Assembly (NCBI RefSeq): GCF_002001005.1
Contig: NZ_MUNX01000075.1
Coordinates: 1-64,000, forward strand
DNA length: 64,000 nt
Reading direction: 5' to 3'
Source of the DNA: Flavobacterium sp. A45
Lineage (GTDB): Bacteria > Bacteroidota > Bacteroidia > Flavobacteriales > Flavobacteriaceae
This document shows, piece after piece, positions 1 to 64,000 of this stretch (position 1 is the stretch's first letter; the number at the start of each line of letters is the position of its first letter). Below the pieces are notes generated by a model. That model did not search any database. It was not told the origin of the DNA and saw only the letters and a program-made list of their open reading frames with translations. The translations under genes were made by a program, and so were the position numbers.

Positions 1-80
1 TTTTGGCAAAATAATATCACAATACTCTACTTTTATCACCATCCATAAACCAAGATTATTTTATTATGAATTGAACAAAA

Positions 81-119
81 AAAATCACCTTAGAATGGTT
101 ACATTGCTAAGGTGATTTT
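81..119 (-). terminator. Rho-independent terminator of the glycan operon
   Basis: Two 13-base arms (81-93 and 107-119) form a perfect hairpin. On the minus strand it is followed by a run of T. It lies about 75 bases beyond the stop of the last gene (193) and fits the 3' end of the long minus-strand operon. Nothing else is recognisable in bases 1-192. Confidence 0.8.
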
Positions 120-192
120 ATATTCCAATGCCTTAAACTATACAATTCAAAAAAATCGAAAATTAGTACGTTTAATAAAATGAATACCAGTA

Positions 193-1563
193 TTATTTTA
201 AATTTTTTATTTTTATATTTTTGAAAAACACTTCATTCCCATGGTCTTGCAATAAAATATTCCCTTCGACTGCATTTCCAAAATTGGACCAAATCCCATA
301 TTTACTATAATTTACCAAAGCAGTCCACATTTGGGTTCCTCTTTCGTATTCCACAGTTTTTTTGTCATTCAAATAATGGGTTACTTTATTACCGTTTACT
401 ACAATTCTGGCCGTATTAAAATCCGATTTACGAAAAAATTTATCCGTCGGAGCAGAAATTAAGTCATAAAGAGAACCCAAAGTACGGTTTCCTTTAACTC
501 CTAGTTTAGCATCTGGATGTAGTTTATCGTCCAAAATTTGAAATTCACAACCAATAGAAGAACCTTCTCCTTTATTTAATTCAGTATCTACAAAATACTT
601 AATTCCACTATTGGCACCATCGGTAATTTTAAAATCAACGGTTAGTTCGAAGTTTTTATATTTATTGATGGTCACAATGTCTCCTCCGTTTGCGGATTCA
701 GCACCATTAGCATTCAATACTTTCAATACTCCATTATCAATTGCCCATCCACCTGTGGGAAATGTTGTCGCTTTAGCCGCTCGCCAACCGTTAGTAGTTT
801 TTCCGTCCCACAATAATTCCCAGCCTTCTTTTTGTTCAGCTTTCGAAATCGTATTGTCATTGCAATTAACCTGATAAACTGATTCATTATCCGGAGTACG
901 AACAGCATCGAGCTCTGTGGTGCATATCTTTATGTTTCTCCACTGAACCGTTTTTCCATCTTCTTCCGGTTTGTATATTTCGTGCACTTGCAAAGCAATA
1001 AAACCTGTGGAAGCTTCTGGTAGATCATCTACTATACTGGCGCAAGGAATCCCGTTCAACCATGTTCTTACGATTGACCCAATCGCTTCAATACGAATGT
1101 GATTCCAAGCTGATGCTTTATAAGCCGACTTGGCAGCAGGATTTTTTTCCATTGTGTAAATCCATCCACGACGTGCTTCATCATAAATACCTCCGCTCCA
1201 AGCTCTGGAAGAGGGATCAATCTCAAATTGATACCCATGCACTCTTCCGTTTTTATATTCCTTTTTGGACTGACTGCGAAACTGAATTCCAGAATTTAAT
1301 CCATCCTCTACTTTATATTCCAATTCCAAAATAAAATTGGCATACTTTTTATCAGTTACCAAAAAAGTATTTGGAGTTCCAGATTTAGATGTACCAATAA
1401 TTACACCTTCTTTTACTAAATAGTCTGCCTTACCGGCAATCTTTGTCCAACCTTTTAAATCTTTTCCGTTGAAAATCATTTCCCATTTCTCTTGTGAATA
1501 AGCGGGAGACGCAATAAAAGATAACAACAACAGAACAATAATGATTCTTTTATAAATATTCAT
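193..1563 (-). CDS. Secreted protein with two DUF1080 domains (3-keto-glycoside hydrolase family)
   Basis: The protein has a signal peptide ending near AYSQEKW and two concanavalin-like DUF1080 domains at about residues 27-225 and 245-455. Both carry the family phrases (I/L)FNGKDLKGW or [11 protein letters not shown] and NSGI(Q/K). DUF1080 proteins of Bacteroides are reported to hydrolyse 3-keto-disaccharides in the periplasm. A second domain in tandem is seen in some members and may bind ligand rather than catalyse. The in-frame codon two positions upstream is GTG, and the ATG at 1563 is taken as the start. It is the last gene of the operon, 53 bases after the GH3 gene. The fold and family are clear; the activity is inferred from the family. 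Confidence 0.85.
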
Positions 1564-1621
1564 TTTCACATTTATTTTAAATTAATTTATTCTTTATAAT
1601 TATCGAATTGTAAAAGAGACA

Positions 1622-3820
1622 TTAATTGATTAATTCAAACTTGACACGTTGATGGTTAATTGTCAAATAAAAATCCCCATTTTCAAGACGTTTCATACCA
1701 TTTGAGTCTGGAAAACTTAAATCACGCTCAGGATCAATTTCAAATTTAAACACTTTTTTCTCACCTGCTTTCAATTCTGATTTTTCAAAATATTTCAATT
1801 CTTTCATCGGTCTTGAAATAGAGGCCACAGGATCCGAAACATACCAAAATACGGTTTCCTTTCCTGTTCGATTTCCCGTATTGGTTACTTCAACCTGGGC
1901 TATCAATTTTGATTTTTTGCTTAATTTATCCGAAGATAATTTTACGTTTCCATAAGAAAAAGAAGTATAACTCAACCCATGGCCGAACCAATATTTTGGC
2001 TCATTTGAAATATCTTGGTACCCACCAATTTTTGGTCTCGCCGATTGACGCATATTGTAATAAATGGGTATTTGTCCTGTTACTAACGGAAAAGTAATTG
2101 CTAATTTCCCTGAAGGGTTCAAACGTCCTGATATTATCCCCGCCAATGGTGTTCCCCCTGCAATTCCAGGCTGCCAGATTTCGACAATCGCATCTGATAG
2201 CGATTCCATATCTCCAAGTTCAATTGGTCTTCCATTAGACAAAACAAGAATTATTTTTTTACCTGTTTTTTTCAGTTCAGCCAACAATCGGTGTTGAATG
2301 GCGGGCAACCCAATAGTGGATCGCGAGGCATTCTCACCGCTCCATTTTTTCATTTCTCCCAAACACACAATAACCACATCAGATTTTTGTGCCGTTTGTA
2401 CTGCTTCTCCAAAACCGCTTTCATCAGTGCCTTCAAATCCACAACCTTTAGCATAATTCAAAGTTGTTTTACCCGAAAATTCTTTTTCAAAACCTTCCAT
2501 TATAGTCTCAACAACACTTGCAATTCCTTGTCCTTCCCAAGACCCCATCATGTTAACACTATCTTTTACCATTGGCCCAATAAGGGCTATTTGCCTAATA
2601 TCGTTGGACAAAGGCAATACTTGATTGTTGTTTTTAAGCAATACCATCGATTCTTCTGCCAACTGCTGTGCAACGGCCATACTCTCCGGTTGATAATAGC
2701 GTTCCTTTTCCGGTAACTCCTGAACATATGGATTATCAAACAAACCCAATTTAAATTTCAATCGCAATATCCTTCTAACTGCATCGTCAATTTTCTCAAC
2801 TGGAATTTTTTTCTCCTTAACCAATTGTGGCAAAAAATCCACATAAACATTGTCCACCATATCCATTTCGACCCCCGCCAAAAATGATTTTAGTCCTGCT
2901 TCTTTTCTGTCTTTTGCTAAACCTTGGGCAATCAAATTTTCAACAGAACCCCAATCAGAAACTACGAAACCATCGTGTTTCCATCGTTCCTTTAAAACTT
3001 CGGTAAGTGTGTAATGATTTGCAGATGCCGGAACTCCGCTCATATCATTAAAACCGCTCATTAATGTTGCCGCTCCTGCTTTGACCCCTGCCTGAAAAGG
3101 AGGCATAAAAGTTTCCCAAAGTGTTTGTGGTGACACATCGCTGGAATGATAATCACGTCCTCCTTCGGACAAACTATATCCTACGTAATGTTTTAAACAA
3201 GCAGCAATCGAAAATGGATCCGATAATTTCTTCCCTTGATATCCCTTTACCGAAGCAACACAAAAAACAGCATTAGCATAGCTGTCTTCTCCATACCCCT
3301 CGGCAACTCTACCCCAACGCGGGTCACGCGCTACGTCTACCATAGGTGAGAAAGTCCAATCTACACCTGACAATCTGGACTCCTTTGCGGCAACGGCACA
3401 GGCTTTGGTAACCAAATCCGTGTTCCAGGAGCAGGCTTGTGCCAATGGAATTGGGTAAACGGTTCGATACCCATGAATTACGTCAAAACCCATCAAAATT
3501 GGAATTCCCAAACGAGATTCTTCCATTGCTTTTCGCATAATTTGGTTGCGATACACTGGATTAATACTGCGATAAATCAGTGAACCTATTTCAGCACGAA
3601 CCCCTTTTTGAATAGACTCTATATTGTTTTCATTAGCATTCTTTCCATAAGTCCATTGATTGGTCTGAAGCATTTTTTCCTCCAATGTCATTCTTTTAAG
3701 CAAATCATCAATTCGCTTCTCAATGGGAACATTTTTATCCTTGTAAATTGGTATTGTTTTTTGTGCAAAAAGAATCATTGGTCCAAAAAAAACGAACAAT
3801 CCTGTTATTAACTTATTCAT
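1622..3820 (-). CDS. bglX: GH3 beta-glucosidase, BglX type
   Basis: This is a secreted glycoside hydrolase family 3 enzyme of 732 aa, the usual length for BglX. After an N-terminal signal (about 20 residues) come the (alpha/beta)8 domain, the second alpha/beta sandwich and a C-terminal fibronectin-III-like domain. The nucleophile motif VVSDWGS lies near residue 288, and KHYVGY and the GRPIELG region are also visible. It should release non-reducing terminal beta-glucose (or a related sugar) from oligosaccharides in the periplasm. It is one of three GH3 genes in this operon. Divergence among the three suggests different linkages rather than redundancy. The family is certain; the exact substrate is not. 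Confidence 0.9.
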   Translation of the reverse strand: MNKLITGLFVFFGPMILFAQKTIPIYKDKNVPIEKRIDDLLKRMTLEEKMLQTNQWTYGKNANENNIESIQKGVRAEIGSLIYRSINPVYRNQIMRKAMEESRLGIPILMGFDVIHGYRTVYPIPLAQACSWNTDLVTKACAVAAKESRLSGVDWTFSPMVDVARDPRWGRVAEGYGEDSYANAVFCVASVKGYQGKKLSDPFSIAACLKHYVGYSLSEGGRDYHSSDVSPQTLWETFMPPFQAGVKAGAATLMSGFNDMSGVPASANHYTLTEVLKERWKHDGFVVSDWGSVENLIAQGLAKDRKEAGLKSFLAGVEMDMVDNVYVDFLPQLVKEKKIPVEKIDDAVRRILRLKFKLGLFDNPYVQELPEKERYYQPESMAVAQQLAEESMVLLKNNNQVLPLSNDIRQIALIGPMVKDSVNMMGSWEGQGIASVVETIMEGFEKEFSGKTTLNYAKGCGFEGTDESGFGEAVQTAQKSDVVIVCLGEMKKWSGENASRSTIGLPAIQHRLLAELKKTGKKIILVLSNGRPIELGDMESLSDAIVEIWQPGIAGGTPLAGIISGRLNPSGKLAITFPLVTGQIPIYYNMRQSARPKIGGYQDISNEPKYWFGHGLSYTSFSYGNVKLSSDKLSKKSKLIAQVEVTNTGNRTGKETVFWYVSDPVASISRPMKELKYFEKSELKAGEKKVFKFEIDPERDLSFPDSNGMKRLENGDFYLTINHQRVKFELIN

Positions 3821-3882
3821 ATTTTAAAATTTATTTAGCCACAATATCATTAGGTTAAATACCCTGGTAACATCATCATTTT

Positions 3883-5244
3883 TTATTCTATTAATTTAAA
3901 ATCCAAGTAATCATAATTCATATTTCCATTGAAAACGGTCTTTAGGGTCAGAATGTGTTTTCCTTTTTTTAATGTAAAAACTGCCAGTGAATCTAGACGG
4001 TTCCAATGATGCCATTGTCTCCATGCTATAGTTTCTTTCTCATTTCTGGTAGAGGGTATAACTAATTCGGTTACCAGCTCTTTCCCATCTAATAACAAGG
4101 AGATTCCTCCTTCTCCACTGGCAGTATACATCAAACCAAGAGTATAAGTTCCTGTTTTATTAACTTCTATGATATAATTAATCCATTCACCAGGAATCAT
4201 CCATCCTGCATATAACTCGCCTAAAATGGGTTCTACCAAATTATAAGGATTGTTGTCAATATCCCTGGATTTGGTATATGAGATATCGACTCCTTCTTTC
4301 ATCCTAAATTCATTCAAAAAGGTACCGTCTGCTGGATTCAGATTTCCACTTCCGCTATTAATGTTATCACTGTCATGATACGCAATTCCCTGCCCTCCCA
4401 AATCATACCATTCGCATTGCACTTTGCCCGGTATTTGCTGAACCTGATTATTCCACGGTTTTCCTGAATAGTTTTTGAAAAAATCTTTATCACTAGTTAA
4501 GGCCGTTGCTGAAAAAACCACTCTAAAACCAACACTATTACTGAAATGTACAGGTGTATTTCCATAATGCGCAGCAATCTGTGAAGGCTGTTCACCAGCA
4601 AACCAACTACCACCCATATGAACACAAAAATCATCAGCTGTTTTCAATGTATCATTTCTGCACCATTCCCAAACATTGCCACTCATATCATAGATACCTA
4701 ATGCATTGGGTTTCTTTTTTCCCACTTGATGAGAATGATTACCGCTATTTCCTTTATACCACCCCACTTTTTCCAATTCATTGGCACCGGCATAGATAAA
4801 ATCTTTGTTTTTAATTCCTCCTTTTGAGGCATAAATCCATTCCTTTTCAGAAGGCAATTCGCCTCCCACCCATTTGCAAAATTGGGCTGCCCCATAATAA
4901 TTAACCATAACCATAGGGTAATTATCATAACCCATTTTAGGATGCCATTTCCCATTTATGAATTCCAATTGTAAATCTTTGGAAGCAACATTAATTAATG
5001 AGATATTCTTAAACACACCATCAGCTTTTACGGCTGCACCATTCAAAAAAAAGGCATATTGTACATTGGTAATTTCATATTTTGTGATTTCAAAACTGGC
5101 AATGGAAACCTGCTTTTTATTGTAAATCATTGTTCCTCCATTTACCCAAACTTTCTGTAGAGGCAAAGCATTTAGATTTGAATGCCAAAACAACAGCATA
5201 ACAAGCAGAAAAAAAAGCGTTTTTTTATTAGCATATAAATTCAT
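3883..5244 (-). CDS. Secreted formylglycine-generating-enzyme-fold protein with CBM6-like domain
   Basis: The N-terminal half has the FGE-sulfatase/SUMF1 fold: FEITKYEITNVQYAFF, then SEKEWIYASKGG, MSGNVWEWC, and GGSWFAG followed by SVGFRVV. The C-terminal ~150 residues look like a CBM6/CBM35 beta-sandwich (GGQGIAYHDSDNINSG, GEWINYIIEV, GTYTLGLMYTASGEGG). No sulfatase gene is seen in the window, so a glycan-binding or structural role is more likely than sulfatase maturation. The ATG at 5244 is chosen because it begins a good signal peptide (NKKTLFFLLVMLLFW). The frame stays open upstream to 5418 and there encodes a second, different signal-peptide-like stretch (separate entry). It lies in the operon between the TolB-like and GH3 genes. 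Confidence 0.75.
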   Translation of the reverse strand: MNLYANKKTLFFLLVMLLFWHSNLNALPLQKVWVNGGTMIYNKKQVSIASFEITKYEITNVQYAFFLNGAAVKADGVFKNISLINVASKDLQLEFINGKWHPKMGYDNYPMVMVNYYGAAQFCKWVGGELPSEKEWIYASKGGIKNKDFIYAGANELEKVGWYKGNSGNHSHQVGKKKPNALGIYDMSGNVWEWCRNDTLKTADDFCVHMGGSWFAGEQPSQIAAHYGNTPVHFSNSVGFRVVFSATALTSDKDFFKNYSGKPWNNQVQQIPGKVQCEWYDLGGQGIAYHDSDNINSGSGNLNPADGTFLNEFRMKEGVDISYTKSRDIDNNPYNLVEPILGELYAGWMIPGEWINYIIEVNKTGTYTLGLMYTASGEGGISLLLDGKELVTELVIPSTRNEKETIAWRQWHHWNRLDSLAVFTLKKGKHILTLKTVFNGNMNYDYLDFKLIE

Positions 5245-5409
5245 TTTTAATATTATAAAATAGTTTCTGACTCTCAACCATACATTATTTTTTTCACACC
5301 CCGTTTTTACACTTATAATCAATACTTTTTCTGGGAAAAGTGCTTCAGTCTTTGTGCTTATGCTAAAAGTGATTACTAAAAATAATCCTAGAACACTTAA
5401 TTTTTTCAT
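5245..5409 (-). other. In-frame leader resembling the orphaned 5' end of another secreted gene
   Basis: The frame of the FGE-fold gene runs upstream without a stop. From an ATG at 5409 it encodes a typical signal peptide (MKKLSVLGLFLVITFSIST) followed by about 37 residues of low-complexity, non-conserved-looking sequence, before the real signal peptide at 5244. Two consecutive export signals make no sense in one protein. The stretch may therefore be the remnant 5' end of a lost gene, or a leader read by chance. It fills part of the gap after the TolB-like gene. Confidence 0.35.
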
Positions 5410-5445
5410 GATAATCAAAAGTAAATTTATGGAATGAAATTAATT

Positions 5446-7005
5446 TTAATAACATTTCGTGAAATACTCCGTCAAGTCAGTATTGGTGATGAAAGCAATT
5501 TTTTTGCTGTCAGGTGACCAGCTAGGAACATTGATTGTGCCTTGTCCTCCATATAAATGAGCCAATATCTTAACTTCACGAGTTTCAAGATTCATCAAGC
5601 GAAGCGAAACATGCTTGTAGAAAGGATGGTCTCCTGGCAAAACATCATCACCAAAAGCAATGTAAACCAACATTTTTCCATTTGGTGATACATGAGGAAA
5701 CCAGTTGTTCCACTCATCCTTAGTGATTCTTTCCGGACTGCTTCCATCAGGTTTCATGCGCCAAACCTGCATTTTTCCTGAGCGAACGGAATTGAAATAG
5801 ATAAATTTGCCATCTGGAGAATATTCTGATCCATCATCTAAGCCCGGGGAATCGGTCAAACGGGTTTCTACTTTAGTTTTTATGTTGATGGAATAGATTT
5901 CGAAATTATCTTTTTCTTCACGGCCACCAGTAAAAATCATATTTTTTCCGTCAGGCGAAAATCCATGAAGGTAAGACGGTGCTTTTTCGGTGATAAGTAT
6001 TGGTGTTCCTCCTTTTGTAGGAACAATAAAAACTTGGGATTGTCTGTCTTTATTTTCGCTGGCGTTGCTAAGTCCCAACATTTTCCCATCAAAGGAAAGT
6101 ACGTGGTCGTTGTTGTTTTTGATGGCGAATTTCGTGTCAAGAACAGTTGGCTGTCCTGTTTTTAAATCAAAATTATAGATTTTCCCTTCACTGTTATAGA
6201 TTAACGTCTTTCCGTCCTTTGTCCAGTTTGGTGCTTGAATAGAATTGGGTGCTGTAAAAATTATTTTACGGTTTCCACTGGCAATATCCATAATTTCAAG
6301 ATTGCTTCCAATGTAATCTTTATAAGGCTTAAAATCTGCTTTGGCAGGAATTGTGATACGAACATTTTTAATTACAGCTGTTTGTAAATCGGTATTATCA
6401 TGCGAACAAATAAACATTCCAACTAATGCGTCGTCGTTTATAACTTTATCACTATCCACCCATTCGATAGTTTTAAATTCTTCGCCTTTAATTGCTGCCG
6501 AAAAGATATAACGATTTCCTCTACGTTCTAATTGAATGATAGTATTATTTTCTAAATTTTTCATTTTTAATTCCATCGTATTCGCACCTTTTGCTAATCG
6601 ATATTGAATAGAAGTCAATCCATCATTATGAACAGTTCCGTTTACATGTGGAGCATTGAATGTTGTATCATTTCGTACCATCCAGCCCACTTTGCGATGT
6701 GCTATCTTAACTGGAGAAGTGAATTTAAATTCAAACTGTAAGATAAAATCACCTTTCATTTTTTTGTACAAAAACTGAAAAGCATCTTTTCCAAACCACA
6801 TATTGTCTCCAGAACCTGACATAGTATATTCTTGCTTATCAGAATCATAAATCGACGAGCCTTTTATAAGACACGTTCCAATGTCTTCGCTTTTGTCAAA
6901 AATTCCAAGAGTGTTTTTTTGAGAAAAAACAGTGTTGGAAACTGCAAAAACAACAAGAAAAGAGACAAATTGAAAGATGAAATTTTTAGACAGAATTTGT
7001 TTCAT
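5446..7005 (-). CDS. Secreted TolB/PD40 beta-propeller protein with N-terminal DUF1349-like sandwich
   Basis: After the signal peptide (start at the ATG at 7005, before KQILSKNFIFQF) there is a concanavalin-like domain at about residues 30-220. It is followed by a WD40-like PD40 propeller with repeated phrases such as SPDGK: APNWTKDGKTLIY, SPDGKNMIFTGG, YSPDGKFIYFNS, SPNGKMLVYIAF, WSPDSKKIAFIT. Such proteins in glycan loci are presumed periplasmic or surface binding proteins; no catalytic motif is seen. An upstream in-frame start at 7047 would put 14 charged residues before the signal peptide and is rejected. Its position between the GH50-like and FGE-fold genes makes it part of the operon. 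Confidence 0.75.
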   Translation of the reverse strand: MKQILSKNFIFQFVSFLVVFAVSNTVFSQKNTLGIFDKSEDIGTCLIKGSSIYDSDKQEYTMSGSGDNMWFGKDAFQFLYKKMKGDFILQFEFKFTSPVKIAHRKVGWMVRNDTTFNAPHVNGTVHNDGLTSIQYRLAKGANTMELKMKNLENNTIIQLERRGNRYIFSAAIKGEEFKTIEWVDSDKVINDDALVGMFICSHDNTDLQTAVIKNVRITIPAKADFKPYKDYIGSNLEIMDIASGNRKIIFTAPNSIQAPNWTKDGKTLIYNSEGKIYNFDLKTGQPTVLDTKFAIKNNNDHVLSFDGKMLGLSNASENKDRQSQVFIVPTKGGTPILITEKAPSYLHGFSPDGKNMIFTGGREEKDNFEIYSINIKTKVETRLTDSPGLDDGSEYSPDGKFIYFNSVRSGKMQVWRMKPDGSSPERITKDEWNNWFPHVSPNGKMLVYIAFGDDVLPGDHPFYKHVSLRLMNLETREVKILAHLYGGQGTINVPSWSPDSKKIAFITNTDLTEYFTKCY

Positions 7006-7076
7006 TTTGGTAGTTTTAGTTTTAAATAAATTTTGAAATACTGTCAAGACAGTTGTATACTTTTTTTTAAACCAGA

Positions 7077-8474
7077 TTATTTATCAAAATAGTCGATCAA
7101 ATTATATACCTTAAAATTAAGATCCATCATCTGTTCCGCCAATGGAGTATATGGCTCATAATCAATTTTCATAATTCCCTTGTTTCCATCAATATTTGAG
7201 GGTTCACCTGGCATAGAAGGATCATTATCCATGTATTTAAACCAATGCCATCCCACACAATATTTTGACTCTAGCAAGGCTAAAGTATAATTTTGATATT
7301 CATATCCTCTTTCCAATTGTGTTCTAACAATCCAACCCGCTCCAGAGGTATTTGCTAAACCAGAGTCTTCTCCTTTGGTATAAAACTCGGTAACCATAAA
7401 GGGCTTATTCAAATTAGTTCCCCAAGTAGTCATAAAAGCACTGTTAGGTGTCCACTCTCTGTAATAATTTATGGCCAGAATATCGACATAAGGACCTATT
7501 GCTTTCATAAAATAATCATTGGCACGAGCATCTTCTTTATCTACTCTAGGTCCTAAATTCATATGGTTAGGGTCATATTTCTTTAAAGCTTTATGTACAA
7601 TAGAGAAATATGTTTTTCCAACATGTCCCAGAAACTTTCTTTGTACATCAATGTTCGCTGCATCTGTTTCTGTAAAATTATTATCTGCTAACCATTGCTT
7701 TGCTGCCAAATAATTTTCGTTTTTAGGGTCAAGCTGCCCTAAACCTAAATAACCAGTCAAATTAACGTCTTTAAAAGGCAATTCATTATCTGTAAAATAG
7801 CCGAAAAGATTTTTATCGTTTTTGTTTGCTGCCAAGGCTTTCGCTTTAGTTTCACAATATTCGGCAAACCCTTTTTCAAAGACGAAAATACAATTATTAG
7901 GATACCCCATATGACCCGGTAATTGAACCGTACGGCCTCTTCCATAACCGCTCATCCAATTTAGCATAATAGTATATGCCATAGGACTGTTTTTTTGTCT
8001 AGGATTTGAAATAATGGCATCATTTACCGACCATGAACCAGCTCCGTAAAAACCAATACTGTTTAAATATTCCATAGTTTTAGTCATCCAAGTAGTATCG
8101 TTGTTCTCAAACTTTGAAGCTAAAGCATCCTTTGAAACAGTTCCATTTCCCTTTTGAATATTATTTACTGCTCTACAAATATTTAGGTATCCTTCGGGAT
8201 CTACAACCCACCATCGTCCATCGATAAACTCTGTTCTAAAAAAACCTGTTGCCTTTGTTTTTTTATCTAATCTGCTGCCATAAATATTGGTCGCGATTAC
8301 TTTATCCACTTTAAAATTGGGTAATTGGCTTACTGTTCTAGTTTCATAGGCGATATAAGGTGAAGTAGGTTTCTTTTTTGCTTCAACTTTAAAATAATTG
8401 TTTTGTGCTTCAGCTAAGTAAGGCAGCAAAATGATTGAAAGTGTGATATAAAAATATCTAAATCGTGTATTCAT
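7077..8474 (-). CDS. Secreted clan GH-A glycoside hydrolase, GH50/agarase-like
   Basis: A signal peptide (ending LAEAQ) precedes a TIM-barrel enzyme. The entry phrase GRWWVVDPEGY is the hallmark seen in GH50 and related agarase-annotated proteins. A candidate acid/base Glu lies in YFTDNELPF and a candidate nucleophile Glu in KPFMVTEFYTKGE. The length (about 465 aa) is shorter than classical GH50 agarases, which carry an extra N-terminal domain. Relatives in glycan loci from non-marine Bacteroidota are often annotated 'agarase' without evidence for agar. Next to GH3 and GH5 genes, a beta-glucan or other beta-linked polymer is as likely. The start at 8474 is preferred because it begins the signal peptide. 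The clan is fairly sure; family and substrate are not. Confidence 0.65.
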   Translation of the reverse strand: MNTRFRYFYITLSIILLPYLAEAQNNYFKVEAKKKPTSPYIAYETRTVSQLPNFKVDKVIATNIYGSRLDKKTKATGFFRTEFIDGRWWVVDPEGYLNICRAVNNIQKGNGTVSKDALASKFENNDTTWMTKTMEYLNSIGFYGAGSWSVNDAIISNPRQKNSPMAYTIMLNWMSGYGRGRTVQLPGHMGYPNNCIFVFEKGFAEYCETKAKALAANKNDKNLFGYFTDNELPFKDVNLTGYLGLGQLDPKNENYLAAKQWLADNNFTETDAANIDVQRKFLGHVGKTYFSIVHKALKKYDPNHMNLGPRVDKEDARANDYFMKAIGPYVDILAINYYREWTPNSAFMTTWGTNLNKPFMVTEFYTKGEDSGLANTSGAGWIVRTQLERGYEYQNYTLALLESKYCVGWHWFKYMDNDPSMPGEPSNIDGNKGIMKIDYEPYTPLAEQMMDLNFKVYNLIDYFDK

Positions 8475-8643
8475 AATGGTTATTTTTGTTAAAATTATTT
8501 CTAAAAAGCATTTCAAAATATCTTAAAATGCCTGTCTAATTTGTAAGTTTATTTATTCTATCAAGACTCTTCTTTTGTTATTTTCTTAAACATCTCTTAT
8601 TACAATTAATTAACAAATAAGAAATTCAACTAAAACATTGCGG

Positions 8644-9642
8644 TTAAAGCGATAGAAATCCTGCCTTGACAATTAGTTTCTGTCCTTCCTTTGACAAAAG
8701 GAAATCACAAAATTTCTTAGTATCTCCTTGTGGATTATTATTTGTAATGGCATTCAATGTTCGATGAATAAAATAAGTTCCATTCGCAATTGTTTCTTTT
8801 GTAGCTTCTATTCCATCAAAAGAAACGCTTTTGACTGCTATATTTTTAGCTTTATAATTATTCAAAATCTGAAGTGGAAAATATGTAATTGCACCGGGAG
8901 TTTTAAGTAAAACAGCCAAAGCCATATCATCTGTTTCGGGAGCGGTAACCACGTTTTCATACCAGGCTTCTTTGTTTTTGTCACGATAGATGAGTCCTCC
9001 TTCAACTGGTTTGGATTCGAGTTTCATAAAATCACAAAAAAGCATAATTGAATCATACGATTTGCTTCTTCCAATTAATACAATAGGTAAATCAGGTCCT
9101 CCTAGCTCTTTCCAATTGACAATTGCTCCTGTCCAAATGGCTTGGATTTGTCCAAAAGTAAGATTTGTAACTGGCAAAGAAGGCGAAACAGCTATTGCTA
9201 ATCCGTCTAAACCTATGGGGGTTCCTACGAGATTGGGACATTTCAATTTTTCGTAATCTTTTATATTTCGTGTGGTAATGGCCACGGCAGCTTTATTGGA
9301 CATTACCAATTCAACCATATCACCTGTCGCACCTGTTGTTTGAGCAATTTCAAAACCTTTTCTTGAACTTTCGAAAGCAGGTTCAGCGAGTTTCATTAAC
9401 CCCTTTACGGTACTTGCAGCAGCCACTTTCAAGGTGTCATTCTCTCTGTCATTTTGCTTGTTAAGGAAAATACTTGCATCAATATTTTCTTTTACATTAT
9501 AAACAATAACATAAGATTTACTTTCATCTGTTTTTATCGTTTTAGCAACTGCTTCGAGCGAACAAAAATGAATTAAAAGCACTGTAGAAACTAACATTTT
9601 GTACAATGCAACAGGGTGATTATTATGGTTGATTTTCTTCAT
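8644..9642 (-). CDS. PstS-like phosphate-type periplasmic binding protein
   Basis: This is a secreted substrate-binding protein of the PBP-like/PstS superfamily. After the signal it shows LKVAAASTVKGLMKLAEPAF, AQTTGATGDMVELVMSNKAAVAITTR, then NLTFGQIQAIWTGAIVNWKELGG. The last phrase is a strong signature of phosphate-binding proteins (IFxGxIxxWxxxGG). No PstC, PstA or PstB transporter genes lie nearby. It sits inside the glycan operon, 22 bases upstream of nothing but sugar genes. It may bind phosphate or an anionic glycan product, or act as a sensor. The N-terminal ~70 residues before the binding fold are unusual for PstS. The fold is confident, the ligand unknown. Confidence 0.75.
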   Translation of the reverse strand: MKKINHNNHPVALYKMLVSTVLLIHFCSLEAVAKTIKTDESKSYVIVYNVKENIDASIFLNKQNDRENDTLKVAAASTVKGLMKLAEPAFESSRKGFEIAQTTGATGDMVELVMSNKAAVAITTRNIKDYEKLKCPNLVGTPIGLDGLAIAVSPSLPVTNLTFGQIQAIWTGAIVNWKELGGPDLPIVLIGRSKSYDSIMLFCDFMKLESKPVEGGLIYRDKNKEAWYENVVTAPETDDMALAVLLKTPGAITYFPLQILNNYKAKNIAVKSVSFDGIEATKETIANGTYFIHRTLNAITNNNPQGDTKKFCDFLLSKEGQKLIVKAGFLSL

Positions 9643-9664
9643 ACTTTTTTTTATTTTTCAAATT

Positions 9665-11992
9665 CTATTTTTGACTGACCACTTCAAATACATCCGACAA
9701 ATAATTTGTTGAACTTTTACCAATCTGCACCTCAAATTCTCCTGGTTCGACTATTCGTTTCATATCGAGACCGTAGTGCTGTAATTTATCAGGTGTTATC
9801 ACAAATGAAATAGTCTTGGTTTCTCCTTTTTTGATTGAAATACGGGCAAAATCTTTCAGCTCATGTACAGGTCGGGTCACAGAACTTACTTTGTCACGGA
9901 TGTAAAGCTGAACAATCTCATCACCATCCCTTTCGCCTGTATTGGTAACTTCCACGCTTGCAGTTACAGATTGTCCTGCTGTTATTTTTTTTGCATCTAA
10001 TTTCAAGTTAGCATATTCATATTGAGTATAGCTTAACCCAAATCCAAAAGGATACAATGGAGAATATTCTCCTGTTATATATGGGCTCTCATGCACATAA
10101 GGTTTGCTGTTGTAATAAACTGGCAATTGCCCCACATGTCGTGGAATAGTTACTGATAATTTTCCACTGGGATTCACTTTTCCGAAGATTACATTGGCTA
10201 CCGCCGTGCCTTGTTCCTGACCTAAATACCAGCCTTCAATAAGTGCTGATGCTTTTTCGGCTAAATAATTAACAGATAATGGTCTTCCATTAATTAATAA
10301 AACTGCGGTTTGCTTGTTGAGTTCGAAAATAGCTTTTGCCAAATCATTCTGTCTACCCATCAGGTCTAAATCAAAATAATCTCCTGAATGATTTTTCCAA
10401 TCCTCGCGACAGGTCAATTCATTTCCGCCCATTACCATTAAAACCGCATCACAAGTACTGGCCAATTTTACAGCATCTTGAATTCGTTTATTTTCAGCCT
10501 CAGTTGTTTTTTCGTAGGCTGTAATGGTACTGTCGTTTTCATAAATTTTATAACCTTCAGAAAATACCACTTCAAACTTTCCTTTAGCATATGCTTCCAA
10601 TCCTTTTAGAATACTTACTCCAGGTGTTGCATTATTGGCATACGTCCCATAATGCACCTCATCTGCGTTGGGACCAATAACGGCCAGCCTTTTAATTTTC
10701 TTTTCGTCAAAAGGCAAAGTCTTATTATCATTTTTTAAAAGTATCATTCCTTGTTCTGCAGCCTGCAAAGCAATTTTTCGATGCTTAATTTGGTCTTCTC
10801 CTTTTGCTTTTTCGGAAACAGTTTTGATATAAGGCTGCTCAAATAACCCCATCATAAACTTATTACGCAAGACCCGAACAACTGCCGAATCAAGGTCAGC
10901 TTGCTTAACTTCCCCCGATTTAATCAAAGCGGGCAAGAAACGAAAGCAATAGTTTTTCCAATTACTTGGACATTCAAAATCCATACCTGCAGTAATTGCT
11001 TTTTTGCCTGCTTCAGCTTGGGTTGCACTTGCATGCTGGCGAGTTACCATCCTGTTCACAGCATCATAATCCGAAATAACGTAACCTGTAAATCCCCATT
11101 CACCTCGAAGAACATCTTGAAGCAGCCATTTGTTCGCATGATTTGGCACACCATCAATTTCGTTATACGAAGCCATAACGGTGCGTACATTTGCCTTTTT
11201 AACAGCCATTTCAAAAGGATAAAAATGATTTTCCCGAAGAATTCTTTCGGAGAAATTTGCTGGAGCTAAGTTTGTTCCTGCTTCTGGTTGTCCATGTCCA
11301 GAAAAATGTTTGGCACAAGCAATAACATGGTTTTCGTCTATGAATGGTGAACGTCCTTGTAATCCAAATATGGCTCCAACGCCCATTTGAGCAACATGGT
11401 AAGGATCTTCTCCCAACATTTCATCACATCTTCCAAAACGAGGATCTCTAAGCAAATCAATTACAGGGGTAGCCGCATGCGTAATCCCATAGGTTCGCAT
11501 CTCTTTGGCAACAGCACCAAAAACAGATTCAATCAATTCAGTATTCCAAGTACTTCCCAACGAGGTCGAAACTGGAAAAACCGTTGATTTATTTTCATTT
11601 CCAACAAAGCCATGACAACCTTCCCCATTGGAAATAGCAGGAATTCCAAGTCTTGTTTGCTCTACAAAATATTTTTGAATAGCATTAAAACGTCCTCGAT
11701 AATCGACATTATTCATTTCTACTTTAAATTGCAAAAAACCAATCCCGTTTTTTACTGTATCGCCTAAAGCTGCAACGGTGTTTTTAAGATCTGTTGGTTT
11801 ACTCAAATCGACTTTGGGATGCCAAACATCAATTTGTCTGCATTTATCTTCCAATGTCATTCGTACCAATAAATCTTTGATGCGCGCTTCTATAGGAGCT
11901 TTCGCGTCTTTATAAAGTGGTTTTGTGGCAACTTGAGCATTCCCAAGTACACTTAAAAATAAAAATGAGAAAAAGAAAAAATACTGTTTCAT
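9665..11992 (-). CDS. GH3 beta-glucosidase/beta-xylosidase, full-length
   Basis: The second GH3 enzyme of the operon has 775 aa and a signal peptide (FLFLSVLGNAQ). The nucleophile region GYVISDYDAV lies near residue 307, with Tyr where most relatives have Trp. KHFSGHGQPEAGTN, the second alpha/beta domain with LLINGRPLSVN, and a C-terminal fibronectin-III-like domain ending in a beta-strand-rich tail are visible. The pattern (CAKHFSGHG, NEIDGVPNH) resembles GH3 beta-xylosidase/beta-glucosidase enzymes. It starts 18 bases after the following GH3 gene in the direction of transcription and is probably cotranscribed. The family is certain; specificity is open. Confidence 0.88.
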   Translation of the reverse strand: MKQYFFFFSFLFLSVLGNAQVATKPLYKDAKAPIEARIKDLLVRMTLEDKCRQIDVWHPKVDLSKPTDLKNTVAALGDTVKNGIGFLQFKVEMNNVDYRGRFNAIQKYFVEQTRLGIPAISNGEGCHGFVGNENKSTVFPVSTSLGSTWNTELIESVFGAVAKEMRTYGITHAATPVIDLLRDPRFGRCDEMLGEDPYHVAQMGVGAIFGLQGRSPFIDENHVIACAKHFSGHGQPEAGTNLAPANFSERILRENHFYPFEMAVKKANVRTVMASYNEIDGVPNHANKWLLQDVLRGEWGFTGYVISDYDAVNRMVTRQHASATQAEAGKKAITAGMDFECPSNWKNYCFRFLPALIKSGEVKQADLDSAVVRVLRNKFMMGLFEQPYIKTVSEKAKGEDQIKHRKIALQAAEQGMILLKNDNKTLPFDEKKIKRLAVIGPNADEVHYGTYANNATPGVSILKGLEAYAKGKFEVVFSEGYKIYENDSTITAYEKTTEAENKRIQDAVKLASTCDAVLMVMGGNELTCREDWKNHSGDYFDLDLMGRQNDLAKAIFELNKQTAVLLINGRPLSVNYLAEKASALIEGWYLGQEQGTAVANVIFGKVNPSGKLSVTIPRHVGQLPVYYNSKPYVHESPYITGEYSPLYPFGFGLSYTQYEYANLKLDAKKITAGQSVTASVEVTNTGERDGDEIVQLYIRDKVSSVTRPVHELKDFARISIKKGETKTISFVITPDKLQHYGLDMKRIVEPGEFEVQIGKSSTNYLSDVFEVVSQK

Positions 11993-12010
11993 GAATTTTA
12001 TATTACTTTT

Positions 12011-14533
12011 TTAATTCAAAAATTTTACGATTTCCATCGGAATCACTTTTCCGTTTGGAACACTCAATTGTCCTTCGCAAATATTGTTCTCTTCAATAAG
12101 ATCTTTACTTTTGGATACCTCAACTTTGACAGTAACCTTAAATTTTCCAACGGCTGCTGTCCAGTCCGTTGCATTGGAAGCTTGGGCACAAACTTGCTCC
12201 ATACCACCAACAGTTATACCAATCGATTTAGAATAATAGTGAGCAACTTCTTTTCCGTCAACATAAAATCGAACGATATGATCCTCCCCTTTTTTGGTTT
12301 CTCCAGTTCCGTTATTTATTAGTGATGCCATAAATACAACTGGTTCTCCCACTTTAGGAAAAACTGGCATTGTCCGAATATTGGTGACTTGCAAATCGGG
12401 TTCAGGACTTGCAGTAACTAACTTGAATGAAGCTTTTAGTGGTAATTTATCCGATGCTCCCCCAACTTGAACAAAATACTCTCCTGCTGGAACTTGGTAA
12501 GCACTAATTTGTTCGTTGTAAATATAAAATTCCTCCGGGGTCAGCTTGAATGTAATTCGTTTTGACTCTCCTGATTTCAATAGCGTTTTTTGAAAACCAC
12601 GCAACTGTTTTGCTGGCATAGCTAATGCTGGACTAATATTTCCTGTTGAAAGATAGAGCTGCGCCACTTCTTCTCCATCTGTTTTTCCTGTATTCTTTAA
12701 ATCAAAAGAGACTTCAATCATCTCACCAACTTTGGCTTTTGATTTATTGATTTTAATATTGGAATACTCAAAAGTGGTGTAACTGATTCCCGCTCCAAAT
12801 ACAAATTCAGGAGTCAATTTTTGACTGTCAAACCAGCGATATCCTACACCTTTGGATACCAAATTTTTAAAATCGGTACTGATAGGAATAATTTGACTAT
12901 CGTCTTTTGGAATCGTAGCTGGCAATTTTCCTGAAGGATTGTAATTTCCAAATAAAACATCGGCAATAGCCCGGCCTCCCTCTTGCCCTGGATAAAAGGC
13001 ATACAACAATCCTTTTACATTTTTAAGTACGGGAGTAACACTGCAAGTCCCTCCGGAAACCACCACCAAAATGATATTTGGATTCACTTTTGCAATTTCA
13101 TTAATTAATTCATTTTGCATTCCAGGTAACAATACAGTTTGAGATGGTCTGTCGGGACGGCTCAAAACACCTCCACCGTTTTCATCAGCTTCTTTATTAA
13201 TAAAATAACCTTCACCTTCAACGGTACTATCCAATCCAGCTACAAACACCACATATTCCGATTTTTTGGCAGCTTCTATGGCTTCGCCAAATTGTGCTTT
13301 ATTATTATCATTGATATTACAGCCCTTGGCATACAAAACTTTGTCATCTCCAAGAATTGTCTTGATTCCTTTTTCCACTGAAATCTGATACGAAGGAATT
13401 ACCTTGGAACTGCTATTTCCGTCCAATGGCAGCACTGACGCATTTGGACCAATAAGTGCAATTGATTTAACCTTTTGTTTGTTTAAAGGCAAAAAGGCAT
13501 TTTCATTTTTTAGAAGTACCAATCCTTTAAGTCCGCTTTCATAAACCAATTCTCTATGTTCTTTACTGTCAATAACAGATTGGGGTACTACAGGAACACC
13601 GTCCATCATTCCTGAAATGATTTTTGTTCTCAATACGTTCCGTACGGCACGATCCACGAGACTAATATCATAAATTCCGTTTTTAACACCTTCAGGAAGT
13701 TCTTTGATATATAAATCGTTTCCTTCGCAAAAATCGAGTTCTGCATTGAGAGCTTTACCCGTTTCTTTAAATCCTCCCCAATCACTCATCGTATAATAAT
13801 CGAATCCCCAGAGATCTCTTAAAAGCGTTTTGATCATGTATTTATTTTCAGCGCATTTGTCACCGTTAACCCAATTATAAGCACACATTATTGACATAGC
13901 TCCACCAAACTGTATGGATCTTTTCCAGTGCAAACCCCAAAACTCTACTAAGCTCCTTTGATCACTTAAATAATCATTGGTACGGCGATTGATTTCATAG
14001 GTATTTAAATTATAATGCTTTACAGATCCAAAAACAGAAGTCGTATTTTGACCTAATATAAAAGCTGCCGAAATTCTGCCTCCAAGGAAAGGATCCTCTC
14101 CTATAGTTTCGGGAGCACGGCCAATTCTTGGGTCTATCAACATATCCAGTGTAGGTCCCGCAATCCTGTCTTTACCGCGTGCAGCTTGTTCTTCACTAAT
14201 GGCTCTTCCCACTTTGGTAATCAAATTGGGGTCCCAAGTGGCGGCCATAGCAATAGTAACCGGAAAAGAAGAATACCCTTTGGCATTATTCCCTATTCCG
14301 TGAGGCCCGTCACTTCCTGTAAACTGCGGTATTTTTAATCGCTTATTACCATCTGTCAAGTAATACAATTGTTCAATTTTCTCTTGGGTACTCATTTTCG
14401 CAATCAAGTCATCCAGTCTTTTTTCCAGCGGACTGATGCTTTCAACAGTTTGTGAAAATGAGTTATTAGTTATCAATATCCCTGCAAAAACAACTAATCT
14501 GAAAATCCGATATGAGTTAGATTTTTTTTCCAT
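12011..14533 (-). CDS. GH3 glycosidase with C-terminal CARDB domain
   Basis: The third GH3 enzyme (840 aa) has an N-terminal signal followed by the catalytic barrel with MSDWGGFKETG near residue 248, the alpha/beta sandwich, and a fibronectin-III-like domain. About 110 extra C-terminal residues (from about 720: PDLQVTNIRTMPVFPKVGEP to the end) have the look of a CARDB adhesion-type beta-sandwich, with its spacing of V..GE.V.F.A...N.G. The extra domain may hold the enzyme to cell-wall or glycan material. The gene follows the permease by 13 bases. Confidence 0.85.
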   Translation of the reverse strand: MEKKSNSYRIFRLVVFAGILITNNSFSQTVESISPLEKRLDDLIAKMSTQEKIEQLYYLTDGNKRLKIPQFTGSDGPHGIGNNAKGYSSFPVTIAMAATWDPNLITKVGRAISEEQAARGKDRIAGPTLDMLIDPRIGRAPETIGEDPFLGGRISAAFILGQNTTSVFGSVKHYNLNTYEINRRTNDYLSDQRSLVEFWGLHWKRSIQFGGAMSIMCAYNWVNGDKCAENKYMIKTLLRDLWGFDYYTMSDWGGFKETGKALNAELDFCEGNDLYIKELPEGVKNGIYDISLVDRAVRNVLRTKIISGMMDGVPVVPQSVIDSKEHRELVYESGLKGLVLLKNENAFLPLNKQKVKSIALIGPNASVLPLDGNSSSKVIPSYQISVEKGIKTILGDDKVLYAKGCNINDNNKAQFGEAIEAAKKSEYVVFVAGLDSTVEGEGYFINKEADENGGGVLSRPDRPSQTVLLPGMQNELINEIAKVNPNIILVVVSGGTCSVTPVLKNVKGLLYAFYPGQEGGRAIADVLFGNYNPSGKLPATIPKDDSQIIPISTDFKNLVSKGVGYRWFDSQKLTPEFVFGAGISYTTFEYSNIKINKSKAKVGEMIEVSFDLKNTGKTDGEEVAQLYLSTGNISPALAMPAKQLRGFQKTLLKSGESKRITFKLTPEEFYIYNEQISAYQVPAGEYFVQVGGASDKLPLKASFKLVTASPEPDLQVTNIRTMPVFPKVGEPVVFMASLINNGTGETKKGEDHIVRFYVDGKEVAHYYSKSIGITVGGMEQVCAQASNATDWTAAVGKFKVTVKVEVSKSKDLIEENNICEGQLSVPNGKVIPMEIVKFLN

Positions 14534-14546
14534 TCTTGACCAATTA

Positions 14547-15866
14547 TTAAATAGTTACTTTTGGCATTTTTGGAACTAAAAGACTGAATACAGTCCAAGC
14601 TACCAAATAAGCCAGAGCACAAATTATAAACATGATGTAATATCCTGTTTCGATTTTTCCAAGCACTGAATAGTGATCCAATATCAATCCAGCAACTTTT
14701 GCAATGATAACACCTCCAATGGCTCCAATCATTCCGCCAATTCCAACTACTGAGGCAACTGCTTTTTTGGGAAACATATCGGATACGGTTGTAAAAATAT
14801 TGGCCGACCATGCTTGGTGAGCCGATGCTGCCAGACCTATAATGATTACTGCATACCAATAATTGAATGTACCCAGCCATTGAGCCACAATCATAGGCAA
14901 AGCGCAAATTGCAAAAAGCAGCAATGCTCTTCTGCGCGCTTTATACAATGGCCAACCACATTGAATAAAATATCCTGAAAGCCAGCCACCGCCTATACTT
15001 CCAAACATCGCCATAGTATAAACTACGGCTATAGGAAATGCCAAATCCAATTTGGTCATTCCGTATTGTTTGTTTAAAAATGATGGCAGCCAAAACAAAA
15101 GAAACCACCAAACGGGATCACTAAAAAACTTCAATGAAGCAAATGCCCAAGTTTGTCTATATCCCAACAATTTAATCCAAGGAATTTTTTCAGATTTTTC
15201 CTCAGTTATAATCTCGTCAATATCATCTGAATGAATATAATCGTACTCTTCTTTTGATATTTTTTTATGCTTTTGAGGACTTTCATAAAATAGCCACCAA
15301 AAGATTAACCAAACCAACCCTATCAAACCTGTAATGATAAAAGCATACTGCCATCCCCAAATACCCGCAATTAAAGGCACTGTCAAAGGAGCCAAAATCG
15401 CTCCAATATTAGTACCTGAATTAAAAATTCCTGCAGCCAAGGCACGCTCTTTTTTAGGAAACCATTCAGCAACTGTTTTAATTGCTGCCGGAAAATTACC
15501 CGATTCACTGAATCCCAGTACTCCTCTTGCCATCATAAATCCAAAAGTAGAACCTGCAAACGCATGGCCTATTGAGGCAATACTCCAAACAGTTAACGAA
15601 AGTGCATATCCTAATTTTGTTCCTATCTTGTCAATAATAAAACCTGCTCCAACCATTCCCATTGCATAGGTCACTTGAAAGGCAATGACTATATTAGCAT
15701 AGTCCGTTTCATCCCAACCAAATAATGGTGCCAGATAATCATCCTTCAGTAAACTGATCACTTGGCGATCCAGGTAATTTATTGTAGTTGCAAAAAATAC
15801 TAAAGACAATATAGTCCATCTGTACTTTTTCCCTTTGAAAGCATCATTTTCATTTTTTAAATCCAT
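14547..15866 (-). CDS. MFS permease, ACS (anion:cation symporter) / hexuronate transporter type
   Basis: This is a 12-helix major facilitator of 439 aa. TTINYLDRQVIS in helix 1 and RGVLGFSESGNFPAAIKTVAEWFPKKERALA are signatures of the ExuT/ACS family, which imports hexuronates, galactonate and similar acids. A large hydrophilic loop (about residues 200-235) separates the halves. In an operon that may produce keto-sugars or aldonic acids in the periplasm, this is the inner-membrane importer of the product. It lies 78 bases downstream of the oxidoreductase gene. Confidence 0.88.
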   Translation of the reverse strand: MDLKNENDAFKGKKYRWTILSLVFFATTINYLDRQVISLLKDDYLAPLFGWDETDYANIVIAFQVTYAMGMVGAGFIIDKIGTKLGYALSLTVWSIASIGHAFAGSTFGFMMARGVLGFSESGNFPAAIKTVAEWFPKKERALAAGIFNSGTNIGAILAPLTVPLIAGIWGWQYAFIITGLIGLVWLIFWWLFYESPQKHKKISKEEYDYIHSDDIDEIITEEKSEKIPWIKLLGYRQTWAFASLKFFSDPVWWFLLFWLPSFLNKQYGMTKLDLAFPIAVVYTMAMFGSIGGGWLSGYFIQCGWPLYKARRRALLLFAICALPMIVAQWLGTFNYWYAVIIIGLAASAHQAWSANIFTTVSDMFPKKAVASVVGIGGMIGAIGGVIIAKVAGLILDHYSVLGKIETGYYIMFIICALAYLVAWTVFSLLVPKMPKVTI

Positions 15867-15944
15867 TATATTGTATTTTTTTTATTGTGTTATGACATTC
15901 CTATCAACTAAAATCTCTGTAGTTCTTTGCTGTAGTATTCTCAA

Positions 15945-17126
15945 TTAAATAGTAAAAACCTTAATTGGTATTTCTGTTCCATTTTGTTCCGCTGAGACAT
16001 AAGCTGTGTAAATAGCAACAATAACATCGGATGCTAATTCACTATTACTTTCTATTGGATCTCCAAATACCAATGACCGATAAAATGCATCCATTTCGTG
16101 TTGATATCCATTAAACCATGCTTCATCGGGTGATATAAAGGACCAGCCTTGTTTTGTCCCGGTCTTCTCAACAACATATATATCATTGAAATTTTCATCA
16201 ACTGGATTATAAGTCATCATAGCATTGTTAGGTCCAATATTGCAAAGCGTCCTATGATTGTTGGCATGCACTTCTACGAAGTTTTTCACACCACCATGGA
16301 GCAACTCGCTAGCTACAATATCAGCTATTGTTCCATCCTCAAAAACCAAATGAATCGAAGCATAATCCTCTACATCAGTATACGTATCTCTTAAATGACC
16401 TTCGTTTTTATAGCTTTCCATTCTGGTAATGGCATGAGTTCTTGCCGATATACTTTTAGGACGTATTGGTTTTCCATTTCTGGCTCGTCCTTCAACATGC
16501 TTTAAGTAAATAGATGCAGTTAATGGATGACTGCCTTTACCCATTAATGAGCCTCCGCCGGAAAGATGCCATTTCCCATAATCCTTAGAATGTGACCCTG
16601 AATGTGATTGTTGCGCTTGTATCCAAAGAATTTGCGCCCCAGTTTTTTGAATAATTTCACGTTCTTTTTGAATAGCGGGAGCATAAACCCAATTTTCAGC
16701 ATAGAGAATCGAACCTTCACTTTCTTGCTCCGCTTTTAGCATTCGCTGAATACTTTCCATAGCTAACTTTAAACCCTTTTCCCTTGAAAAAGTACCACCA
16801 TTAAATGCTGCTGAACCATCCCCAAAATAACCTGTAAATGGTTTTTCTACAATAACATATTTACCGCGTATTAATACTGCTATTACCAGATGTTCATGTG
16901 TAGATGGCGGTGTGCATACATGCAGCATATCCGAAGCATCAATTAACTCTTCTAGAGTGTCAAAACTTTTTATGTTTCTCGGAGATGTAAATTCGAGTGA
17001 TGAATTTGTAGAAAACGCTCCAACAACTTCAACCTTAGTACTGTATATTCGTTTGATTGCTTCATAGTGAAAACTTGCGGCAAAACCAGAACCAATAATC
17101 CCTGCGCGTACAACTTTTTCTTTCAT
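15945..17126 (-). CDS. Gfo/Idh/MocA family NAD(P)-dependent oxidoreductase
   Basis: The N-terminal Rossmann fold (VRAGIIGSGFAASFHYEAI) and the family EKP motif (VIVEKPFTGYFGDG) are clear. They are followed by the Gfo/Idh/MocA C-terminal alpha/beta domain (SGGGSLMGKGSHPL). There is no signal peptide, so the enzyme should be cytoplasmic. Members oxidise or reduce sugars at C2 or C3, and they interconvert 3-keto-glucosides in the pathway that also uses DUF1080 proteins. An insert around residues 95-120 (GDGSAAFNGGTFSREKG) is unusual for the family. The gene is 7 bases downstream of the GH5 gene. Confidence 0.85.
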   Translation of the reverse strand: MKEKVVRAGIIGSGFAASFHYEAIKRIYSTKVEVVGAFSTNSSLEFTSPRNIKSFDTLEELIDASDMLHVCTPPSTHEHLVIAVLIRGKYVIVEKPFTGYFGDGSAAFNGGTFSREKGLKLAMESIQRMLKAEQESEGSILYAENWVYAPAIQKEREIIQKTGAQILWIQAQQSHSGSHSKDYGKWHLSGGGSLMGKGSHPLTASIYLKHVEGRARNGKPIRPKSISARTHAITRMESYKNEGHLRDTYTDVEDYASIHLVFEDGTIADIVASELLHGGVKNFVEVHANNHRTLCNIGPNNAMMTYNPVDENFNDIYVVEKTGTKQGWSFISPDEAWFNGYQHEMDAFYRSLVFGDPIESNSELASDVIVAIYTAYVSAEQNGTEIPIKVFTI

Positions 17127-17133
17127 TTTTATG

Positions 17134-18165
17134 CTATTTTTTCAGTGGTATTAAAGCATTAAGTATTTCTGTTTTCCAATCGTCTTTATCCATATCATAA
17201 AGGATAAAATCGGAATCAAACTGCCAATAGCTCCAACTCCATTTTCTAGATTCTGCCTGTCTGGCAATATAATTTGTCCATCGAATGCGGGAAGCCATAT
17301 CCGCTTTTTCATAAGCTCCAAATTCACCAAGCGTAAGCGGTCTATTATAAAGTTTTGACCAATCTTGCGCAATATCAAAATCAAGGTTAACGGCTTCTTC
17401 TTCGCTTTTGGACTGAGTCCACTCAATACCGCTTAAATCCTTATTCTTTTTGGACCATGGCGCACCTTGATGTGTAAATTGAATCGGGCTGTAATAATGA
17501 ATAGCCACGATAATATTTCTATCCTTTTCTGGTAAGCTTAGGTCTTTTAAATGCTTTATCTGATTGCCATTAATTGTCCCTATAACTATTGTTCTCTTAG
17601 GATTGGATTCTCTTAAAATCTGATAGGCTTCCTTATGAATTTCATTCCATATTTCAGGTTTCATATTGGGTTCATTGCATATTTCAAACAACACATCATT
17701 AGAATATCCCTTACAATGATTCGCTATTTGTTTCCACATTGACAACAACTTAGCTTTATTCCCCAAAGGATTTTTCTCCATGGCACCATGCTCATGAAAA
17801 TCGACAATTACCATCAGCTTATTCTTTAATGATTCCTTAATTGCGTAATCCAATGTGATAAAGAAACTAGGATTAATTTCATAAGTAGAATCATTCATAG
17901 AAAATTTGAAAGGACTCATAACGAGTCTGACATTATTAAAACCTGCCTCTTTGATTAGTTTAAAATGCTTATCCTTCATTCTTGCTTTCGAAGCATCTTT
18001 CCAGATAGGATCATATCCTATAATATTTACACCTCGTCCCAATCGTTTATTTTGTTCAAATGCAAACCCCTTACCCCATTTATCTTGGGCTGACAAAATA
18101 GAAGAAGCAGTTAGAAAAAATAATGTAACAAGGATTATACTATTTCTTTTAAAATTGTTTTTCAT
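17134..18165 (-). CDS. Secreted GH5 glycosidase (cellulase family)
   Basis: A signal peptide (ending SSILSAQ) precedes a GH5 TIM barrel. GRGVNIIG marks the start of the barrel, VDFHEHG follows strand 4, the acid/base Glu lies in FEICNEPN and the nucleophile Glu in TLGEFGAY. The length of 343 aa is that of a single catalytic domain without binding module. GH5 covers endo- and exo-acting beta-glucanases and mannanases. With three GH3 enzymes downstream, an endo-glucanase supplying oligosaccharides is plausible. It follows the isomerase gene by 20 bases. Confidence 0.88.
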   Translation of the reverse strand: MKNNFKRNSIILVTLFFLTASSILSAQDKWGKGFAFEQNKRLGRGVNIIGYDPIWKDASKARMKDKHFKLIKEAGFNNVRLVMSPFKFSMNDSTYEINPSFFITLDYAIKESLKNKLMVIVDFHEHGAMEKNPLGNKAKLLSMWKQIANHCKGYSNDVLFEICNEPNMKPEIWNEIHKEAYQILRESNPKRTIVIGTINGNQIKHLKDLSLPEKDRNIIVAIHYYSPIQFTHQGAPWSKKNKDLSGIEWTQSKSEEEAVNLDFDIAQDWSKLYNRPLTLGEFGAYEKADMASRIRWTNYIARQAESRKWSWSYWQFDSDFILYDMDKDDWKTEILNALIPLKK

Positions 18166-18185
18166 TACTTTAAAATTTTAAAAGA

Positions 18186-19133
18186 CTATTTATAAACTTT
18201 ATCTCTAGCATCATTCAATTCTTTCATCAAAGCAGGTACAAGAGCGAAAGCATCATACGGAATATCTTTTAAAAGAATAGTTTCTATTGGAAAATAACCT
18301 TTAACTCCTGTTTTCTTAAAAATTCTCATCAACCTTTCAGAATCAGTTCTAATTGGACTTCCTATACCAAATGAACTTTCTTTAATCTGCCAGTTTACAG
18401 CGTAGGGAGCCGTAATTTCGATATCTAAATATGGATCTGCAGTTTTAAAATTTCCAGTATCAACAATTAAACCAGCCCATTTACTATCAACAGCTTTAAG
18501 AACTTTTAAACATTGATCTGCAGTTTGCAGCATATCCCCATGATTTTGGATACCAATCTTAACACCATGTTTTTCTCCTTCAACAGCACATTGCTTGTAT
18601 GCATCAATCATCCATCCAGCCACTTCATCCCATTTGTCTTCATATCCTTTAGGAATTTCACCAGCAAAGACTCTCAAAACTGGAGCACCTAATTTTTTGG
18701 CTACAATCACCCATTTTTTAGCCAGTTCAATATCGGCAGCTCTTACTGCTGGATCAGGAGAAGCAAAATTATTTCGAATTCCAGTTCCTGTTATAACAAT
18801 GCCTAACTCTTTTGCTTTATTACGAAGCTTCAAAATATATTCATCTGAAGGGACCGCAGGATATCCAGGAAAATAATATCCCGTTAAATCTATTCCTTTT
18901 ATATTCTGTGCTGCACACCAATCCATTAGATTAAATAATGAATACAAAGGCTGTTTGTCTTTAGCCTGTTTTGCCATCAACAAGTCATTGAAGGAATACG
19001 CATTTAATGTCACTATAACATCTTGTTGCTTTTTTGATTTCTTTTCATTTTGTGCAAAAGCGGAATTATTTGCTAGAGAAGATATTAACACAACGATAAT
19101 TGCAAGAAACCGTAAAAGGTTATTTTTTTTCAT
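18186..19133 (-). CDS. Secreted TIM-barrel sugar isomerase/epimerase family protein
   Basis: This is an AP-endonuclease-2/xylose-isomerase-like barrel (VTLNAYSFNDLLM, GIDLTGYYFPGYP, VLRVFAGEIPKGYEDKW, GVKIGIQNHGDM, GLIVDTGNF, YFPIETI). The metal ligands seem conserved (E, D, H, E). The ATG at 19133 starts a clear signal peptide (LLRFLAIIVVLISSLANNSAFAQ), so unlike most relatives it acts outside the cytoplasm. Periplasmic members of this family take part in 3-keto-glycoside breakdown in Bacteroides, alongside DUF1080 and Gfo/Idh/MocA proteins. It is the first gene of the operon. Confidence 0.82.
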   Translation of the reverse strand: MKKNNLLRFLAIIVVLISSLANNSAFAQNEKKSKKQQDVIVTLNAYSFNDLLMAKQAKDKQPLYSLFNLMDWCAAQNIKGIDLTGYYFPGYPAVPSDEYILKLRNKAKELGIVITGTGIRNNFASPDPAVRAADIELAKKWVIVAKKLGAPVLRVFAGEIPKGYEDKWDEVAGWMIDAYKQCAVEGEKHGVKIGIQNHGDMLQTADQCLKVLKAVDSKWAGLIVDTGNFKTADPYLDIEITAPYAVNWQIKESSFGIGSPIRTDSERLMRIFKKTGVKGYFPIETILLKDIPYDAFALVPALMKELNDARDKVYK

Positions 19134-19186
19134 GATTTTAAGTTTATGGGTTTGATAGTTTGTATTTAGATAGTCAAATGACTTTA

Positions 19187-19250
19187 GCAAATATTATCAT
19201 TACATCGCTAAAAGCAGTGTCTGATAATTTTTATTAAGGGGTGCGTTTGT
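19187..19250 (-). promoter_or_regulatory. Operator-promoter of the glycan operon (minus strand)
   Basis: In the minus-strand sense, the box ACAAACGCACCCCT (19250-19237) is followed 21 bases later by AATTATCAGACACT (19229-19216). Next comes a -7-like AATATTTG (19195-19188) ahead of the first gene. The first box matches the motif ACATnnnnACCCCT found at five promoters in the window. Spacing of two helical turns suits tandem AraC-type HTH binding. Assignment to the regulator at 25401-29543 is inferred. Confidence 0.65.
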
Positions 19251-19330
19251 ATTGTTCACAAAATTATTTACGAGAAAAAACAACAATTCGCTATTTACTT
19301 ATTTTTGAGCAAATCAATTTATAATTAGGA

Positions 19331-19392
19331 ACATTTAAACCCCTTAAAAAAAACGTATACTGCCATCTTGCTTTTAAAAATGAATAAATTTG
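19331..19392 (+). promoter_or_regulatory. Operator-promoter of the TonB-dependent receptor
   Basis: The box ACATTTAAACCCCT (19331-19344) is followed about 21 bases later by a weaker half (19352-19365). Then comes a perfect Bacteroidota -7 element TAAATTTG (19385-19392). No TTG -33 element lies at the proper distance, as expected for an activator-dependent promoter. The arrangement is matched at 23651-23713. Confidence 0.65.
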
Positions 19393-19492
19393 TTAGGTAG
19401 AAAAAAGTTTCATTAGTCTATTTTTATAAATACTATATTGCTTTAAAATAAATAAAACAGTCAAATCCATAAAAACAGCTCCAATCAAAAAA

Positions 19493-21580
19493 TTGTATAA
19501 AATATCATCTCGCTTTTTCGTTTATCATCTATACCTATTGTTTTGTCTTCCCATCTATGGTCAGGTAAAAAAAGATACTATTGGGCTTTCAGAACTGATT
19601 GTTAAAAGCTTACCCATTCAGAATACAATTCAAAATTCGGCAGCACCAGTTTCTATCATTACAGAGAAAGAAATCAAACAATCAGATGGAGTAATTCTTA
19701 CCCCAATTCTCAACAAAATTCCGGGTGTATATATGCAGCAAGGCTCCTTGAATACAAATAAAATAACCATTAGAGGCATTGGATCCAGATCACAATACAG
19801 CACTACTAGAATCAAAGCCTATTTTGAAGAAATTCCGCTTACTAGTGCCGAAGGTGAAACATCGTTAGAAGACATCGATTTGGAAGCTATCGGAGGTATT
19901 GAAATAATAAAAGGCCCTAATTCAACTGGCTTTGGAGCTGGACTTGGCGGTGTAATCAATCTGTTTTCAAATAAGACTCCAAATGAAAATTCTTTTGCAA
20001 AATCTGGAACCACCGTAGGAAGTTTTGAATTACTCAAACAGACATTGACCGCTGGATACAGTGATAAGAAATCAAACTTTTTTACCAATTACAGCGCACT
20101 ACAAAACAACGGTTACAGATCAAATAGTAGTTATGACCGGAAATCATTCAACTTGTTTAGAAAACAACATCTCTCTAAGAATGACATCCTTTCCCTTTTT
20201 GTAATCAATACCCAACTAAAAGCTTACATTCCTAGTTCTTTAAGTGAAATTGATTACAACAATTCTCCAGAAAAAGCTGCCACAACTTGGGAAGCAGCGC
20301 AAGGATTTGAATCATATGACAAATTATTAATTGGATTGGGATATCAACATCATTTTTCAAAAAACTGGTCGTTAAACACGAGTATTTCCACATCATTCAA
20401 AAACGGATATGAAGCTCGTCCTTTTGATATTTTAGAAGATAAAAGTGGTGCTTTTAGCTTTCGATCCAAAATTAACCATATGACTAATCTGTTTTCAATA
20501 CCTACCACTTTTAGCCTAGGAATAGAAACCATAACAGAAAATTATCATTTTTCTCTTTACAAAAATCTATATAAATCACAACCGGGCCAAGGAAGTATTC
20601 AGGGTGATCGTTTTAGTGAAGTTGAACAAAAAAGGAACAATTCAAATGTCTTTGTGCTAATGAATATGCAGCTTCTAGAAAAACTGTATTTAGAATCCGG
20701 CTTAGCTTACAACACCACAAATTATGAGCAAAGTGATGTTTTTGTTAAAAATAAAACCGATAAAAAGAGTTATACCTTCGGATCAATTTGGTCACCTCGA
20801 ATAGGGCTTTCCTATAAAATATCAAAAGGCAAAAACCTGTACACTTCAATTAGCAAAGGTTTTTCAACCCCTACTGTTGCAGAAACATTGACACCCGAAG
20901 GACAAATCAATACGGATTTAAAACCTGAGACAGGAATTAATTATGAGGTAGGCTTCAAAGGAAATTTTATAGACTCTAAACTTTACATAGAACTGGCATT
21001 TTATGACATGCTTATTCAAAATTTACTGGTTGCTCGCCGTATTGCCGAAGACCAGTATATGGGAATTAATGCTGGTGAAAGTTCGCATCGAGGCATAGAG
21101 TTTTTAGTGAATTATAAATGGATTCCAAATTTAAATTTCCAACTGCAGCCTTATTGTTCTGGTACAATAAATAATTTTAGGTTTACCGACTTTGTAGATA
21201 AAGATATTGACTTTTCAGGAAATAAACTTCCTGCAGTATCCAATATTCAATGGAATTTAGGCTTTGATTTCAGCACTAATTTTGGGTTGAACTTCAACAC
21301 AAATTTTGGCTTTTTTGGTAAAATGCCAATGGATGACGCCAATTCTAAATACACCAAAAGCTACCAATTATTGGATGCAAAAATTGCATACACTTTTATC
21401 ATCCTAAAAAAATTAAAAACAGAAATAAATTTGGGAATGCAAAACATCTTAAACGAAAAATATTCATCAAGTATACTACCTAATGCAGTTGGTTTTGGCA
21501 CTGCTCTTCCTCGCTATTATTATCCTGGAAATCCAAGTAATTTTTATGGTGGCATAACATTTACCTACCTTTTTAAATAA
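19493..21580 (+). CDS. TonB-dependent outer-membrane receptor
   Basis: This is a 695-aa receptor with a plug domain (ELIVKSLPIQNTIQNSAAPV, then DGVILTPILNKIPGVYMQQG and ITIRGIG), a 22-strand barrel and a terminal aromatic residue (TFTYLFK). It lacks the carboxypeptidase-regulatory domain of SusC proteins and is not paired with SusD, so it resembles small-ligand receptors. No ATG fits: the start is TTG at 19493, which precedes a signal peptide (FFVYHLYLLFCLPIYGQ), and the first in-frame ATG would remove the signal and half the plug. It faces a PQQ-type sugar dehydrogenase and a cytochrome across a shared terminator, so PQQ uptake is a reasonable idea (compare E. coli YncD/PqqU). A metal or sugar ligand cannot be excluded. 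Confidence 0.85.
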   Translation: MYKISSRFFVYHLYLLFCLPIYGQVKKDTIGLSELIVKSLPIQNTIQNSAAPVSIITEKEIKQSDGVILTPILNKIPGVYMQQGSLNTNKITIRGIGSRSQYSTTRIKAYFEEIPLTSAEGETSLEDIDLEAIGGIEIIKGPNSTGFGAGLGGVINLFSNKTPNENSFAKSGTTVGSFELLKQTLTAGYSDKKSNFFTNYSALQNNGYRSNSSYDRKSFNLFRKQHLSKNDILSLFVINTQLKAYIPSSLSEIDYNNSPEKAATTWEAAQGFESYDKLLIGLGYQHHFSKNWSLNTSISTSFKNGYEARPFDILEDKSGAFSFRSKINHMTNLFSIPTTFSLGIETITENYHFSLYKNLYKSQPGQGSIQGDRFSEVEQKRNNSNVFVLMNMQLLEKLYLESGLAYNTTNYEQSDVFVKNKTDKKSYTFGSIWSPRIGLSYKISKGKNLYTSISKGFSTPTVAETLTPEGQINTDLKPETGINYEVGFKGNFIDSKLYIELAFYDMLIQNLLVARRIAEDQYMGINAGESSHRGIEFLVNYKWIPNLNFQLQPYCSGTINNFRFTDFVDKDIDFSGNKLPAVSNIQWNLGFDFSTNFGLNFNTNFGFFGKMPMDDANSKYTKSYQLLDAKIAYTFIILKKLKTEINLGMQNILNEKYSSSILPNAVGFGTALPRYYYPGNPSNFYGGITFTYLFK

Positions 21581-21583
21581 ATA

Positions 21584-21634
21584 AAAACCGCAGTTATTAA
21601 ACTTTATTTTAAAAAGCTTAATAACTGCGGTTTT
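21584..21634. terminator. Bidirectional terminator
   Basis: A perfect 17-bp stem (21584-21600 and 21618-21634) has A-rich and T-rich flanks on both sides. It lies between convergent genes, the receptor (+) and the cytochrome c (-), and can serve both. Confidence 0.85.
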
Positions 21635-21690
21635 AGTTTTTTTTCAAAAAAAATATTTAATTTTTCTTAAAAAAATAATGCTGCTAATTA

Positions 21691-22155
21691 TTATTTAACA
21701 ACAGCTTTCACTTCTTCAACAGTTACTATTTTCTTTTGCTTGTTAGACCATGAATTCATAATGTAATTCATTACGTCTGCCACCTCCTGATTTTCTAGAC
21801 CCAATGCAGGCATTATATTATTAAATTTTTTGCCCTTAACAATAACTACACCCGTCTGTCCATATTTCACGGCATGTATACTTTCTTTTCGCTTCTTTGT
21901 TAGCCAATCTGAACCGTCAAGAGGTGGGAAATTAACCAAATCCCCTTTACCGGTTGCTAAATGACATTGCATACAGAAATCAGTATAAATGTCTTTTCCT
22001 CTGTTTATACTTGCTTGCAGATTTGATTTTTCCTGAAACTTTACTGGAATTAAATCAACATACTCTGCTTCTTTTAAAACAGAACCTGACAAACCCATAA
22101 ATGTTAAACCTATCAAAGCAGGACTAACTAGAGTATAAATTTTATTGAATATCAT
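21691..22155 (-). CDS. Periplasmic class I cytochrome c
   Basis: This is a 154-aa secreted monoheme protein with the haem-binding motif CMQCH at residues 61-65 and a likely axial Met in NNIMPAL. The C-terminal helix (VADVMNYIMNSW) is typical of class I cytochromes. It starts 4 bases after the sugar dehydrogenase gene and is certainly cotranscribed. The simplest role is electron acceptor for that dehydrogenase, passing electrons to the respiratory chain. Confidence 0.85.
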   Translation of the reverse strand: MIFNKIYTLVSPALIGLTFMGLSGSVLKEAEYVDLIPVKFQEKSNLQASINRGKDIYTDFCMQCHLATGKGDLVNFPPLDGSDWLTKKRKESIHAVKYGQTGVVIVKGKKFNNIMPALGLENQEVADVMNYIMNSWSNKQKKIVTVEEVKAVVK

Positions 22156-22159
22156 AAAC

Positions 22160-23278
22160 TTAATTTGGTATAATTTTAAAAATTCCTTTTTGTTCTACAG
22201 CAAAATAAATATAACCATCATGGCCTTGAATCACGTTTCTTACACGCCCAATATCTGTTGCAATTTTTTGTCTTTTAATCACTTTATTGTCTTTCAATTT
22301 CAACAGTTCCAAATATTTAAATTTCATTGCTCCCACAAGCAATTGTCCTTTCCAATCCGGGTAACGATCTCCTGTGACAAAAACCATTCCACCAGGAGCG
22401 ATAGACGGAACCCAATAATATAAAGGCTGTTCCATTCCTTCCTTTTCGGTTATATCACTTATGATTTTACCATCATAATTAATTCCGTAAGTAATTACAG
22501 GCCACCCATAATTAGCCCCCTTTTTAATAATATTAATTTCATCACCTCCTTGTGGTCCGTGTTCATGAGTCCAAATATCTCCAGTTATTGGATTTTTGGT
22601 CATCCCTTGAGGATTGCGGTGTCCATAAGAAAAAATAGCTTCTTTTGCTCCCGATTTCCCAACAAATGGATTGTCAGCTGGTATCTTACCATCATCATGT
22701 AATCGATAGACTTTCCCTCCATCACGATTTATATCTTGAGGGTTTTCGAATTTTTTATCTCTTTCTCCAATACTAAAATATACATATCCCTTATTATCAA
22801 AAGCTATTCGGGAACCAAAATGATTGGGACCGGTAGTATTTGGTGTTGCTTTGTATAATTCTTGAATTTCGGTCAACCCTTCATCTGCTAATTTTGCTCT
22901 AATTAGTTTGGTATTTGCTCCTTCACCTTCAGCTCCTTCAGACGAAAAAGTCATATATATCCACCTGTTTTTTTCATAATTGGGGTGCAAAGCAATGTCC
23001 AATAATCCACCTTGACCTCGTGTATACACTTTAGGCATATTTTTAACCTCAGTATTCACTCCATTTTTAACATGAAAAAGTTTGCCGCTTTTTTCGGTCA
23101 CCAATAAAGTGCCGTCTGGTAACATAACCATACCCCATGGAATGATTATACCAGTTGCAACAGGTTCGAAAGTATACTTGACAACCTCATTTTCGATAGG
23201 AATGTCATTTTCCTTGACTTGTGCTTTACCATTTGAAATAAAAAGTAAAAAGACTAAAAAAGAACTGATTTTATACAT
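22160..23278 (-). CDS. PQQ-dependent aldose sugar dehydrogenase (soluble GDH / YliI family)
   Basis: This is a secreted six-bladed propeller of 372 aa. Family phrases are IIPWGMVMLPDGTLLVTEKSG near the start, HFGSRIAFDNKGYVYFSIGERD, YGHRNPQG, and EHGPQGGDEIN, which includes the His and Arg/Gln region around the PQQ site. These enzymes oxidise the C1 of aldoses to lactones in the periplasm with PQQ as cofactor. No PQQ synthesis gene occurs in the window, so the cofactor must come from elsewhere on the chromosome or from outside. It is followed directly by its probable cytochrome partner. Confidence 0.85.
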   Translation of the reverse strand: MYKISSFLVFLLFISNGKAQVKENDIPIENEVVKYTFEPVATGIIIPWGMVMLPDGTLLVTEKSGKLFHVKNGVNTEVKNMPKVYTRGQGGLLDIALHPNYEKNRWIYMTFSSEGAEGEGANTKLIRAKLADEGLTEIQELYKATPNTTGPNHFGSRIAFDNKGYVYFSIGERDKKFENPQDINRDGGKVYRLHDDGKIPADNPFVGKSGAKEAIFSYGHRNPQGMTKNPITGDIWTHEHGPQGGDEINIIKKGANYGWPVITYGINYDGKIISDITEKEGMEQPLYYWVPSIAPGGMVFVTGDRYPDWKGQLLVGAMKFKYLELLKLKDNKVIKRQKIATDIGRVRNVIQGHDGYIYFAVEQKGIFKIIPN

Positions 23279-23514
23279 AAATTTTAATATTATTTGATTT
23301 AAACAATGTGTTAGCTCACTATTTTACACAACTGAATTTAGAACAGAGTCTGCTTAATTTTACTAACTATTTTAGAATATTATTCTCTATAATGACTCAA
23401 GAAATAACAACTTTATATCTTTAGATTAACCAAAGAATTTTCCAATGAAATATATGACAATATTTTAATTAATCCATTTGTAATAAAATAGTAAAATTTT
23501 AATTGCAAATATTA

Positions 23515-23568
23515 CTATAAATTCTTTTTAAATAGTGTTTGATAATTTTTATTTAGGGGTATATATGT
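23515..23568 (-). promoter_or_regulatory. Operator-promoter of the sugar dehydrogenase-cytochrome unit
   Basis: In the minus-strand sense, ACATATATACCCCT (23568-23555) is followed 21 bases later by AATTATCAAACACT (23547-23534). Next comes a -7-like AATATTTG (23523-23516). The two boxes are nearly identical to those at 19216-19250. The leader to the ATG at 23278 is long, about 230 bases. Confidence 0.65.
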
Positions 23569-23650
23569 ATTATTAGAAAAGTCAATTATTGAAAAATAAT
23601 AAGCTAAACCATTATGCATAAACAAGTAAATGTCTTTTTGTCGAATAGAA

Positions 23651-23713
23651 ACATTTCTACCCCTAAAAAAAAATTTACACCCCCGCTCTTCTTCTTAAAA
23701 CACAATAAATTTG
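23651..23713 (+). promoter_or_regulatory. Operator-promoter of the GlcG-like/aldo-keto reductase unit
   Basis: ACATTTCTACCCCT (23651-23664) is followed 21 bases later by AATTTACACCCCCG (23672-23685) and then by a perfect -7 element TAAATTTG (23706-23713), with no proper -33. The distance from box to -7 differs by only one base from the receptor promoter at 19331-19392. Confidence 0.65.
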
Positions 23714-23865
23714 GTAAGAGAAAGATTTTTCATTCTGATTTTATTTCAACTTATGTTAGAAGAATGATAATCAAAAAAACTCAGCAGCAAAAAATAACAA
23801 TTCGATGCTCATTTAGTCCGAAACCTATGTCTGATTTAAAAAATTAATTAACAATAAAAACAAAA

Positions 23866-24309
23866 ATGGAAAACAACGAAATGCTGAAAACTGTAAACAA
23901 AGTTTTCAGTTCAATTGAAAAACTAATTCCTTCCTATATAGAAATTCCCGAAGATAGGAACATCTCAAACGGAAATTTAGCAGTTTGCATAATTGATGAA
24001 AATCACAATGTTTATGGAAAAATGTTTGGAACTAATAATGCCAGATTAAGACAATCCTATAAAATAGCATGGACAAAAGCGAGCCAAGTATGGCTTACGG
24101 GAGTAAAAACAGGAGAATATGAAAGAATGGTTTTTACAAAAGAAGTAGATGAAAACGCAAATGGTATTGAAGCTCCAGACTTAATAGGCTGGGAAGGCGG
24201 ACAACCGCTCGTTCTGAAAAACGGTAAAAAAATATCGGTTGGATTTAGTGGTTTTAGAGGAACAACTGATCTCGAAATAATGGTAAAAGCACTAGCTTTG
24301 GCTGAATAA
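23866..24309 (+). CDS. GlcG/HbpS-like (DUF336) protein
   Basis: This is a 147-aa cytoplasmic protein with the GlcG/HbpS fold: GNLAVCIIDENHNVYGKMFG near the start, a helix with KIAWTKASQVW, and FSGFRGTTDLEIMVKAL at the end. HbpS members bind haem. Others are found next to glycolate or propanediol enzymes and may sense or handle small organic acids or aldehydes. It is followed 46 bases later by an aldo/keto reductase and shares the operator of the sugar dehydrogenase, which ties it to sugar oxidation. The exact role is unknown. Confidence 0.7.
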   Translation: MENNEMLKTVNKVFSSIEKLIPSYIEIPEDRNISNGNLAVCIIDENHNVYGKMFGTNNARLRQSYKIAWTKASQVWLTGVKTGEYERMVFTKEVDENANGIEAPDLIGWEGGQPLVLKNGKKISVGFSGFRGTTDLEIMVKALALAE

Positions 24310-24355
24310 TTCAATAATCTACTTACACAATTTAATACTTTAAAATAATATTCGA

Positions 24356-25351
24356 ATGCAATACATAGCAAATCCAGAACGATATCAAAAAATGGAATAC
24401 CGCAGATGTGGTAACAGCGGATTAAAACTACCCGCACTATCCTTAGGTTTATGGCACAACTTCGGGCATATTGATTCCCTAGAAAATGCACGCAATATTT
24501 TACGAGCTGCTTTTGATAACGGCATTACTCATTTTGATCTTGCTAACAATTATGGCCCTCCTCCAGGATCCGCAGAAGAAAACTTTGGAAAATTATTCAA
24601 GGAAGATTTCATTCCTCACCGAGATGAATTGATTATATCAACCAAAGCTGGCTGGGGAATGTGGGATGGTCCTTATGGCGATTGGGGATCCAAAAAATAT
24701 TTGGTTGCTAGTCTTGATCAGAGCCTAAAAAGAATGGGCTTAGAATATGTAGATATTTTTTATCACCATCGCCCAGATCCTGAAACTCCATTAGAAGAGA
24801 CAATGACCACACTTGATTTGATGGTAAGACAAGGAAAAGCTCTTTATGTTGGCATTTCCAGTTATGAGCCTGAGGAAGCCGCAAAAGCTTTTGAAATATT
24901 AAAACAATTGGGTACTCCTTGCCTAATTCATCAGCCAAGATATTCTATGTTTGACCGTTGGGTCGAAAATGGATTATTGGATGTATTACAACAGCACCAA
25001 ATAGGATGTATCGCGTTTTCTCCGCTTGCGCAAGGGCTGTTAACCAATAAATATTTAAAAGGAATCCCAGAAGGATCAAGAGCTTCAAGCCATCGTGGTA
25101 ATGGTGCAATTGACGAGGAACAGGTTTCGGATGAAAAAATAAAAAAAGTGCTTCAATTAAATACAATTGCTGAAGAACGCGGACAGAACCTAGCCCAAAT
25201 GGCATTAGCATGGATTCTAAAAGATCAGCGAATTACTTCAGTTCTTTTAGGAGTAAGTAGACCAGAACAGCTTTTAGATTCTATCGATTGTCTCAAAAAT
25301 TATTCTTTTACAAACGAAGAATTAAACAGAATAAACCAAATTCTAAAATAA
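24356..25351 (+). CDS. Aldo/keto reductase, YghZ (L-glyceraldehyde 3-phosphate reductase) type
   Basis: This is a 331-aa NADPH-dependent TIM barrel. FDLANNYGPPPGSAEENFG contains the catalytic Asp and Tyr, ISTKAGWGMWDGPYG the Lys, and YHHRPDPETP the His; the cofactor-binding GVSRPEQL is near the C-terminus. The N-terminal phrase ERYQKMEYRRCGNSGLKLP is typical of the YghZ subgroup, which reduces L-glyceraldehyde 3-phosphate, methylglyoxal and related aldehydes. It is cotranscribed with the GlcG-like gene. In this setting it may detoxify aldehydes made during keto-sugar breakdown. Confidence 0.85.
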   Translation: MQYIANPERYQKMEYRRCGNSGLKLPALSLGLWHNFGHIDSLENARNILRAAFDNGITHFDLANNYGPPPGSAEENFGKLFKEDFIPHRDELIISTKAGWGMWDGPYGDWGSKKYLVASLDQSLKRMGLEYVDIFYHHRPDPETPLEETMTTLDLMVRQGKALYVGISSYEPEEAAKAFEILKQLGTPCLIHQPRYSMFDRWVENGLLDVLQQHQIGCIAFSPLAQGLLTNKYLKGIPEGSRASSHRGNGAIDEEQVSDEKIKKVLQLNTIAEERGQNLAQMALAWILKDQRITSVLLGVSRPEQLLDSIDCLKNYSFTNEELNRINQILK

Positions 25352-25369
25352 TCTCTTCCATAAAATCAT

Positions 25370-25399
25370 AAAAATAGGCCTTTTTGAAGGGCCTATTTT
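25370..25399. terminator. Bidirectional terminator
   Basis: A GC-rich stem of AAAAATAGGCC and its complement encloses a short loop, with T-runs on both sides. It lies between convergent genes, the aldo/keto reductase and the hybrid regulator. Confidence 0.85.
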
Positions 25400-25400
25400 T

Positions 25401-28400
25401 TTATTCTTTATCAGTTTGTGAACTCTTATAAACTGTTGGTGATGAATTATAGAGTTTTTTAAATTCTTTACTAAAATGTTTTCGATCATTAAAGCCAACC
25501 ATATACGTTATTTCAGATACTGGAAAACTCGAATGCAATAATAAACTCGCTGCTTTTTTCAATCTCATATTTTTAATAAAACCAGCAACCGATTGATTGG
25601 TGAGCGTTTGAACTTTTTTATACAAAACAGTTCTGCTCATTCCAATCTCTCTGACCAAATCATTCACATCAAAATTTGAGTTATCAATATTGTCATTAAT
25701 TATTTGAGTTAATTTTTTCAGAAAAATACCTTCTGGCGTTTCCATATTTTCAATTTCTGAACTATTACGGATAAACTTTTCACTGTATTTTTGCCTCATT
25801 ATTTCTTTAGCGGACAATAAGTTTATTATGTTTAGCTTTAATATTTCAATACTAAACGGTTTTGAAATATAAGAATCGGCTCCTGTAGAAAGCCCTTCAA
25901 TTCTATTTAGCGTAGATGATTTAGCGGTTAATAATATAACAGGAATATGATTTGTATTTTGGCTTGTTTTTAATATTTTACAAAATTCAAAGCCATCCAT
26001 TTCAGGCATCATAACATCGCTGATGATAAGATCCGGAATTTCTTTTTCCATAAATTCCAATGCATCAGTAGCATTTGTAAACTTTAAAATTCGATAATCT
26101 TCGCATAGAACATCAAAAACAAATGATAAAACCTCCTCATTATCATCTATAATAAGAAGTGTCTTTTTATCTTCTTCAATTGTATCTAAAACTTCTTCTG
26201 TAACCGGCACAATAATTTCAGTTTTTACATCAGAAATTGGATTTACAGAATCAGGGATAGCAATTTGGTTTTCAATTATCTGAGATTTTTTGAAATGATC
26301 CTTCCCTTTTTTCAAAGTAATTGTAAAAATTGTGGTAAAAGAAGCATCAGCTTCTGTTTGTACATTAAGTTCTCCATGGTGCAGCTCTACAATGCTTTTA
26401 CTCAATGCTAAGCCTATTCCACTGCCCAAATTGGCACTGCCGCGATCATCTAACTGGAAAAAATTCTTAAATATTTTCTTTTTCCTGTTTTCGGGTATTC
26501 CAATACCATTATCTTTCACTTTGATTTGTATTGTGTCTGCATCCATGCCCTTTTGTTCTACTGCCAATGTTATTCTTCCATTTTTACTGGTGAATTTAAA
26601 AGCATTGGAAAGCAGGTTATAAATCACTTTTTCCATCTGGTTTTTATCAAAATAAACCTGTATGGAATTAATATTCAGAACAAATTTGTAATCAATTTTT
26701 TTCTCGACTGCGATACCTCGAAACGATTCATAAATATCGAAACAAAAAGGCACAATATCCTGCTGTTCACAATAGATTTTCATACTGCCTTTTTCAGCTT
26801 TTCTAAAATCCATCAGCTCATTAACCAATTTTAATAATCGATCCGAGTTACTTTTTATAATCTTCAATTTACTTTCCAGGTTGCTGTTCTTTTCTGCATG
26901 ATTGAGCAATTCTTCAACTGGTCCGCTGATCAGAGTGAGTGGTGTTCGTATTTCGTGCGATACATTCGTAAAAAAATCCAATTTCATTTTATACAGCTCC
27001 TGTTGTCTTTCTTTTTCTACTTGCTCGAAAAACAAGGCTCTTTTTAAATTTTCTCTATTTCGCATGAAACGAAAAAACAATACCGAAGAGCATATTAGCA
27101 AAGAGGCGTAGAAGAAATACGCCCACCAAGTTCTCCACCAGGGAGGAAGCACCGTAATTTTCAAAGTTTTAATTGAGGGATTCCATAAACCATCTTCATT
27201 AGATGTTTTTATACTCAAAACATAACTTCCCGATTGAAGATCCATTAAGCTAATATTATGCTGGTTTCCAATGTCATGCCAGTCATCTTTACTAAACATA
27301 CTTTCCAACTTATAAGAGTACCTGTTGTTTTCTGTATTTACAAAGTTTAAAGCACTAAATTCAATTCCCACATAAGTCTGCCAATAATTTAAAGTAATTT
27401 CGGAAGTTTCCGAGATACAATTCTCCAACGGGACGTTTTTATTACCTGGAATGATTACTTCATTATTAACAATAAGCTTTGTCAATACTATCTCACTTTC
27501 ATTTTGTGTTTTTACAACATTCAAAGGGTTAAAAATTGTCAGCCCTTTTGATGAACCAAATACGAGCTGATTCTCATTTAATTTTAGATCGCAATTATTT
27601 GAAAATTGCTTTACTTTCAAACCATCTTTAGAAGAAAAAGTAGTTATTTCTAAATCAGAACTTTTAAAAGGAGGATTAAATGTTTTTATTTTTATTCTAA
27701 AAAGCAGATCATTGGCAGTTACCCAAAGATTACCAGCAGCATCTTCGGTTATACTTTTTATGGTTTCATCCGTAAACCCCAAAGCTTTATTAATTACATA
27801 AAATTTACTGGTTTTTTCATCAAAATAATTGAGCCCGTCATAATCTGCACCTATCCAAAGTCTCTTCTTTGAATCGGTATACAAGACTGTCAAACTATTA
27901 TTTGCAATAGAATTTGGTCCATTTGTTCTGTATACTTTTAAAACTTTTTTTGATTTCTTGTCAAATAAATCTAATCCATCTTGCGTAGCGACCCACAAAA
28001 AACTATTTCTGTCTTCAATATCCATAATAAAATTATCGCTGATTGAACTTACAGAACCATTATCCAAATAATTTTCAACAATACCATTCTGTTCTATTCG
28101 TTTAAGCCCGCTTCCATTAGTTGCCACCCAAACGGCTCCATTATCTACTAACAAAGAGTTTATTGGTCTTTCTCCCGTTTTGGAATCCTTTGCCGACAAT
28201 GGTATGTTACGAAATAATTTACTCTTCTTATTGAACTCATATAAGCCATTAAAGGTACCGCAAAGCAAAACATCCTGATTTTTATTAGCTAAAGAAGTAA
28301 TCATATTGGTTGTTTTTTCCGAATCAATTGGATCAATTAAATACGAAGCACTTTTATTCGTTTTGAAATCCAGAAAATTCAAACCTCCACCATAAGTTCC

Positions 28401-29543
28401 AACCCATAACGAACCATCCGTGTCTTTGGCAATTGCATTCACCAATGAGTTATTTAAACCAAAATTAGGTTTAGTAGTTTCATTAATACTTATAAAATTA
28501 TTATTTGTTTTATGGAAAAAATTGACACCGCCCCCAACTGTTCCCAGCCAAATACTTCCAAAACGATCCTTTAACAGACATTTTACGTCATTATCGGATA
28601 GACTATAAGTGGTCTGTGGATTGTGTGTGTATTTAAAGAATTTATTTTTATCTTTCTTAAATACACATAATCCATTTTTAGTGGCAAACCAAATTGTTTT
28701 GTCATCAATAGATAATATGTCACTAACCCAATTAGATGATATACTGTTTTTATTATTTACATTATGCAAATAATTAATAAGTACATTTTTGGCTTTAGAG
28801 AATAAAAACACTCCATTAGTTTCTGTCGAGAACCATAAATCTCCATTTTCCTCCTTGATAATTTTTACAATCTTAGCTTTTGAAAAAGATGCATTATCAG
28901 TCCAAATCTTTGGCAGTTTTTTCTGAATCCCATTTTTAGGATTGAAAGCCTGCAGTCCTTTTGATGATCCAACCAGAACTCCATATTTGCTGTCATAAAA
29001 TAAGGAAAGAACCCTGCTTGTTTTAAATGTAGAATTCGGATCATTTGAAATTTCTTTTAACAATCTTGTTTTCCTGTCAAGAAGTTTAACCCCTCCAAAA
29101 GTTCCTACCCATACATTATTGTTGGTGTCTTGAATAATGGTAGATATATAATTTCTTCCTCCTTTTATTGGTGGAATGTCAATATTTACAAAATTATTCC
29201 TATCCTTATCAAAAAGATTCAAACCGTTATTAGTTCCAACCCACAAGTTCTTTTCATTGTCCTCTAAAATAGCATTGATATGATTGTTACTAATAGTACC
29301 TGAATCATTTTTATTACGGACATACTGCAAAAAATTATATCCATCATACCTAATCAATCCATTGGCGGTGCCTATCCAAATAAACCCTTTCTTAGTCTGA
29401 TGAATACTTGAAATTGTGCTTTGTGAAAAATTCACATCATAATTGATATGTTCAAAATACAGATTTGTCTCCTGTGCAACTGAAGAATAAATACATGAAA
29501 AAAACAAAATAAAAAACAAAAAATAGGCCCTGATTTTATTCAT
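25401..29543 (-). CDS. Hybrid two-component system regulator (propeller sensor - kinase - receiver - AraC)
   Basis: This is a 1380-aa one-protein phosphorelay. After a signal peptide come two seven-bladed propellers of Reg_prop repeats (phrases such as GLIRYDGYNF, NLWVGTNNGLNLFD, SLWVGTYGGGLNFLD) and a Y_Y_Y domain. A membrane helix follows near residues 800-830 (WWRTWWAYFFYASLLI). HisKA has its His near residue 863 (NVSHEIRTPLT), then HATPase, a receiver with Asp near 1176 (ISDVMMPEMDG), and a C-terminal AraC HTH (ITYMVGFNDRKHFSKEFKKLY). The propeller type senses oligosaccharides in the periplasm. Tandem copies of ACATnnnnACCCCT lie in its own promoter and in four neighbouring promoters, so it probably activates all of them and itself. 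Confidence 0.93.
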   Translation of the reverse strand: MNKIRAYFLFFILFFSCIYSSVAQETNLYFEHINYDVNFSQSTISSIHQTKKGFIWIGTANGLIRYDGYNFLQYVRNKNDSGTISNNHINAILEDNEKNLWVGTNNGLNLFDKDRNNFVNIDIPPIKGGRNYISTIIQDTNNNVWVGTFGGVKLLDRKTRLLKEISNDPNSTFKTSRVLSLFYDSKYGVLVGSSKGLQAFNPKNGIQKKLPKIWTDNASFSKAKIVKIIKEENGDLWFSTETNGVFLFSKAKNVLINYLHNVNNKNSISSNWVSDILSIDDKTIWFATKNGLCVFKKDKNKFFKYTHNPQTTYSLSDNDVKCLLKDRFGSIWLGTVGGGVNFFHKTNNNFISINETTKPNFGLNNSLVNAIAKDTDGSLWVGTYGGGLNFLDFKTNKSASYLIDPIDSEKTTNMITSLANKNQDVLLCGTFNGLYEFNKKSKLFRNIPLSAKDSKTGERPINSLLVDNGAVWVATNGSGLKRIEQNGIVENYLDNGSVSSISDNFIMDIEDRNSFLWVATQDGLDLFDKKSKKVLKVYRTNGPNSIANNSLTVLYTDSKKRLWIGADYDGLNYFDEKTSKFYVINKALGFTDETIKSITEDAAGNLWVTANDLLFRIKIKTFNPPFKSSDLEITTFSSKDGLKVKQFSNNCDLKLNENQLVFGSSKGLTIFNPLNVVKTQNESEIVLTKLIVNNEVIIPGNKNVPLENCISETSEITLNYWQTYVGIEFSALNFVNTENNRYSYKLESMFSKDDWHDIGNQHNISLMDLQSGSYVLSIKTSNEDGLWNPSIKTLKITVLPPWWRTWWAYFFYASLLICSSVLFFRFMRNRENLKRALFFEQVEKERQQELYKMKLDFFTNVSHEIRTPLTLISGPVEELLNHAEKNSNLESKLKIIKSNSDRLLKLVNELMDFRKAEKGSMKIYCEQQDIVPFCFDIYESFRGIAVEKKIDYKFVLNINSIQVYFDKNQMEKVIYNLLSNAFKFTSKNGRITLAVEQKGMDADTIQIKVKDNGIGIPENRKKKIFKNFFQLDDRGSANLGSGIGLALSKSIVELHHGELNVQTEADASFTTIFTITLKKGKDHFKKSQIIENQIAIPDSVNPISDVKTEIIVPVTEEVLDTIEEDKKTLLIIDDNEEVLSFVFDVLCEDYRILKFTNATDALEFMEKEIPDLIISDVMMPEMDGFEFCKILKTSQNTNHIPVILLTAKSSTLNRIEGLSTGADSYISKPFSIEILKLNIINLLSAKEIMRQKYSEKFIRNSSEIENMETPEGIFLKKLTQIINDNIDNSNFDVNDLVREIGMSRTVLYKKVQTLTNQSVAGFIKNMRLKKAASLLLHSSFPVSEITYMVGFNDRKHFSKEFKKLYNSSPTVYKSSQTDKE

Positions 29544-29571
29544 AAAATGGATTTAAATTTACGGATCGCTT

Positions 29572-29651
29572 CAAACATTATACAAACGCAATGTAAATGT
29601 AAAACAAAATTAACGAAGGGTGTTTATGTACTATTTAGGGGGTGTATATGT
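29572..29651 (-). promoter_or_regulatory. Operator-promoter of the hybrid regulator gene
   Basis: In the minus-strand sense, ACATATACACCCCC (29651-29638) is followed by ACATAAACACCCTT (29629-29616) at 22-base spacing. Then comes a -7-like AATGTTTG (29579-29572). The two boxes are the clearest tandem pair in the window and suggest autoregulation. Confidence 0.65.
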
Positions 29652-30360
29652 GCTTTTATATTAGGATTGATTTTAAAGTAATTATTAATGATATAGAAAC
29701 AGAACAATTTAAGATTGTATAAGGAAATGACTATCACCGGTAAAGATGATAATGGTAAAATCTCACCACTTAAAAAATGTATTGACCAAGATAGGCAGTT
29801 TGATTTATTTTTAGAAAAGAAAAAAATTCAGTCTTAATATAAGAAATCAACAAAACATTTTTGTGACATTTTTATTAAATCGTAGGTAACACAATTAGAT
29901 ATAAGTCGAAAAAATTAAATGTTCTGAAGTTATCAATATCTTACAGTCGCATTATAATAAAATAAGAAATATCTTCCTTCAAAATAGCCTCGGACTCTTC
30001 GAAATACTTAGTAAACGTTGCAAATCTTCCTAAAAAAAGTTCCACAATTGCTCGGAGGAACTACTTGACCGAACAAATGAAAAAAAGCCTCATTGAGCTA
30101 CCCAAAATTGTATTTAAATTTTTGGAGGTAGTTTAGCTTTATTGTTTTTTTCTTTCTTATAAAATTGCTTTTTTTTCAAAGAATCGATTTATTATCTCTT
30201 AATTCATAATGCAAAGGCAGAAATAATTGCATAGCATTTTAAAATGCTATGCACGGACTTTGAATGCCTAACAACGCCCAAAAACACCATCATTAAGCAG
30301 TAAAAAAGATTACGCTCTAACTTAGTTCATTACTTAATAATAAAGAATAGGAGGCGGAAG
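29652..30360. other. Gene-poor left part of the accessory island
   Basis: No convincing gene is present. A 36-codon frame (29727-29837) and scattered short frames around 29940-30130 look like remnants but match nothing I recognise. The stretch ends with a 24-bp palindrome (30229-30252) and a strong Shine-Dalgarno sequence (AGGAGGCGG just before 30361). Such Shine-Dalgarno sequences are unusual in this phylum and fit imported DNA. Confidence 0.4.
30229..30252. repeat. Perfect 24-bp palindrome
   Basis: Arms of 12 bases (GCATAGCATTTT and its complement) meet without a loop. There is no T-run, so it is not a typical terminator. It lies 109 bases ahead of the small HTH gene at 30361 and could be a binding site for a dimeric regulator or recombinase. 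Confidence 0.6.
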
Positions 30361-30624
30361 ATGAACGACAATATAATAAAAGATGATCTAAGACAATTTG
30401 GCCTACTGCTAGTGGAGCAATTTAAACAAGTTATAGAGAATAACCAAAATAAAGAAATCCACGACTTAAATCCAGAATGGCTTAAAAGCAGTGTTGTCAG
30501 AAAACTAATGGATATATCTGCTGCATCGCTTCAGAATCTCAGGATAACGGAAAAAGTGCGCTTCAAAAAAATTTATTATTATAACAAATCAGATTTAATG
30601 AATCTGTTCAATGATACAAAATAA
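30361..30624 (+). CDS. Small helix-turn-helix protein of mobile-element type
   Basis: This is an 87-aa protein with a Shine-Dalgarno sequence 4 bases before the ATG. The second half (LKSSVVRKLMDISAASLQNLRITEKVRFKKIYYYNKSDLMNLF) has the pattern of the HTH_17/excisionase-like domain common in Bacteroidota mobile elements, where a helix-turn-helix is followed by a short beta wing ending in a Tyr-rich strand. It probably binds DNA. It is directly followed, 1 base apart, by the frameshifted gene at 30626, so the two were once an operon. Confidence 0.6.
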   Translation: MNDNIIKDDLRQFGLLLVEQFKQVIENNQNKEIHDLNPEWLKSSVVRKLMDISAASLQNLRITEKVRFKKIYYYNKSDLMNLFNDTK

Positions 30625-30625
30625 T

Positions 30626-30921
30626 ATGAGACTGAAAAAACTTTTAAAGTACCTTTCAATTTTGGAAGAGGATCGCAGGCTTAATGTTTGGCACTTGCAC
30701 TTTTGAATGCAATTCTTTGTCTCGCCTATAAACAAAGACACACAAGGATCATTAAAGTGAGCCGTAGTAAAATAATGTCACTTTCACATGTCCGTACACT
30801 ACCAACCTACCATAAATACTTTAAAGAGTTGCAACAAATGGGCTATATCAATTACCGAGCATCCTACCATCCTGGGTATCGAAGCGAAGTGGAAATAACA
30901 ATAAAACCTCACAAGCAGTAA
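30626..30921 (+). pseudogene. Frameshifted small regulator gene of mobile elements
   Basis: From the ATG at 30626 the frame reads RLKKLLKYLSILEEDRRLNVWH and then hits a stop at 30704. One base further along, another frame continues smoothly (LALLNAILCLAYKQRHTRI, then KIMSLSHVRTLPTYHKYFKEL to KPHKQ). Joined, the two parts give about 98 aa resembling small transcriptional regulators found in Bacteroidota elements (VWHxALxxAI, KIM.L, TYHKY, YHP). Loss of one G in the stretch around 30687-30692 explains the break. The downstream frame alone would start at an ATG at 30688 as a 77-aa protein. Confidence 0.6.
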
Positions 30922-31225
30922 GTTTTTTTTCTGAATTGATATGCAATTAAAATTTCTATATCATAAATCATAGCATATTGCAAAACTTCGCCGTCTGAGA
31001 ACTTATATCCAGAATTTGTTCGGCAGTAGACAGAACACTTTGAACACTATATACAGAAGCAGCAAATATGATTTGAGTACACTAATCACTTGCCAATAAG
31101 TTTATAGTTCCAAAAAATGTTTACTTTTTTAGTAATCATTGAATTATGTCGTTCATTTATAGTCAATCCGCTTAATGCAGGAAAATATAAAATTATAAAG
31201 ATTCGAGACCCTTAGAATTTCTGCC
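30769..31225. repeat. Tandem duplication, unit 1
   Basis: The first ~257 bases of this unit (30769-31025) recur at 31226-31483 with about 90 percent identity by eye, giving a period of 457 bases. The duplicated part covers the 3' end of the regulator gene and the following non-coding sequence. The later portion (30935-31231) recurs downstream of the Fic gene at 33323-33622. Confidence 0.75.
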
Positions 31226-31483
31226 AAAATAATGTCACTTTCACATATCAGTACACTACCAACCTACCATAAATACTTTAAGGAGTTGCAACAAATGGGC
31301 TATATCAATTACCGACCATCCTACCATCCCGGGTATCGAAGCGAAGTGGAAATAACAATAAAACCTCACAAGCAGTAAGTTTTTTTTCTAAATTGATATG
31401 CAATCAAAATTTCTATATCATAAATCATAACATATTGCAAATCTTTGCCGCCTGAGAGCCTATAACCAGAATTTCTTCGGCAT
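31226..31483. repeat. Tandem duplication, unit 2 (truncated)
   Basis: This is a second copy of 30769-31025. It begins exactly where unit 1 ends and breaks off before the rest of the non-coding tail. New sequence with the iteron array starts at once afterwards. Confidence 0.75.
31232..31378 (+). pseudogene. Truncated duplicate of the small regulator (C-terminal 48 codons)
   Basis: The frame from the ATG at 31232 (MSLSHISTLPTYHKYF to KPHKQ) reproduces the C-terminal half of the gene at 30626-30921, with I and S for V and R and P for A as the visible changes. It lacks the N-terminal half and is presumably not functional, although it has its own ATG. Confidence 0.55.
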
Positions 31484-31533
31484 TAATCAAACTTAAAATA
31501 ATAATACTTATCTAATATTCTTCATAATTTAAA

Positions 31534-31653
31534 TTTACTAATTATAGCACTATCGATTTTACTAATTAAAGCACATTGGCATTTACTAATTTTATCACGT
31601 TTATGTTTACTAATTTTAATACATTTGCATATACTAATTTTATCACGTATCCA
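31534..31653. repeat. Five 24-bp direct repeats (iteron-like array)
   Basis: Units start at 31534, 31558, 31582, 31606 and 31630, each beginning TTTACTAATT (TATACTAATT in the last). The core consensus is TTTACTAATTTTATCAC followed by about seven variable bases. The period is exactly 24. The array lies 54 bases ahead of the ATG of the AbiEi-Fic gene, where it may be that protein's own operator. Iteron-type plasmid origins look similar, but no Rep gene is present. Confidence 0.8.
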
Positions 31654-31706
31654 CACATGCAAATTCTAAGAAAATTATAGTATGGTTACCAATAATATAA
31701 TTAAAA

Positions 31707-33269
31707 ATGGCAACACCAAAAGAAAGATTTATAGAAGCACTTACTTTTCTTAAAGACCTACAAGAGAAGAACATTGTGGGGATACATACCGATGATATCC
31801 CTAATGCAAAATATCGACAGCTATTGGTAAAAAACGGCTTTATTCGAGAGGTCTCCAAAGGCTGGTACATTGCAACAGACCCAAGTGAAAAAGAAGGGGA
31901 AACAACAGCCTGGTTTAGTTCATACTGGGACTTTATTTCTCAATTTCTTAATAAAAAATACGGGGAGAACTGGTGTATATCTGCTGATCAATCATTGCTT
32001 ATGCATTCTGGAAACTGGTCAGTGCCAAAGCAATTAATTGTACGCTCCCCCGAAGGCAACAACAAACCAACCCCATTGCCATACAATACATCACTTTTCA
32101 ATCTAAAGACTACTATAGCATTACCTGATCAAATTGAGATACAAAGAGGCATAAAGATGTACAATCTGCAGAGTGCTCTTATTTATAGCAGCCCTTCTTT
32201 GTATACTCACAATGCAATTGATGCCCGTACGACACTTTCAATGATCAGGGATGCCTCTGAGTTATTGCCAATATTACTGGAGAATGGACATACCACACTC
32301 GCTGGACGTTTAGCCGGCGCATTTCGCAATATACATCGTGACAGAATAGCAGATCAAATCATTGAAACATTCAAGGCAGCAGATTACGATATTCGCGAAG
32401 AAGACCCATTTAACAATCAGCTTGATATCAAATTATCTCCGCGCGAACGATCGCCATATGCAAACCGAATTCACTTAATGTGGATGCAGATGCGCGAAGA
32501 TATTATAAATATCTTTCCTGCCCAGCCCGGACTACCCAAAGACACTAATTCATATCTTAAGGAAATTGATGATATTTTTATTACTGATGCTTACCATTCA
32601 TTATCTATTGAACGCTATCGTGTAACACCGGAATTAATTGCCAAAGTGAGCAGCGGCAGATGGGATGCAAAAGAAAATGAGGAGGATCGAAAACAAAGGG
32701 ATGCGATGGCCGCAAGAGGTTATTATCAAGCATTTACACAAGTTAAAGAGACAATTAAAGAAATCTTAAAGGGAGCAAACCCTGGCATCGAAGTAGACAA
32801 AGATCATTCCAAATGGTACAGAGAACTATTTGATCCAAGTGTAGCTGCTGGCATATTAAAAGCAACAGATCTAGCAGGATATCGAAATCATCAAGTCTAT
32901 ATTGGCAACTCTAAACACACACCGCTTAACGTCGAGGCTATGCGTGATACTATGCCAATTCTTTTTCAATTGCTTGAACAAGAAAGTGAAGCCTCGGTAC
33001 GTGCTGTTTTAGGACATTTCATATTTGTATTTATTCATCCCTATATGGATGGAAATGGACGAATGGGACGTTTTCTTTTAAATGCTATGCTGGCATCCGG
33101 TGGATATCCATGGACAGTAATACCTGTTGAAAAAAGGGATGAATACATGCAGGCACTGGAAAAAGCCAGCGTAGATCAGAATATTACTCCATTTGCAGCA
33201 TTCCTTGGATATCTGGTAAATGAAACACTAAAAGGAAAAGCAGTAGCTGAATTACCCCCTTCCCTATAA
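31707..33269 (+). CDS. AbiEi-like winged-helix - Fic domain fusion protein
   Basis: This is a 520-aa cytoplasmic protein. Residues 1-60 form an AbiEi-type winged helix (IPNAKYRQLLVKNGFIREVS, KGWYIATDP), and residues 60-235 the AbiEi-like extension. The C-terminal half is a Fic domain with the complete active-site motif HPYMDGNGRMGR at 444-455. Such domains transfer AMP or another nucleotide group to target proteins. An inhibition-like motif before the domain reads SLSIER (298-303), with Arg where class II Fic proteins have Gly or Asn. AbiEi proteins are antitoxins that repress their own promoter, so this fusion may carry regulator and toxin in one chain. It stands alone between long repeats and behind an array of 24-bp repeats. 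A defence or abortive-infection role is inferred. Confidence 0.8.
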   Translation: MATPKERFIEALTFLKDLQEKNIVGIHTDDIPNAKYRQLLVKNGFIREVSKGWYIATDPSEKEGETTAWFSSYWDFISQFLNKKYGENWCISADQSLLMHSGNWSVPKQLIVRSPEGNNKPTPLPYNTSLFNLKTTIALPDQIEIQRGIKMYNLQSALIYSSPSLYTHNAIDARTTLSMIRDASELLPILLENGHTTLAGRLAGAFRNIHRDRIADQIIETFKAADYDIREEDPFNNQLDIKLSPRERSPYANRIHLMWMQMREDIINIFPAQPGLPKDTNSYLKEIDDIFITDAYHSLSIERYRVTPELIAKVSSGRWDAKENEEDRKQRDAMAARGYYQAFTQVKETIKEILKGANPGIEVDKDHSKWYRELFDPSVAAGILKATDLAGYRNHQVYIGNSKHTPLNVEAMRDTMPILFQLLEQESEASVRAVLGHFIFVFIHPYMDGNGRMGRFLLNAMLASGGYPWTVIPVEKRDEYMQALEKASVDQNITPFAAFLGYLVNETLKGKAVAELPPSL

Positions 33270-33322
33270 AAAATCCAATAAAACCGACCAATTCAATTGT
33301 CGTGCTTTTATTAGTAAAACAA

Positions 33323-33622
33323 AATTGACATGTAATCAAAATTTCTATATCATAAATCATAGTACATTACAAAACTTTACCGTCTGAGAACTTATATACA
33401 GAATTTGCTCGGCAGTAAACAGAACACTTTAAACACTACAGGCAGAAGTAGCAAATATGATTTGAGCGCACTAATCACTTGCCAATAAGTTTATAGTTCC
33501 AAAAAATGTTTACTTTTGTAGTAATCATTATGAATTATGTCGTTCTTTTAAAGTCAATCAGTTTCATGCAGGAAAGTTTAAAATTCTAAGATTTCAAGGA
33601 CTTTTTAAACTTATGGCAAAAT
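33323..33622. repeat. Third copy of the island repeat tail
   Basis: About 300 bases resemble 30935-31231 along their whole length, for example the shared stretch GATTTGAG..CACTAATCACTTGCCAATAAG with few changes. The Fic gene and its iteron array are thus bracketed by copies of this repeat, as in a cassette. Confidence 0.75.
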
Positions 33623-33683
33623 CGTGGCACACCAGATCTTTTTCAAAGTAAAACACCAGTAATAAAGCGGGTTTTGAGCTTAT

Positions 33684-33706
33684 GTTCGATTCCCGGCGAT
33701 TCCACA
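33684..33706 (+). other. tRNA/tmRNA 3'-end-like sequence, possible attachment site
   Basis: GTTCGATTCCCGGCGATTCC, followed by ACA, resembles the T-loop and acceptor end of a tRNA or tmRNA. A strong terminator follows 22 bases on, as after a real RNA gene. No matching 5' half is visible, so this would be the displaced 3' end left by integration of an element. The evidence is a short match only. Confidence 0.3.
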
Positions 33707-33727
33707 AATTCATTTTCAAATGAAATC

Positions 33728-33763
33728 AAAAGCCTGTAAATCTTAGGATTTACAGGCTTTTTT
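33728..33763 (+). terminator. Rho-independent terminator
   Basis: A 14-bp stem (AAAGCCTGTAAATC and complement) with a 4-base loop is followed by a T-run on the plus strand. It closes the island on the right. The remaining bases to 33867 show nothing further. Confidence 0.85.
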
Positions 33764-33867
33764 GTTTTTACTACTCTCAAAAATCATCATTAAATCATAA
33801 TCCAAATAGTACATCTATGACCATTAATTGAATTATTGTTGAGTATTTTTACTTAGAAAGTAGCACA

Positions 33868-34785
33868 CTATTTTTTAATATTTTTTTTCTCAATTTTCAT
33901 ATAATCACTAATTACCTTGTCAGAAATCTTCGGGTTTGCTCCTTCTTCTCCAGCTACTAAAGCCCCAATTGCACAAGCATAATTCAATGACTTTTGAGGC
34001 GACTTCCCTCTTAGTAACCTTACTATTAATGATGCTAAAAATGAATCTCCTGCACCAACAGTATCGACTACTTTAATAAAATAACCACTATTATAATAAA
34101 ATTTTTCATTATAATACAAAACAGCTCCAAATGCGCCTTTAGTAACGCATACTTGTTTTGTATTAGTTTTGTCAGCAATAAATTTAATATTTTGCTCAAA
34201 AGAATTATAAGGGGAATCCAGTTTTCTGCTTATTTCATATAATTCCTCATCGTTAAGCTTGATGAAGTCAGCTTTCATCATAAGCTCTACTAATACATCA
34301 GTTGTATAATAAGGTGCTCTTAAATTGGCATCAAAAACTTTAAATTTTGCTTCTTCTAATAAAGCATTTAAAGTTGACCTAGATTCTTCATCCCTGCAGA
34401 TTAAACTTCCGAAAATAAAAACATCCGCTTCAGAAACTTTTGTCTTAATATCATCATTAAGTGCTATTTTATCCCATGCAGAAGGATATAAAATATCATA
34501 AGATGCATTTCCTTTTTCATTAATCATTACATTAACTACTCCGGTTTTATACTCTTCACTAACTTGAAGTATACCCGTATCAATACCCTTTTCAGATAAA
34601 AAAGAAATAATTTCTTTGCCATCAGCATCGGAACCAACTTTACTAATTATAGTTGATTCTGCGCCAAAGGATTTCATTCTAAGTGCAACATTTAATGGTG
34701 CTCCTCCTATTTTCTTGTGAGTTGGAAAAACATCCCATAATACTTCTCCATATGTTACCGCTTTCACTTTAAATAATTTAATCAT
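33868..34785 (-). CDS. PfkB-family fructokinase
   Basis: This is a cytoplasmic sugar kinase of about 305 aa with the PfkB signatures GGAPLNVALRM near the N-terminus and DTVGAGDSFLASLI, holding the catalytic Asp, near the C-terminus. VTYGEVLWDVFP at the start is typical of fructokinases. The start at 34785 is preferred over 34821, which would add 12 unconserved residues. As the last gene of the fructan locus, it phosphorylates fructose brought in by the sugar porter. Confidence 0.88.
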   Translation of the reverse strand: MIKLFKVKAVTYGEVLWDVFPTHKKIGGAPLNVALRMKSFGAESTIISKVGSDADGKEIISFLSEKGIDTGILQVSEEYKTGVVNVMINEKGNASYDILYPSAWDKIALNDDIKTKVSEADVFIFGSLICRDEESRSTLNALLEEAKFKVFDANLRAPYYTTDVLVELMMKADFIKLNDEELYEISRKLDSPYNSFEQNIKFIADKTNTKQVCVTKGAFGAVLYYNEKFYYNSGYFIKVVDTVGAGDSFLASLIVRLLRGKSPQKSLNYACAIGALVAGEEGANPKISDKVISDYMKIEKKNIKK

Positions 34786-34902
34786 TTTTTCTAATTTTAA
34801 TAAATTAAAGGGTAAGCGCATCGACTTACCCCATAACTGCTTAACTTAATCTAACCTTACTTTATACACAAATAATTAATGGAATTACGATAAATCCCTT
34901 TC

Positions 34903-36459
34903 TTATTCTGGTTTTGTTAACTGAAGATCTGAAACTATAAAATTTTGTCCTTCCGCTATGATTCCCCATTTATTTTTATCCCTTCCATAAATGCGATTGC
35001 TCAATGCTGCTTTTCCGTTAATGTAAAGAATACAAACACTTCCCTCGGCAACAATTTCAACATCATATTTCACGCCCGATTGCAATTTAAACGGAATTCT
35101 GGTAACTTCTTGTGAAGCCGAATTATATCCTACAATTTTACCCTGACTAGGCTCAAAAGCAATTTTATAATAGCTTCCGCCATCATTGGTCTGAAATACA
35201 AAACCAGCTGAACCAGTTGCATTCCCGAGAGTAAATTGCCCTTTTATCTTAACTTTTTTCTCAATATTTTTAAAAAGTATCATCGCCTTCCCCGATGCCC
35301 CTTCTAAATTATAAGTGCCATTACTTTCTGTGACATTACCTAAAGTATTATCAGTTTCGACCTTGATGCTTTTAGCAAATAGATCTTTTACCGATTGTGG
35401 TGCTTGAGTTCCAAGAGTTCCGTCTGTATTTTGTGTCAGCTCATGAATGACCATATTTCCTGCCCACTCTTTGTTTCCATTATCATTCTCAGGCGATTTT
35501 CTAGCGTTCCAACCAAAAACATAACGTTTGTTTCCATCGGAAGCTGTTTTTCCTGCATAGAAATATTCACCATCAATCATATCATTTTCAGGAGTGATCC
35601 AAGGTCCATTGATTGAAGATGCCATTCTATAATGTGTTCCTTTTGAACTGCCCCAGTTTTCAGAGAAAAATAAGTACCAATAATTGCCCATTTTAAAAAT
35701 ATCCGCACATTCCATCATCAGATAATTCTCTTGCGGCGTTGTGGTATAAATAGGTGCTTGAACATCCCACTTTCCTGAAGCTGGATCAGTACTTGTAAAA
35801 TGCAATAAAACGGCTTTTCTTCCTGGTTCTGTTTGAGTACTGACAATCATTGAATATTTCTTTAATTCCTCATTATAAAACACATGAGGATCCCTGAAAT
35901 CATAGTTGTAATAACCTGCAGGAGCGGTGATTTTAAACGAAGGAACTTTTGTCCAGTTTTTTAAATCAGAGCTTGTGGCACATAACACGCTTTCTCTAGC
36001 ATTAGATTGTATAAAAGCCGGCGTTTCGTTATGACCTGTATAATAAAAATAATATACATTGCCCACTTTAACAACCGAACCTGTTCCTATGGCAAAATCC
36101 GGATCTGTGTTATTTCCGTATGGAATCATTTGACCCTCATAAGAAAAATTGACTAAATCAGTGCTTTGAAATTCATGGATATCATGAAAACCTTTTCCGG
36201 CTGGTTTATTCTGTGCATCATGCAGAAAAAAGATATGGAATTTTCCATTATCAAAATAAGGCATTATATCACCAGTATAACCCGCACTGTAGTAAGGATC
36301 CGTACCACCCATCCATTGGGATGGTGGCACGGGATAAATACTGGTCATTTCTACTGGACCTCCAGAAATGGATCCTCCAATATAAGTATCATCATTTTGA
36401 CTGCAGGAAACCAGCGAAAAAAAGATTGATGATAACAGTACTATTTTTTTATATTTCAT
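34903..36459 (-). CDS. Surface lipoprotein GH32 (probable endo-acting fructanase)
   Basis: This lipoprotein has the lipobox LVSC followed by SQNDDT; acidic residues a few positions after Cys are a surface-export signal in this phylum. The five-bladed propeller has a candidate nucleophile Asp in TGDIMPYF, the transition-state Asp in FRDPHVF and the acid/base Glu in MMECADIF. A C-terminal beta-sandwich (about residues 370-515) follows. The canonical WMNDPNG of GH32 is replaced by WMGGTDPYY upstream of GDIMP, so this is a divergent subgroup. By analogy with the Bacteroides levan locus it would cut long fructan at the cell surface. Confidence 0.78.
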   Translation of the reverse strand: MKYKKIVLLSSIFFSLVSCSQNDDTYIGGSISGGPVEMTSIYPVPPSQWMGGTDPYYSAGYTGDIMPYFDNGKFHIFFLHDAQNKPAGKGFHDIHEFQSTDLVNFSYEGQMIPYGNNTDPDFAIGTGSVVKVGNVYYFYYTGHNETPAFIQSNARESVLCATSSDLKNWTKVPSFKITAPAGYYNYDFRDPHVFYNEELKKYSMIVSTQTEPGRKAVLLHFTSTDPASGKWDVQAPIYTTTPQENYLMMECADIFKMGNYWYLFFSENWGSSKGTHYRMASSINGPWITPENDMIDGEYFYAGKTASDGNKRYVFGWNARKSPENDNGNKEWAGNMVIHELTQNTDGTLGTQAPQSVKDLFAKSIKVETDNTLGNVTESNGTYNLEGASGKAMILFKNIEKKVKIKGQFTLGNATGSAGFVFQTNDGGSYYKIAFEPSQGKIVGYNSASQEVTRIPFKLQSGVKYDVEIVAEGSVCILYINGKAALSNRIYGRDKNKWGIIAEGQNFIVSDLQLTKPE

Positions 36460-36479
36460 TTTTATTTTATTTAGTATGA

Positions 36480-37877
36480 TTAATTCTTAACCAAATAATT
36501 AATACTGTTTTGTGTCAAAAGCTTAATGTTATTTATAAACTCATTAGGCTGGCTTGGTACGCCGCTGCTATTGGTTTCGTTGTACCAATCGTAAGCTCCC
36601 ATTGAGATTACAATTACGTTTTTATCTGTGGCATTATTTGGCCACTCAGCAATAGTTACACGACCATCAAGAGAATTATCCCATGCCTCGCTGGCTAGAT
36701 TTGTACCTCCTGTTTGGTTTCTCCAACCTTCTCCATTAACATAACCTCCCCATTCCGGAACAAACCACCAAGCTGTATGATTCAACCTAAAAGTACCACT
36801 CTGTAATAAATTTGCTTTTCCGGCTTCGTAAGTAGTTAGCCCTTCGAAAATAGGATGGGTTTCACGTCCAACAAAAGACATTCCCCATGAATTTCCATCT
36901 ACAAAACCATTAGGAGGAAAATCTCCAAAAACGTTATTCGGTCCTTTTCCAGAAGGAACTATCCCCAAAGCATCAACATATTGCGATGCAAACGTTGTCA
37001 ATAATAAGTTCCCTCCATTGGCGCGGTAATTTTTTAAAGCATTCGTAACAGCAGGATTGTAAGCGACTGCAGGCAAATTCGTTGCAGAATCAAAATGCCA
37101 CCATATTACATCCACATCACTTAAATCAGCTCCATTTAGAATATTGTCAAATGATATGTATTTTGCTCCTGGAAAATTTTGGAACAACCAGTCAGCAGCG
37201 GTAATTTCATCCAGATTTGTTATTCCGGCTCTAGTTTCCGCCGTTCCTAAAAACGCAACAACTAAACCAGCTACGGGTACACCAACATTTGCGGTATAAT
37301 TAACGCTTTTCCCATTAGACGTTACTACGAAAATAACCGGATTGGTAAAGTCAATAGTAGTTCCTGATGCCGGAGCAATTGAAACTCCTTCCGTTAATTC
37401 AATTATAGGTTGCAAAGCCGTCAAATTGGTGTTTTCAGGTAAAGTCATTGTAATCGTTTTATTCACATCGTTGATTATTGCTTCAACAGAATTGATTTTA
37501 AAACTCTTGATCGGACTCAAGACAACAACCGTAACCGTATAATCTTTATACAAATTACCATTTACAACTCTAAACTTAACCGGGTTCGTGAAATTTATTG
37601 GTTTAGTTAGATCCAAATTTGTTGTAGCCCCTTCCTGCAATGAGATTTCTGGTGTGACAGCAGTAATTTCAGATCCATAAGGCATCGTAACATTTATTTT
37701 CCCTGTCTTTTGATCAATGGCTCCATTTACTCCATTTATTTTAAAAGCAGTAACATTTGAAGGAGAATCCACTTCAAAACCACCATTTTCAAAACTGTCT
37801 TCGCAAGATGAAATCACGAAAATCAATGCCAAAGCAATAAAGGCTTTGGTCATATTTTTATATATTAATTTTCTCAT
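36480..37877 (-). CDS. Surface glycan-binding lipoprotein with DUF4960 domain
   Basis: The lipobox VISSC is followed by EDSFENG, an acidic surface-export pattern. Two short beta-sandwich repeats (about 38-115 and 120-195, both with the phrase FTNPV.F.V.....NYT or DYTV) precede a C-terminal DUF4960 domain (about 205-465, VVAFLGTAETRAGITNLDE). The levan-binding surface protein encoded beside SusD in Bacteroides thetaiotaomicron has the same domain, so fructan binding at the cell surface is likely. It lies 20 bases after susD in the direction of transcription. Confidence 0.8.
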   Translation of the reverse strand: MRKLIYKNMTKAFIALALIFVISSCEDSFENGGFEVDSPSNVTAFKINGVNGAIDQKTGKINVTMPYGSEITAVTPEISLQEGATTNLDLTKPINFTNPVKFRVVNGNLYKDYTVTVVVLSPIKSFKINSVEAIINDVNKTITMTLPENTNLTALQPIIELTEGVSIAPASGTTIDFTNPVIFVVTSNGKSVNYTANVGVPVAGLVVAFLGTAETRAGITNLDEITAADWLFQNFPGAKYISFDNILNGADLSDVDVIWWHFDSATNLPAVAYNPAVTNALKNYRANGGNLLLTTFASQYVDALGIVPSGKGPNNVFGDFPPNGFVDGNSWGMSFVGRETHPIFEGLTTYEAGKANLLQSGTFRLNHTAWWFVPEWGGYVNGEGWRNQTGGTNLASEAWDNSLDGRVTIAEWPNNATDKNVIVISMGAYDWYNETNSSGVPSQPNEFINNIKLLTQNSINYLVKN

Positions 37878-37897
37878 GTTTATCGTTTTATAAATGA

Positions 37898-39589
37898 TTA
37901 GTAACCTGGATTTTGTTTGTATAATCCTTGGCTGAAATTAATTTGCTTTAATGGAATTGGACAATACTCTTCTTTATTTTTATCAAAAAAGGCTTCTTGA
38001 TAATAAGTGCGTTTTGTTTTTTCTCCTGCATAAAAGTCATTCATTACCTGATCAGTAACACCCCAACGAACTAAATCAAAAAATCGATTTCCTTCCATTG
38101 CCAGTTCTAAACGTCTTTCCCAACGTAATGCTTTACGAGCAAAATCTTGCGTCCAAGAACAATTTGTTCCATTAATATAAGGGCTTATTTTAAAATTAGT
38201 AACGTAAGGAAGTCTTCCTGTACTTGCTGACGCTCTATTTCTAATGTCATTAATCAATGGTAAAGCTTCGTCTTGTCTTCCTAATTCAATTAAAGCTTCG
38301 GCACGCATTAACAGTACATCTGCATAACGGATTTGTATTCTGTTTTTTGAATTTCCGTAAAATGGATCAATGTTTACTACACAACTGCAACTTGGAGCCA
38401 CATTTTCTTTTAAAGAAGCATAATAACCGTATGTTCCCGGAGATCTTACCCAAGCCTCTACATATAGAAATTCAGGATCGTATTTATACGGTAAACCTGG
38501 CATTGCAACAGTGTGATATAATCTTGGATCGACAGTGAAATCGTCTATCTTTTTATAATCAAAGTCTGTGTCATTATAAGTGTCAAATTGTGGCAAACCG
38601 TTTGAACCTGTTTTAAATGCATTAACCAAATTCTGACTCGGCTTATGGAAATCACAACATCCTAATCCTTGTGGAGTTGAAAGAACATCTGAAAAATTTA
38701 ATCTGCCATATAAAGTCCCATCACTATCGGAAAATTGAATAGAAAAAATTGACTCTGGACCATTTTCAAAACTGCCCGGCAAAAAATTATTTGCAAAATC
38801 AGGCTCTAAAGAAGCTGAACCTACAACTTTATCCGTAGCAGCAATAACTTCTTGCAGATGTTGTTGACTTATACCTGTTACCGCAAAATTATCATCTTGG
38901 GTATACGCTTGATATAAACGTGTTTTAGCTAAATAAGCATAGGCGGCCTTCTTTGTGGCTCTTCCAACTTGTGTTTGAGTATCCGGCAAAACATCTGCCG
39001 CTGCCTGAAAATCTTCAGCAATTTTATTCCACAACTCCTCATTTGATAAATCATGATTCGAGATTGTATTGTAGTTTTCAACAGGAACATCTTCCGTTAT
39101 GTAAGGAACGTTTCGGAACATAATTTTAAGCATAAAATAAAAATGACCTCTCAAGAAACGCATTTCGGCAATTCTTGTTTTTTTCAATGGATAATCAGCT
39201 TCACTAAGTTGTTCCAAAGCATGCAAAGCTTTATTCGCTCTGGAAACTCCTACATAACTGATGTACCAAAATGAGTCTAATTCTCCAAAATCAGGTCTGA
39301 TGTTATTTGATACCTCGAAAAAATGAAAATCCTGAATATCGTTGGTTCCACTTCCTCCCTTATAGGCATCATCGGAACGAACATTTCCAAAAGGCCATAA
39401 ACTATATGGCGAATCATAATGATCATTACCCAATTGGGCATAGGCAGCATTCATATAACCATCGATGGTTTCTGGCGTAATAATATCTTTTTCAGACAAC
39501 ACCCCACGTGGTTCATTTTCTAGAAAATCAGAGCAGGAAGAAATCATTCCCAACACTAAAAATCCTGTTATATAAAGTATTTTTTTCAT
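37898..39589 (-). CDS. susD: SusD-like outer-membrane lipoprotein of the fructan locus
   Basis: This 563-aa SusD/RagB protein has the lipobox MISSC and then SDFLENEP. It has the family N-terminal phrase VLSEKDIITPETIDGYMNAAY, TPR helices, and the C-terminal RWERRLELAMEGNRFFDLVRWG signature. It forms the lid over the SusC channel and captures fructo-oligosaccharides. It follows susC by 21 bases. Confidence 0.93.
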   Translation of the reverse strand: MKKILYITGFLVLGMISSCSDFLENEPRGVLSEKDIITPETIDGYMNAAYAQLGNDHYDSPYSLWPFGNVRSDDAYKGGSGTNDIQDFHFFEVSNNIRPDFGELDSFWYISYVGVSRANKALHALEQLSEADYPLKKTRIAEMRFLRGHFYFMLKIMFRNVPYITEDVPVENYNTISNHDLSNEELWNKIAEDFQAAADVLPDTQTQVGRATKKAAYAYLAKTRLYQAYTQDDNFAVTGISQQHLQEVIAATDKVVGSASLEPDFANNFLPGSFENGPESIFSIQFSDSDGTLYGRLNFSDVLSTPQGLGCCDFHKPSQNLVNAFKTGSNGLPQFDTYNDTDFDYKKIDDFTVDPRLYHTVAMPGLPYKYDPEFLYVEAWVRSPGTYGYYASLKENVAPSCSCVVNIDPFYGNSKNRIQIRYADVLLMRAEALIELGRQDEALPLINDIRNRASASTGRLPYVTNFKISPYINGTNCSWTQDFARKALRWERRLELAMEGNRFFDLVRWGVTDQVMNDFYAGEKTKRTYYQEAFFDKNKEEYCPIPLKQINFSQGLYKQNPGY

Positions 39590-39610
39590 GTTTATATCTT
39601 TAATGGTTAA

Positions 39611-42600
39611 TTATAGTGACAAATTGAGTCCAACTGTAAATGTCATAGGAAGCGGATATCCAAATGCAGGACTTTCAGGATCAACACCTGTGAAATCTTT
39701 AGCATTTATTATAAATAAATTTTGTCCGCTTACGTAAAGACGAAAAGTATCTAAGCCCACCTTATCCAAGAAATCTTTCGGCATGGTATACCCTAATTGC
39801 AGTACACGAAGTTTTAAATAATCTCCATTTTCAACATAGTAAGTCGAAAATCTTGATTCTGCATTTTTATCAACCGTTGTCAAAGCAGGGATTGTAGAAT
39901 TTGGATTATCCAATGACCATGCATTAAGTAAACGAGTTCCTTTATTAGACCCCACATCATCAACACTCCAGAAATCGGTTTGGTATTTTGTAGTATTGAC
40001 AACATCAACGTCATTTATTCCTTCCCAAAACATAGTGAAGTCAAAACCTTTATATCGTAGGCCTAAATTAAATCCGTACTGATATCCTGCATTCGGATTT
40101 CCTATCCAAGTACGATCTTTATCAGTAATCGTTCCATCGCCATTCAAATCCTGATAACGAATACGCCCAAGGCCTTTCCCTTCCTGATTGGCCGAATTAT
40201 CAACTTCTTCTTGGCTTTTAAATAATCCATCGGCAACATAGCCGTACATAGAATTTATTGGACGACCCAAAATATTATCATTTACACCATCTCCTCCATA
40301 ATTGTTTTTAACTTCAGCTGGCAGTTCCGTAATTTTATTTTTATTAGAAGATAAATTAACCGATACATCATATTTAAGTCCAAACGAAGTTTCGTCTTGA
40401 TAGCCTAAAGTAAATTCCCATCCTTTATTTTCCATCGAAGCTCCATTTACCCAGCGATTCCCGCCTTCGCCAATTACTCCCAAATAAGGAGGCAATACTA
40501 AAATATCATCTGTCTCTTTTAGATATAAATCTACCGAACCGTTTAATTTTTGGTTAAAAAACCCAAAATCCAAACCTATGTTCGTTTGGGTTGTAGTTTC
40601 CCACTTTAAATCATCATTCCCTGATTGAGTTGCGATAAATCCTGAAGGCAGTAATCCGTTTCCATTTCCAGCAATATCATAAGCTGTTCCAAAAGAAGTT
40701 GCCCAAGTAGGACTCCCACCTGCATAATTTGCAACATACAATGAATACACAGCCGTATTACTGATTTCTTGATTTCCGGTTTGTCCCCAGCCTGCGCGCA
40801 ATTTCAAATCTGAAATTACAGAAACATTGTCTTTTATGAAGTTTTCATTACTAATTCTCCATCCCGCAGATACTGCTGGAAAAGTACCGAATTGGTTGTT
40901 TTTTCCAAAACGGGAAGAACCATCACGACGAATTGTACCTGAAACTAAATAACGATTATCATACTCATAATCAGCTTTTCCGAAATAAGAAAGCAAAGAA
41001 TAAGCAGTCGAAGTCCCGCTGGTAAACGACTCTCCTGTTCCTGCATCAGGATACATATAATCTGGTGTTTCTATTAAAAAATCTTCTTTACGCAAAGTAT
41101 TTGTGTCAAAAACGTCTTTGTACATTTCTGTTCCAGCCATCAAATTCAAATTACTTTTTCCTGATTTCAAACTGTAAGTTGCAGTGTTTGTCCAAGTCCA
41201 CTTATCGCTAACCGATTGATCAATGGTAACCGAATTTTGGTCGTTTTGTAAATAACCTGATTTATAACTTCTTTGCAAAGAACGTTTGTTATAATAGCTA
41301 TAATCAATACCAAAACTTGTTCTAACATGAAGATTTTTAATGATCTCCAAATCGGCATACGCATTACCAAAAAGTCTCAAATAATCGTAATTGTTATCTT
41401 TATTGTATTCTAATAACCTTACAGGATTTTGTCTGTCGTTCATACCTCCTACTGGTCCTCCCCAACCTTTTCCGTCCACGGTACGAACTGGGATTAAAGG
41501 CAAAGCGCGAAGTGCCGGATCAAGAACTCCAGGATCTGTTACTTCATTTGTTCTGTTAAAACTGAAGTTTTCACCTATGAGTAGTTTACCGTCAAAATAT
41601 TTATAAGAACCATTCATCCTAGCTGAGATTCTTTCGAATTCTGTCGTTTTTACAACTCCTTCATTGTTATAATAACCAAGAGAAAATAAATAGTTACCTC
41701 TTTCAGAACCATTTGAAACTTCCAAATCATAGGATTTAGCAATTCCGGTTTGTGAAATTTCTTTATACCAGTCCGTATTAGAAGATTTTAATGTTTGTTG
41801 CGGATCCAAATACTCTGGAACCAAAACATTGTTCAATTGTGGTTTGTTATTTACTACTGACCAGTCAAACTGATAACTCAAATTATTGTTATTCGGGTTT
41901 AATCCATCATTGATATTAGCCTGCCAAAGTGCTTGTCCAAATTGTTCAGCATTTAAAACTTCCAGTTTTTTGGAATAATTTGAAAAAGAAGTGTACTGAT
42001 TAAAATTAATTCTAGTTTTACCATCTTTTCCTTTTTTCGTAGTAATAATAATTACACCATTCGAAGCGCGTGAACCATAAATACTGGCAGAAGACGCATC
42101 TTTTAAAACCTGCATCGACTCAATATCATTAGGATTTAATTCATGCATACCTGATTTAGTAGGCACACCATCAATTACATAAAGTGGATCTGTATTATTT
42201 AAGGTTCCAACTCCTCGAATAACAACTCTTGTGTTTCCACCGCTCGGAGAACCATCAGATGAAACTTTTACCCCAGCTATTCTACCTTGTAAAGCTTTGA
42301 TTGGGTTGGGTTCCGGTTGCTTCATTAATTCTTTCATATTAACAACAGCTACTGCCCCGGTAATATCTCTTTTCTTTTGTTTAGTATAACCTACTACAAC
42401 AACTTCATTCAATTGTTTATTTTCTGGTTGCAATGAAATTTTTAATACCTTTTGTCCATTGATCGCAATCGTTTGAGTGGTATAACCCATGAAAGAAATT
42501 GTGAAAGTAGCATTAGGGGAAACATTCTTGGCAGAAAATTTCCCATCAAAGTCGGTCATAACATTTACATTCGTTCCTGAAATAAGTATGTTAGCACCTG

Positions 42601-42715
42601 GAATTGGCAGCCCATCATTAGAAGAAATTACGGTACCGTTTACATCTATTTCCTGTGCTGTGGCTGCAAGTAGCGGAAAGAATAAAAACAGTAAATAAAA
42701 AATTTTACTTTTCAT
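39611..42715 (-). CDS. susC: SusC-like TonB-dependent transporter of the fructan locus
   Basis: This is a 1034-aa RagA/SusC protein. After the signal come a carboxypeptidase-regulatory-like domain (NGTVISSNDGLPIPGANILI), a TonB-box-like stretch (KQLNEVVVVGY), the plug (GAVAVVNMKELM, then YVIDGVP and ASSASIYGSRASNGVIIITTKKG) and a C-terminal barrel ending in LNLSL. It imports fructo-oligosaccharides into the periplasm together with SusD. It lies 12 bases from the periplasmic GH32 gene. Confidence 0.95.
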   Translation of the reverse strand: MKSKIFYLLFLFFPLLAATAQEIDVNGTVISSNDGLPIPGANILISGTNVNVMTDFDGKFSAKNVSPNATFTISFMGYTTQTIAINGQKVLKISLQPENKQLNEVVVVGYTKQKKRDITGAVAVVNMKELMKQPEPNPIKALQGRIAGVKVSSDGSPSGGNTRVVIRGVGTLNNTDPLYVIDGVPTKSGMHELNPNDIESMQVLKDASSASIYGSRASNGVIIITTKKGKDGKTRINFNQYTSFSNYSKKLEVLNAEQFGQALWQANINDGLNPNNNNLSYQFDWSVVNNKPQLNNVLVPEYLDPQQTLKSSNTDWYKEISQTGIAKSYDLEVSNGSERGNYLFSLGYYNNEGVVKTTEFERISARMNGSYKYFDGKLLIGENFSFNRTNEVTDPGVLDPALRALPLIPVRTVDGKGWGGPVGGMNDRQNPVRLLEYNKDNNYDYLRLFGNAYADLEIIKNLHVRTSFGIDYSYYNKRSLQRSYKSGYLQNDQNSVTIDQSVSDKWTWTNTATYSLKSGKSNLNLMAGTEMYKDVFDTNTLRKEDFLIETPDYMYPDAGTGESFTSGTSTAYSLLSYFGKADYEYDNRYLVSGTIRRDGSSRFGKNNQFGTFPAVSAGWRISNENFIKDNVSVISDLKLRAGWGQTGNQEISNTAVYSLYVANYAGGSPTWATSFGTAYDIAGNGNGLLPSGFIATQSGNDDLKWETTTQTNIGLDFGFFNQKLNGSVDLYLKETDDILVLPPYLGVIGEGGNRWVNGASMENKGWEFTLGYQDETSFGLKYDVSVNLSSNKNKITELPAEVKNNYGGDGVNDNILGRPINSMYGYVADGLFKSQEEVDNSANQEGKGLGRIRYQDLNGDGTITDKDRTWIGNPNAGYQYGFNLGLRYKGFDFTMFWEGINDVDVVNTTKYQTDFWSVDDVGSNKGTRLLNAWSLDNPNSTIPALTTVDKNAESRFSTYYVENGDYLKLRVLQLGYTMPKDFLDKVGLDTFRLYVSGQNLFIINAKDFTGVDPESPAFGYPLPMTFTVGLNLSL

Positions 42716-42727
42716 AATTTTTTGGTT

Positions 42728-44332
42728 TTAGTTAGTTTTTAATTGGTTAATTATTAAATTGTTTATTTCAATACCTTCATTTGAAGAGGCTGAAAATGAA
42801 GTAAACGGCTGGGTTGGGAAAAATAATTCCGTCATTACTTTTTCACCATTGTTATAAAATATTTCAATTGAGGTTTTATCAAGTACAATTTTAAGGTCAG
42901 CAGTTTTTTGATTTTTATTCAAAAGTGCTTTTGAAATAGTTGATGCAAATTTTTCAGAGAAATCTATTTTTCCAGATTTTGAACGATCAAGGAACAAGAA
43001 GTTCTCCGAATTGTTAATTCCAAAAGTTACCGATTCGCCTTTTGCATTTGATAATGTGAAATTGTAAACAGCATTTTTCAAGTTTTCCAATCTAAAAGAG
43101 ATTACAGCTTTAGTCAGATCTACTTTACCCGATGACACAATTTCAAGTTTTTCTTTTCCAATCAGCTTTTTCTCTTTTTGGGTTTTAGAATAATACTTCT
43201 CCAATTCTAAAACAGGATTACTGATTAAACTATAATCACTATCCTTTTTGATCAGTTGAATTTCACGCGGTACTGTCATACTGCTTCTCCATCCGGTTGT
43301 TGGAACCTGTTGTGCATAATCCCAATTCGACATCCATCCGATAAATAATTTTCTTCCATCAGAACTTGGGATATTATTCCAGGTAACTCCTGCATAGTTA
43401 TCTTTGCCATAATCCAGCCAGACCGCTTTTTCAGTGGTAACTCTTTGTGCAAAATTGGTGTCCAAAGTAAAAGTAGTTCCATCAAAATCTCCAATAAAGT
43501 ATTGCGTTCCCGAACCTCCATTGGCTCCTCCAGGATTCAGACTCTGAATTAAAACCCATTTGGTTTCATTAGTTCCTTCGACTTTCATCTGAAAGAAGTC
43601 TGGACATTCCCAAACACCGCCATGCGCACCGATGTCCTTCCCAAAATCGGATGCATATTCCCAGTTTTTAAGATTTATAGATTTATAAAACTGAGCACGG
43701 TCTTGTGCTGCCAATACCATTATCCATTGCTTATGGGTTTCATCCCAAGTCACTTTTGGATCACGAAAATCACGAATTCCAGGGTTCTTCACGACAGGAT
43801 TTCCTTCCTCAAATTTCTGCCATGTAAAACCATTGTCATTCGAATAAGCGATATCCTGCTGCTCGACATCGATTTTATTTTCTTTTTCCTTTGTCATATC
43901 ATGCAAAGTATAAATCGCAACAATTGGAGCTGTTTTACCAGTACCCAAACCTGATGTGTTATTAACATCAACCACGGCGCTTCCAGAAAAAATATATTTG
44001 TCTTTATCTGGATAAATTGCTATTGGCTGCTCATCCCACTTAATTAGATCTTTACTGATTGCATGCCCCCAATGCATCGGTCCCCACTTATTTCCATCAG
44101 GATAATATTGGTAAAACAAATGATAGTTTCCATTGGCAAAGAACATTCCGTTAGGATCATTCATCCATCCCTTTTTCGGGCTATAATGAAAATTAGGACG
44201 GTAGAGCTGCTCCTCAACAGAAGTTGTCTTAACATCTGTAATTTGTGCAGCGGCCGAATAGGGTTTGCATCCTCCTATAGACAGCAATATGGCACTATAG
44301 AATACCAGCGGGAGATGTTTCGTTGATTTCAT
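42728..44332 (-). CDS. Periplasmic GH32 exo-fructanase (levanase/inulinase/sucrase type)
   Basis: This is a canonical GH32 enzyme of 534 aa: nucleophile motif GWMNDPNGMF, the transition-state pair in FRDPKV, acid/base Glu in WECPDFF, and a C-terminal sandwich (about 375-530). The lipobox IGGC is followed by KPYSAAA without acidic residues, so the protein probably stays in the periplasm. It would release fructose from imported oligosaccharides. Its 5' end overlaps the permease gene by 38 bases in another frame, a sign of translational coupling. Confidence 0.9.
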   Translation of the reverse strand: MKSTKHLPLVFYSAILLSIGGCKPYSAAAQITDVKTTSVEEQLYRPNFHYSPKKGWMNDPNGMFFANGNYHLFYQYYPDGNKWGPMHWGHAISKDLIKWDEQPIAIYPDKDKYIFSGSAVVDVNNTSGLGTGKTAPIVAIYTLHDMTKEKENKIDVEQQDIAYSNDNGFTWQKFEEGNPVVKNPGIRDFRDPKVTWDETHKQWIMVLAAQDRAQFYKSINLKNWEYASDFGKDIGAHGGVWECPDFFQMKVEGTNETKWVLIQSLNPGGANGGSGTQYFIGDFDGTTFTLDTNFAQRVTTEKAVWLDYGKDNYAGVTWNNIPSSDGRKLFIGWMSNWDYAQQVPTTGWRSSMTVPREIQLIKKDSDYSLISNPVLELEKYYSKTQKEKKLIGKEKLEIVSSGKVDLTKAVISFRLENLKNAVYNFTLSNAKGESVTFGINNSENFLFLDRSKSGKIDFSEKFASTISKALLNKNQKTADLKIVLDKTSIEIFYNNGEKVMTELFFPTQPFTSFSASSNEGIEINNLIINQLKTN

Positions 44333-45653
44333 TTTTATTGATATTTTTTTTAGTTAGTTTTTCGCTTAATACTTCTAGAGAAATCCCTTTGGTTTCAGGC
44401 ATTAAAAAGATTACAAATAATAATTGTAGCACCATCATGAGCGTAAAAATTAAGAATACTACTTCCGGACCAATTTCAGAAAACAGCATCGGAATTAATG
44501 ACGGGATTATTGCTGCCAGAACCCAATGCACGGAACTTCCAAAAGCTTGTCCTGAAGCCCGAATGTGATTTGGAAAAATTTCTGAAATGAAAACCCAAAT
44601 AACAGCTCCTTGACCAATGGCATGTGAAGCAATAAATAAGAAAAGAAAAATAGGCACCGTTAAACCTCCCCAGTTGTAATAAAAAGAAGCCGACACTAAA
44701 CCTAACGAAATGATATATCCAACAGAACCAACGTACATCAACAACTTTCTTCCTAGTTTGTCGATTAATGCAACCCCGATTAAAGTAAATATAAGATTTG
44801 TGATTCCGATTCCTATACTGCTTAGCAAAGCGGTATTTTGTCCTAAACCAGCTTCTTCAAAAATTCTTGGAGCATAATATAAAAAGGCATTAATTCCTGA
44901 AAATTGATTAAAAAACGCAATCAAAAAAGCTAAGACTAATGGAAAACGATATTTCTTCATGAAAATATTTTCATGTTTTTTAGCACGATTTTCATTGCTA
45001 TCATCTACCAAACTTTTAATATCTGCAGAAGGATCAATTTTGAAAAGTATCAAACGTGCTTCATCTATACGGTTCTTAGACAGTAACCATCTTGGACTCT
45101 CAGGAATAACCAATATAAAAAGTAAATAAATTAATGAAGGGAAAGCTTGAACACCTATCATCCATCGCCAGGAATTATCACCAATATCTTTTAAGAAATA
45201 ATTAGAAATAAAGGCTACCAAAATTCCCAATACAATATTAAACTGATACAAGGCAACCAAACGTCCGCGCTTATCAGCAGGAGCGATCTCAGAAACGTAA
45301 GCTGGTGCAGCAATCGTCGAAGCTCCAACTCCAATTCCTCCCAAAAATCTAAAGGCAGCAAAAACATAAGGATCGTTGGCAAATGCAGCACCTACGGCAG
45401 AGACTAAAAATAAGACTCCGATCCAGAACAATGTCTTTTTTCTACCAATTTTATTTGTTGGAAATCCACCAAATATTGCACCAATAACTGTACCCCAAAG
45501 TGCCATTGCCATAACAACAGATCCATGAAAAGCATCAGATGAATGCCAAAGAAGCTGCAATTGTTTATCAGCTCCAGAAATAACTACGGTATCAAAACCG
45601 AAAAGAAAACCTGCCAGTGCAGCAGTAACGGACCAAAGTAATATCTTATTCAT
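44295..45653 (-). CDS. MFS sugar porter (probable fructose importer)
   Basis: This is a 452-aa, 12-helix member of the sugar porter family. It shows FLFGFDTVVISGA in helix 1, GRKKTLFWIG in the loop 2-3, PAYVSEIAPADKRG, PESPRWLLSKNR between helices 6 and 7, and PETKGISLE at the C-terminus. It imports free hexose, here most likely the fructose released by the periplasmic GH32, for the fructokinase. It is the first gene of the fructan operon. Confidence 0.9.
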   Translation of the reverse strand: MNKILLWSVTAALAGFLFGFDTVVISGADKQLQLLWHSSDAFHGSVVMAMALWGTVIGAIFGGFPTNKIGRKKTLFWIGVLFLVSAVGAAFANDPYVFAAFRFLGGIGVGASTIAAPAYVSEIAPADKRGRLVALYQFNIVLGILVAFISNYFLKDIGDNSWRWMIGVQAFPSLIYLLFILVIPESPRWLLSKNRIDEARLILFKIDPSADIKSLVDDSNENRAKKHENIFMKKYRFPLVLAFLIAFFNQFSGINAFLYYAPRIFEEAGLGQNTALLSSIGIGITNLIFTLIGVALIDKLGRKLLMYVGSVGYIISLGLVSASFYYNWGGLTVPIFLFLFIASHAIGQGAVIWVFISEIFPNHIRASGQAFGSSVHWVLAAIIPSLIPMLFSEIGPEVVFLIFTLMMVLQLLFVIFLMPETKGISLEVLSEKLTKKNINKNEINETSPAGIL

Positions 45654-45842
45654 TGTACATGTATTAAAAACTTGTTGCTAAGATATTCGCAAAAAAAACA
45701 ACTTATTTTTAATGATGTTACAATTTAATTCCTCAATAATTATTGGTTTCGCATTTTAAAAACAAAGCCTTTATTATCAAGGGTTTACGGGAATTAAAAC
45801 TTATTTACGAAAACCTTGTAGTTTCGATTCTGTTACATAAGG

Positions 45843-45878
45843 TTCAAAATTGATACCTAAAATAGTATCAATTTTGAA
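45843..45878 (-). terminator. Hairpin between hybrid regulator and fructan operon
   Basis: A perfect 14-bp stem (TTCAAAATTGATAC and complement) has an 8-base loop and lies 6 bases beyond the regulator stop codon. There is no T-run, so it could terminate weakly or be an operator. The fructan operon promoter must lie in the remaining ~190 bases up to 45653, but I see no clear -7 box there. Confidence 0.5.
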
Positions 45879-45883
45879 TCTAA

Positions 45884-48622
45884 CTAAAGTGAAGATTTGT
45901 ATTCTTTAGGTGATATTCCAAATTTATTCTTAAAAGCAGTTGAAAAGTAGTTTGGAGTAGAGAATCCAAGAGAGTATGCAATTTCAGAAATATTCATTGT
46001 ATTAGACTTTAAAAGCTCTGCTGCTTTCTCCAATTTTACATTATTAATATGATCACTGATGTTAATCCCTATTATAGCTTTTACTTTACGATACAATTGC
46101 ACTCTAGACACATTAAGCTTTTCTGCAAGGTCTTCAACTGAAAATTTTGGATTTTCGACATTTAAATTAATGATATCATTCATCTTAGTGATAAAGGATT
46201 GTTCTTGATTACCAAATTTCGATTCATGTTCAATGCGATAAATATTATTGGTATAATAATATCGTAGTTTTTCTCTATTAAAAAGTAAACTAGAAATAGA
46301 TTCTCTTAAAACAGAAAGGCTGAATGGTTTGGTAAGATACTGATCAACTCCACTCTGTAACCCTTTCAAAACGGACTCTTTGTTACTTTGGGCCGTTAAA
46401 ACAATAATCGGTATATGAGATGTCCTTAAATCTTTCTTTAACTCTTTACTGATTTCATAACCATTTTTATCTACTAAATTGATGTCACAAATAATAACAT
46501 CAGGTATAATTTCCATGGCCTTCTCTATCGCATCACTTCCGTCGGAAAAGTAAACTAAATACTCATTTGAAAGCTTTACTTTTAAAAATGAAACTAATTC
46601 GACATTATCTTCAATGATCAATAATGTATGTTTTTCAGATTCCGAATGCACTTTGGCAATTTCTAAATCAATATCTGAATTTATATTGTCAATTAAAAAA
46701 TCAGAAACTGCATTCAGATTTTCACTTTTATCTACAATTTCTGAAGACTTCAAATGTTTATTCCCTTTAAGTAAAGTAACTGTAAATTCACAGCCTTGCT
46801 TTGATTTCAACTCAATCTTACCGTGATGCAACTCCACAAACTCTTCTGATAAATACAATCCGATTCCTGAACTGTTTTTATTGTTATTTGATGCTCTAAA
46901 AAAAGGATTAAATACCATATCCAATTCATTTTCAGGAATTCCTATTCCGGAATCCTTAAAGCAAATCTTTACCGTATCATCTGAATTTTCAACGATTGAA
47001 ATAGCTATTTTACCATTATCAGGAGTAAATTTAAAAGCATTAGAAAGTAGATTAAAATATACCTTATCCATCAAACCTCGATCAATGAACAATTCCATGT
47101 TTTTGTTTTTGCAGGTCAGCTGAAAATCAATGTTTCTTCGAGCCGCTTCTCCCTTAAAATTTGCCATTACATCAGTGGAAAAATCGTAAATTTTGGTATT
47201 TGAAGCTCTTAATGAAAATTTTTGCTCCTCAATTTTCCTAAAATCCAGCAATTGATTAATCAATCTCAATAATCGATTGGAGTTTTTATGGATTAGCTTT
47301 ACTTCTTCTATAAGCGCAGTCCCTTTAATCTTATCGTTTTCAATTAACGACTCCACATAACTCATTATCAAAGTAATAGGTGTTTTAAACTCATGCGATA
47401 ATCCTGTGAAGAAATTTAATCTTGCTTCATTGCTTTTTTTAGCAATTTCAGACATCTTCTGAATTTCATCATTCTGATCAATTACAGTTTGGTTAATTTT
47501 TTCAAGTTGCTTTTTCTTTCTTGAAATAGAAATCGTCGAATAAATACTATAGATGGTTAAACTCAAAATAATAACTAAGAAAAAACTCAATAACCGAACA
47601 AGGTTATTCTGCGAAGCATATTCTCTTTCCTGAACTTTTATAGCCCCTTGCTGCGACTCGATAACTTTTTGCTGTTGATCAACTTTATCCATTTGATTTT
47701 CAATAATCTCAGCGTTATTCTGATCTATAACTATTGTATTTAGGATATTGTTTTTTGAAATTGGTTCTTTATTATACATTTTCAGAGCCAATTTCAGTGC
47801 TTCATTTCCTCCTGTTGGATATAAAATAGTCCCGTCTAAAACACCTCCTTTTACCAATTCTATACCACCATTCACCGTATTCAATCCGTCAACACCTATA
47901 AATTTAATTTTCTTTTCTAATCCTAATATTTTAGCTGTTTCCCAAGCACTTAAAGCCATACGGTCGTTATGAGCAAAAATATATTCAATGTCCGGATTTT
48001 GTAAAAGAATAGTTTTTAATGGTGCTTTAACCGATTCTCCCTCCCAATCGCCATGAATAGTGTTCACTACTTTATACCGCTTGTTTTCATTGATTATTTG
48101 TTCAAATCCCAGGCTTCGCTCATAAGCTGGAGATGAACCATTTGATCCGGTAATTTCAATGATTGTTCCAGAACCTTTACTGTGAGAAATAATATATCGG
48201 GCAGCAATGCGACCAATTTCAATATTATCGGCGCCAAGATAAGCTGTATAGTTTTCACTGTCGATTTTTCTATCAACAATTAGGACAGGAATACCTGCTT
48301 TTATTGATTTTTCTACAACTGCAGTTAATGGCTTTGATTCAATTGGAGATACAATAATCACATCAACCCTGTTTGAAATAAACCTTTCAATGTCTTCAAT
48401 TTGTTTCTCTACATTATTATTAGCATCCTGAATAGTAAGATTAACTTCAGGTCGCAAAGAGGCTTCAACCTTTATGGAACTATTCATCTGTTTACGCCAA
48501 TCATCGGTGGTCATGGCTTGCGAAAAACCGACTTTTATCTTATTACCGCTTTTTTGTTTACAGGACACTAAACTGAATGAAACGACAAGAAGTACAAATG
48601 TATATTTGACAATATGATTCAT
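45884..48622 (-). CDS. Hybrid two-component system with periplasmic sugar-binding sensor (fructan regulator)
   Basis: This 912-aa regulator begins with a LacI/ribose-binding-type periplasmic domain (about residues 25-320: KIKVGFSQAMTTDDWRKQMN, IISPIESKPL-like phrase, VPVLIVDRKI-like phrase, AAYIGADN-like phrase). A coiled stretch and a membrane helix (about 345-365) follow. HisKA has its His near residue 410 (GLSHEFKTPIT), then HATPase, a receiver with Asp near 708 (VIICDINLVDKNGYE), and an AraC HTH at the end. The B. thetaiotaomicron regulator BT1754, which binds fructose, has this architecture and sits beside an equivalent locus. It should therefore sense periplasmic fructose and activate the operon upstream of it. 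Confidence 0.92.
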   Translation of the reverse strand: MNHIVKYTFVLLVVSFSLVSCKQKSGNKIKVGFSQAMTTDDWRKQMNSSIKVEASLRPEVNLTIQDANNNVEKQIEDIERFISNRVDVIIVSPIESKPLTAVVEKSIKAGIPVLIVDRKIDSENYTAYLGADNIEIGRIAARYIISHSKGSGTIIEITGSNGSSPAYERSLGFEQIINENKRYKVVNTIHGDWEGESVKAPLKTILLQNPDIEYIFAHNDRMALSAWETAKILGLEKKIKFIGVDGLNTVNGGIELVKGGVLDGTILYPTGGNEALKLALKMYNKEPISKNNILNTIVIDQNNAEIIENQMDKVDQQQKVIESQQGAIKVQEREYASQNNLVRLLSFFLVIILSLTIYSIYSTISISRKKKQLEKINQTVIDQNDEIQKMSEIAKKSNEARLNFFTGLSHEFKTPITLIMSYVESLIENDKIKGTALIEEVKLIHKNSNRLLRLINQLLDFRKIEEQKFSLRASNTKIYDFSTDVMANFKGEAARRNIDFQLTCKNKNMELFIDRGLMDKVYFNLLSNAFKFTPDNGKIAISIVENSDDTVKICFKDSGIGIPENELDMVFNPFFRASNNNKNSSGIGLYLSEEFVELHHGKIELKSKQGCEFTVTLLKGNKHLKSSEIVDKSENLNAVSDFLIDNINSDIDLEIAKVHSESEKHTLLIIEDNVELVSFLKVKLSNEYLVYFSDGSDAIEKAMEIIPDVIICDINLVDKNGYEISKELKKDLRTSHIPIIVLTAQSNKESVLKGLQSGVDQYLTKPFSLSVLRESISSLLFNREKLRYYYTNNIYRIEHESKFGNQEQSFITKMNDIINLNVENPKFSVEDLAEKLNVSRVQLYRKVKAIIGINISDHINNVKLEKAAELLKSNTMNISEIAYSLGFSTPNYFSTAFKNKFGISPKEYKSSL

Positions 48623-48812
48623 AAAAGAATAAAATTTAGGTAAAATGAATATGTCTTTAAAATAATAAAGTATTTTAAATTACTATTATCAAAATAATTA
48701 GGAAGGATTATTTTGATAATGATAAAGGAAGGAAGTCGTAATAATAAAAAAGTAAATTTAAACTTTTATTTTATGCCTGCAAAACTGTAGACACACATAA
48801 TTAAATTAATTG

Positions 48813-48840
48813 CAAAAATATATCTTAACTTAGCATGCAA
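48813..48840 (-). promoter_or_regulatory. Predicted promoter of the fructan regulator gene
   Basis: On the minus strand, TTG (48840-48838), a 17-base spacer and TATTTTTG (48820-48813) match the Flavobacterium TTG / TAnnTTTG promoter. The 5' leader would be about 190 bases. The match to both boxes suggests constitutive expression, unlike the -33-less promoters of the other regulon. Confidence 0.5.
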
Positions 48841-48984
48841 TTTTTATTTGCAACTCTACTTCTCAATTATATTTTGAGCTGAAAAATAAGAAAACAATTC
48901 ACTAATCAAGAAACTTGTTGAACAGTAATTTTTTATAGCTTTAAAAAAACTCAAATCCTAAACAACAAAACATTAATTACCTAA

Positions 48985-49347
48985 TAACCCGCTCCCCGAA
49001 GAGTTCAATGGAAACGTGTATGCTACGCAAATGTCTCTGACTTTGCGTTTCTTAAAAGTTCTTGAAAGATCATAAACATGATAAAAGTCTCCCGACTTTT
49101 TCCGTGAATGTTTTTAGAATTGCAGAGGTTTCAAAAATTATAAAAAACTGCAAAGTAGCAAAGCTGTTATTTTGTAGTTTTTCTTTTCAATATACTAAGG
49201 AACATTTCGATTTATAAGCGATCATACTAGCAAAGGCGTTGAATTTGAAAGATAATTACGGAAAAAGTCGGGAGACTTTTATTAGATTTACAGCTTTAAA
49301 GAGCATTTAAAAAAGGTACAAAGTCAGGAGAATGCGGAGCGGGTTAA
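48985..49347. mobile_element. Nested inverted-repeat element, MITE-like
   Basis: The outer ends are TAACCCGCTCC (48985-48995) and its complement (49337-49347). Inside, a perfect 24-bp inverted repeat (49082-49105 and 49258-49281, core AAAAGTCTCCCGACTTTTTC) encloses about 150 bases, and a smaller hairpin (ACGCAAA/TTTGCGT) lies near 49030. The 363-base element has no open reading frame and no obvious target duplication. It could be a non-autonomous transposon or a structured RNA. Confidence 0.55.
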
Positions 49348-49408
49348 AGCAGAATGAAATTATAAAACTTCTTACTACAAACCGAAAAGTTAGATTATAA
49401 TAGATATT

Positions 49409-50002
49409 TTAATTTTTCTTATAAGCTAATTGACGAGTAACGCCAGTAATGTTTATACGATACTGAACCATTTCAATACTACACTTATAGTGTTCTGCAA
49501 TTTCTTCAAATGTCATCCTCTTTTTTAATGAATAAAGTAAGGCGGGTCTAGGAAGTTGAAGACATGAACCTAACCATTCAGCTTCATCTTCTTGTTCAAT
49601 ATCTAAGCTTCTTAAAAAACCAGATAATCCTGTGGTTTTTGTTTTTTCAGAAACCTTGTGTTCACAAATAATGTGAGCTAGCTCATGCATTAAGTTACTT
49701 TGTTGTCTGGCCGGAGAATGTGTTGGATTATGAACAATAATATATTTTCCTTCTTTTAAAGGAATTGTGGCTGCAGACCAGTGGATTGAACCATTACCTA
49801 ATAACTCATTTAATTGTTCTTCTGAAAGTCCTTGTACACTTGATGGTTCTAAAATAGGTATTTTTAAAAATTCACATAACTTAAATGCACAAAGAGGAGA
49901 AGATGGATATAATCCTAATTGATTTCTTAATTCAATGACTTTTTCATCTGACCATTTCTTAAAACCTCTTTTATATTTAGTTTTCTTTTGTTGCAGAGGC
50001 AT
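49409..50002 (-). CDS. ImmA/IrrE-family metallopeptidase
   Basis: This is a 197-aa protein with the zinc motif HELAH at 106-110 and downstream acidic residues (DEAEWLGSCLQLPRPAL) typical of the ImmA/IrrE family. In mobile elements such peptidases cleave a partner XRE repressor after a stress signal. The gene overlaps the XRE gene by 26 bases in another frame, so the two are translated together. The first 20 residues are basic (QQKKTKYKRGFKK). Confidence 0.85.
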   Translation of the reverse strand: MPLQQKKTKYKRGFKKWSDEKVIELRNQLGLYPSSPLCAFKLCEFLKIPILEPSSVQGLSEEQLNELLGNGSIHWSAATIPLKEGKYIIVHNPTHSPARQQSNLMHELAHIICEHKVSEKTKTTGLSGFLRSLDIEQEDEAEWLGSCLQLPRPALLYSLKKRMTFEEIAEHYKCSIEMVQYRINITGVTRQLAYKKN

Positions 50003-50315
50003 AAGCTAAATTTATCATTTGTATTAGAGCTTCAGAAGTTGATGGTGGTAATGTTTTATCAGCTCTTAAATGTGCTATAACTTCATTCTGTACATCTTCG
50101 ATATTTGAATTTGAATTTGTAAAATAATCTGTTGAAACTTCAAGCCAATCACACAATCTTAAATATGTATCTATATCAGGTAAGTTTCCTTGTTCTATTC
50201 TTGAAAGTGTTGATGCACTAACACCTATTTCAGAAGCTAGTACTCTCAAACCTTTACTTCCTCTTTTCGATTTAATCATTTCTGAAAACCTTTGGGTATC
50301 TAATGAAGTGCTCAT
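49977..50315 (-). CDS. XRE-family helix-turn-helix repressor
   Basis: This is a 112-aa protein with an N-terminal Cro/C1-type HTH (GLRVLASEIGVSASTLSRIEQGNLPDI) and a short C-terminal tail (residues 75-112) that may be the cleavage target of the ImmA peptidase encoded downstream. Several palindromes of the type TGTTTC-N6-GAAACA lie just upstream, so autorepression and control of the divergent gene at 50781 are likely. Confidence 0.85.
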   Translation of the reverse strand: MSTSLDTQRFSEMIKSKRGSKGLRVLASEIGVSASTLSRIEQGNLPDIDTYLRLCDWLEVSTDYFTNSNSNIEDVQNEVIAHLRADKTLPPSTSEALIQMINLAYASATKEN

Positions 50316-50430
50316 TGTGAATAACTTTTAAATAATTGTGAATAACGTTTCTGCAAACGTACAAATGTTTCTTTGAAGAAACAAATTTAATTCGTTTCTT
50401 TGCAGAGATATTTGTTTCATAAAAGAAACA
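50314..50430. promoter_or_regulatory. Operator array of the XRE repressor
   Basis: There are palindromes at 50366-50383 (TGTTTCTTTGAAGAAACA, perfect) and 50413-50430 (TGTTTC..GAAACA with a 6-base centre). A related ACGTTT..AAACGT lies at 50345-50360 and a half-site near 50393. Two direct repeats ATTGTGAATAAC (50314-50325 and 50335-50346, 21 bases apart) overlap the XRE start codon. This density fits cooperative repression of both divergent genes. The rest of 50431-50780 shows nothing clear. Confidence 0.65.
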
Positions 50431-50780
50431 GTACTTTATATTTAACAAAAATACTGATTTCGTCAAATCTTTCTTGTCGAGAAGTTGAAAGAATAGTAGA
50501 AACAAAAAAAATACATGGTTTGAATAAATTTCATTTAAAGACCAAATATTAATTAAAATAATAAAACTATGGATCCATAAAATAACCTAAGTATAATTTT
50601 TAATTACAAAAGCTCTAATATTAATACAAAGGAGAAACATTAAAGTGTGTGTCAAAATTGCATTTAAATCATTAGTTATTTGATAAATAGATTATTATAT
50701 AAAAAAAACAATACGGGTGAAATGCCCAAATTCATCTTATTAATTCAAAATAAAGCATTAATTTTTAATTCAAATTACTC

Positions 50781-51695
50781 ATGAAACAAGTACACACATT
50801 CAAAGATCATTATAGAATAAACAAAAGAGATTTTGTTGAATTCGTAAATATCCCGCTCGATGGGGATTTATTAGCATTTATTTGCCCTTTTCTAATTGCG
50901 AATAATAGAGAGTATGAAGTTGTAGATGAAATTTATCTACAATTAGTAGATTTTTTCACAAACCTAAATAGAAAATATATCGTTCCTAAGGATAAGACAA
51001 ATGGACTAAAATTTCTATCAGATTTGCATGAACCAAACGAATATCATCTAGGATATTCAGATTCAAACAAAGGAAAAGCCATTGCCCATGAAAAAGCAGA
51101 GTTAATTTATGACTCATTAAGTAAAAATATATTTGCTCAACAAGGTATATCAATTACTAATGAAGCTCATAATATTTTGTTACTTGTAGAAGGTATTGGC
51201 CAAGATATAATGTCAGATACGATTTCTAATGTTTGCAGAAATATATTTGCAGAGTTTACAGAGAAACAATGTGCAAAACATAAAATTCAAACTTTCAAAA
51301 CTAAAGTTAGGTTCTATAATTCTACACTTGGAAAATGGGATACTAAAGAATATAATCTTCCTCAATATAAAGGGGAAAAAATAATTTTAGTTCCTAAAAT
51401 TATTGTCTCCGGCGGAAGAGCTTATTCCACTAGATATAATTATTTTATAGCTAGCAATTATATTTCTAAAGATATAATGGATCTGAAAGTTGTTGCCAAA
51501 AATGATAAAATGATTTCAACATTAAAAGATGGAACAAAAAAACTTATAATAAAAGAAATCTATAAGGCTTATGGAAAGCCTAAAAATGATTTAGTAGATT
51601 TTGTTTTAGAATATCAAGGCTCTCTGCAAGACTTTCTTGATTATAGTAAAGCACATTATCCAGCATTAGATTTAGATAATATTATCGAAAATTAA
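50781..51695 (+). CDS. Unrecognised 304-aa protein divergent from ImmA/XRE
   Basis: I do not recognise this soluble protein. It has no signal peptide or membrane helix. The N-terminal part (residues 1-60) is hydrophobic and acidic (FVEFVNIPLDGDLLAFICPF). The middle has EGIGQDIMSDTISNVCRNIFAEFTEKQC, a helix with conserved-looking acidic and Arg residues. The C-terminal half is rich in Lys and Tyr (VVAKNDKMISTLKDGTKKL). It is transcribed away from the ImmA/XRE pair through a shared operator array and is followed by its own terminator. The set looks like a regulated effector (defence, toxin or mobile-element gene). It may be a nuclease, but I see no catalytic motif I can name. Confidence 0.7.
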   Translation: MKQVHTFKDHYRINKRDFVEFVNIPLDGDLLAFICPFLIANNREYEVVDEIYLQLVDFFTNLNRKYIVPKDKTNGLKFLSDLHEPNEYHLGYSDSNKGKAIAHEKAELIYDSLSKNIFAQQGISITNEAHNILLLVEGIGQDIMSDTISNVCRNIFAEFTEKQCAKHKIQTFKTKVRFYNSTLGKWDTKEYNLPQYKGEKIILVPKIIVSGGRAYSTRYNYFIASNYISKDIMDLKVVAKNDKMISTLKDGTKKLIIKEIYKAYGKPKNDLVDFVLEYQGSLQDFLDYSKAHYPALDLDNIIEN

Positions 51696-51742
51696 AATAA
51701 AAATGCCCTAATCATTTCTTTTAAAGAAACAGCAACAACTGT

Positions 51743-51777
51743 AAAGCCTTCAAAAAACTTTTTTGGAGGCTTTTTTT
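51743..51777 (+). terminator. Rho-independent terminator
   Basis: A stem AAAGCCTTCAAAAAA with its near-complement and a T-run follows the 304-aa gene by 47 bases. Confidence 0.8.
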
Positions 51778-51868
51778 AATCCCTCTGTTAACGCAAGCAT
51801 CCCGCTCGTGCACCCAAAGTACAAGAATACAATCGGCTAAAATTTTTATTAAAAACTAAATTTCTCGT

Positions 51869-51942
51869 TTAGCCCCGATGGAAGCGATATCCTTTTCCTG
51901 AATCCTTTAGCCAGGAAAAGATTTAGCGGACAGCGGGACTGA
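51869..51942. ncRNA. Structured intergenic repeat of Flavobacterium type
   Basis: The stretch runs from TTAGCCCCGATGGAAGCG to GCGGACAGCGGGACT. It can fold with an inner stem (ATCCTTTTCCTG with CAGGAAAAGAT) and outer pairing of the CCCCG and CGGG ends. I remember similar AGCCCCGAT...GCGGGA elements in many flavobacterial intergenic regions. It may correspond to the Flavo-1 RNA motif, which I cannot check here. Confidence 0.4.
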
Positions 51943-52089
51943 ATATGTTATGAAAATGGATTTTCTGCTCCTAAAAAAATCATCAAACATTCTTTAGTTA
52001 ATTCACTTATAAATGAAATAATTAACAAAAAAAACTCAGTATCTTTATGAGTCTTAAAATCAAGCATTTATAATCAAAATTTTAAAAAT

Positions 52090-53148
52090 ATGGAAACCAC
52101 AAATGTAAAAGCTTACGGCACTGTAGCTGCTGATGCCCCCCTAAAACAAATGGATATCCAACGCAGAAACGCAACTGCGAAAGATATTGAAATCGATATT
52201 TTGTATTGTGGCGTTTGTCACTCTGATCTGCACACCGCTAGAAATGACTGGGGATTCACGACATATCCGACTGTTGTTGGCCACGAAATTGTTGGAAAAG
52301 TGACCAAAGTAGGAAGTCAAGTCACCAAGCTAAAAGTGGGCGATTTTGCGGCAGTGGGCTGTTTGGTTGGTTCTTGCCACACTTGCGATAACTGCAAACA
52401 CGATCTGGAACAATATTGCTCGAACGGATGGATTGGTACTTATAACAGTCCCGACAAATATTTGGGTGGAATGACTTATGGAGGCTATTCTGAAAAAATT
52501 GTGGTTGAAGAACACTTTGTTCTAAAAGTACCTGCGAATCTTGATCTTGCCGCTACTGCGCCTTTGTTGTGCGCCGGTATTACGACTTGGTCACCGCTTC
52601 GCCACTGGAAAGTGGGTAAAGGAAGTAAAGTTGCCGTTGTAGGTTTGGGCGGATTGGGACATATGGCAATAAAACTAGCCAAAGGTTTGGGCGCGGAAGT
52701 TACACTATTTTCAAGAACTCCAGGTAAAGAAAAAGACGCTTTGGACTTGGGTGCCGACTCTGTTATCATTTCAACCGAAGATAGCCAAATGGGATCCGTA
52801 AGTGGAAAATTCGATTTGATTATTGACACCGTTCCTTATGTTCACGACGTAAATCCTTATGTTGGAACTTTGAATACCAGTGGAACTTTGGTTATTGTGG
52901 GATACTTAGGCGGTTTGGAACCTTTCTTGAACACTGTTCCTATGATAATGGGCAGAAAATCGGTAGCAGGTTCTTTAATTGGCGGGATCGCCGAAACTCA
53001 GGAAATGCTTGACTTTTGTGGAAAACACAACATCGTGTCCGAAATTGAATTAATCAAAATGCAAGACATCAACGAAGCTTACGAAAGAATGTTGAAAAGT
53101 GATGTACACTATCGCTTTGTGATTGATATGGCTTCGCTCAAGGGATGA
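52090..53148 (+). CDS. Zinc-dependent NAD(P) alcohol dehydrogenase (YahK/CAD type)
   Basis: This is a 352-aa medium-chain dehydrogenase. The catalytic-zinc region CGVCHSDLHTARNDWGFTTYP and GHEIVGKV are clear. Structural-zinc cysteines are in GSCHTCDNCKHDLEQYC and the Rossmann fold in VAVVGLGGLGHMAIKLAKGL. The YahK subgroup reduces a broad range of aldehydes with NADPH. A monocistronic unit is likely: it is separated from the cupin gene by an inverted repeat. Confidence 0.9.
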   Translation: METTNVKAYGTVAADAPLKQMDIQRRNATAKDIEIDILYCGVCHSDLHTARNDWGFTTYPTVVGHEIVGKVTKVGSQVTKLKVGDFAAVGCLVGSCHTCDNCKHDLEQYCSNGWIGTYNSPDKYLGGMTYGGYSEKIVVEEHFVLKVPANLDLAATAPLLCAGITTWSPLRHWKVGKGSKVAVVGLGGLGHMAIKLAKGLGAEVTLFSRTPGKEKDALDLGADSVIISTEDSQMGSVSGKFDLIIDTVPYVHDVNPYVGTLNTSGTLVIVGYLGGLEPFLNTVPMIMGRKSVAGSLIGGIAETQEMLDFCGKHNIVSEIELIKMQDINEAYERMLKSDVHYRFVIDMASLKG

Positions 53149-53257
53149 GAAAAAGTTGCTGAGATTCTAAGAATCTAAGTGGCTAAGATTTTATGTTGAG
53201 AATTACAAAAGCAATATGACTATTCGTATCTCAATCTAGAATCTAATTATTAGTATG

Positions 53258-53314
53258 CTTTGCGCCTCTGCGTCTTTGCGAGCGCAATCCACGCAAAGGC
53301 GCAGAGGCGCAAAG
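53258..53314. repeat. Inverted repeat of the 'CTTTGCGCCTCTGCG' type
   Basis: Arms 53258-53280 and 53292-53314 (CTTTGCGCCTCTGCG, then TCTTTGCG) pair with one mismatch. Elements with this wording are dispersed in many Bacteroidota genomes. Here it lies between the dehydrogenase and the cupin gene and could act as a terminator. A second degenerate repeat (TCTAAGAATCTAAG) precedes it near 53165. Confidence 0.7.
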
Positions 53315-53368
53315 AACAGAAAGTTTTAAAGCTTGTAAAAAACAATAAATTTAGTTAGAGTAAAAAAC

Positions 53369-53785
53369 ATGAAACAAACAAATAACAGCACACAAAATCC
53401 AATTTTCCCTCAAGGCGATAAAGCAAATCCTGATTATTTCACTGGAAATGCCTGGGTTAAATTATTAGTAAGTGAAAATGAATTTAATAGTATCATCGGA
53501 AACGTAACTTTTGAAGCGGGAGCCCGAAACAATTGGCACACGCATCCGGGTGGTCAAATCCTTATTGTAACCTACGGAATTGGATATTATCAGGAGAAAG
53601 GCAAACCTATTCAATTAATTCAAAGAGGTGATGTGATTAAAATTCCAGCTGATATAAAGCATTGGCATGGTGCTTCAAGAGATAATACGCTAACCCATAT
53701 AGCGATTACAGCTGCTACTCCAAAAGGGGCCGTTGATTGGTTGGAAAGAGTAACCGATGAGGAATTCAATAGTTATAACCAGTAA
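53369..53785 (+). CDS. Small cupin protein
   Basis: This is a 138-aa single-domain cupin with the metal motif NNWHTHPGGQILIV, then RGDVIKIPADIKHWHGAS (second His cluster). Small cupins of this type include manganese-binding hydroxynitrile lyase-like proteins and sugar or aldehyde-binding proteins. Function cannot be set from the sequence. It follows the alcohol dehydrogenase by 220 bases. Confidence 0.8.
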   Translation: MKQTNNSTQNPIFPQGDKANPDYFTGNAWVKLLVSENEFNSIIGNVTFEAGARNNWHTHPGGQILIVTYGIGYYQEKGKPIQLIQRGDVIKIPADIKHWHGASRDNTLTHIAITAATPKGAVDWLERVTDEEFNSYNQ

Positions 53786-53817
53786 AAGCGATCAATTATT
53801 TCAATATTTTACTACGC

Positions 53818-53858
53818 AAAAAACGTTATTACTCAAGATTTAAGTAATAACGTTTTTT
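53818..53858. terminator. Bidirectional terminator
   Basis: A perfect 16-bp stem (AAAAAACGTTATTACT and complement) with a 9-base loop lies between the convergent cupin and cyclase genes. Confidence 0.88.
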
Positions 53859-53880
53859 GTATTTAAAGAACTCAAAATAC

Positions 53881-54924
53881 TCATTCAATTACTTCATAGG
53901 TGTTTACTGGTACTGATTTATTTTTCAGAACATATTCACCATTTAGTTCACACTTAAAAGACTCTTTAGCAATATGATAAACAGCCTCTGAGATAAGAAT
54001 CTGACCCGGTTTGGCGACACTTTGCAATCTTTGTGCTGTATTTACTGCATCGCCAATAACAGTATAATCAAATCGCTTTAATGATGCCGAACCAATATTT
54101 CCCGAAACCATTTCTCCAGAGTTAATACCTATCGAAATTTCTGGTTTGTATTTTTTGTCTCCAACTGTTATTTCTTCGATATTATTGATTTGATTTTTTA
54201 ATGCGAGCCCTGCATCTATAGCTCTATCCAAATGATAATCTCCCCTAAAAACAGCCATAACGGCATCACCCATAAATTTATCTACATGTCCTTCCTGAGC
54301 AATAATTTCTTTTACGATTGTATCGAATAATCCGTTAAGCAAATTCACAATTGTATTTGCCGGAAATTGCTCCGTAATCGAAGTAAAACCACATACATCT
54401 ATAAAAAGTACTGTAGCTTCCAGCATTTCATTTTTAAGAAGACTAGTTTCAAACTCCTTATTGGTCATAAAATTAATTACATTTTCATCAACATACATCT
54501 TGAGAATATTATTCTCCTTGATTGCTTTGATAGTTTCCTGCAATTGTCTGACATGCAAGATAGTTTTCTCCATAGTTAAGTCCAGATCATCAAAATCAAC
54601 GGGTTTGCAAACAAAATCAAAAGCGCCTCTATTCATGGCTGTCCGTATATTTTGCATATCTCCATAGGCAGATACCATAACCGCTTTCAACATTGGATTG
54701 GCTTCGGGCAACCTGCTCAATAAAGTTAGTCCATCCATTATTGGCATATTAATATCACTCAATATGATATCCAGATCTGGATGTTCAGCAACTTTCAGCA
54801 AAGCCTCTTCCCCATTCTGAGCAAAAATGAATTCGTAAACATTTTCCCGAATCTTTTTTCTGAACTTTTGCTTTACTAGAATCTCTAAATCTGCTTCGTC
54901 ATCAACTACAAGTATCTTAGCCAT
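53881..54924 (-). CDS. Response regulator fused to class III adenylate cyclase
   Basis: The N-terminal receiver (AKILVVDDEADLEILV, phospho-Asp near 55 in ILSDINMPIMDG, Lys in FVCKPVDF) is followed by a coiled linker and a class III cyclase. The metal-binding Asp residues are in FIDVCGFTS and FMGDAVMAVF, the purine-specifying Lys in VDKFMGD with Thr in DYTVIGDAVN, and transition-state Asn and Arg in VNTAQRL. The Lys/Thr pair is that of class IIIb adenylate cyclases, so cAMP should be made after phosphorylation. It overlaps the receiver gene by 8 bases. Confidence 0.88.
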   Translation of the reverse strand: MAKILVVDDEADLEILVKQKFRKKIRENVYEFIFAQNGEEALLKVAEHPDLDIILSDINMPIMDGLTLLSRLPEANPMLKAVMVSAYGDMQNIRTAMNRGAFDFVCKPVDFDDLDLTMEKTILHVRQLQETIKAIKENNILKMYVDENVINFMTNKEFETSLLKNEMLEATVLFIDVCGFTSITEQFPANTIVNLLNGLFDTIVKEIIAQEGHVDKFMGDAVMAVFRGDYHLDRAIDAGLALKNQINNIEEITVGDKKYKPEISIGINSGEMVSGNIGSASLKRFDYTVIGDAVNTAQRLQSVAKPGQILISEAVYHIAKESFKCELNGEYVLKNKSVPVNTYEVIE

Positions 54925-55300
54925 TGTCCATGATTTTTTTTAGTTTCTCTTTCAATACATTAAAATCTAATGGTTTTGTCAAAAAATCATTCGCACCGTT
55001 TTCCATAGATTGTTTGTAATTTTCTTCGTCCCCATAAGCGGTAATCATCATCACTACAGGCTGTGGGCCATGAAAATCATGTCGTATTCTCGACAAAAGT
55101 TCTATCCCGCTCATCCCTGGCATATTTATATCCGAAAGAATCAGCACTACTTCCGAAGCTTTGCCTTTAAGATAATCTAATGCTTCTTCACCCGAAAGGG
55201 CAAAATCGAATTCAAAATCGTGATGCCGTAATTCTTTCCGAAAATGTTGCAAGAAAAGCGGTTGTATATCGGCTTCATCATCTACTACCAGTATTTTCAT
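54917..55300 (-). CDS. Single-domain response regulator
   Basis: This is a 127-aa receiver only (KILVVDDEADIQPLF, phospho-Asp near residue 54 in LILSDINMPGMSG, Thr in MMITAYGDEE, Lys in FLTKPLDF). Lacking an output domain, it probably relays phosphate or regulates the cyclase or kinases encoded with it. It shares much of its sequence with the receiver of the cyclase gene and overlaps that gene by 8 bases. Confidence 0.9.
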   Translation of the reverse strand: MKILVVDDEADIQPLFLQHFRKELRHHDFEFDFALSGEEALDYLKGKASEVVLILSDINMPGMSGIELLSRIRHDFHGPQPVVMMITAYGDEENYKQSMENGANDFLTKPLDFNVLKEKLKKIMDNG

Positions 55301-55408
55301 TTAAACTTATTTTAAGTTATTATTATTTTAAAAAACCAACATAATACCTAACATTCAATTACTTACCTGTTTTTAAATTTACGAATTTTATTATTTGAAA
55401 GTATACTT

Positions 55409-56758
55409 TTATTCTATTGGAAGTAAAACTGTAAAAACGGTATAGTCATTTTCTCGGCTATCGATAGCAATTGTTCCGCCATGACCTTTTACCACTATAT
55501 CATAACTTAAAGACAATCCTAAACCTGTGCCCTCACCACTGGGTTTGGTGGTAAAGAACGGCTGCATTATTTTGTCTTTAATAGTTCCCGGAATTCCAAT
55601 ACCATTGTCTTTTACTGTTATTTCAATTCCTTTTTCTTTTAATTCAGTCTTCACACTGACTATTGGTTTATATCCTTCTCCTAATTTTTTCTGCATTTGA
55701 TGTGTGGCATAAAAAGCATTCGTGAACAAATTCAGCAATACACGACCAATTTCTTGGGTCAATACATTTATTTTAGGTAGGTTTTCATCAAAATCGGTAA
55801 CTAGATCGGCATTAAAACTTTTGTCTTTGGCACGAAGTCCATGATAGGCTAGTCTCAGATATTCATCGGCCAATTTGTTGATGTTAGTGGGTTCTTTTAC
55901 GGTATTTCCTATTCGACTGTGTTGCAGCATTCCTTTTACAATACTGTCAGCGCGTTTGCCATGAAAGTTTATTTTTTCAAGGTTTTTTTTGATGTCGTTT
56001 GCAATGTTTTTAACTTCATCAAAATCCCCTTTAACTATTTCCTCATTCATTTCGTCCAAAAGTTCACTACTCACTTCACTAAAATTATTCACAAAGTTTA
56101 ATGGGTTCTGAATTTCATGAGCAATCCCAGCAGTAAGTTCCCCAAGTGAAGCCATTTTTTCAGATTGAATTAATTGCGCCTGAGTTGTTTTTAGTTCATC
56201 GAGTGTCTTTTGCAATTCTTCCTTTTGTCCTAAAATTTCAGCAGTACGTTCTGCTACCTGTATCTCTAATTTTTCTTTTAAAATTTCGGACTGTAAAAAC
56301 TCTTTTTCAAGCTCTATGGCTTTTAATCGTTCTTTTTCCATGTCCTTGCGCTGTTTTCTATTAACAAAGAACATCGCAAAAAACCAGATGATTGAAAAAA
56401 GAATTGCTGTATCAAAATAATTATTCCATTCTTGATGAAAAGAGGAGTTGATGAGCTCTGTAAAATCTTTTAAAAAATTCACAGCTACAAAAGGCAATAT
56501 GGAATAAATAAATGACTTAACAGAAATAAACTCCTTTTGGGTAAGGCAAAAATAAATTACAGTAAACAACATTGCATGCGCTATCCAAGCAGTTATGTCT
56601 TTGCTGGAACCTAATAGGATTCCCGTGATTAGAAGCACAACTGAGAACCAAAATCCTATGCTCAAATATTTATCAATTTGGGGCAATAAAATTTTGCTTT
56701 GCAATGCTCTTCGCAAATGACTAAAAACGATAATTAATAGAATATAATCAAAGTTCAT
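55409..56758 (-). CDS. Membrane histidine kinase
   Basis: The N-terminal ~145 residues hold about five hydrophobic segments without known ligand motif. A coiled coil (KDMEKERLKAIELEKEF to TTQAQLIQSEKMASLG) leads into HisKA (His near residue 212, AHEIQNPLNFV) and HATPase (IEITVKDNGIGIP, GTGLGLSLSYDIV). The kinase core is nearly the same as that of the next gene, so the two are recent duplicates. It precedes the receiver gene by 108 bases. Confidence 0.88.
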   Translation of the reverse strand: MNFDYILLIIVFSHLRRALQSKILLPQIDKYLSIGFWFSVVLLITGILLGSSKDITAWIAHAMLFTVIYFCLTQKEFISVKSFIYSILPFVAVNFLKDFTELINSSFHQEWNNYFDTAILFSIIWFFAMFFVNRKQRKDMEKERLKAIELEKEFLQSEILKEKLEIQVAERTAEILGQKEELQKTLDELKTTQAQLIQSEKMASLGELTAGIAHEIQNPLNFVNNFSEVSSELLDEMNEEIVKGDFDEVKNIANDIKKNLEKINFHGKRADSIVKGMLQHSRIGNTVKEPTNINKLADEYLRLAYHGLRAKDKSFNADLVTDFDENLPKINVLTQEIGRVLLNLFTNAFYATHQMQKKLGEGYKPIVSVKTELKEKGIEITVKDNGIGIPGTIKDKIMQPFFTTKPSGEGTGLGLSLSYDIVVKGHGGTIAIDSRENDYTVFTVLLPIE

Positions 56759-56783
56759 ATTTGATAAATTAAATAGTAATAAA

Positions 56784-59700
56784 TCATATCGGCAGTGTTA
56801 TAATAAAAGTGGCGCCATTGCCCTCTTCTGTTTCTACATTAATAGTGCCTCCATGTCCTTTCACCACAATATCATAACTCAATGACAAACCTAAACCGGT
56901 TCCTTCTCCCGTAGGTTTTGTGGTAAAAAAAGGCTGCATTATTTTGTCTTTAATTGCATTTGGAATTCCTGTACCATTATCTTTAACAATAATTTCTATA
57001 AAATTTCCTTTTTGAGCTGTTTCCACTATTAAAACTGGCTTGTATTCTTGCGTCGTCGTTTTTTGTTTTTGATGTGTGGAATAAAAAGCATTGGTAAATA
57101 AGTTGAGTAAAACCCGGCCTATATCTTGCGGAATTACATCAACCTTTGGGAGTTTTGCATCAAAATGAGTTTCCAGTTCCGCATTGAAACTTTTGTCCTT
57201 GGCTCGCAAACCATGATAAGCCAGTCTCAAATATTCATCGGCAAGGGCATTAATATCTGTTCGTTCTTTTTGTCCAGAACTAATACGGGAATGCTGTAGC
57301 ATCCCTTTTACAATCCCATCAGCGCGTTTACCATGAAAGATTATTTTTTCTAAATTTTGTTTGATGTCTACTGAAATTGCCTTGGCTTCTTCCGTTTCGC
57401 CTTTATTCATTTCATCATGCATTTCATCAATCAGCTCTAGACTAACATCAGAGAAATTATTGACAAAGTTCAACGGATTCTGAATCTCATGGGCAATTCC
57501 CGCCGTAAGTTCCCCAAGAGATGCCATTTTTTCGGATTGAATAAGTTGAAGTTGAGTAGTTTTGAGTGTATTAAAGGCTTTCTCAATTTCACGAGCATGG
57601 ACAAGTTCTTTTTCTTTGGCCAAAGCATGCTCTTTTTCAAGAAGTCTTTTTCGCTGGAATCGATCTATCAAAAAGACGAAACCTAAGAAGAGGATTCCAT
57701 ATAACGTATACGCCCACCAAGTGCGCCACCAAGGAGGAGTAATACTAAATGTAACAGAAGCCCCTTCTTTATTCCAAACACCATTGCTATTGGCCGCTTT
57801 TACTCTAAAAATATAGTCCCCTGGAGGCAGATCATAATAATACGCGGTGCGAATATTTCCTACTTCACGCCAGTTGCTATCATAATTCTCCAGTTTGTAG
57901 GTAAATTTATTTCTGATGGGATTAGCATAGTGTATCCCTGTATAATTGATAGAAATACTGTTTTGATTGTGCTTTAGAATAAAATCTTTTGGTATTGCCT
58001 TTTTATATTTTTGAGCAGAATCGATGTCATTATATATTGAAATATCACCAATTTTAAAATCGGTAATAAATACTTTTGGAGGGGTAGAATTTTTAGAAAT
58101 ATTATTTGCATTAAATACCGTGATACCGTTACTACCGCCAAAAAACATAAGCCCTCCAGATGTTTTAAGGTTTGACCCATCGGCAAATAGACGCCCTTGG
58201 AGACCATCTTCCATCGAAAAATTATTGAATTGTTCCTCTTCAATACTAAACCTACTGATTCCGTCAAAAGTGCTAAGCCAAAGTGCTTTATTTTTTTCGT
58301 CAGGCAAAATCCCTTGAATCCCCATAGAGGGTAAACCGTCTTTAGTTGTATACGTTATAATTTTCCCTGTTTTGATATTGTATTTACTAAGACCACCACC
58401 CCAAGTTCCAACCCAAACAGTCCCCTCTTTATCAACATAAAGCGAATTGATGTCTTGCGATTTTAAGACATCTCCTTTTTTCTTGTCAAATCCATACCTT
58501 ACCGTTTTATCGGTCTCATAATTATATAGAAATAATCCGTTATTGGTAAGCAGCCATATTCCGTGTTCGGGACTCTCATAAATATTGGCTACATCATTGC
58601 TGCTACTATTTGATCCGCCAATCTTTGCTAAATCAAAGCTGCGAAAAGTTTTACTATTTTTAGCTTTTAGAAAAACACCATTTACCGTACAAAACCATTG
58701 ATTTCCCCTACTGTCATTAACTAGACTGGTAATAAAAAGTTTATCCAGTCTAGGTTCTAGATTGATTCTCTTACAAGTCTTAGTATTAGTGTTAAAAAGA
58801 AAAGAGCCAAGATTCGTTTGGAAGAGAATTTCTTCAGGTGAATACAAACCTTTTCCAAAGAACCAAATTACCCCTGATAGTACTTTCGAAATCGGATAAG
58901 GTGTTACAGAATTGGTAACAGGATCAAAAACATTGAGACCCGCTTCGGTAGTTATCCAAATTTTACCATCACCACTTTCAACTATTTTATTGGCCCAGCC
59001 TTGAGTAATGGAATTTTTATCTTCTCTTTTATAAACATAGGATTTCAATACTACTCGATTAGTATATCTAAGTAATCCCTGAGCTTCTGTTCCTATCCAA
59101 AGATTATCGAAAGAATCCAAATTAAGACAAGTAAGCACATTTCTTGTCAATCTTAGATTTGGATTTTCATTCAATAGTTCAAATTGTTCTTTTTTCAAGT
59201 CAAAATATAGTAAACCATATGTGGTTCCAAGCCAAATATTCCCTTTTGAATCGAACTCCATTACAGTAATAATAAACTCATTATTAATTTTACTGATAGA
59301 TTGGTTTAAAGGATAGGACTTCACTTTGCCAGTATTTGGATTCCACACACTGAGAGTTGAATGAATAACATTACTTGAACTCATCCAGACATTGCCATTA
59401 ACATCGCATTTAATTCTGCTATAGTATTGATCACTCAGATATTCGGCTATTGGCCATTTCGCTTTATGAATATTTTTATTTTTATCAATTCTAAAAAAAC
59501 CGTTAGCGGCAAATACCCAGACATTGCCCAAATGGTCTGTAGTAGCTTGATAAACATTTTTTATTTCTACTTTATTGGGAGAATCAAAACGCTGGAGTTT
59601 ATTACTATCTGCATCTTTATAAAAAAGAGCGTGAGAAGCTGTCAAACCAATAAAAGAAGTCGTCCCAAAATAAATTCGCCCTCTCGAATCCTCATTTATG

Positions 59701-60104
59701 GTAATAATTGTGGGTCGCGAACCCAAAGGAAAATCCGTCAGTTTTGAAATATCATAATTCTTGAATGTTTTTGTTTCGGGATTGTATTCACTGAGTAGCT
59801 CTGTGCAACCAATCCAAATATGACCATCCTGAGCTACAAAAAGTTTTTGGGTTAAAATACTTCCCATTTTTTTGGGATCTTTGGGATCTACATCAAAATG
59901 TTTGTATTCATAACCATCATATTGCACAAGTCCATTACTGGTTGCTATCCAGACAACGCCTCTCTTGTCGGTAATAATATCGGTGATAAAAGTGCCTCCT
60001 AATTCAGAATAAGCAGTAAAATTAGTAGAATTAAGTTGTGCGAAAACAGAGGAATAAAATACCTGAAAACTGACTAATAAGATAACAAAAAAGTACTTTT
60101 TCAT
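56784..60104 (-). CDS. Propeller-type (Reg_prop, Y_Y_Y) sensor histidine kinase
   Basis: This is a 1106-aa sensor with a signal peptide and two propellers of Reg_prop repeats (GVVWIATSNGLVQYDGYEY, NLWIGTEAQGLLRY, TVWVGTWGGGLSKY). A Y_Y_Y domain (about 690-790) and a membrane helix near 795-815 (WWRTWWAYTLYGILF) follow. HisKA has its His near residue 873, and HATPase is at the end. It lacks the receiver and AraC parts of the hybrid regulators. Its output is probably the separate receiver and receiver-cyclase downstream. It starts the four-gene signalling operon. Confidence 0.92.
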   Translation of the reverse strand: MKKYFFVILLVSFQVFYSSVFAQLNSTNFTAYSELGGTFITDIITDKRGVVWIATSNGLVQYDGYEYKHFDVDPKDPKKMGSILTQKLFVAQDGHIWIGCTELLSEYNPETKTFKNYDISKLTDFPLGSRPTIITINEDSRGRIYFGTTSFIGLTASHALFYKDADSNKLQRFDSPNKVEIKNVYQATTDHLGNVWVFAANGFFRIDKNKNIHKAKWPIAEYLSDQYYSRIKCDVNGNVWMSSSNVIHSTLSVWNPNTGKVKSYPLNQSISKINNEFIITVMEFDSKGNIWLGTTYGLLYFDLKKEQFELLNENPNLRLTRNVLTCLNLDSFDNLWIGTEAQGLLRYTNRVVLKSYVYKREDKNSITQGWANKIVESGDGKIWITTEAGLNVFDPVTNSVTPYPISKVLSGVIWFFGKGLYSPEEILFQTNLGSFLFNTNTKTCKRINLEPRLDKLFITSLVNDSRGNQWFCTVNGVFLKAKNSKTFRSFDLAKIGGSNSSSNDVANIYESPEHGIWLLTNNGLFLYNYETDKTVRYGFDKKKGDVLKSQDINSLYVDKEGTVWVGTWGGGLSKYNIKTGKIITYTTKDGLPSMGIQGILPDEKNKALWLSTFDGISRFSIEEEQFNNFSMEDGLQGRLFADGSNLKTSGGLMFFGGSNGITVFNANNISKNSTPPKVFITDFKIGDISIYNDIDSAQKYKKAIPKDFILKHNQNSISINYTGIHYANPIRNKFTYKLENYDSNWREVGNIRTAYYYDLPPGDYIFRVKAANSNGVWNKEGASVTFSITPPWWRTWWAYTLYGILFLGFVFLIDRFQRKRLLEKEHALAKEKELVHAREIEKAFNTLKTTQLQLIQSEKMASLGELTAGIAHEIQNPLNFVNNFSDVSLELIDEMHDEMNKGETEEAKAISVDIKQNLEKIIFHGKRADGIVKGMLQHSRISSGQKERTDINALADEYLRLAYHGLRAKDKSFNAELETHFDAKLPKVDVIPQDIGRVLLNLFTNAFYSTHQKQKTTTQEYKPVLIVETAQKGNFIEIIVKDNGTGIPNAIKDKIMQPFFTTKPTGEGTGLGLSLSYDIVVKGHGGTINVETEEGNGATFIITLPI

Positions 60105-60702
60105 AATCCAGCTATTTTATTAATTTGTTTAAAAACAACCTCACTTACACCATCTTCTTAGGCATCTTTGTTCGATTATCAACATCTTCTTTTATAGTGG
60201 CGTAAGTCTAAGACATTCGAAAATCGATAACTTGTAGGATAGATTGGGTAGCAAAAAATAAAAAAACTTAACTAAATCTATATCAATAGATTACACGTAT
60301 TAAAATTACATAAAAATTAACAAACTTATTAGCTCATTTTCAATTTAAATACAAACACTATTTATAAGCAAGGCAAACACATGAATTTAAATAATGGCCG
60401 CAGATTCGCAGATTAATTTATTGAAAAGCTGATTTATTTATTTTAAAGAAATTAATTTGCGCTAATTCCACTGAACACGGTTAATTCGGTATAGAAATTT
60501 AAATTAAAATCTGCTAATCAGCGGTAAAAAAACTCATTCGTTCACCTCGTATTTATCAGGCGTAATTTTAATACAATTCAAAAAATTAAAATAATAGAAG
60601 TGAATGATTTCCTTTTAACACGCAAAAAAAACCGTCACCTCTTAAAGCATAAGTGGCGGCGGTTTCCCTTAAAAAAAAATTTATTTCTTTACTAATTCAA
60701 AA
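60105..60702. other. Intergenic region upstream of the signalling operon
   Basis: This gap has no gene. A stretch near 60396 (GCCGCAGATTCGCAGATTAA) resembles short repeats common in flavobacterial genomes. The right end carries the terminator listed next. The promoter of the signalling operon must lie here. Confidence 0.45.
60629..60665 (-). terminator. Terminator of the cytochrome c gene
   Basis: Stem arms 60629-60643 and 60651-60665 (AAACCG at the base, three mismatches or GT pairs) are followed on the minus strand by a T-run. They lie 38 bases past the stop of the cytochrome gene. Confidence 0.7.
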
Positions 60703-61104
60703 CTATTTTTTTTCTAATTCTCGTATATAGTTGACCAATTTCCATCTTTGGTCGTCTGTTAAAAGTTCAAAGTAGCTAGCCATTGGAGCTTTTCCATTGG
60801 TTATCTTCCAAAAAATAGCACCATCAGTTTGGCTTTTTACATTCAGAGCCAGAAAATTGGCAGGATGCGGTTGCAAGGTTAGACCTGCTTCTCCATTTCC
60901 CTGTCCTTTTTCGCCGTGACATAGTACACACATCTGATTGAATATTTCCTTTCCAACATCGGTAGCCTTCTGATTTCCTACAAATGGATTTTTCAATGAA
61001 TTAGAATATTCTGGTGCAACCCAGCTTATTTCTTGCGCAATACTTTTTGTTCCTGTTACAATTAGTAAAGCTAATACTACGAAAATTTTGAGTTCTACTT
61101 TCAT
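60703..61104 (-). CDS. Periplasmic class I cytochrome c
   Basis: This is a secreted monoheme cytochrome with CVLCHGEKGQGNGEAG (haem Cys-Cys-His) and a likely axial Met in KAPMASYF. The start at 61104 (before KVELKIFVVLALLIV) gives the better signal peptide. The protein is about 133 aa. It stands alone with its own terminator, and no redox partner is adjacent. Confidence 0.82.
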   Translation of the reverse strand: MKVELKIFVVLALLIVTGTKSIAQEISWVAPEYSNSLKNPFVGNQKATDVGKEIFNQMCVLCHGEKGQGNGEAGLTLQPHPANFLALNVKSQTDGAIFWKITNGKAPMASYFELLTDDQRWKLVNYIRELEKK

Positions 61105-61890
61105 GGCCTGTGCTATTAAATTATACATCAAATTTAAGAAAACGTTGTAGCAAGAAACCTGATATTTATCATGAAATCACAAATTATTCAAACAAAAATC
61201 AAAATAATTAGCAAAAATTAATAAATAACAAATTAAAATCAATTATAATGATTATTGTGTAAATTTATTAACAATACCTCAACAGTAAACGCATCTTTAT
61301 TTACCAAAATCAATTTTATTATTTTATTTAATTTTAAAGAAATTACTGTTTTCAAGTTACCTTTCTAAAATAACTCGATTTTAATAAACGGAAACTTTTT
61401 AATCCTTCTCATTTTAAAAAAATATAATGGAAAGACAAAACCACTTACTTTTTTAATTCCAATAATCTTGATCAAATCTATTCTTTAGCTTTTTCAAAAA
61501 TCCAAATCCGTATGAATGTTGGTAAATAACAATTATTGAAAAAAACAACGCTAGAATCTATAATAAAAGCTTTTGGTTATAAACATATAAGTCATGTGTT
61601 AGCTTACCAAATTTGTGATCAAAAGATAATATAACTTAAGAACGTTCTTTATAAGGCTATGTCACTTTATTAAATGAACTATTGCTTTATCTTATTTTCT
61701 TCAAATTAAAAACTTATATGGCTTACATATTTTAACAATGCATTCGACAAAATGCTGGTGTTTTTAGAATTACCCGAAAAACCCAGCGTAATAATTATTC
61801 CTCTGGATAGAATTAAAAAAATGGTTATCACATTATAAACAGTTTGGGGTCTGTTTATTTCGATTGCTTTTATTACAGCAATGGATTTAT

Positions 61891-62148
61891 TTATAAATGA
61901 TAAAACGCCTTTACAAGAAATCGAATCAATAAGTACAAAATAGTTCCTATCAAAGCTAGTGCTATAATGAAAGTGATAACATTTATAACAATATTTGGGA
62001 TAAAAGCCAGTTGAGGATGTACATAATAAGGCTCACGATGCAAATGTTCATGTACCTTTCTAGCTGCTATTTTTATTCTTTTTTTGATGCTTACAATTTT
62101 AATAAATATATAAATGCATTTTAAAAATAGGAATTCATAAAAAATCCA
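61891..62148 (-). pseudogene. Small membrane-protein frame without ATG (possible remnant)
   Basis: An open frame of up to 85 codons ends in a well-formed membrane segment: IKKRIKIAARKVHEHLHREP, then FIPNIVINVITFIIALALIG. Basic residues before the helix fit a small inner-membrane protein. There is no ATG, GTG or TTG at a sensible place, so it is either a pseudogene or uses a rare ATT start. Opposite-strand frames overlap part of it. Confidence 0.35.
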
Positions 62149-62272
62149 TTAGCATTAAAAATAGCTAAGGGATTACCCTCACAAATATAAGCAATTAAAA
62201 AACAACACTTTAAAATCATTTCCAAAACAGTCAATAATACAAACTTAAAATTCCAAACTTTAAAAAATCAAA

Positions 62273-62304
62273 AAACCGTCTCATTCCAAGAAATGAGACG
62301 GTTT
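62273..62304 (-). terminator. Terminator of gapN
   Basis: A 13-bp stem (AAACCGTCTCATT and complement) is followed by a T-rich run on the minus strand, 21 bases beyond the gapN stop. Confidence 0.88.
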
Positions 62305-62324
62305 GATTAATTGATTAAAAACCT

Positions 62325-63905
62325 TTATAAAATATAATCGGTATTGATGAAATTAGATTCTTTGCTGTTTAACAATTCCTGTAATATTTCATTGTTATAG
62401 GCATTATCTTTTGAAGCCACAAAAGTCCTGATAGAAAATGAACGCAAAGCATCATGAATACTTAATGTCCCGAAAGCAGAATCTTTTCTCCCAGTAAAGG
62501 GGAAAACATCCGGTCCTCTCTGACAAGAACTGTTCAAGTTTACTCTACAAACTAGATTCACCAAAGTATCGATAAGCGGCGCAATGGTTTTGATGTTTTT
62601 ACCAAACAAACTCACTTGTTGACCATAATTAGATTCGGCCATATCGTTTAATGGTTCTTGAATATCTTTGAAAGTCAAAACGGGTACTACCGGACCAAAT
62701 TGCTCTTCGTGATACACTCTCATATCTTTATTTATAGGAAACAAAATGGCTGGAAATATAAAGTTATCTGTGTGTTTCCCACCTTTCGCATTGATTACTT
62801 TTGCTCCTTTACTGGTAGCATCATCAATTAATTCCTGAATATAAGCTGGTTTTTCGGTCTCTGGAAGCGGTGTCAAAGAAACTCCTTTTTCCCATGGATT
62901 TCCAAAGGCAAGAGCGTCCACTTTTTCCGCAAAACGTTTGTTGAATTCAGCAGCTATATTTTCATGTACATATATAATTTTCAATGCAGTACATCTTTGA
63001 CCATTGAAAGATAAAGTTCCTGCAATACATTCTTGAATTGTCAAATCCAAATCGGCATCCGGCAGAATAATAGCTGGATTCTTCGCTTCCAACCCTAATA
63101 CCAAACGCAATCTGTTTTTGTTTGGATGTTGATCCTGTAAAGCGATAGCTGATTTACTGTTTCCAATCAAAGCCAAAATATCTACCTTTCCGGATTTCAT
63201 TATTGGCGAAGCAATTTCACGACCTCTACCATAAACAATGCTGATTACTCCTTTTGGAAAACTGCTTCTAAAAGCTTCCAACAATGGTGATATTAATAGA
63301 ACACCATGTTTTGCTGGTTTGAAAATTACAGGATTTCCCATAATCAAAGCTGGAATAAGCAATGTAAAGGTTTCGTTCAATGGATAATTGTATGGTCCAA
63401 GGCACAATACCACACCGATAGGTCCTCTACGTACCATGGCATTAATTCCTTGCACTTTAGAAAAATGAGCTGAACGACTGTTCAATTCTTTATAACTTTC
63501 GATAGTGTCTATAATATACTCTACGGTTCTGTCAAATTCTTTTTCGGAGTCACCAAGTGTTTTTCCAATCTCCCACATCAAAAGTTTAACCACTTCGGCA
63601 CGGGTTTCTTTCATTTGGGCAACAAACTTTTCCATACACTTAATACGGTCAACCACTTTCATTGTAGGCCATAAACCTTGTCCGTTATTGAAAGCCGCTT
63701 TTGCAGACTCTGCCACTTCTAGCGCTTCTGCTTCACCCATAAAAGGAATAGAACCTAATAATGTTGGTTCATATTTTTCGGTTGAAGAAATTGTAGAATA
63801 TACTGGTGTTGTTTTTCCAGTCCATTTTTTCAATTTACCATTTACCAAATAAGTATCTTGAATAAGCGGTTCTGTAATTTGAAATTCTTGAGGTATTGTA
63901 TTCAT
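62325..63905 (-). CDS. gapN: NADP-dependent non-phosphorylating glyceraldehyde-3-phosphate dehydrogenase
   Basis: This is a 526-aa aldehyde dehydrogenase. [22 protein letters not shown] is the NAD(P)-binding entry region of the GapN subgroup, with EAKNPAI holding the catalytic Glu and [10 protein letters not shown] the catalytic Cys near residue 303. [25 protein letters not shown] near the C-terminus is typical of GapN and plant-type enzymes. The reaction oxidises glyceraldehyde 3-phosphate directly to 3-phosphoglycerate and yields NADPH. It is monocistronic. Confidence 0.88.
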
Positions 63906-63937
63906 TCTGTGGTTATTTTGGTTGTTTTCTTAGATTT

Positions 63938-63961
63938 AAAAAGAGGCATAAGCCTCTTTTT
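63938..63961. terminator. Terminator near the window end
   Basis: AAAAAGAGGC and its complement with a 4-base loop, flanked by A and T runs, lie 33 bases upstream of gapN. It probably ends a gene beyond the window. Confidence 0.7.
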
Positions 63962-64000
63962 TTATTACTTTATGATATTATACTATATCACCATTCCATT

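Follow-up and report, generated by a model that had tools for sequence, protein, structure and literature searches.

A PqqU-related TonB-dependent receptor, a cytochrome c and a PQQ-type aldose/glucose dehydrogenase (GSDH) lie side by side in Flavobacterium sp. A45. They are best explained, with a probability of roughly two in three, as a module for cofactor scavenging and sugar oxidation, whose link to PQQ we infer. The grounds are homology, the failure to find PqqC and PqqE in the genome, recurrent linkage of the genes, mutual exclusion with another receptor type, and repeated operator-like elements. Gene order is the strongest new evidence.

The locus and its dehydrogenase

The window is the whole stretch analysed, 64,000 nucleotides from contig NZ_MUNX01000075.1. 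All three genes were confirmed as first described. The locus and its surroundings comprise:

12011-19190, - strand: glycan operon, near part (GH3, MFS, GFO/IDH/MocA, GH5, TIM barrel), with a common divergent operator region; context only
19222-19241, + strand: putative operator copy matching TGATAATTTTTATTWAGGGG, in the divergent region between glycan operon and receptor
19331-19352, + strand: opposed operator-like element matching ACATTTNNACCCCTNAAAAAAA, 5' of the receptor
19493-21580, + strand: TonB-dependent receptor, PqqU-related, 695 aa, TTG start, Plug and TonB barrel domains
21586-21632, no strand: hairpin terminator between receptor and cytochrome c, 36-nt arms, T-runs on both sides
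21691-22155, - strand: cytochrome c, 154 aa, CMQCH haem motif, N-terminus judged by eye to be for export
22160-23278, - strand: PQQ-type aldose/glucose dehydrogenase (GSDH), 372 aa, RNPQG and EHGP, PF07995 at 438 bits
23540-23559, + strand: putative operator copy matching TGATAATTTTTATTWAGGGG, 5' of GSDH
23651-23672, + strand: opposed operator-like element matching ACATTTNNACCCCTNAAAAAAA, 5' of the HbpS-like/aldo/keto reductase unit
23866-24309, + strand: HbpS-like protein in the same operator region, 24.7 bits, just below the Pfam cut-off of 25
24356-25351, + strand: aldo/keto reductase, L-glyceraldehyde 3-phosphate reductase-like, 331 aa; context
25401-29543, - strand: hybrid two-component sensor/regulator (Reg_prop, HisKA, HATPase, receiver, AraC HTH), candidate regulator by position

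The closest solved chains to GSDH are 2g8s (E 1.6e-81) and 7cdy (E 3.1e-81), and its RNPQG and EHGP motifs are kept as in 2g8s, 7cdy and 3a9g. We take these motifs to serve in PQQ and Ca binding. By PF07995 and motifs the protein is of the PQQ aldose dehydrogenase kind, and sugar oxidation is its predicted activity. It shares its motifs with the soluble type represented by 2g8s and 7cdy (PF07995), but its partner genes differ from theirs.

No PQQ synthesis genes had been noticed in the window, and this was borne out genome-wide for the two steps searched, PqqC and PqqE, in a draft assembly of 158 contigs. PqqC was not found in this draft, nor in any of 79 genomes in total (its own and 78 of the 132 other receptor genomes), while the positive control pSymB was recovered at 5.3e-129. 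For PqqE, the best match in the genome reached 68 bits, far below the cut-off of 381, against 610 for the control. Judging by these two steps, the bacterium apparently does not synthesise PQQ itself.

Kinship, binding pocket and distribution of the receptor

Among solved structures the top relative of the receptor is E. coli PqqU (YncD), a TonB-dependent PQQ importer (PDB 9c4o, 6v81; PMC12124388), with homology over the full length (28-694 to 29-706, E 1e-38, ~24% identity). The runner-up stands at E 9e-11, and the bit scores are 136 versus 44, a gap of ~90 bits. In the reverse search the best match of PqqU in the genome is the window receptor (4.7e-39; next 8.5e-11), making the two reciprocal best matches. 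The PqqU model is also the top NCBIfam match (189 vs 128 bits), at a score under the 1200-bit cut-off of this equivalog (NF041535). A grouping with metal or vitamin receptors, considered beforehand, did not occur, the nearest relative being PqqU. Like SusC/RagA glycan importers, the receptor is TonB-dependent and adjoins a glycan operon, but it was rightly described as not a SusC: TIGR04056 gives 35.6 bits (cut-off 368), the protein has 695 aa, and no SusD-like ORF was seen beside it among ORFs judged by eye.

The likeness to PqqU does not extend to most of the signature residues that bind PQQ. The published binding signature is an aromatic Y99 with R304 and R365 (PMC12124388). The window receptor has Y at the Y99 site, K at R304, F at R365 and, beyond the signature, Q at R536. 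Canonical Bacteroidota PqqU carry the full signature in 12/12 cases examined. In these 12 YncD-like receptors of other Bacteroidota, which belong to the same receptor family and phylum, aromatic 99, R304, R365 and R536 are all kept, whereas the window receptor keeps the aromatic residue alone. Within the family, K or R occupies the R304 column in 22/22 window-clade rows, R occupies the R365 column in 0/155 rows, and the complete signature occurs in 0/155. An arginine lies within five columns of the R365 site in 49/155 rows, the window receptor not among them, so that some rows may be misaligned. The K274 site, where metal co-binding has been proposed in PqqU (PMC12124388), reads E (E273) in the better alignment. 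R309 of the window receptor lies by the Q308/Q310 contacts, and R515/R516 lie near the R536 loop; the RPF arginine falls in the Q310 column in the small alignment and not in the large one, and its placement is unsure. Compared in this way at the PqqU binding residues, the receptor falls outside PqqU as the published signature defines it, and PQQ is its proposed ligand. A structure predicted from 8 sequences was discarded because its mean pLDDT was 39. We also considered covariation of charge and linkage, in which positive charge at site 303 tracks GSDH linkage (raw Fisher 3e-11); it is not claimed, because independent pairs lend it no support.

With most signature residues absent, the receptor could represent a further kind of PQQ importer beside PqqU. 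We tentatively suggest, at somewhat less than even odds, a class that is widespread in the family, has replaced PqqU and has a different pocket, perhaps for a PQQ-metal complex, with E273, R309 and R515/R516 as candidate pocket residues. Such a class would be missed by the published signature, since no row of the 155 carries it in full. The PqqU survey found its signature in 206 Bacteroidota; for those that lack PqqU, it put forward own synthesis or diffusion as possible sources of PQQ (PMC12124388). If the window receptor does import PQQ, a large sugar-oxidising group (133/299 family genomes) would be scavenging it in a way that falls outside the signature, bacterial PQQ exchange would be commoner than counted, and the pocket would represent a second way of binding the cofactor.

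The two receptor types exclude each other at the genome level. YncD-like receptors were counted in 29/299 family genomes at E 1e-50 and in 32/395 genomes of the phylum at E 1e-60. None of the 29 in the family shares a genome with the window type (0/299 vs 12.9 expected, uncorrected for kinship and genome size). GSDH is present in 132/133 receptor genomes versus 123/166 others, likewise uncorrected for kinship and genome size, and 96 of the 255 GSDH genomes have neither receptor type.

The loss of R365 and R536 and the change at R304 would also suit a receptor for some other small ligand required along with GSDH and the cytochrome c, such as an aldonic acid or lactone product, haem or a metal chelate, the likeness to PqqU then being a matter of ancestry. 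Clade-C relatives, in which GSDH is not linked and sites 304 and 365 are occupied mostly by L and W, point the same way. We regard this as unlikely, given the reciprocal best match with PqqU and the distance from haem and siderophore receptors, the mutual exclusion with YncD-like receptors, and a GSDH family that needs a cofactor the genome seems unable to make. The PQQ-scavenging module put forward in the preliminary description is thus supported in part: it stands as the best reading on linkage, PqqU kinship and the search for PqqC and PqqE, but the PqqU signature is not part of it.

Gene order across relatives

The receptor is carried by 133/299 genomes of the family. A GSDH-family gene lies directly downstream on the same strand at 40 of these 133 loci, followed by a cytochrome c at 34 of the 40. 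In the window's clade GSDH is convergent on the receptor at 16/22 loci, 15 of them with cytochrome c, and the flanks are mostly differing or unrelated; the other six, including F. fluvii and one locus on a 6.8 kb contig, have no GSDH in the fetched stretch. Widening the distance to ~7 kb brings a GSDH-family gene within reach at 61/133 family loci, and 47/133 form a context without one. A classical GSDH lies <=3 kb from the receptor in 58/155 rows. None of the 12 fetched canonical PqqU has a classical GSDH within 1.5 kb, so PqqU as a whole is not characterised by this linkage. Term searches of the main text of PMC12124388 returned no mention of a GSDH/cytochrome c linkage for PqqU, whereas the window receptor has one, and we found no description of a receptor/cytochrome c/GSDH operon in literature titles or abstract openings.

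The preliminary description raised substrate uptake as a competing explanation, in which the receptor would import oligosaccharides for the glycan operon, itself without a SusC. In its favour, the receptor is divergent from that operon and the operator-like elements are repeated. The linkage, however, turns up again in dozens of genomes whose flanks differ, and so does not simply follow from the glycan operon. In most window-clade relatives the receptor, cytochrome c and GSDH stand together in other surroundings, and within ~7 kb on each side of the 133 family loci (E 1e-5) GH3 was found at 4, the MFS of the operon at 1, and GH5, GFO/IDH and TIM barrel at 0. The SusC score, far below its cut-off, likewise speaks against glycan uptake, which we consider quite improbable because the linkage is independent of the glycan operon.

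We give scarcely any credence to inherited synteny devoid of functional meaning. In its favour, uridine-kinase-like, divIC and mutase genes come after the operon in clade A (clusters from 36 loci, domains from one locus). Against it, gene orders differ among relatives: GSDH is convergent for the window's clade, co-directional for clade A and upstream at three other loci, with at least 13 linkage changes on the tree.

Putative regulatory elements and proposed mechanism

The shared terminator described earlier corresponds to the hairpin at 21586-21632, and the shared operators, as putative elements, to TGATAATTTTTATTWAGGGG and ACATTTNNACCCCTNAAAAAAA repeats on both sides of the module. TGATAATTTTTATTWAGGGG occurs with zero mismatches at 19222 and 23540, plus one copy with 3 mismatches (3 found vs 0.14 expected; 0/100 shuffles reach 3). 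The opposed ACATTTNNACCCCTNAAAAAAA occurs at 19331 and 23651, with a third copy at 23547 carrying 2 mismatches; at 3 found vs 0.18 expected, and with 1 shuffle reaching 3, it is statistically weaker than TGATAATTTTTATTWAGGGG. Because elements of like strength were not found in 22 related loci, the claim of regulation is confined to this genome.

We infer the ligand, the electron path and the regulator of the scavenging module as follows. The PqqU-related receptor would bring PQQ, whether free, metal-bound or as a close derivative, into the periplasm, where GSDH would bind it with Ca2+ and oxidise aldoses. From GSDH, electrons would be handed to the adjacent cytochrome c and from there reach a terminal oxidase. 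Since operator-like elements are common to the module and the glycan operon, beside a hybrid two-component regulator, PQQ import and sugar oxidation would be expected to rise during glycan degradation, which, if the receptor imports PQQ, would tie cofactor import to glycan breakdown in this genome.

The genome holds three GSDH-domain genes in all, and a search of it for PF13360 quinoproteins returned none. The two further GSDH-domain proteins measure 1341 aa and 455 aa, the latter with an apparent sorting tail, and both read RNPW, not RNPQG.

The receptor module and PQQ synthesis genes

The preliminary description placed a TonB receptor, a cytochrome c and a PQQ-type aldose dehydrogenase (GSDH, PF07995) at 19493-23278. 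All three open reading frames (ORFs) are present, each with a clear family match:

19493-21580, + strand, TonB receptor
21691-22155, - strand, haem c protein (cytochrome c)
22160-23278, - strand, GSDH enzyme

The terminator and operators that these genes were said to share also hold up: a hairpin with T-runs on either side lies between the receptor and cytochrome c genes, and operator-like elements are repeated in two divergent regions (19140-19500 and 23270-23880). Because the repeats occur in both regions, four units (the glycan operon, the receptor, GSDH with cytochrome c, and an HbpS-like/AKR unit) could be under joint control. A hybrid two-component regulator adjoins the module and may act on it.

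The source genome is a 4.35 Mb draft in 158 contigs with a completeness score of 100% (window, contig C136:1-64000); the closest named relatives belong to Flavobacterium. PqqC had no match in this genome or in 78 of the 132 other receptor-bearing genomes (positive control pSymB, 5.3e-129). For PqqE the best match reached 68 bits vs a cut-off of 381 (control, 610), and weak PqqE-like matches also arise in 14/14 named control genomes. The proposed lack of PQQ synthesis genes stands for PqqC and PqqE, the two searched. According to a PqqU survey, its 206 Bacteroidota PqqU genomes likewise lack PQQ synthesis (PMC12124388).

The solved chains closest to the receptor are those of PqqU (YncD), the Escherichia coli PQQ importer (9c4o, E 1e-38; 6v81, 2.6e-38), followed by CntO (9e-11). 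PqqU is also its best NCBIfam model, at 189 bits, far below the cut-off of 1200. Searched with PqqU, the source genome returned the window receptor as top match (4.7e-39) and a second match (8.5e-11) confined to residues 29-188.

Linkage of the receptor to GSDH

The receptor family occurs in 133/299 sampled genomes of the bacterial family (E 1e-60), with a single match per genome except in G115 and G144. Linkage was counted over 133 fetched loci, leaving out the source genome's own. A GSDH-family gene lies immediately downstream on the same strand in 40 (median gap 24 bases), followed by cytochrome c in 34 of these, and 36 of the 40 enzymes keep both NPQG and HGP. It lies immediately upstream on the same strand in 17 further loci, and in two it neighbours the receptor on the opposite strand. 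The two upstream GSDH-like proteins scanned (L046 5409-6704, L081 5394-6668) are divergent, match PF07995 weakly and PF23500 as well, and belong to other clades; at locus L046 a small ORF intervenes, placing it outside the 17. Classical GSDH lies upstream in L105, L173 and L174. Since genomes of a few Mb carry 1-6 GSDH genes, we estimate a chance GSDH neighbour within 3 kb at well under 1% of loci; one was found in 42/133 loci, and in 58/155 with the window clade added.

Three types separate on the tree: that of the window, the co-directional one and a third context. No GSDH-family gene occurs in the fetched stretch of any of the 47 third-context loci, where a prolyl-tRNA-synthetase-like gene (39/47) and an endo/exonuclease-phosphatase gene (45/47) are found. 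Counting the window, 16 of the 22 window-clade loci have GSDH in convergent order, 15 with cytochrome c. Flanking genes differ among these loci, and of the 22 just one besides the window, a 91% relative, has the glycan operon. Glycan uptake by the receptor, raised earlier as a competing explanation, would fit the operon beside it in the source genome, but is not favoured: among the loci seen, that link occurs just here and in the closest relative.

Binding residues of the receptor

Full agreement with the PqqU binding residues was not found. With numbering verified on the E. coli protein, the window receptor keeps Y99, but R304, R365, R536 and Q84 are replaced by K, F, Q and N, respectively, and in the better alignment K274 is replaced by E. 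Across the 155 rows of the receptor family, position 99 is aromatic in all, R occurs at 365 in none and at 536 in 7, E occurs at 274 in 148, and the full PqqU signature appears in 0/155; in 49 rows, the window not among them, an R lies five columns or fewer from 365. Site 304 is K/R in 22/22 window-clade and 31/40 co-directional rows, and L/I in 47/47 third-context rows. E273, E307 and R309 are near invariant across the three main groups (R309, 87% in the third). A trend between charge and GSDH linkage vanishes when only independent pairs are used. The predicted pocket thus departs from PqqU in a set way, and we regard the receptor as a PqqU-related variant, not itself classed as PqqU.

The aromatic 99, R304, R365 and R536 are kept in 12/12 PqqU from elsewhere in the phylum; these were chosen by likeness to YncD, making this an alignment check more than biology. 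None of the 12 has classical GSDH within 1.5 kb. A receptor sister group without GSDH nearby (L102 7001-9067 plus 46 further loci with that context) has L at 304 and W at 365, each in 46/47, and possibly a changed ligand.

A GSDH gene (E 1e-25) is present in 132/133 receptor genomes vs 123/166 others (Fisher 1.9e-11), and YncD-like receptors (E 1e-50), assigned by similarity, in 29/299 genomes, many of them small. The two receptor types coincide in 0 genomes vs 12.9 expected (p 1e-8), and either occurs in 159/255 GSDH genomes vs 3/44 without GSDH, all three comparisons being uncorrected for kinship and genome size. YncD-like matches in G043, G052 and G264 (<2 Mb) each contain one in-frame stop, from decay or assembly error.

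The simplest account, to which we give a probability of about two in three, is that the receptor would import PQQ, or a form of it, for the adjoining GSDH, with electrons passing to cytochrome c. Adjacency to classical GSDH changed at least 13 times on the tree; inherited synteny as the source of the linkage seems very improbable. The linkage is absent from the 12 canonical PqqU, and the 29 YncD-like receptors are known by similarity rather than by binding residues, points that slightly lower our confidence in PQQ import and slightly raise that in inherited synteny. PqqU is a known PQQ importer, and the published survey already includes Bacteroidota members (PMC12124388); in the open-access literature, searched by title and abstract start, we found no paper on a receptor-GSDH-cytochrome c operon or on a class lacking the signature.

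Other carbohydrate loci in the window

A second carbohydrate locus (33868-48622), by appearance a fructan-type cluster, contains SusC-/SusD-like ORFs, GH32-like enzymes, a sugar kinase and a periplasmic-binding-protein hybrid regulator, with Pfam support for 45884-48622 and the remainder assigned by eye. Within the glycan operon lies a solute-binding protein (8644-9642, PF12849), which we take to be phosphate-type, with no transporter partners visible. The operon also combines two 3-keto-disaccharide hydrolase domains (193-1569, PF06439) with a GFO/IDH/MocA oxidoreductase, and this combination suggests a 3-keto-sugar route.
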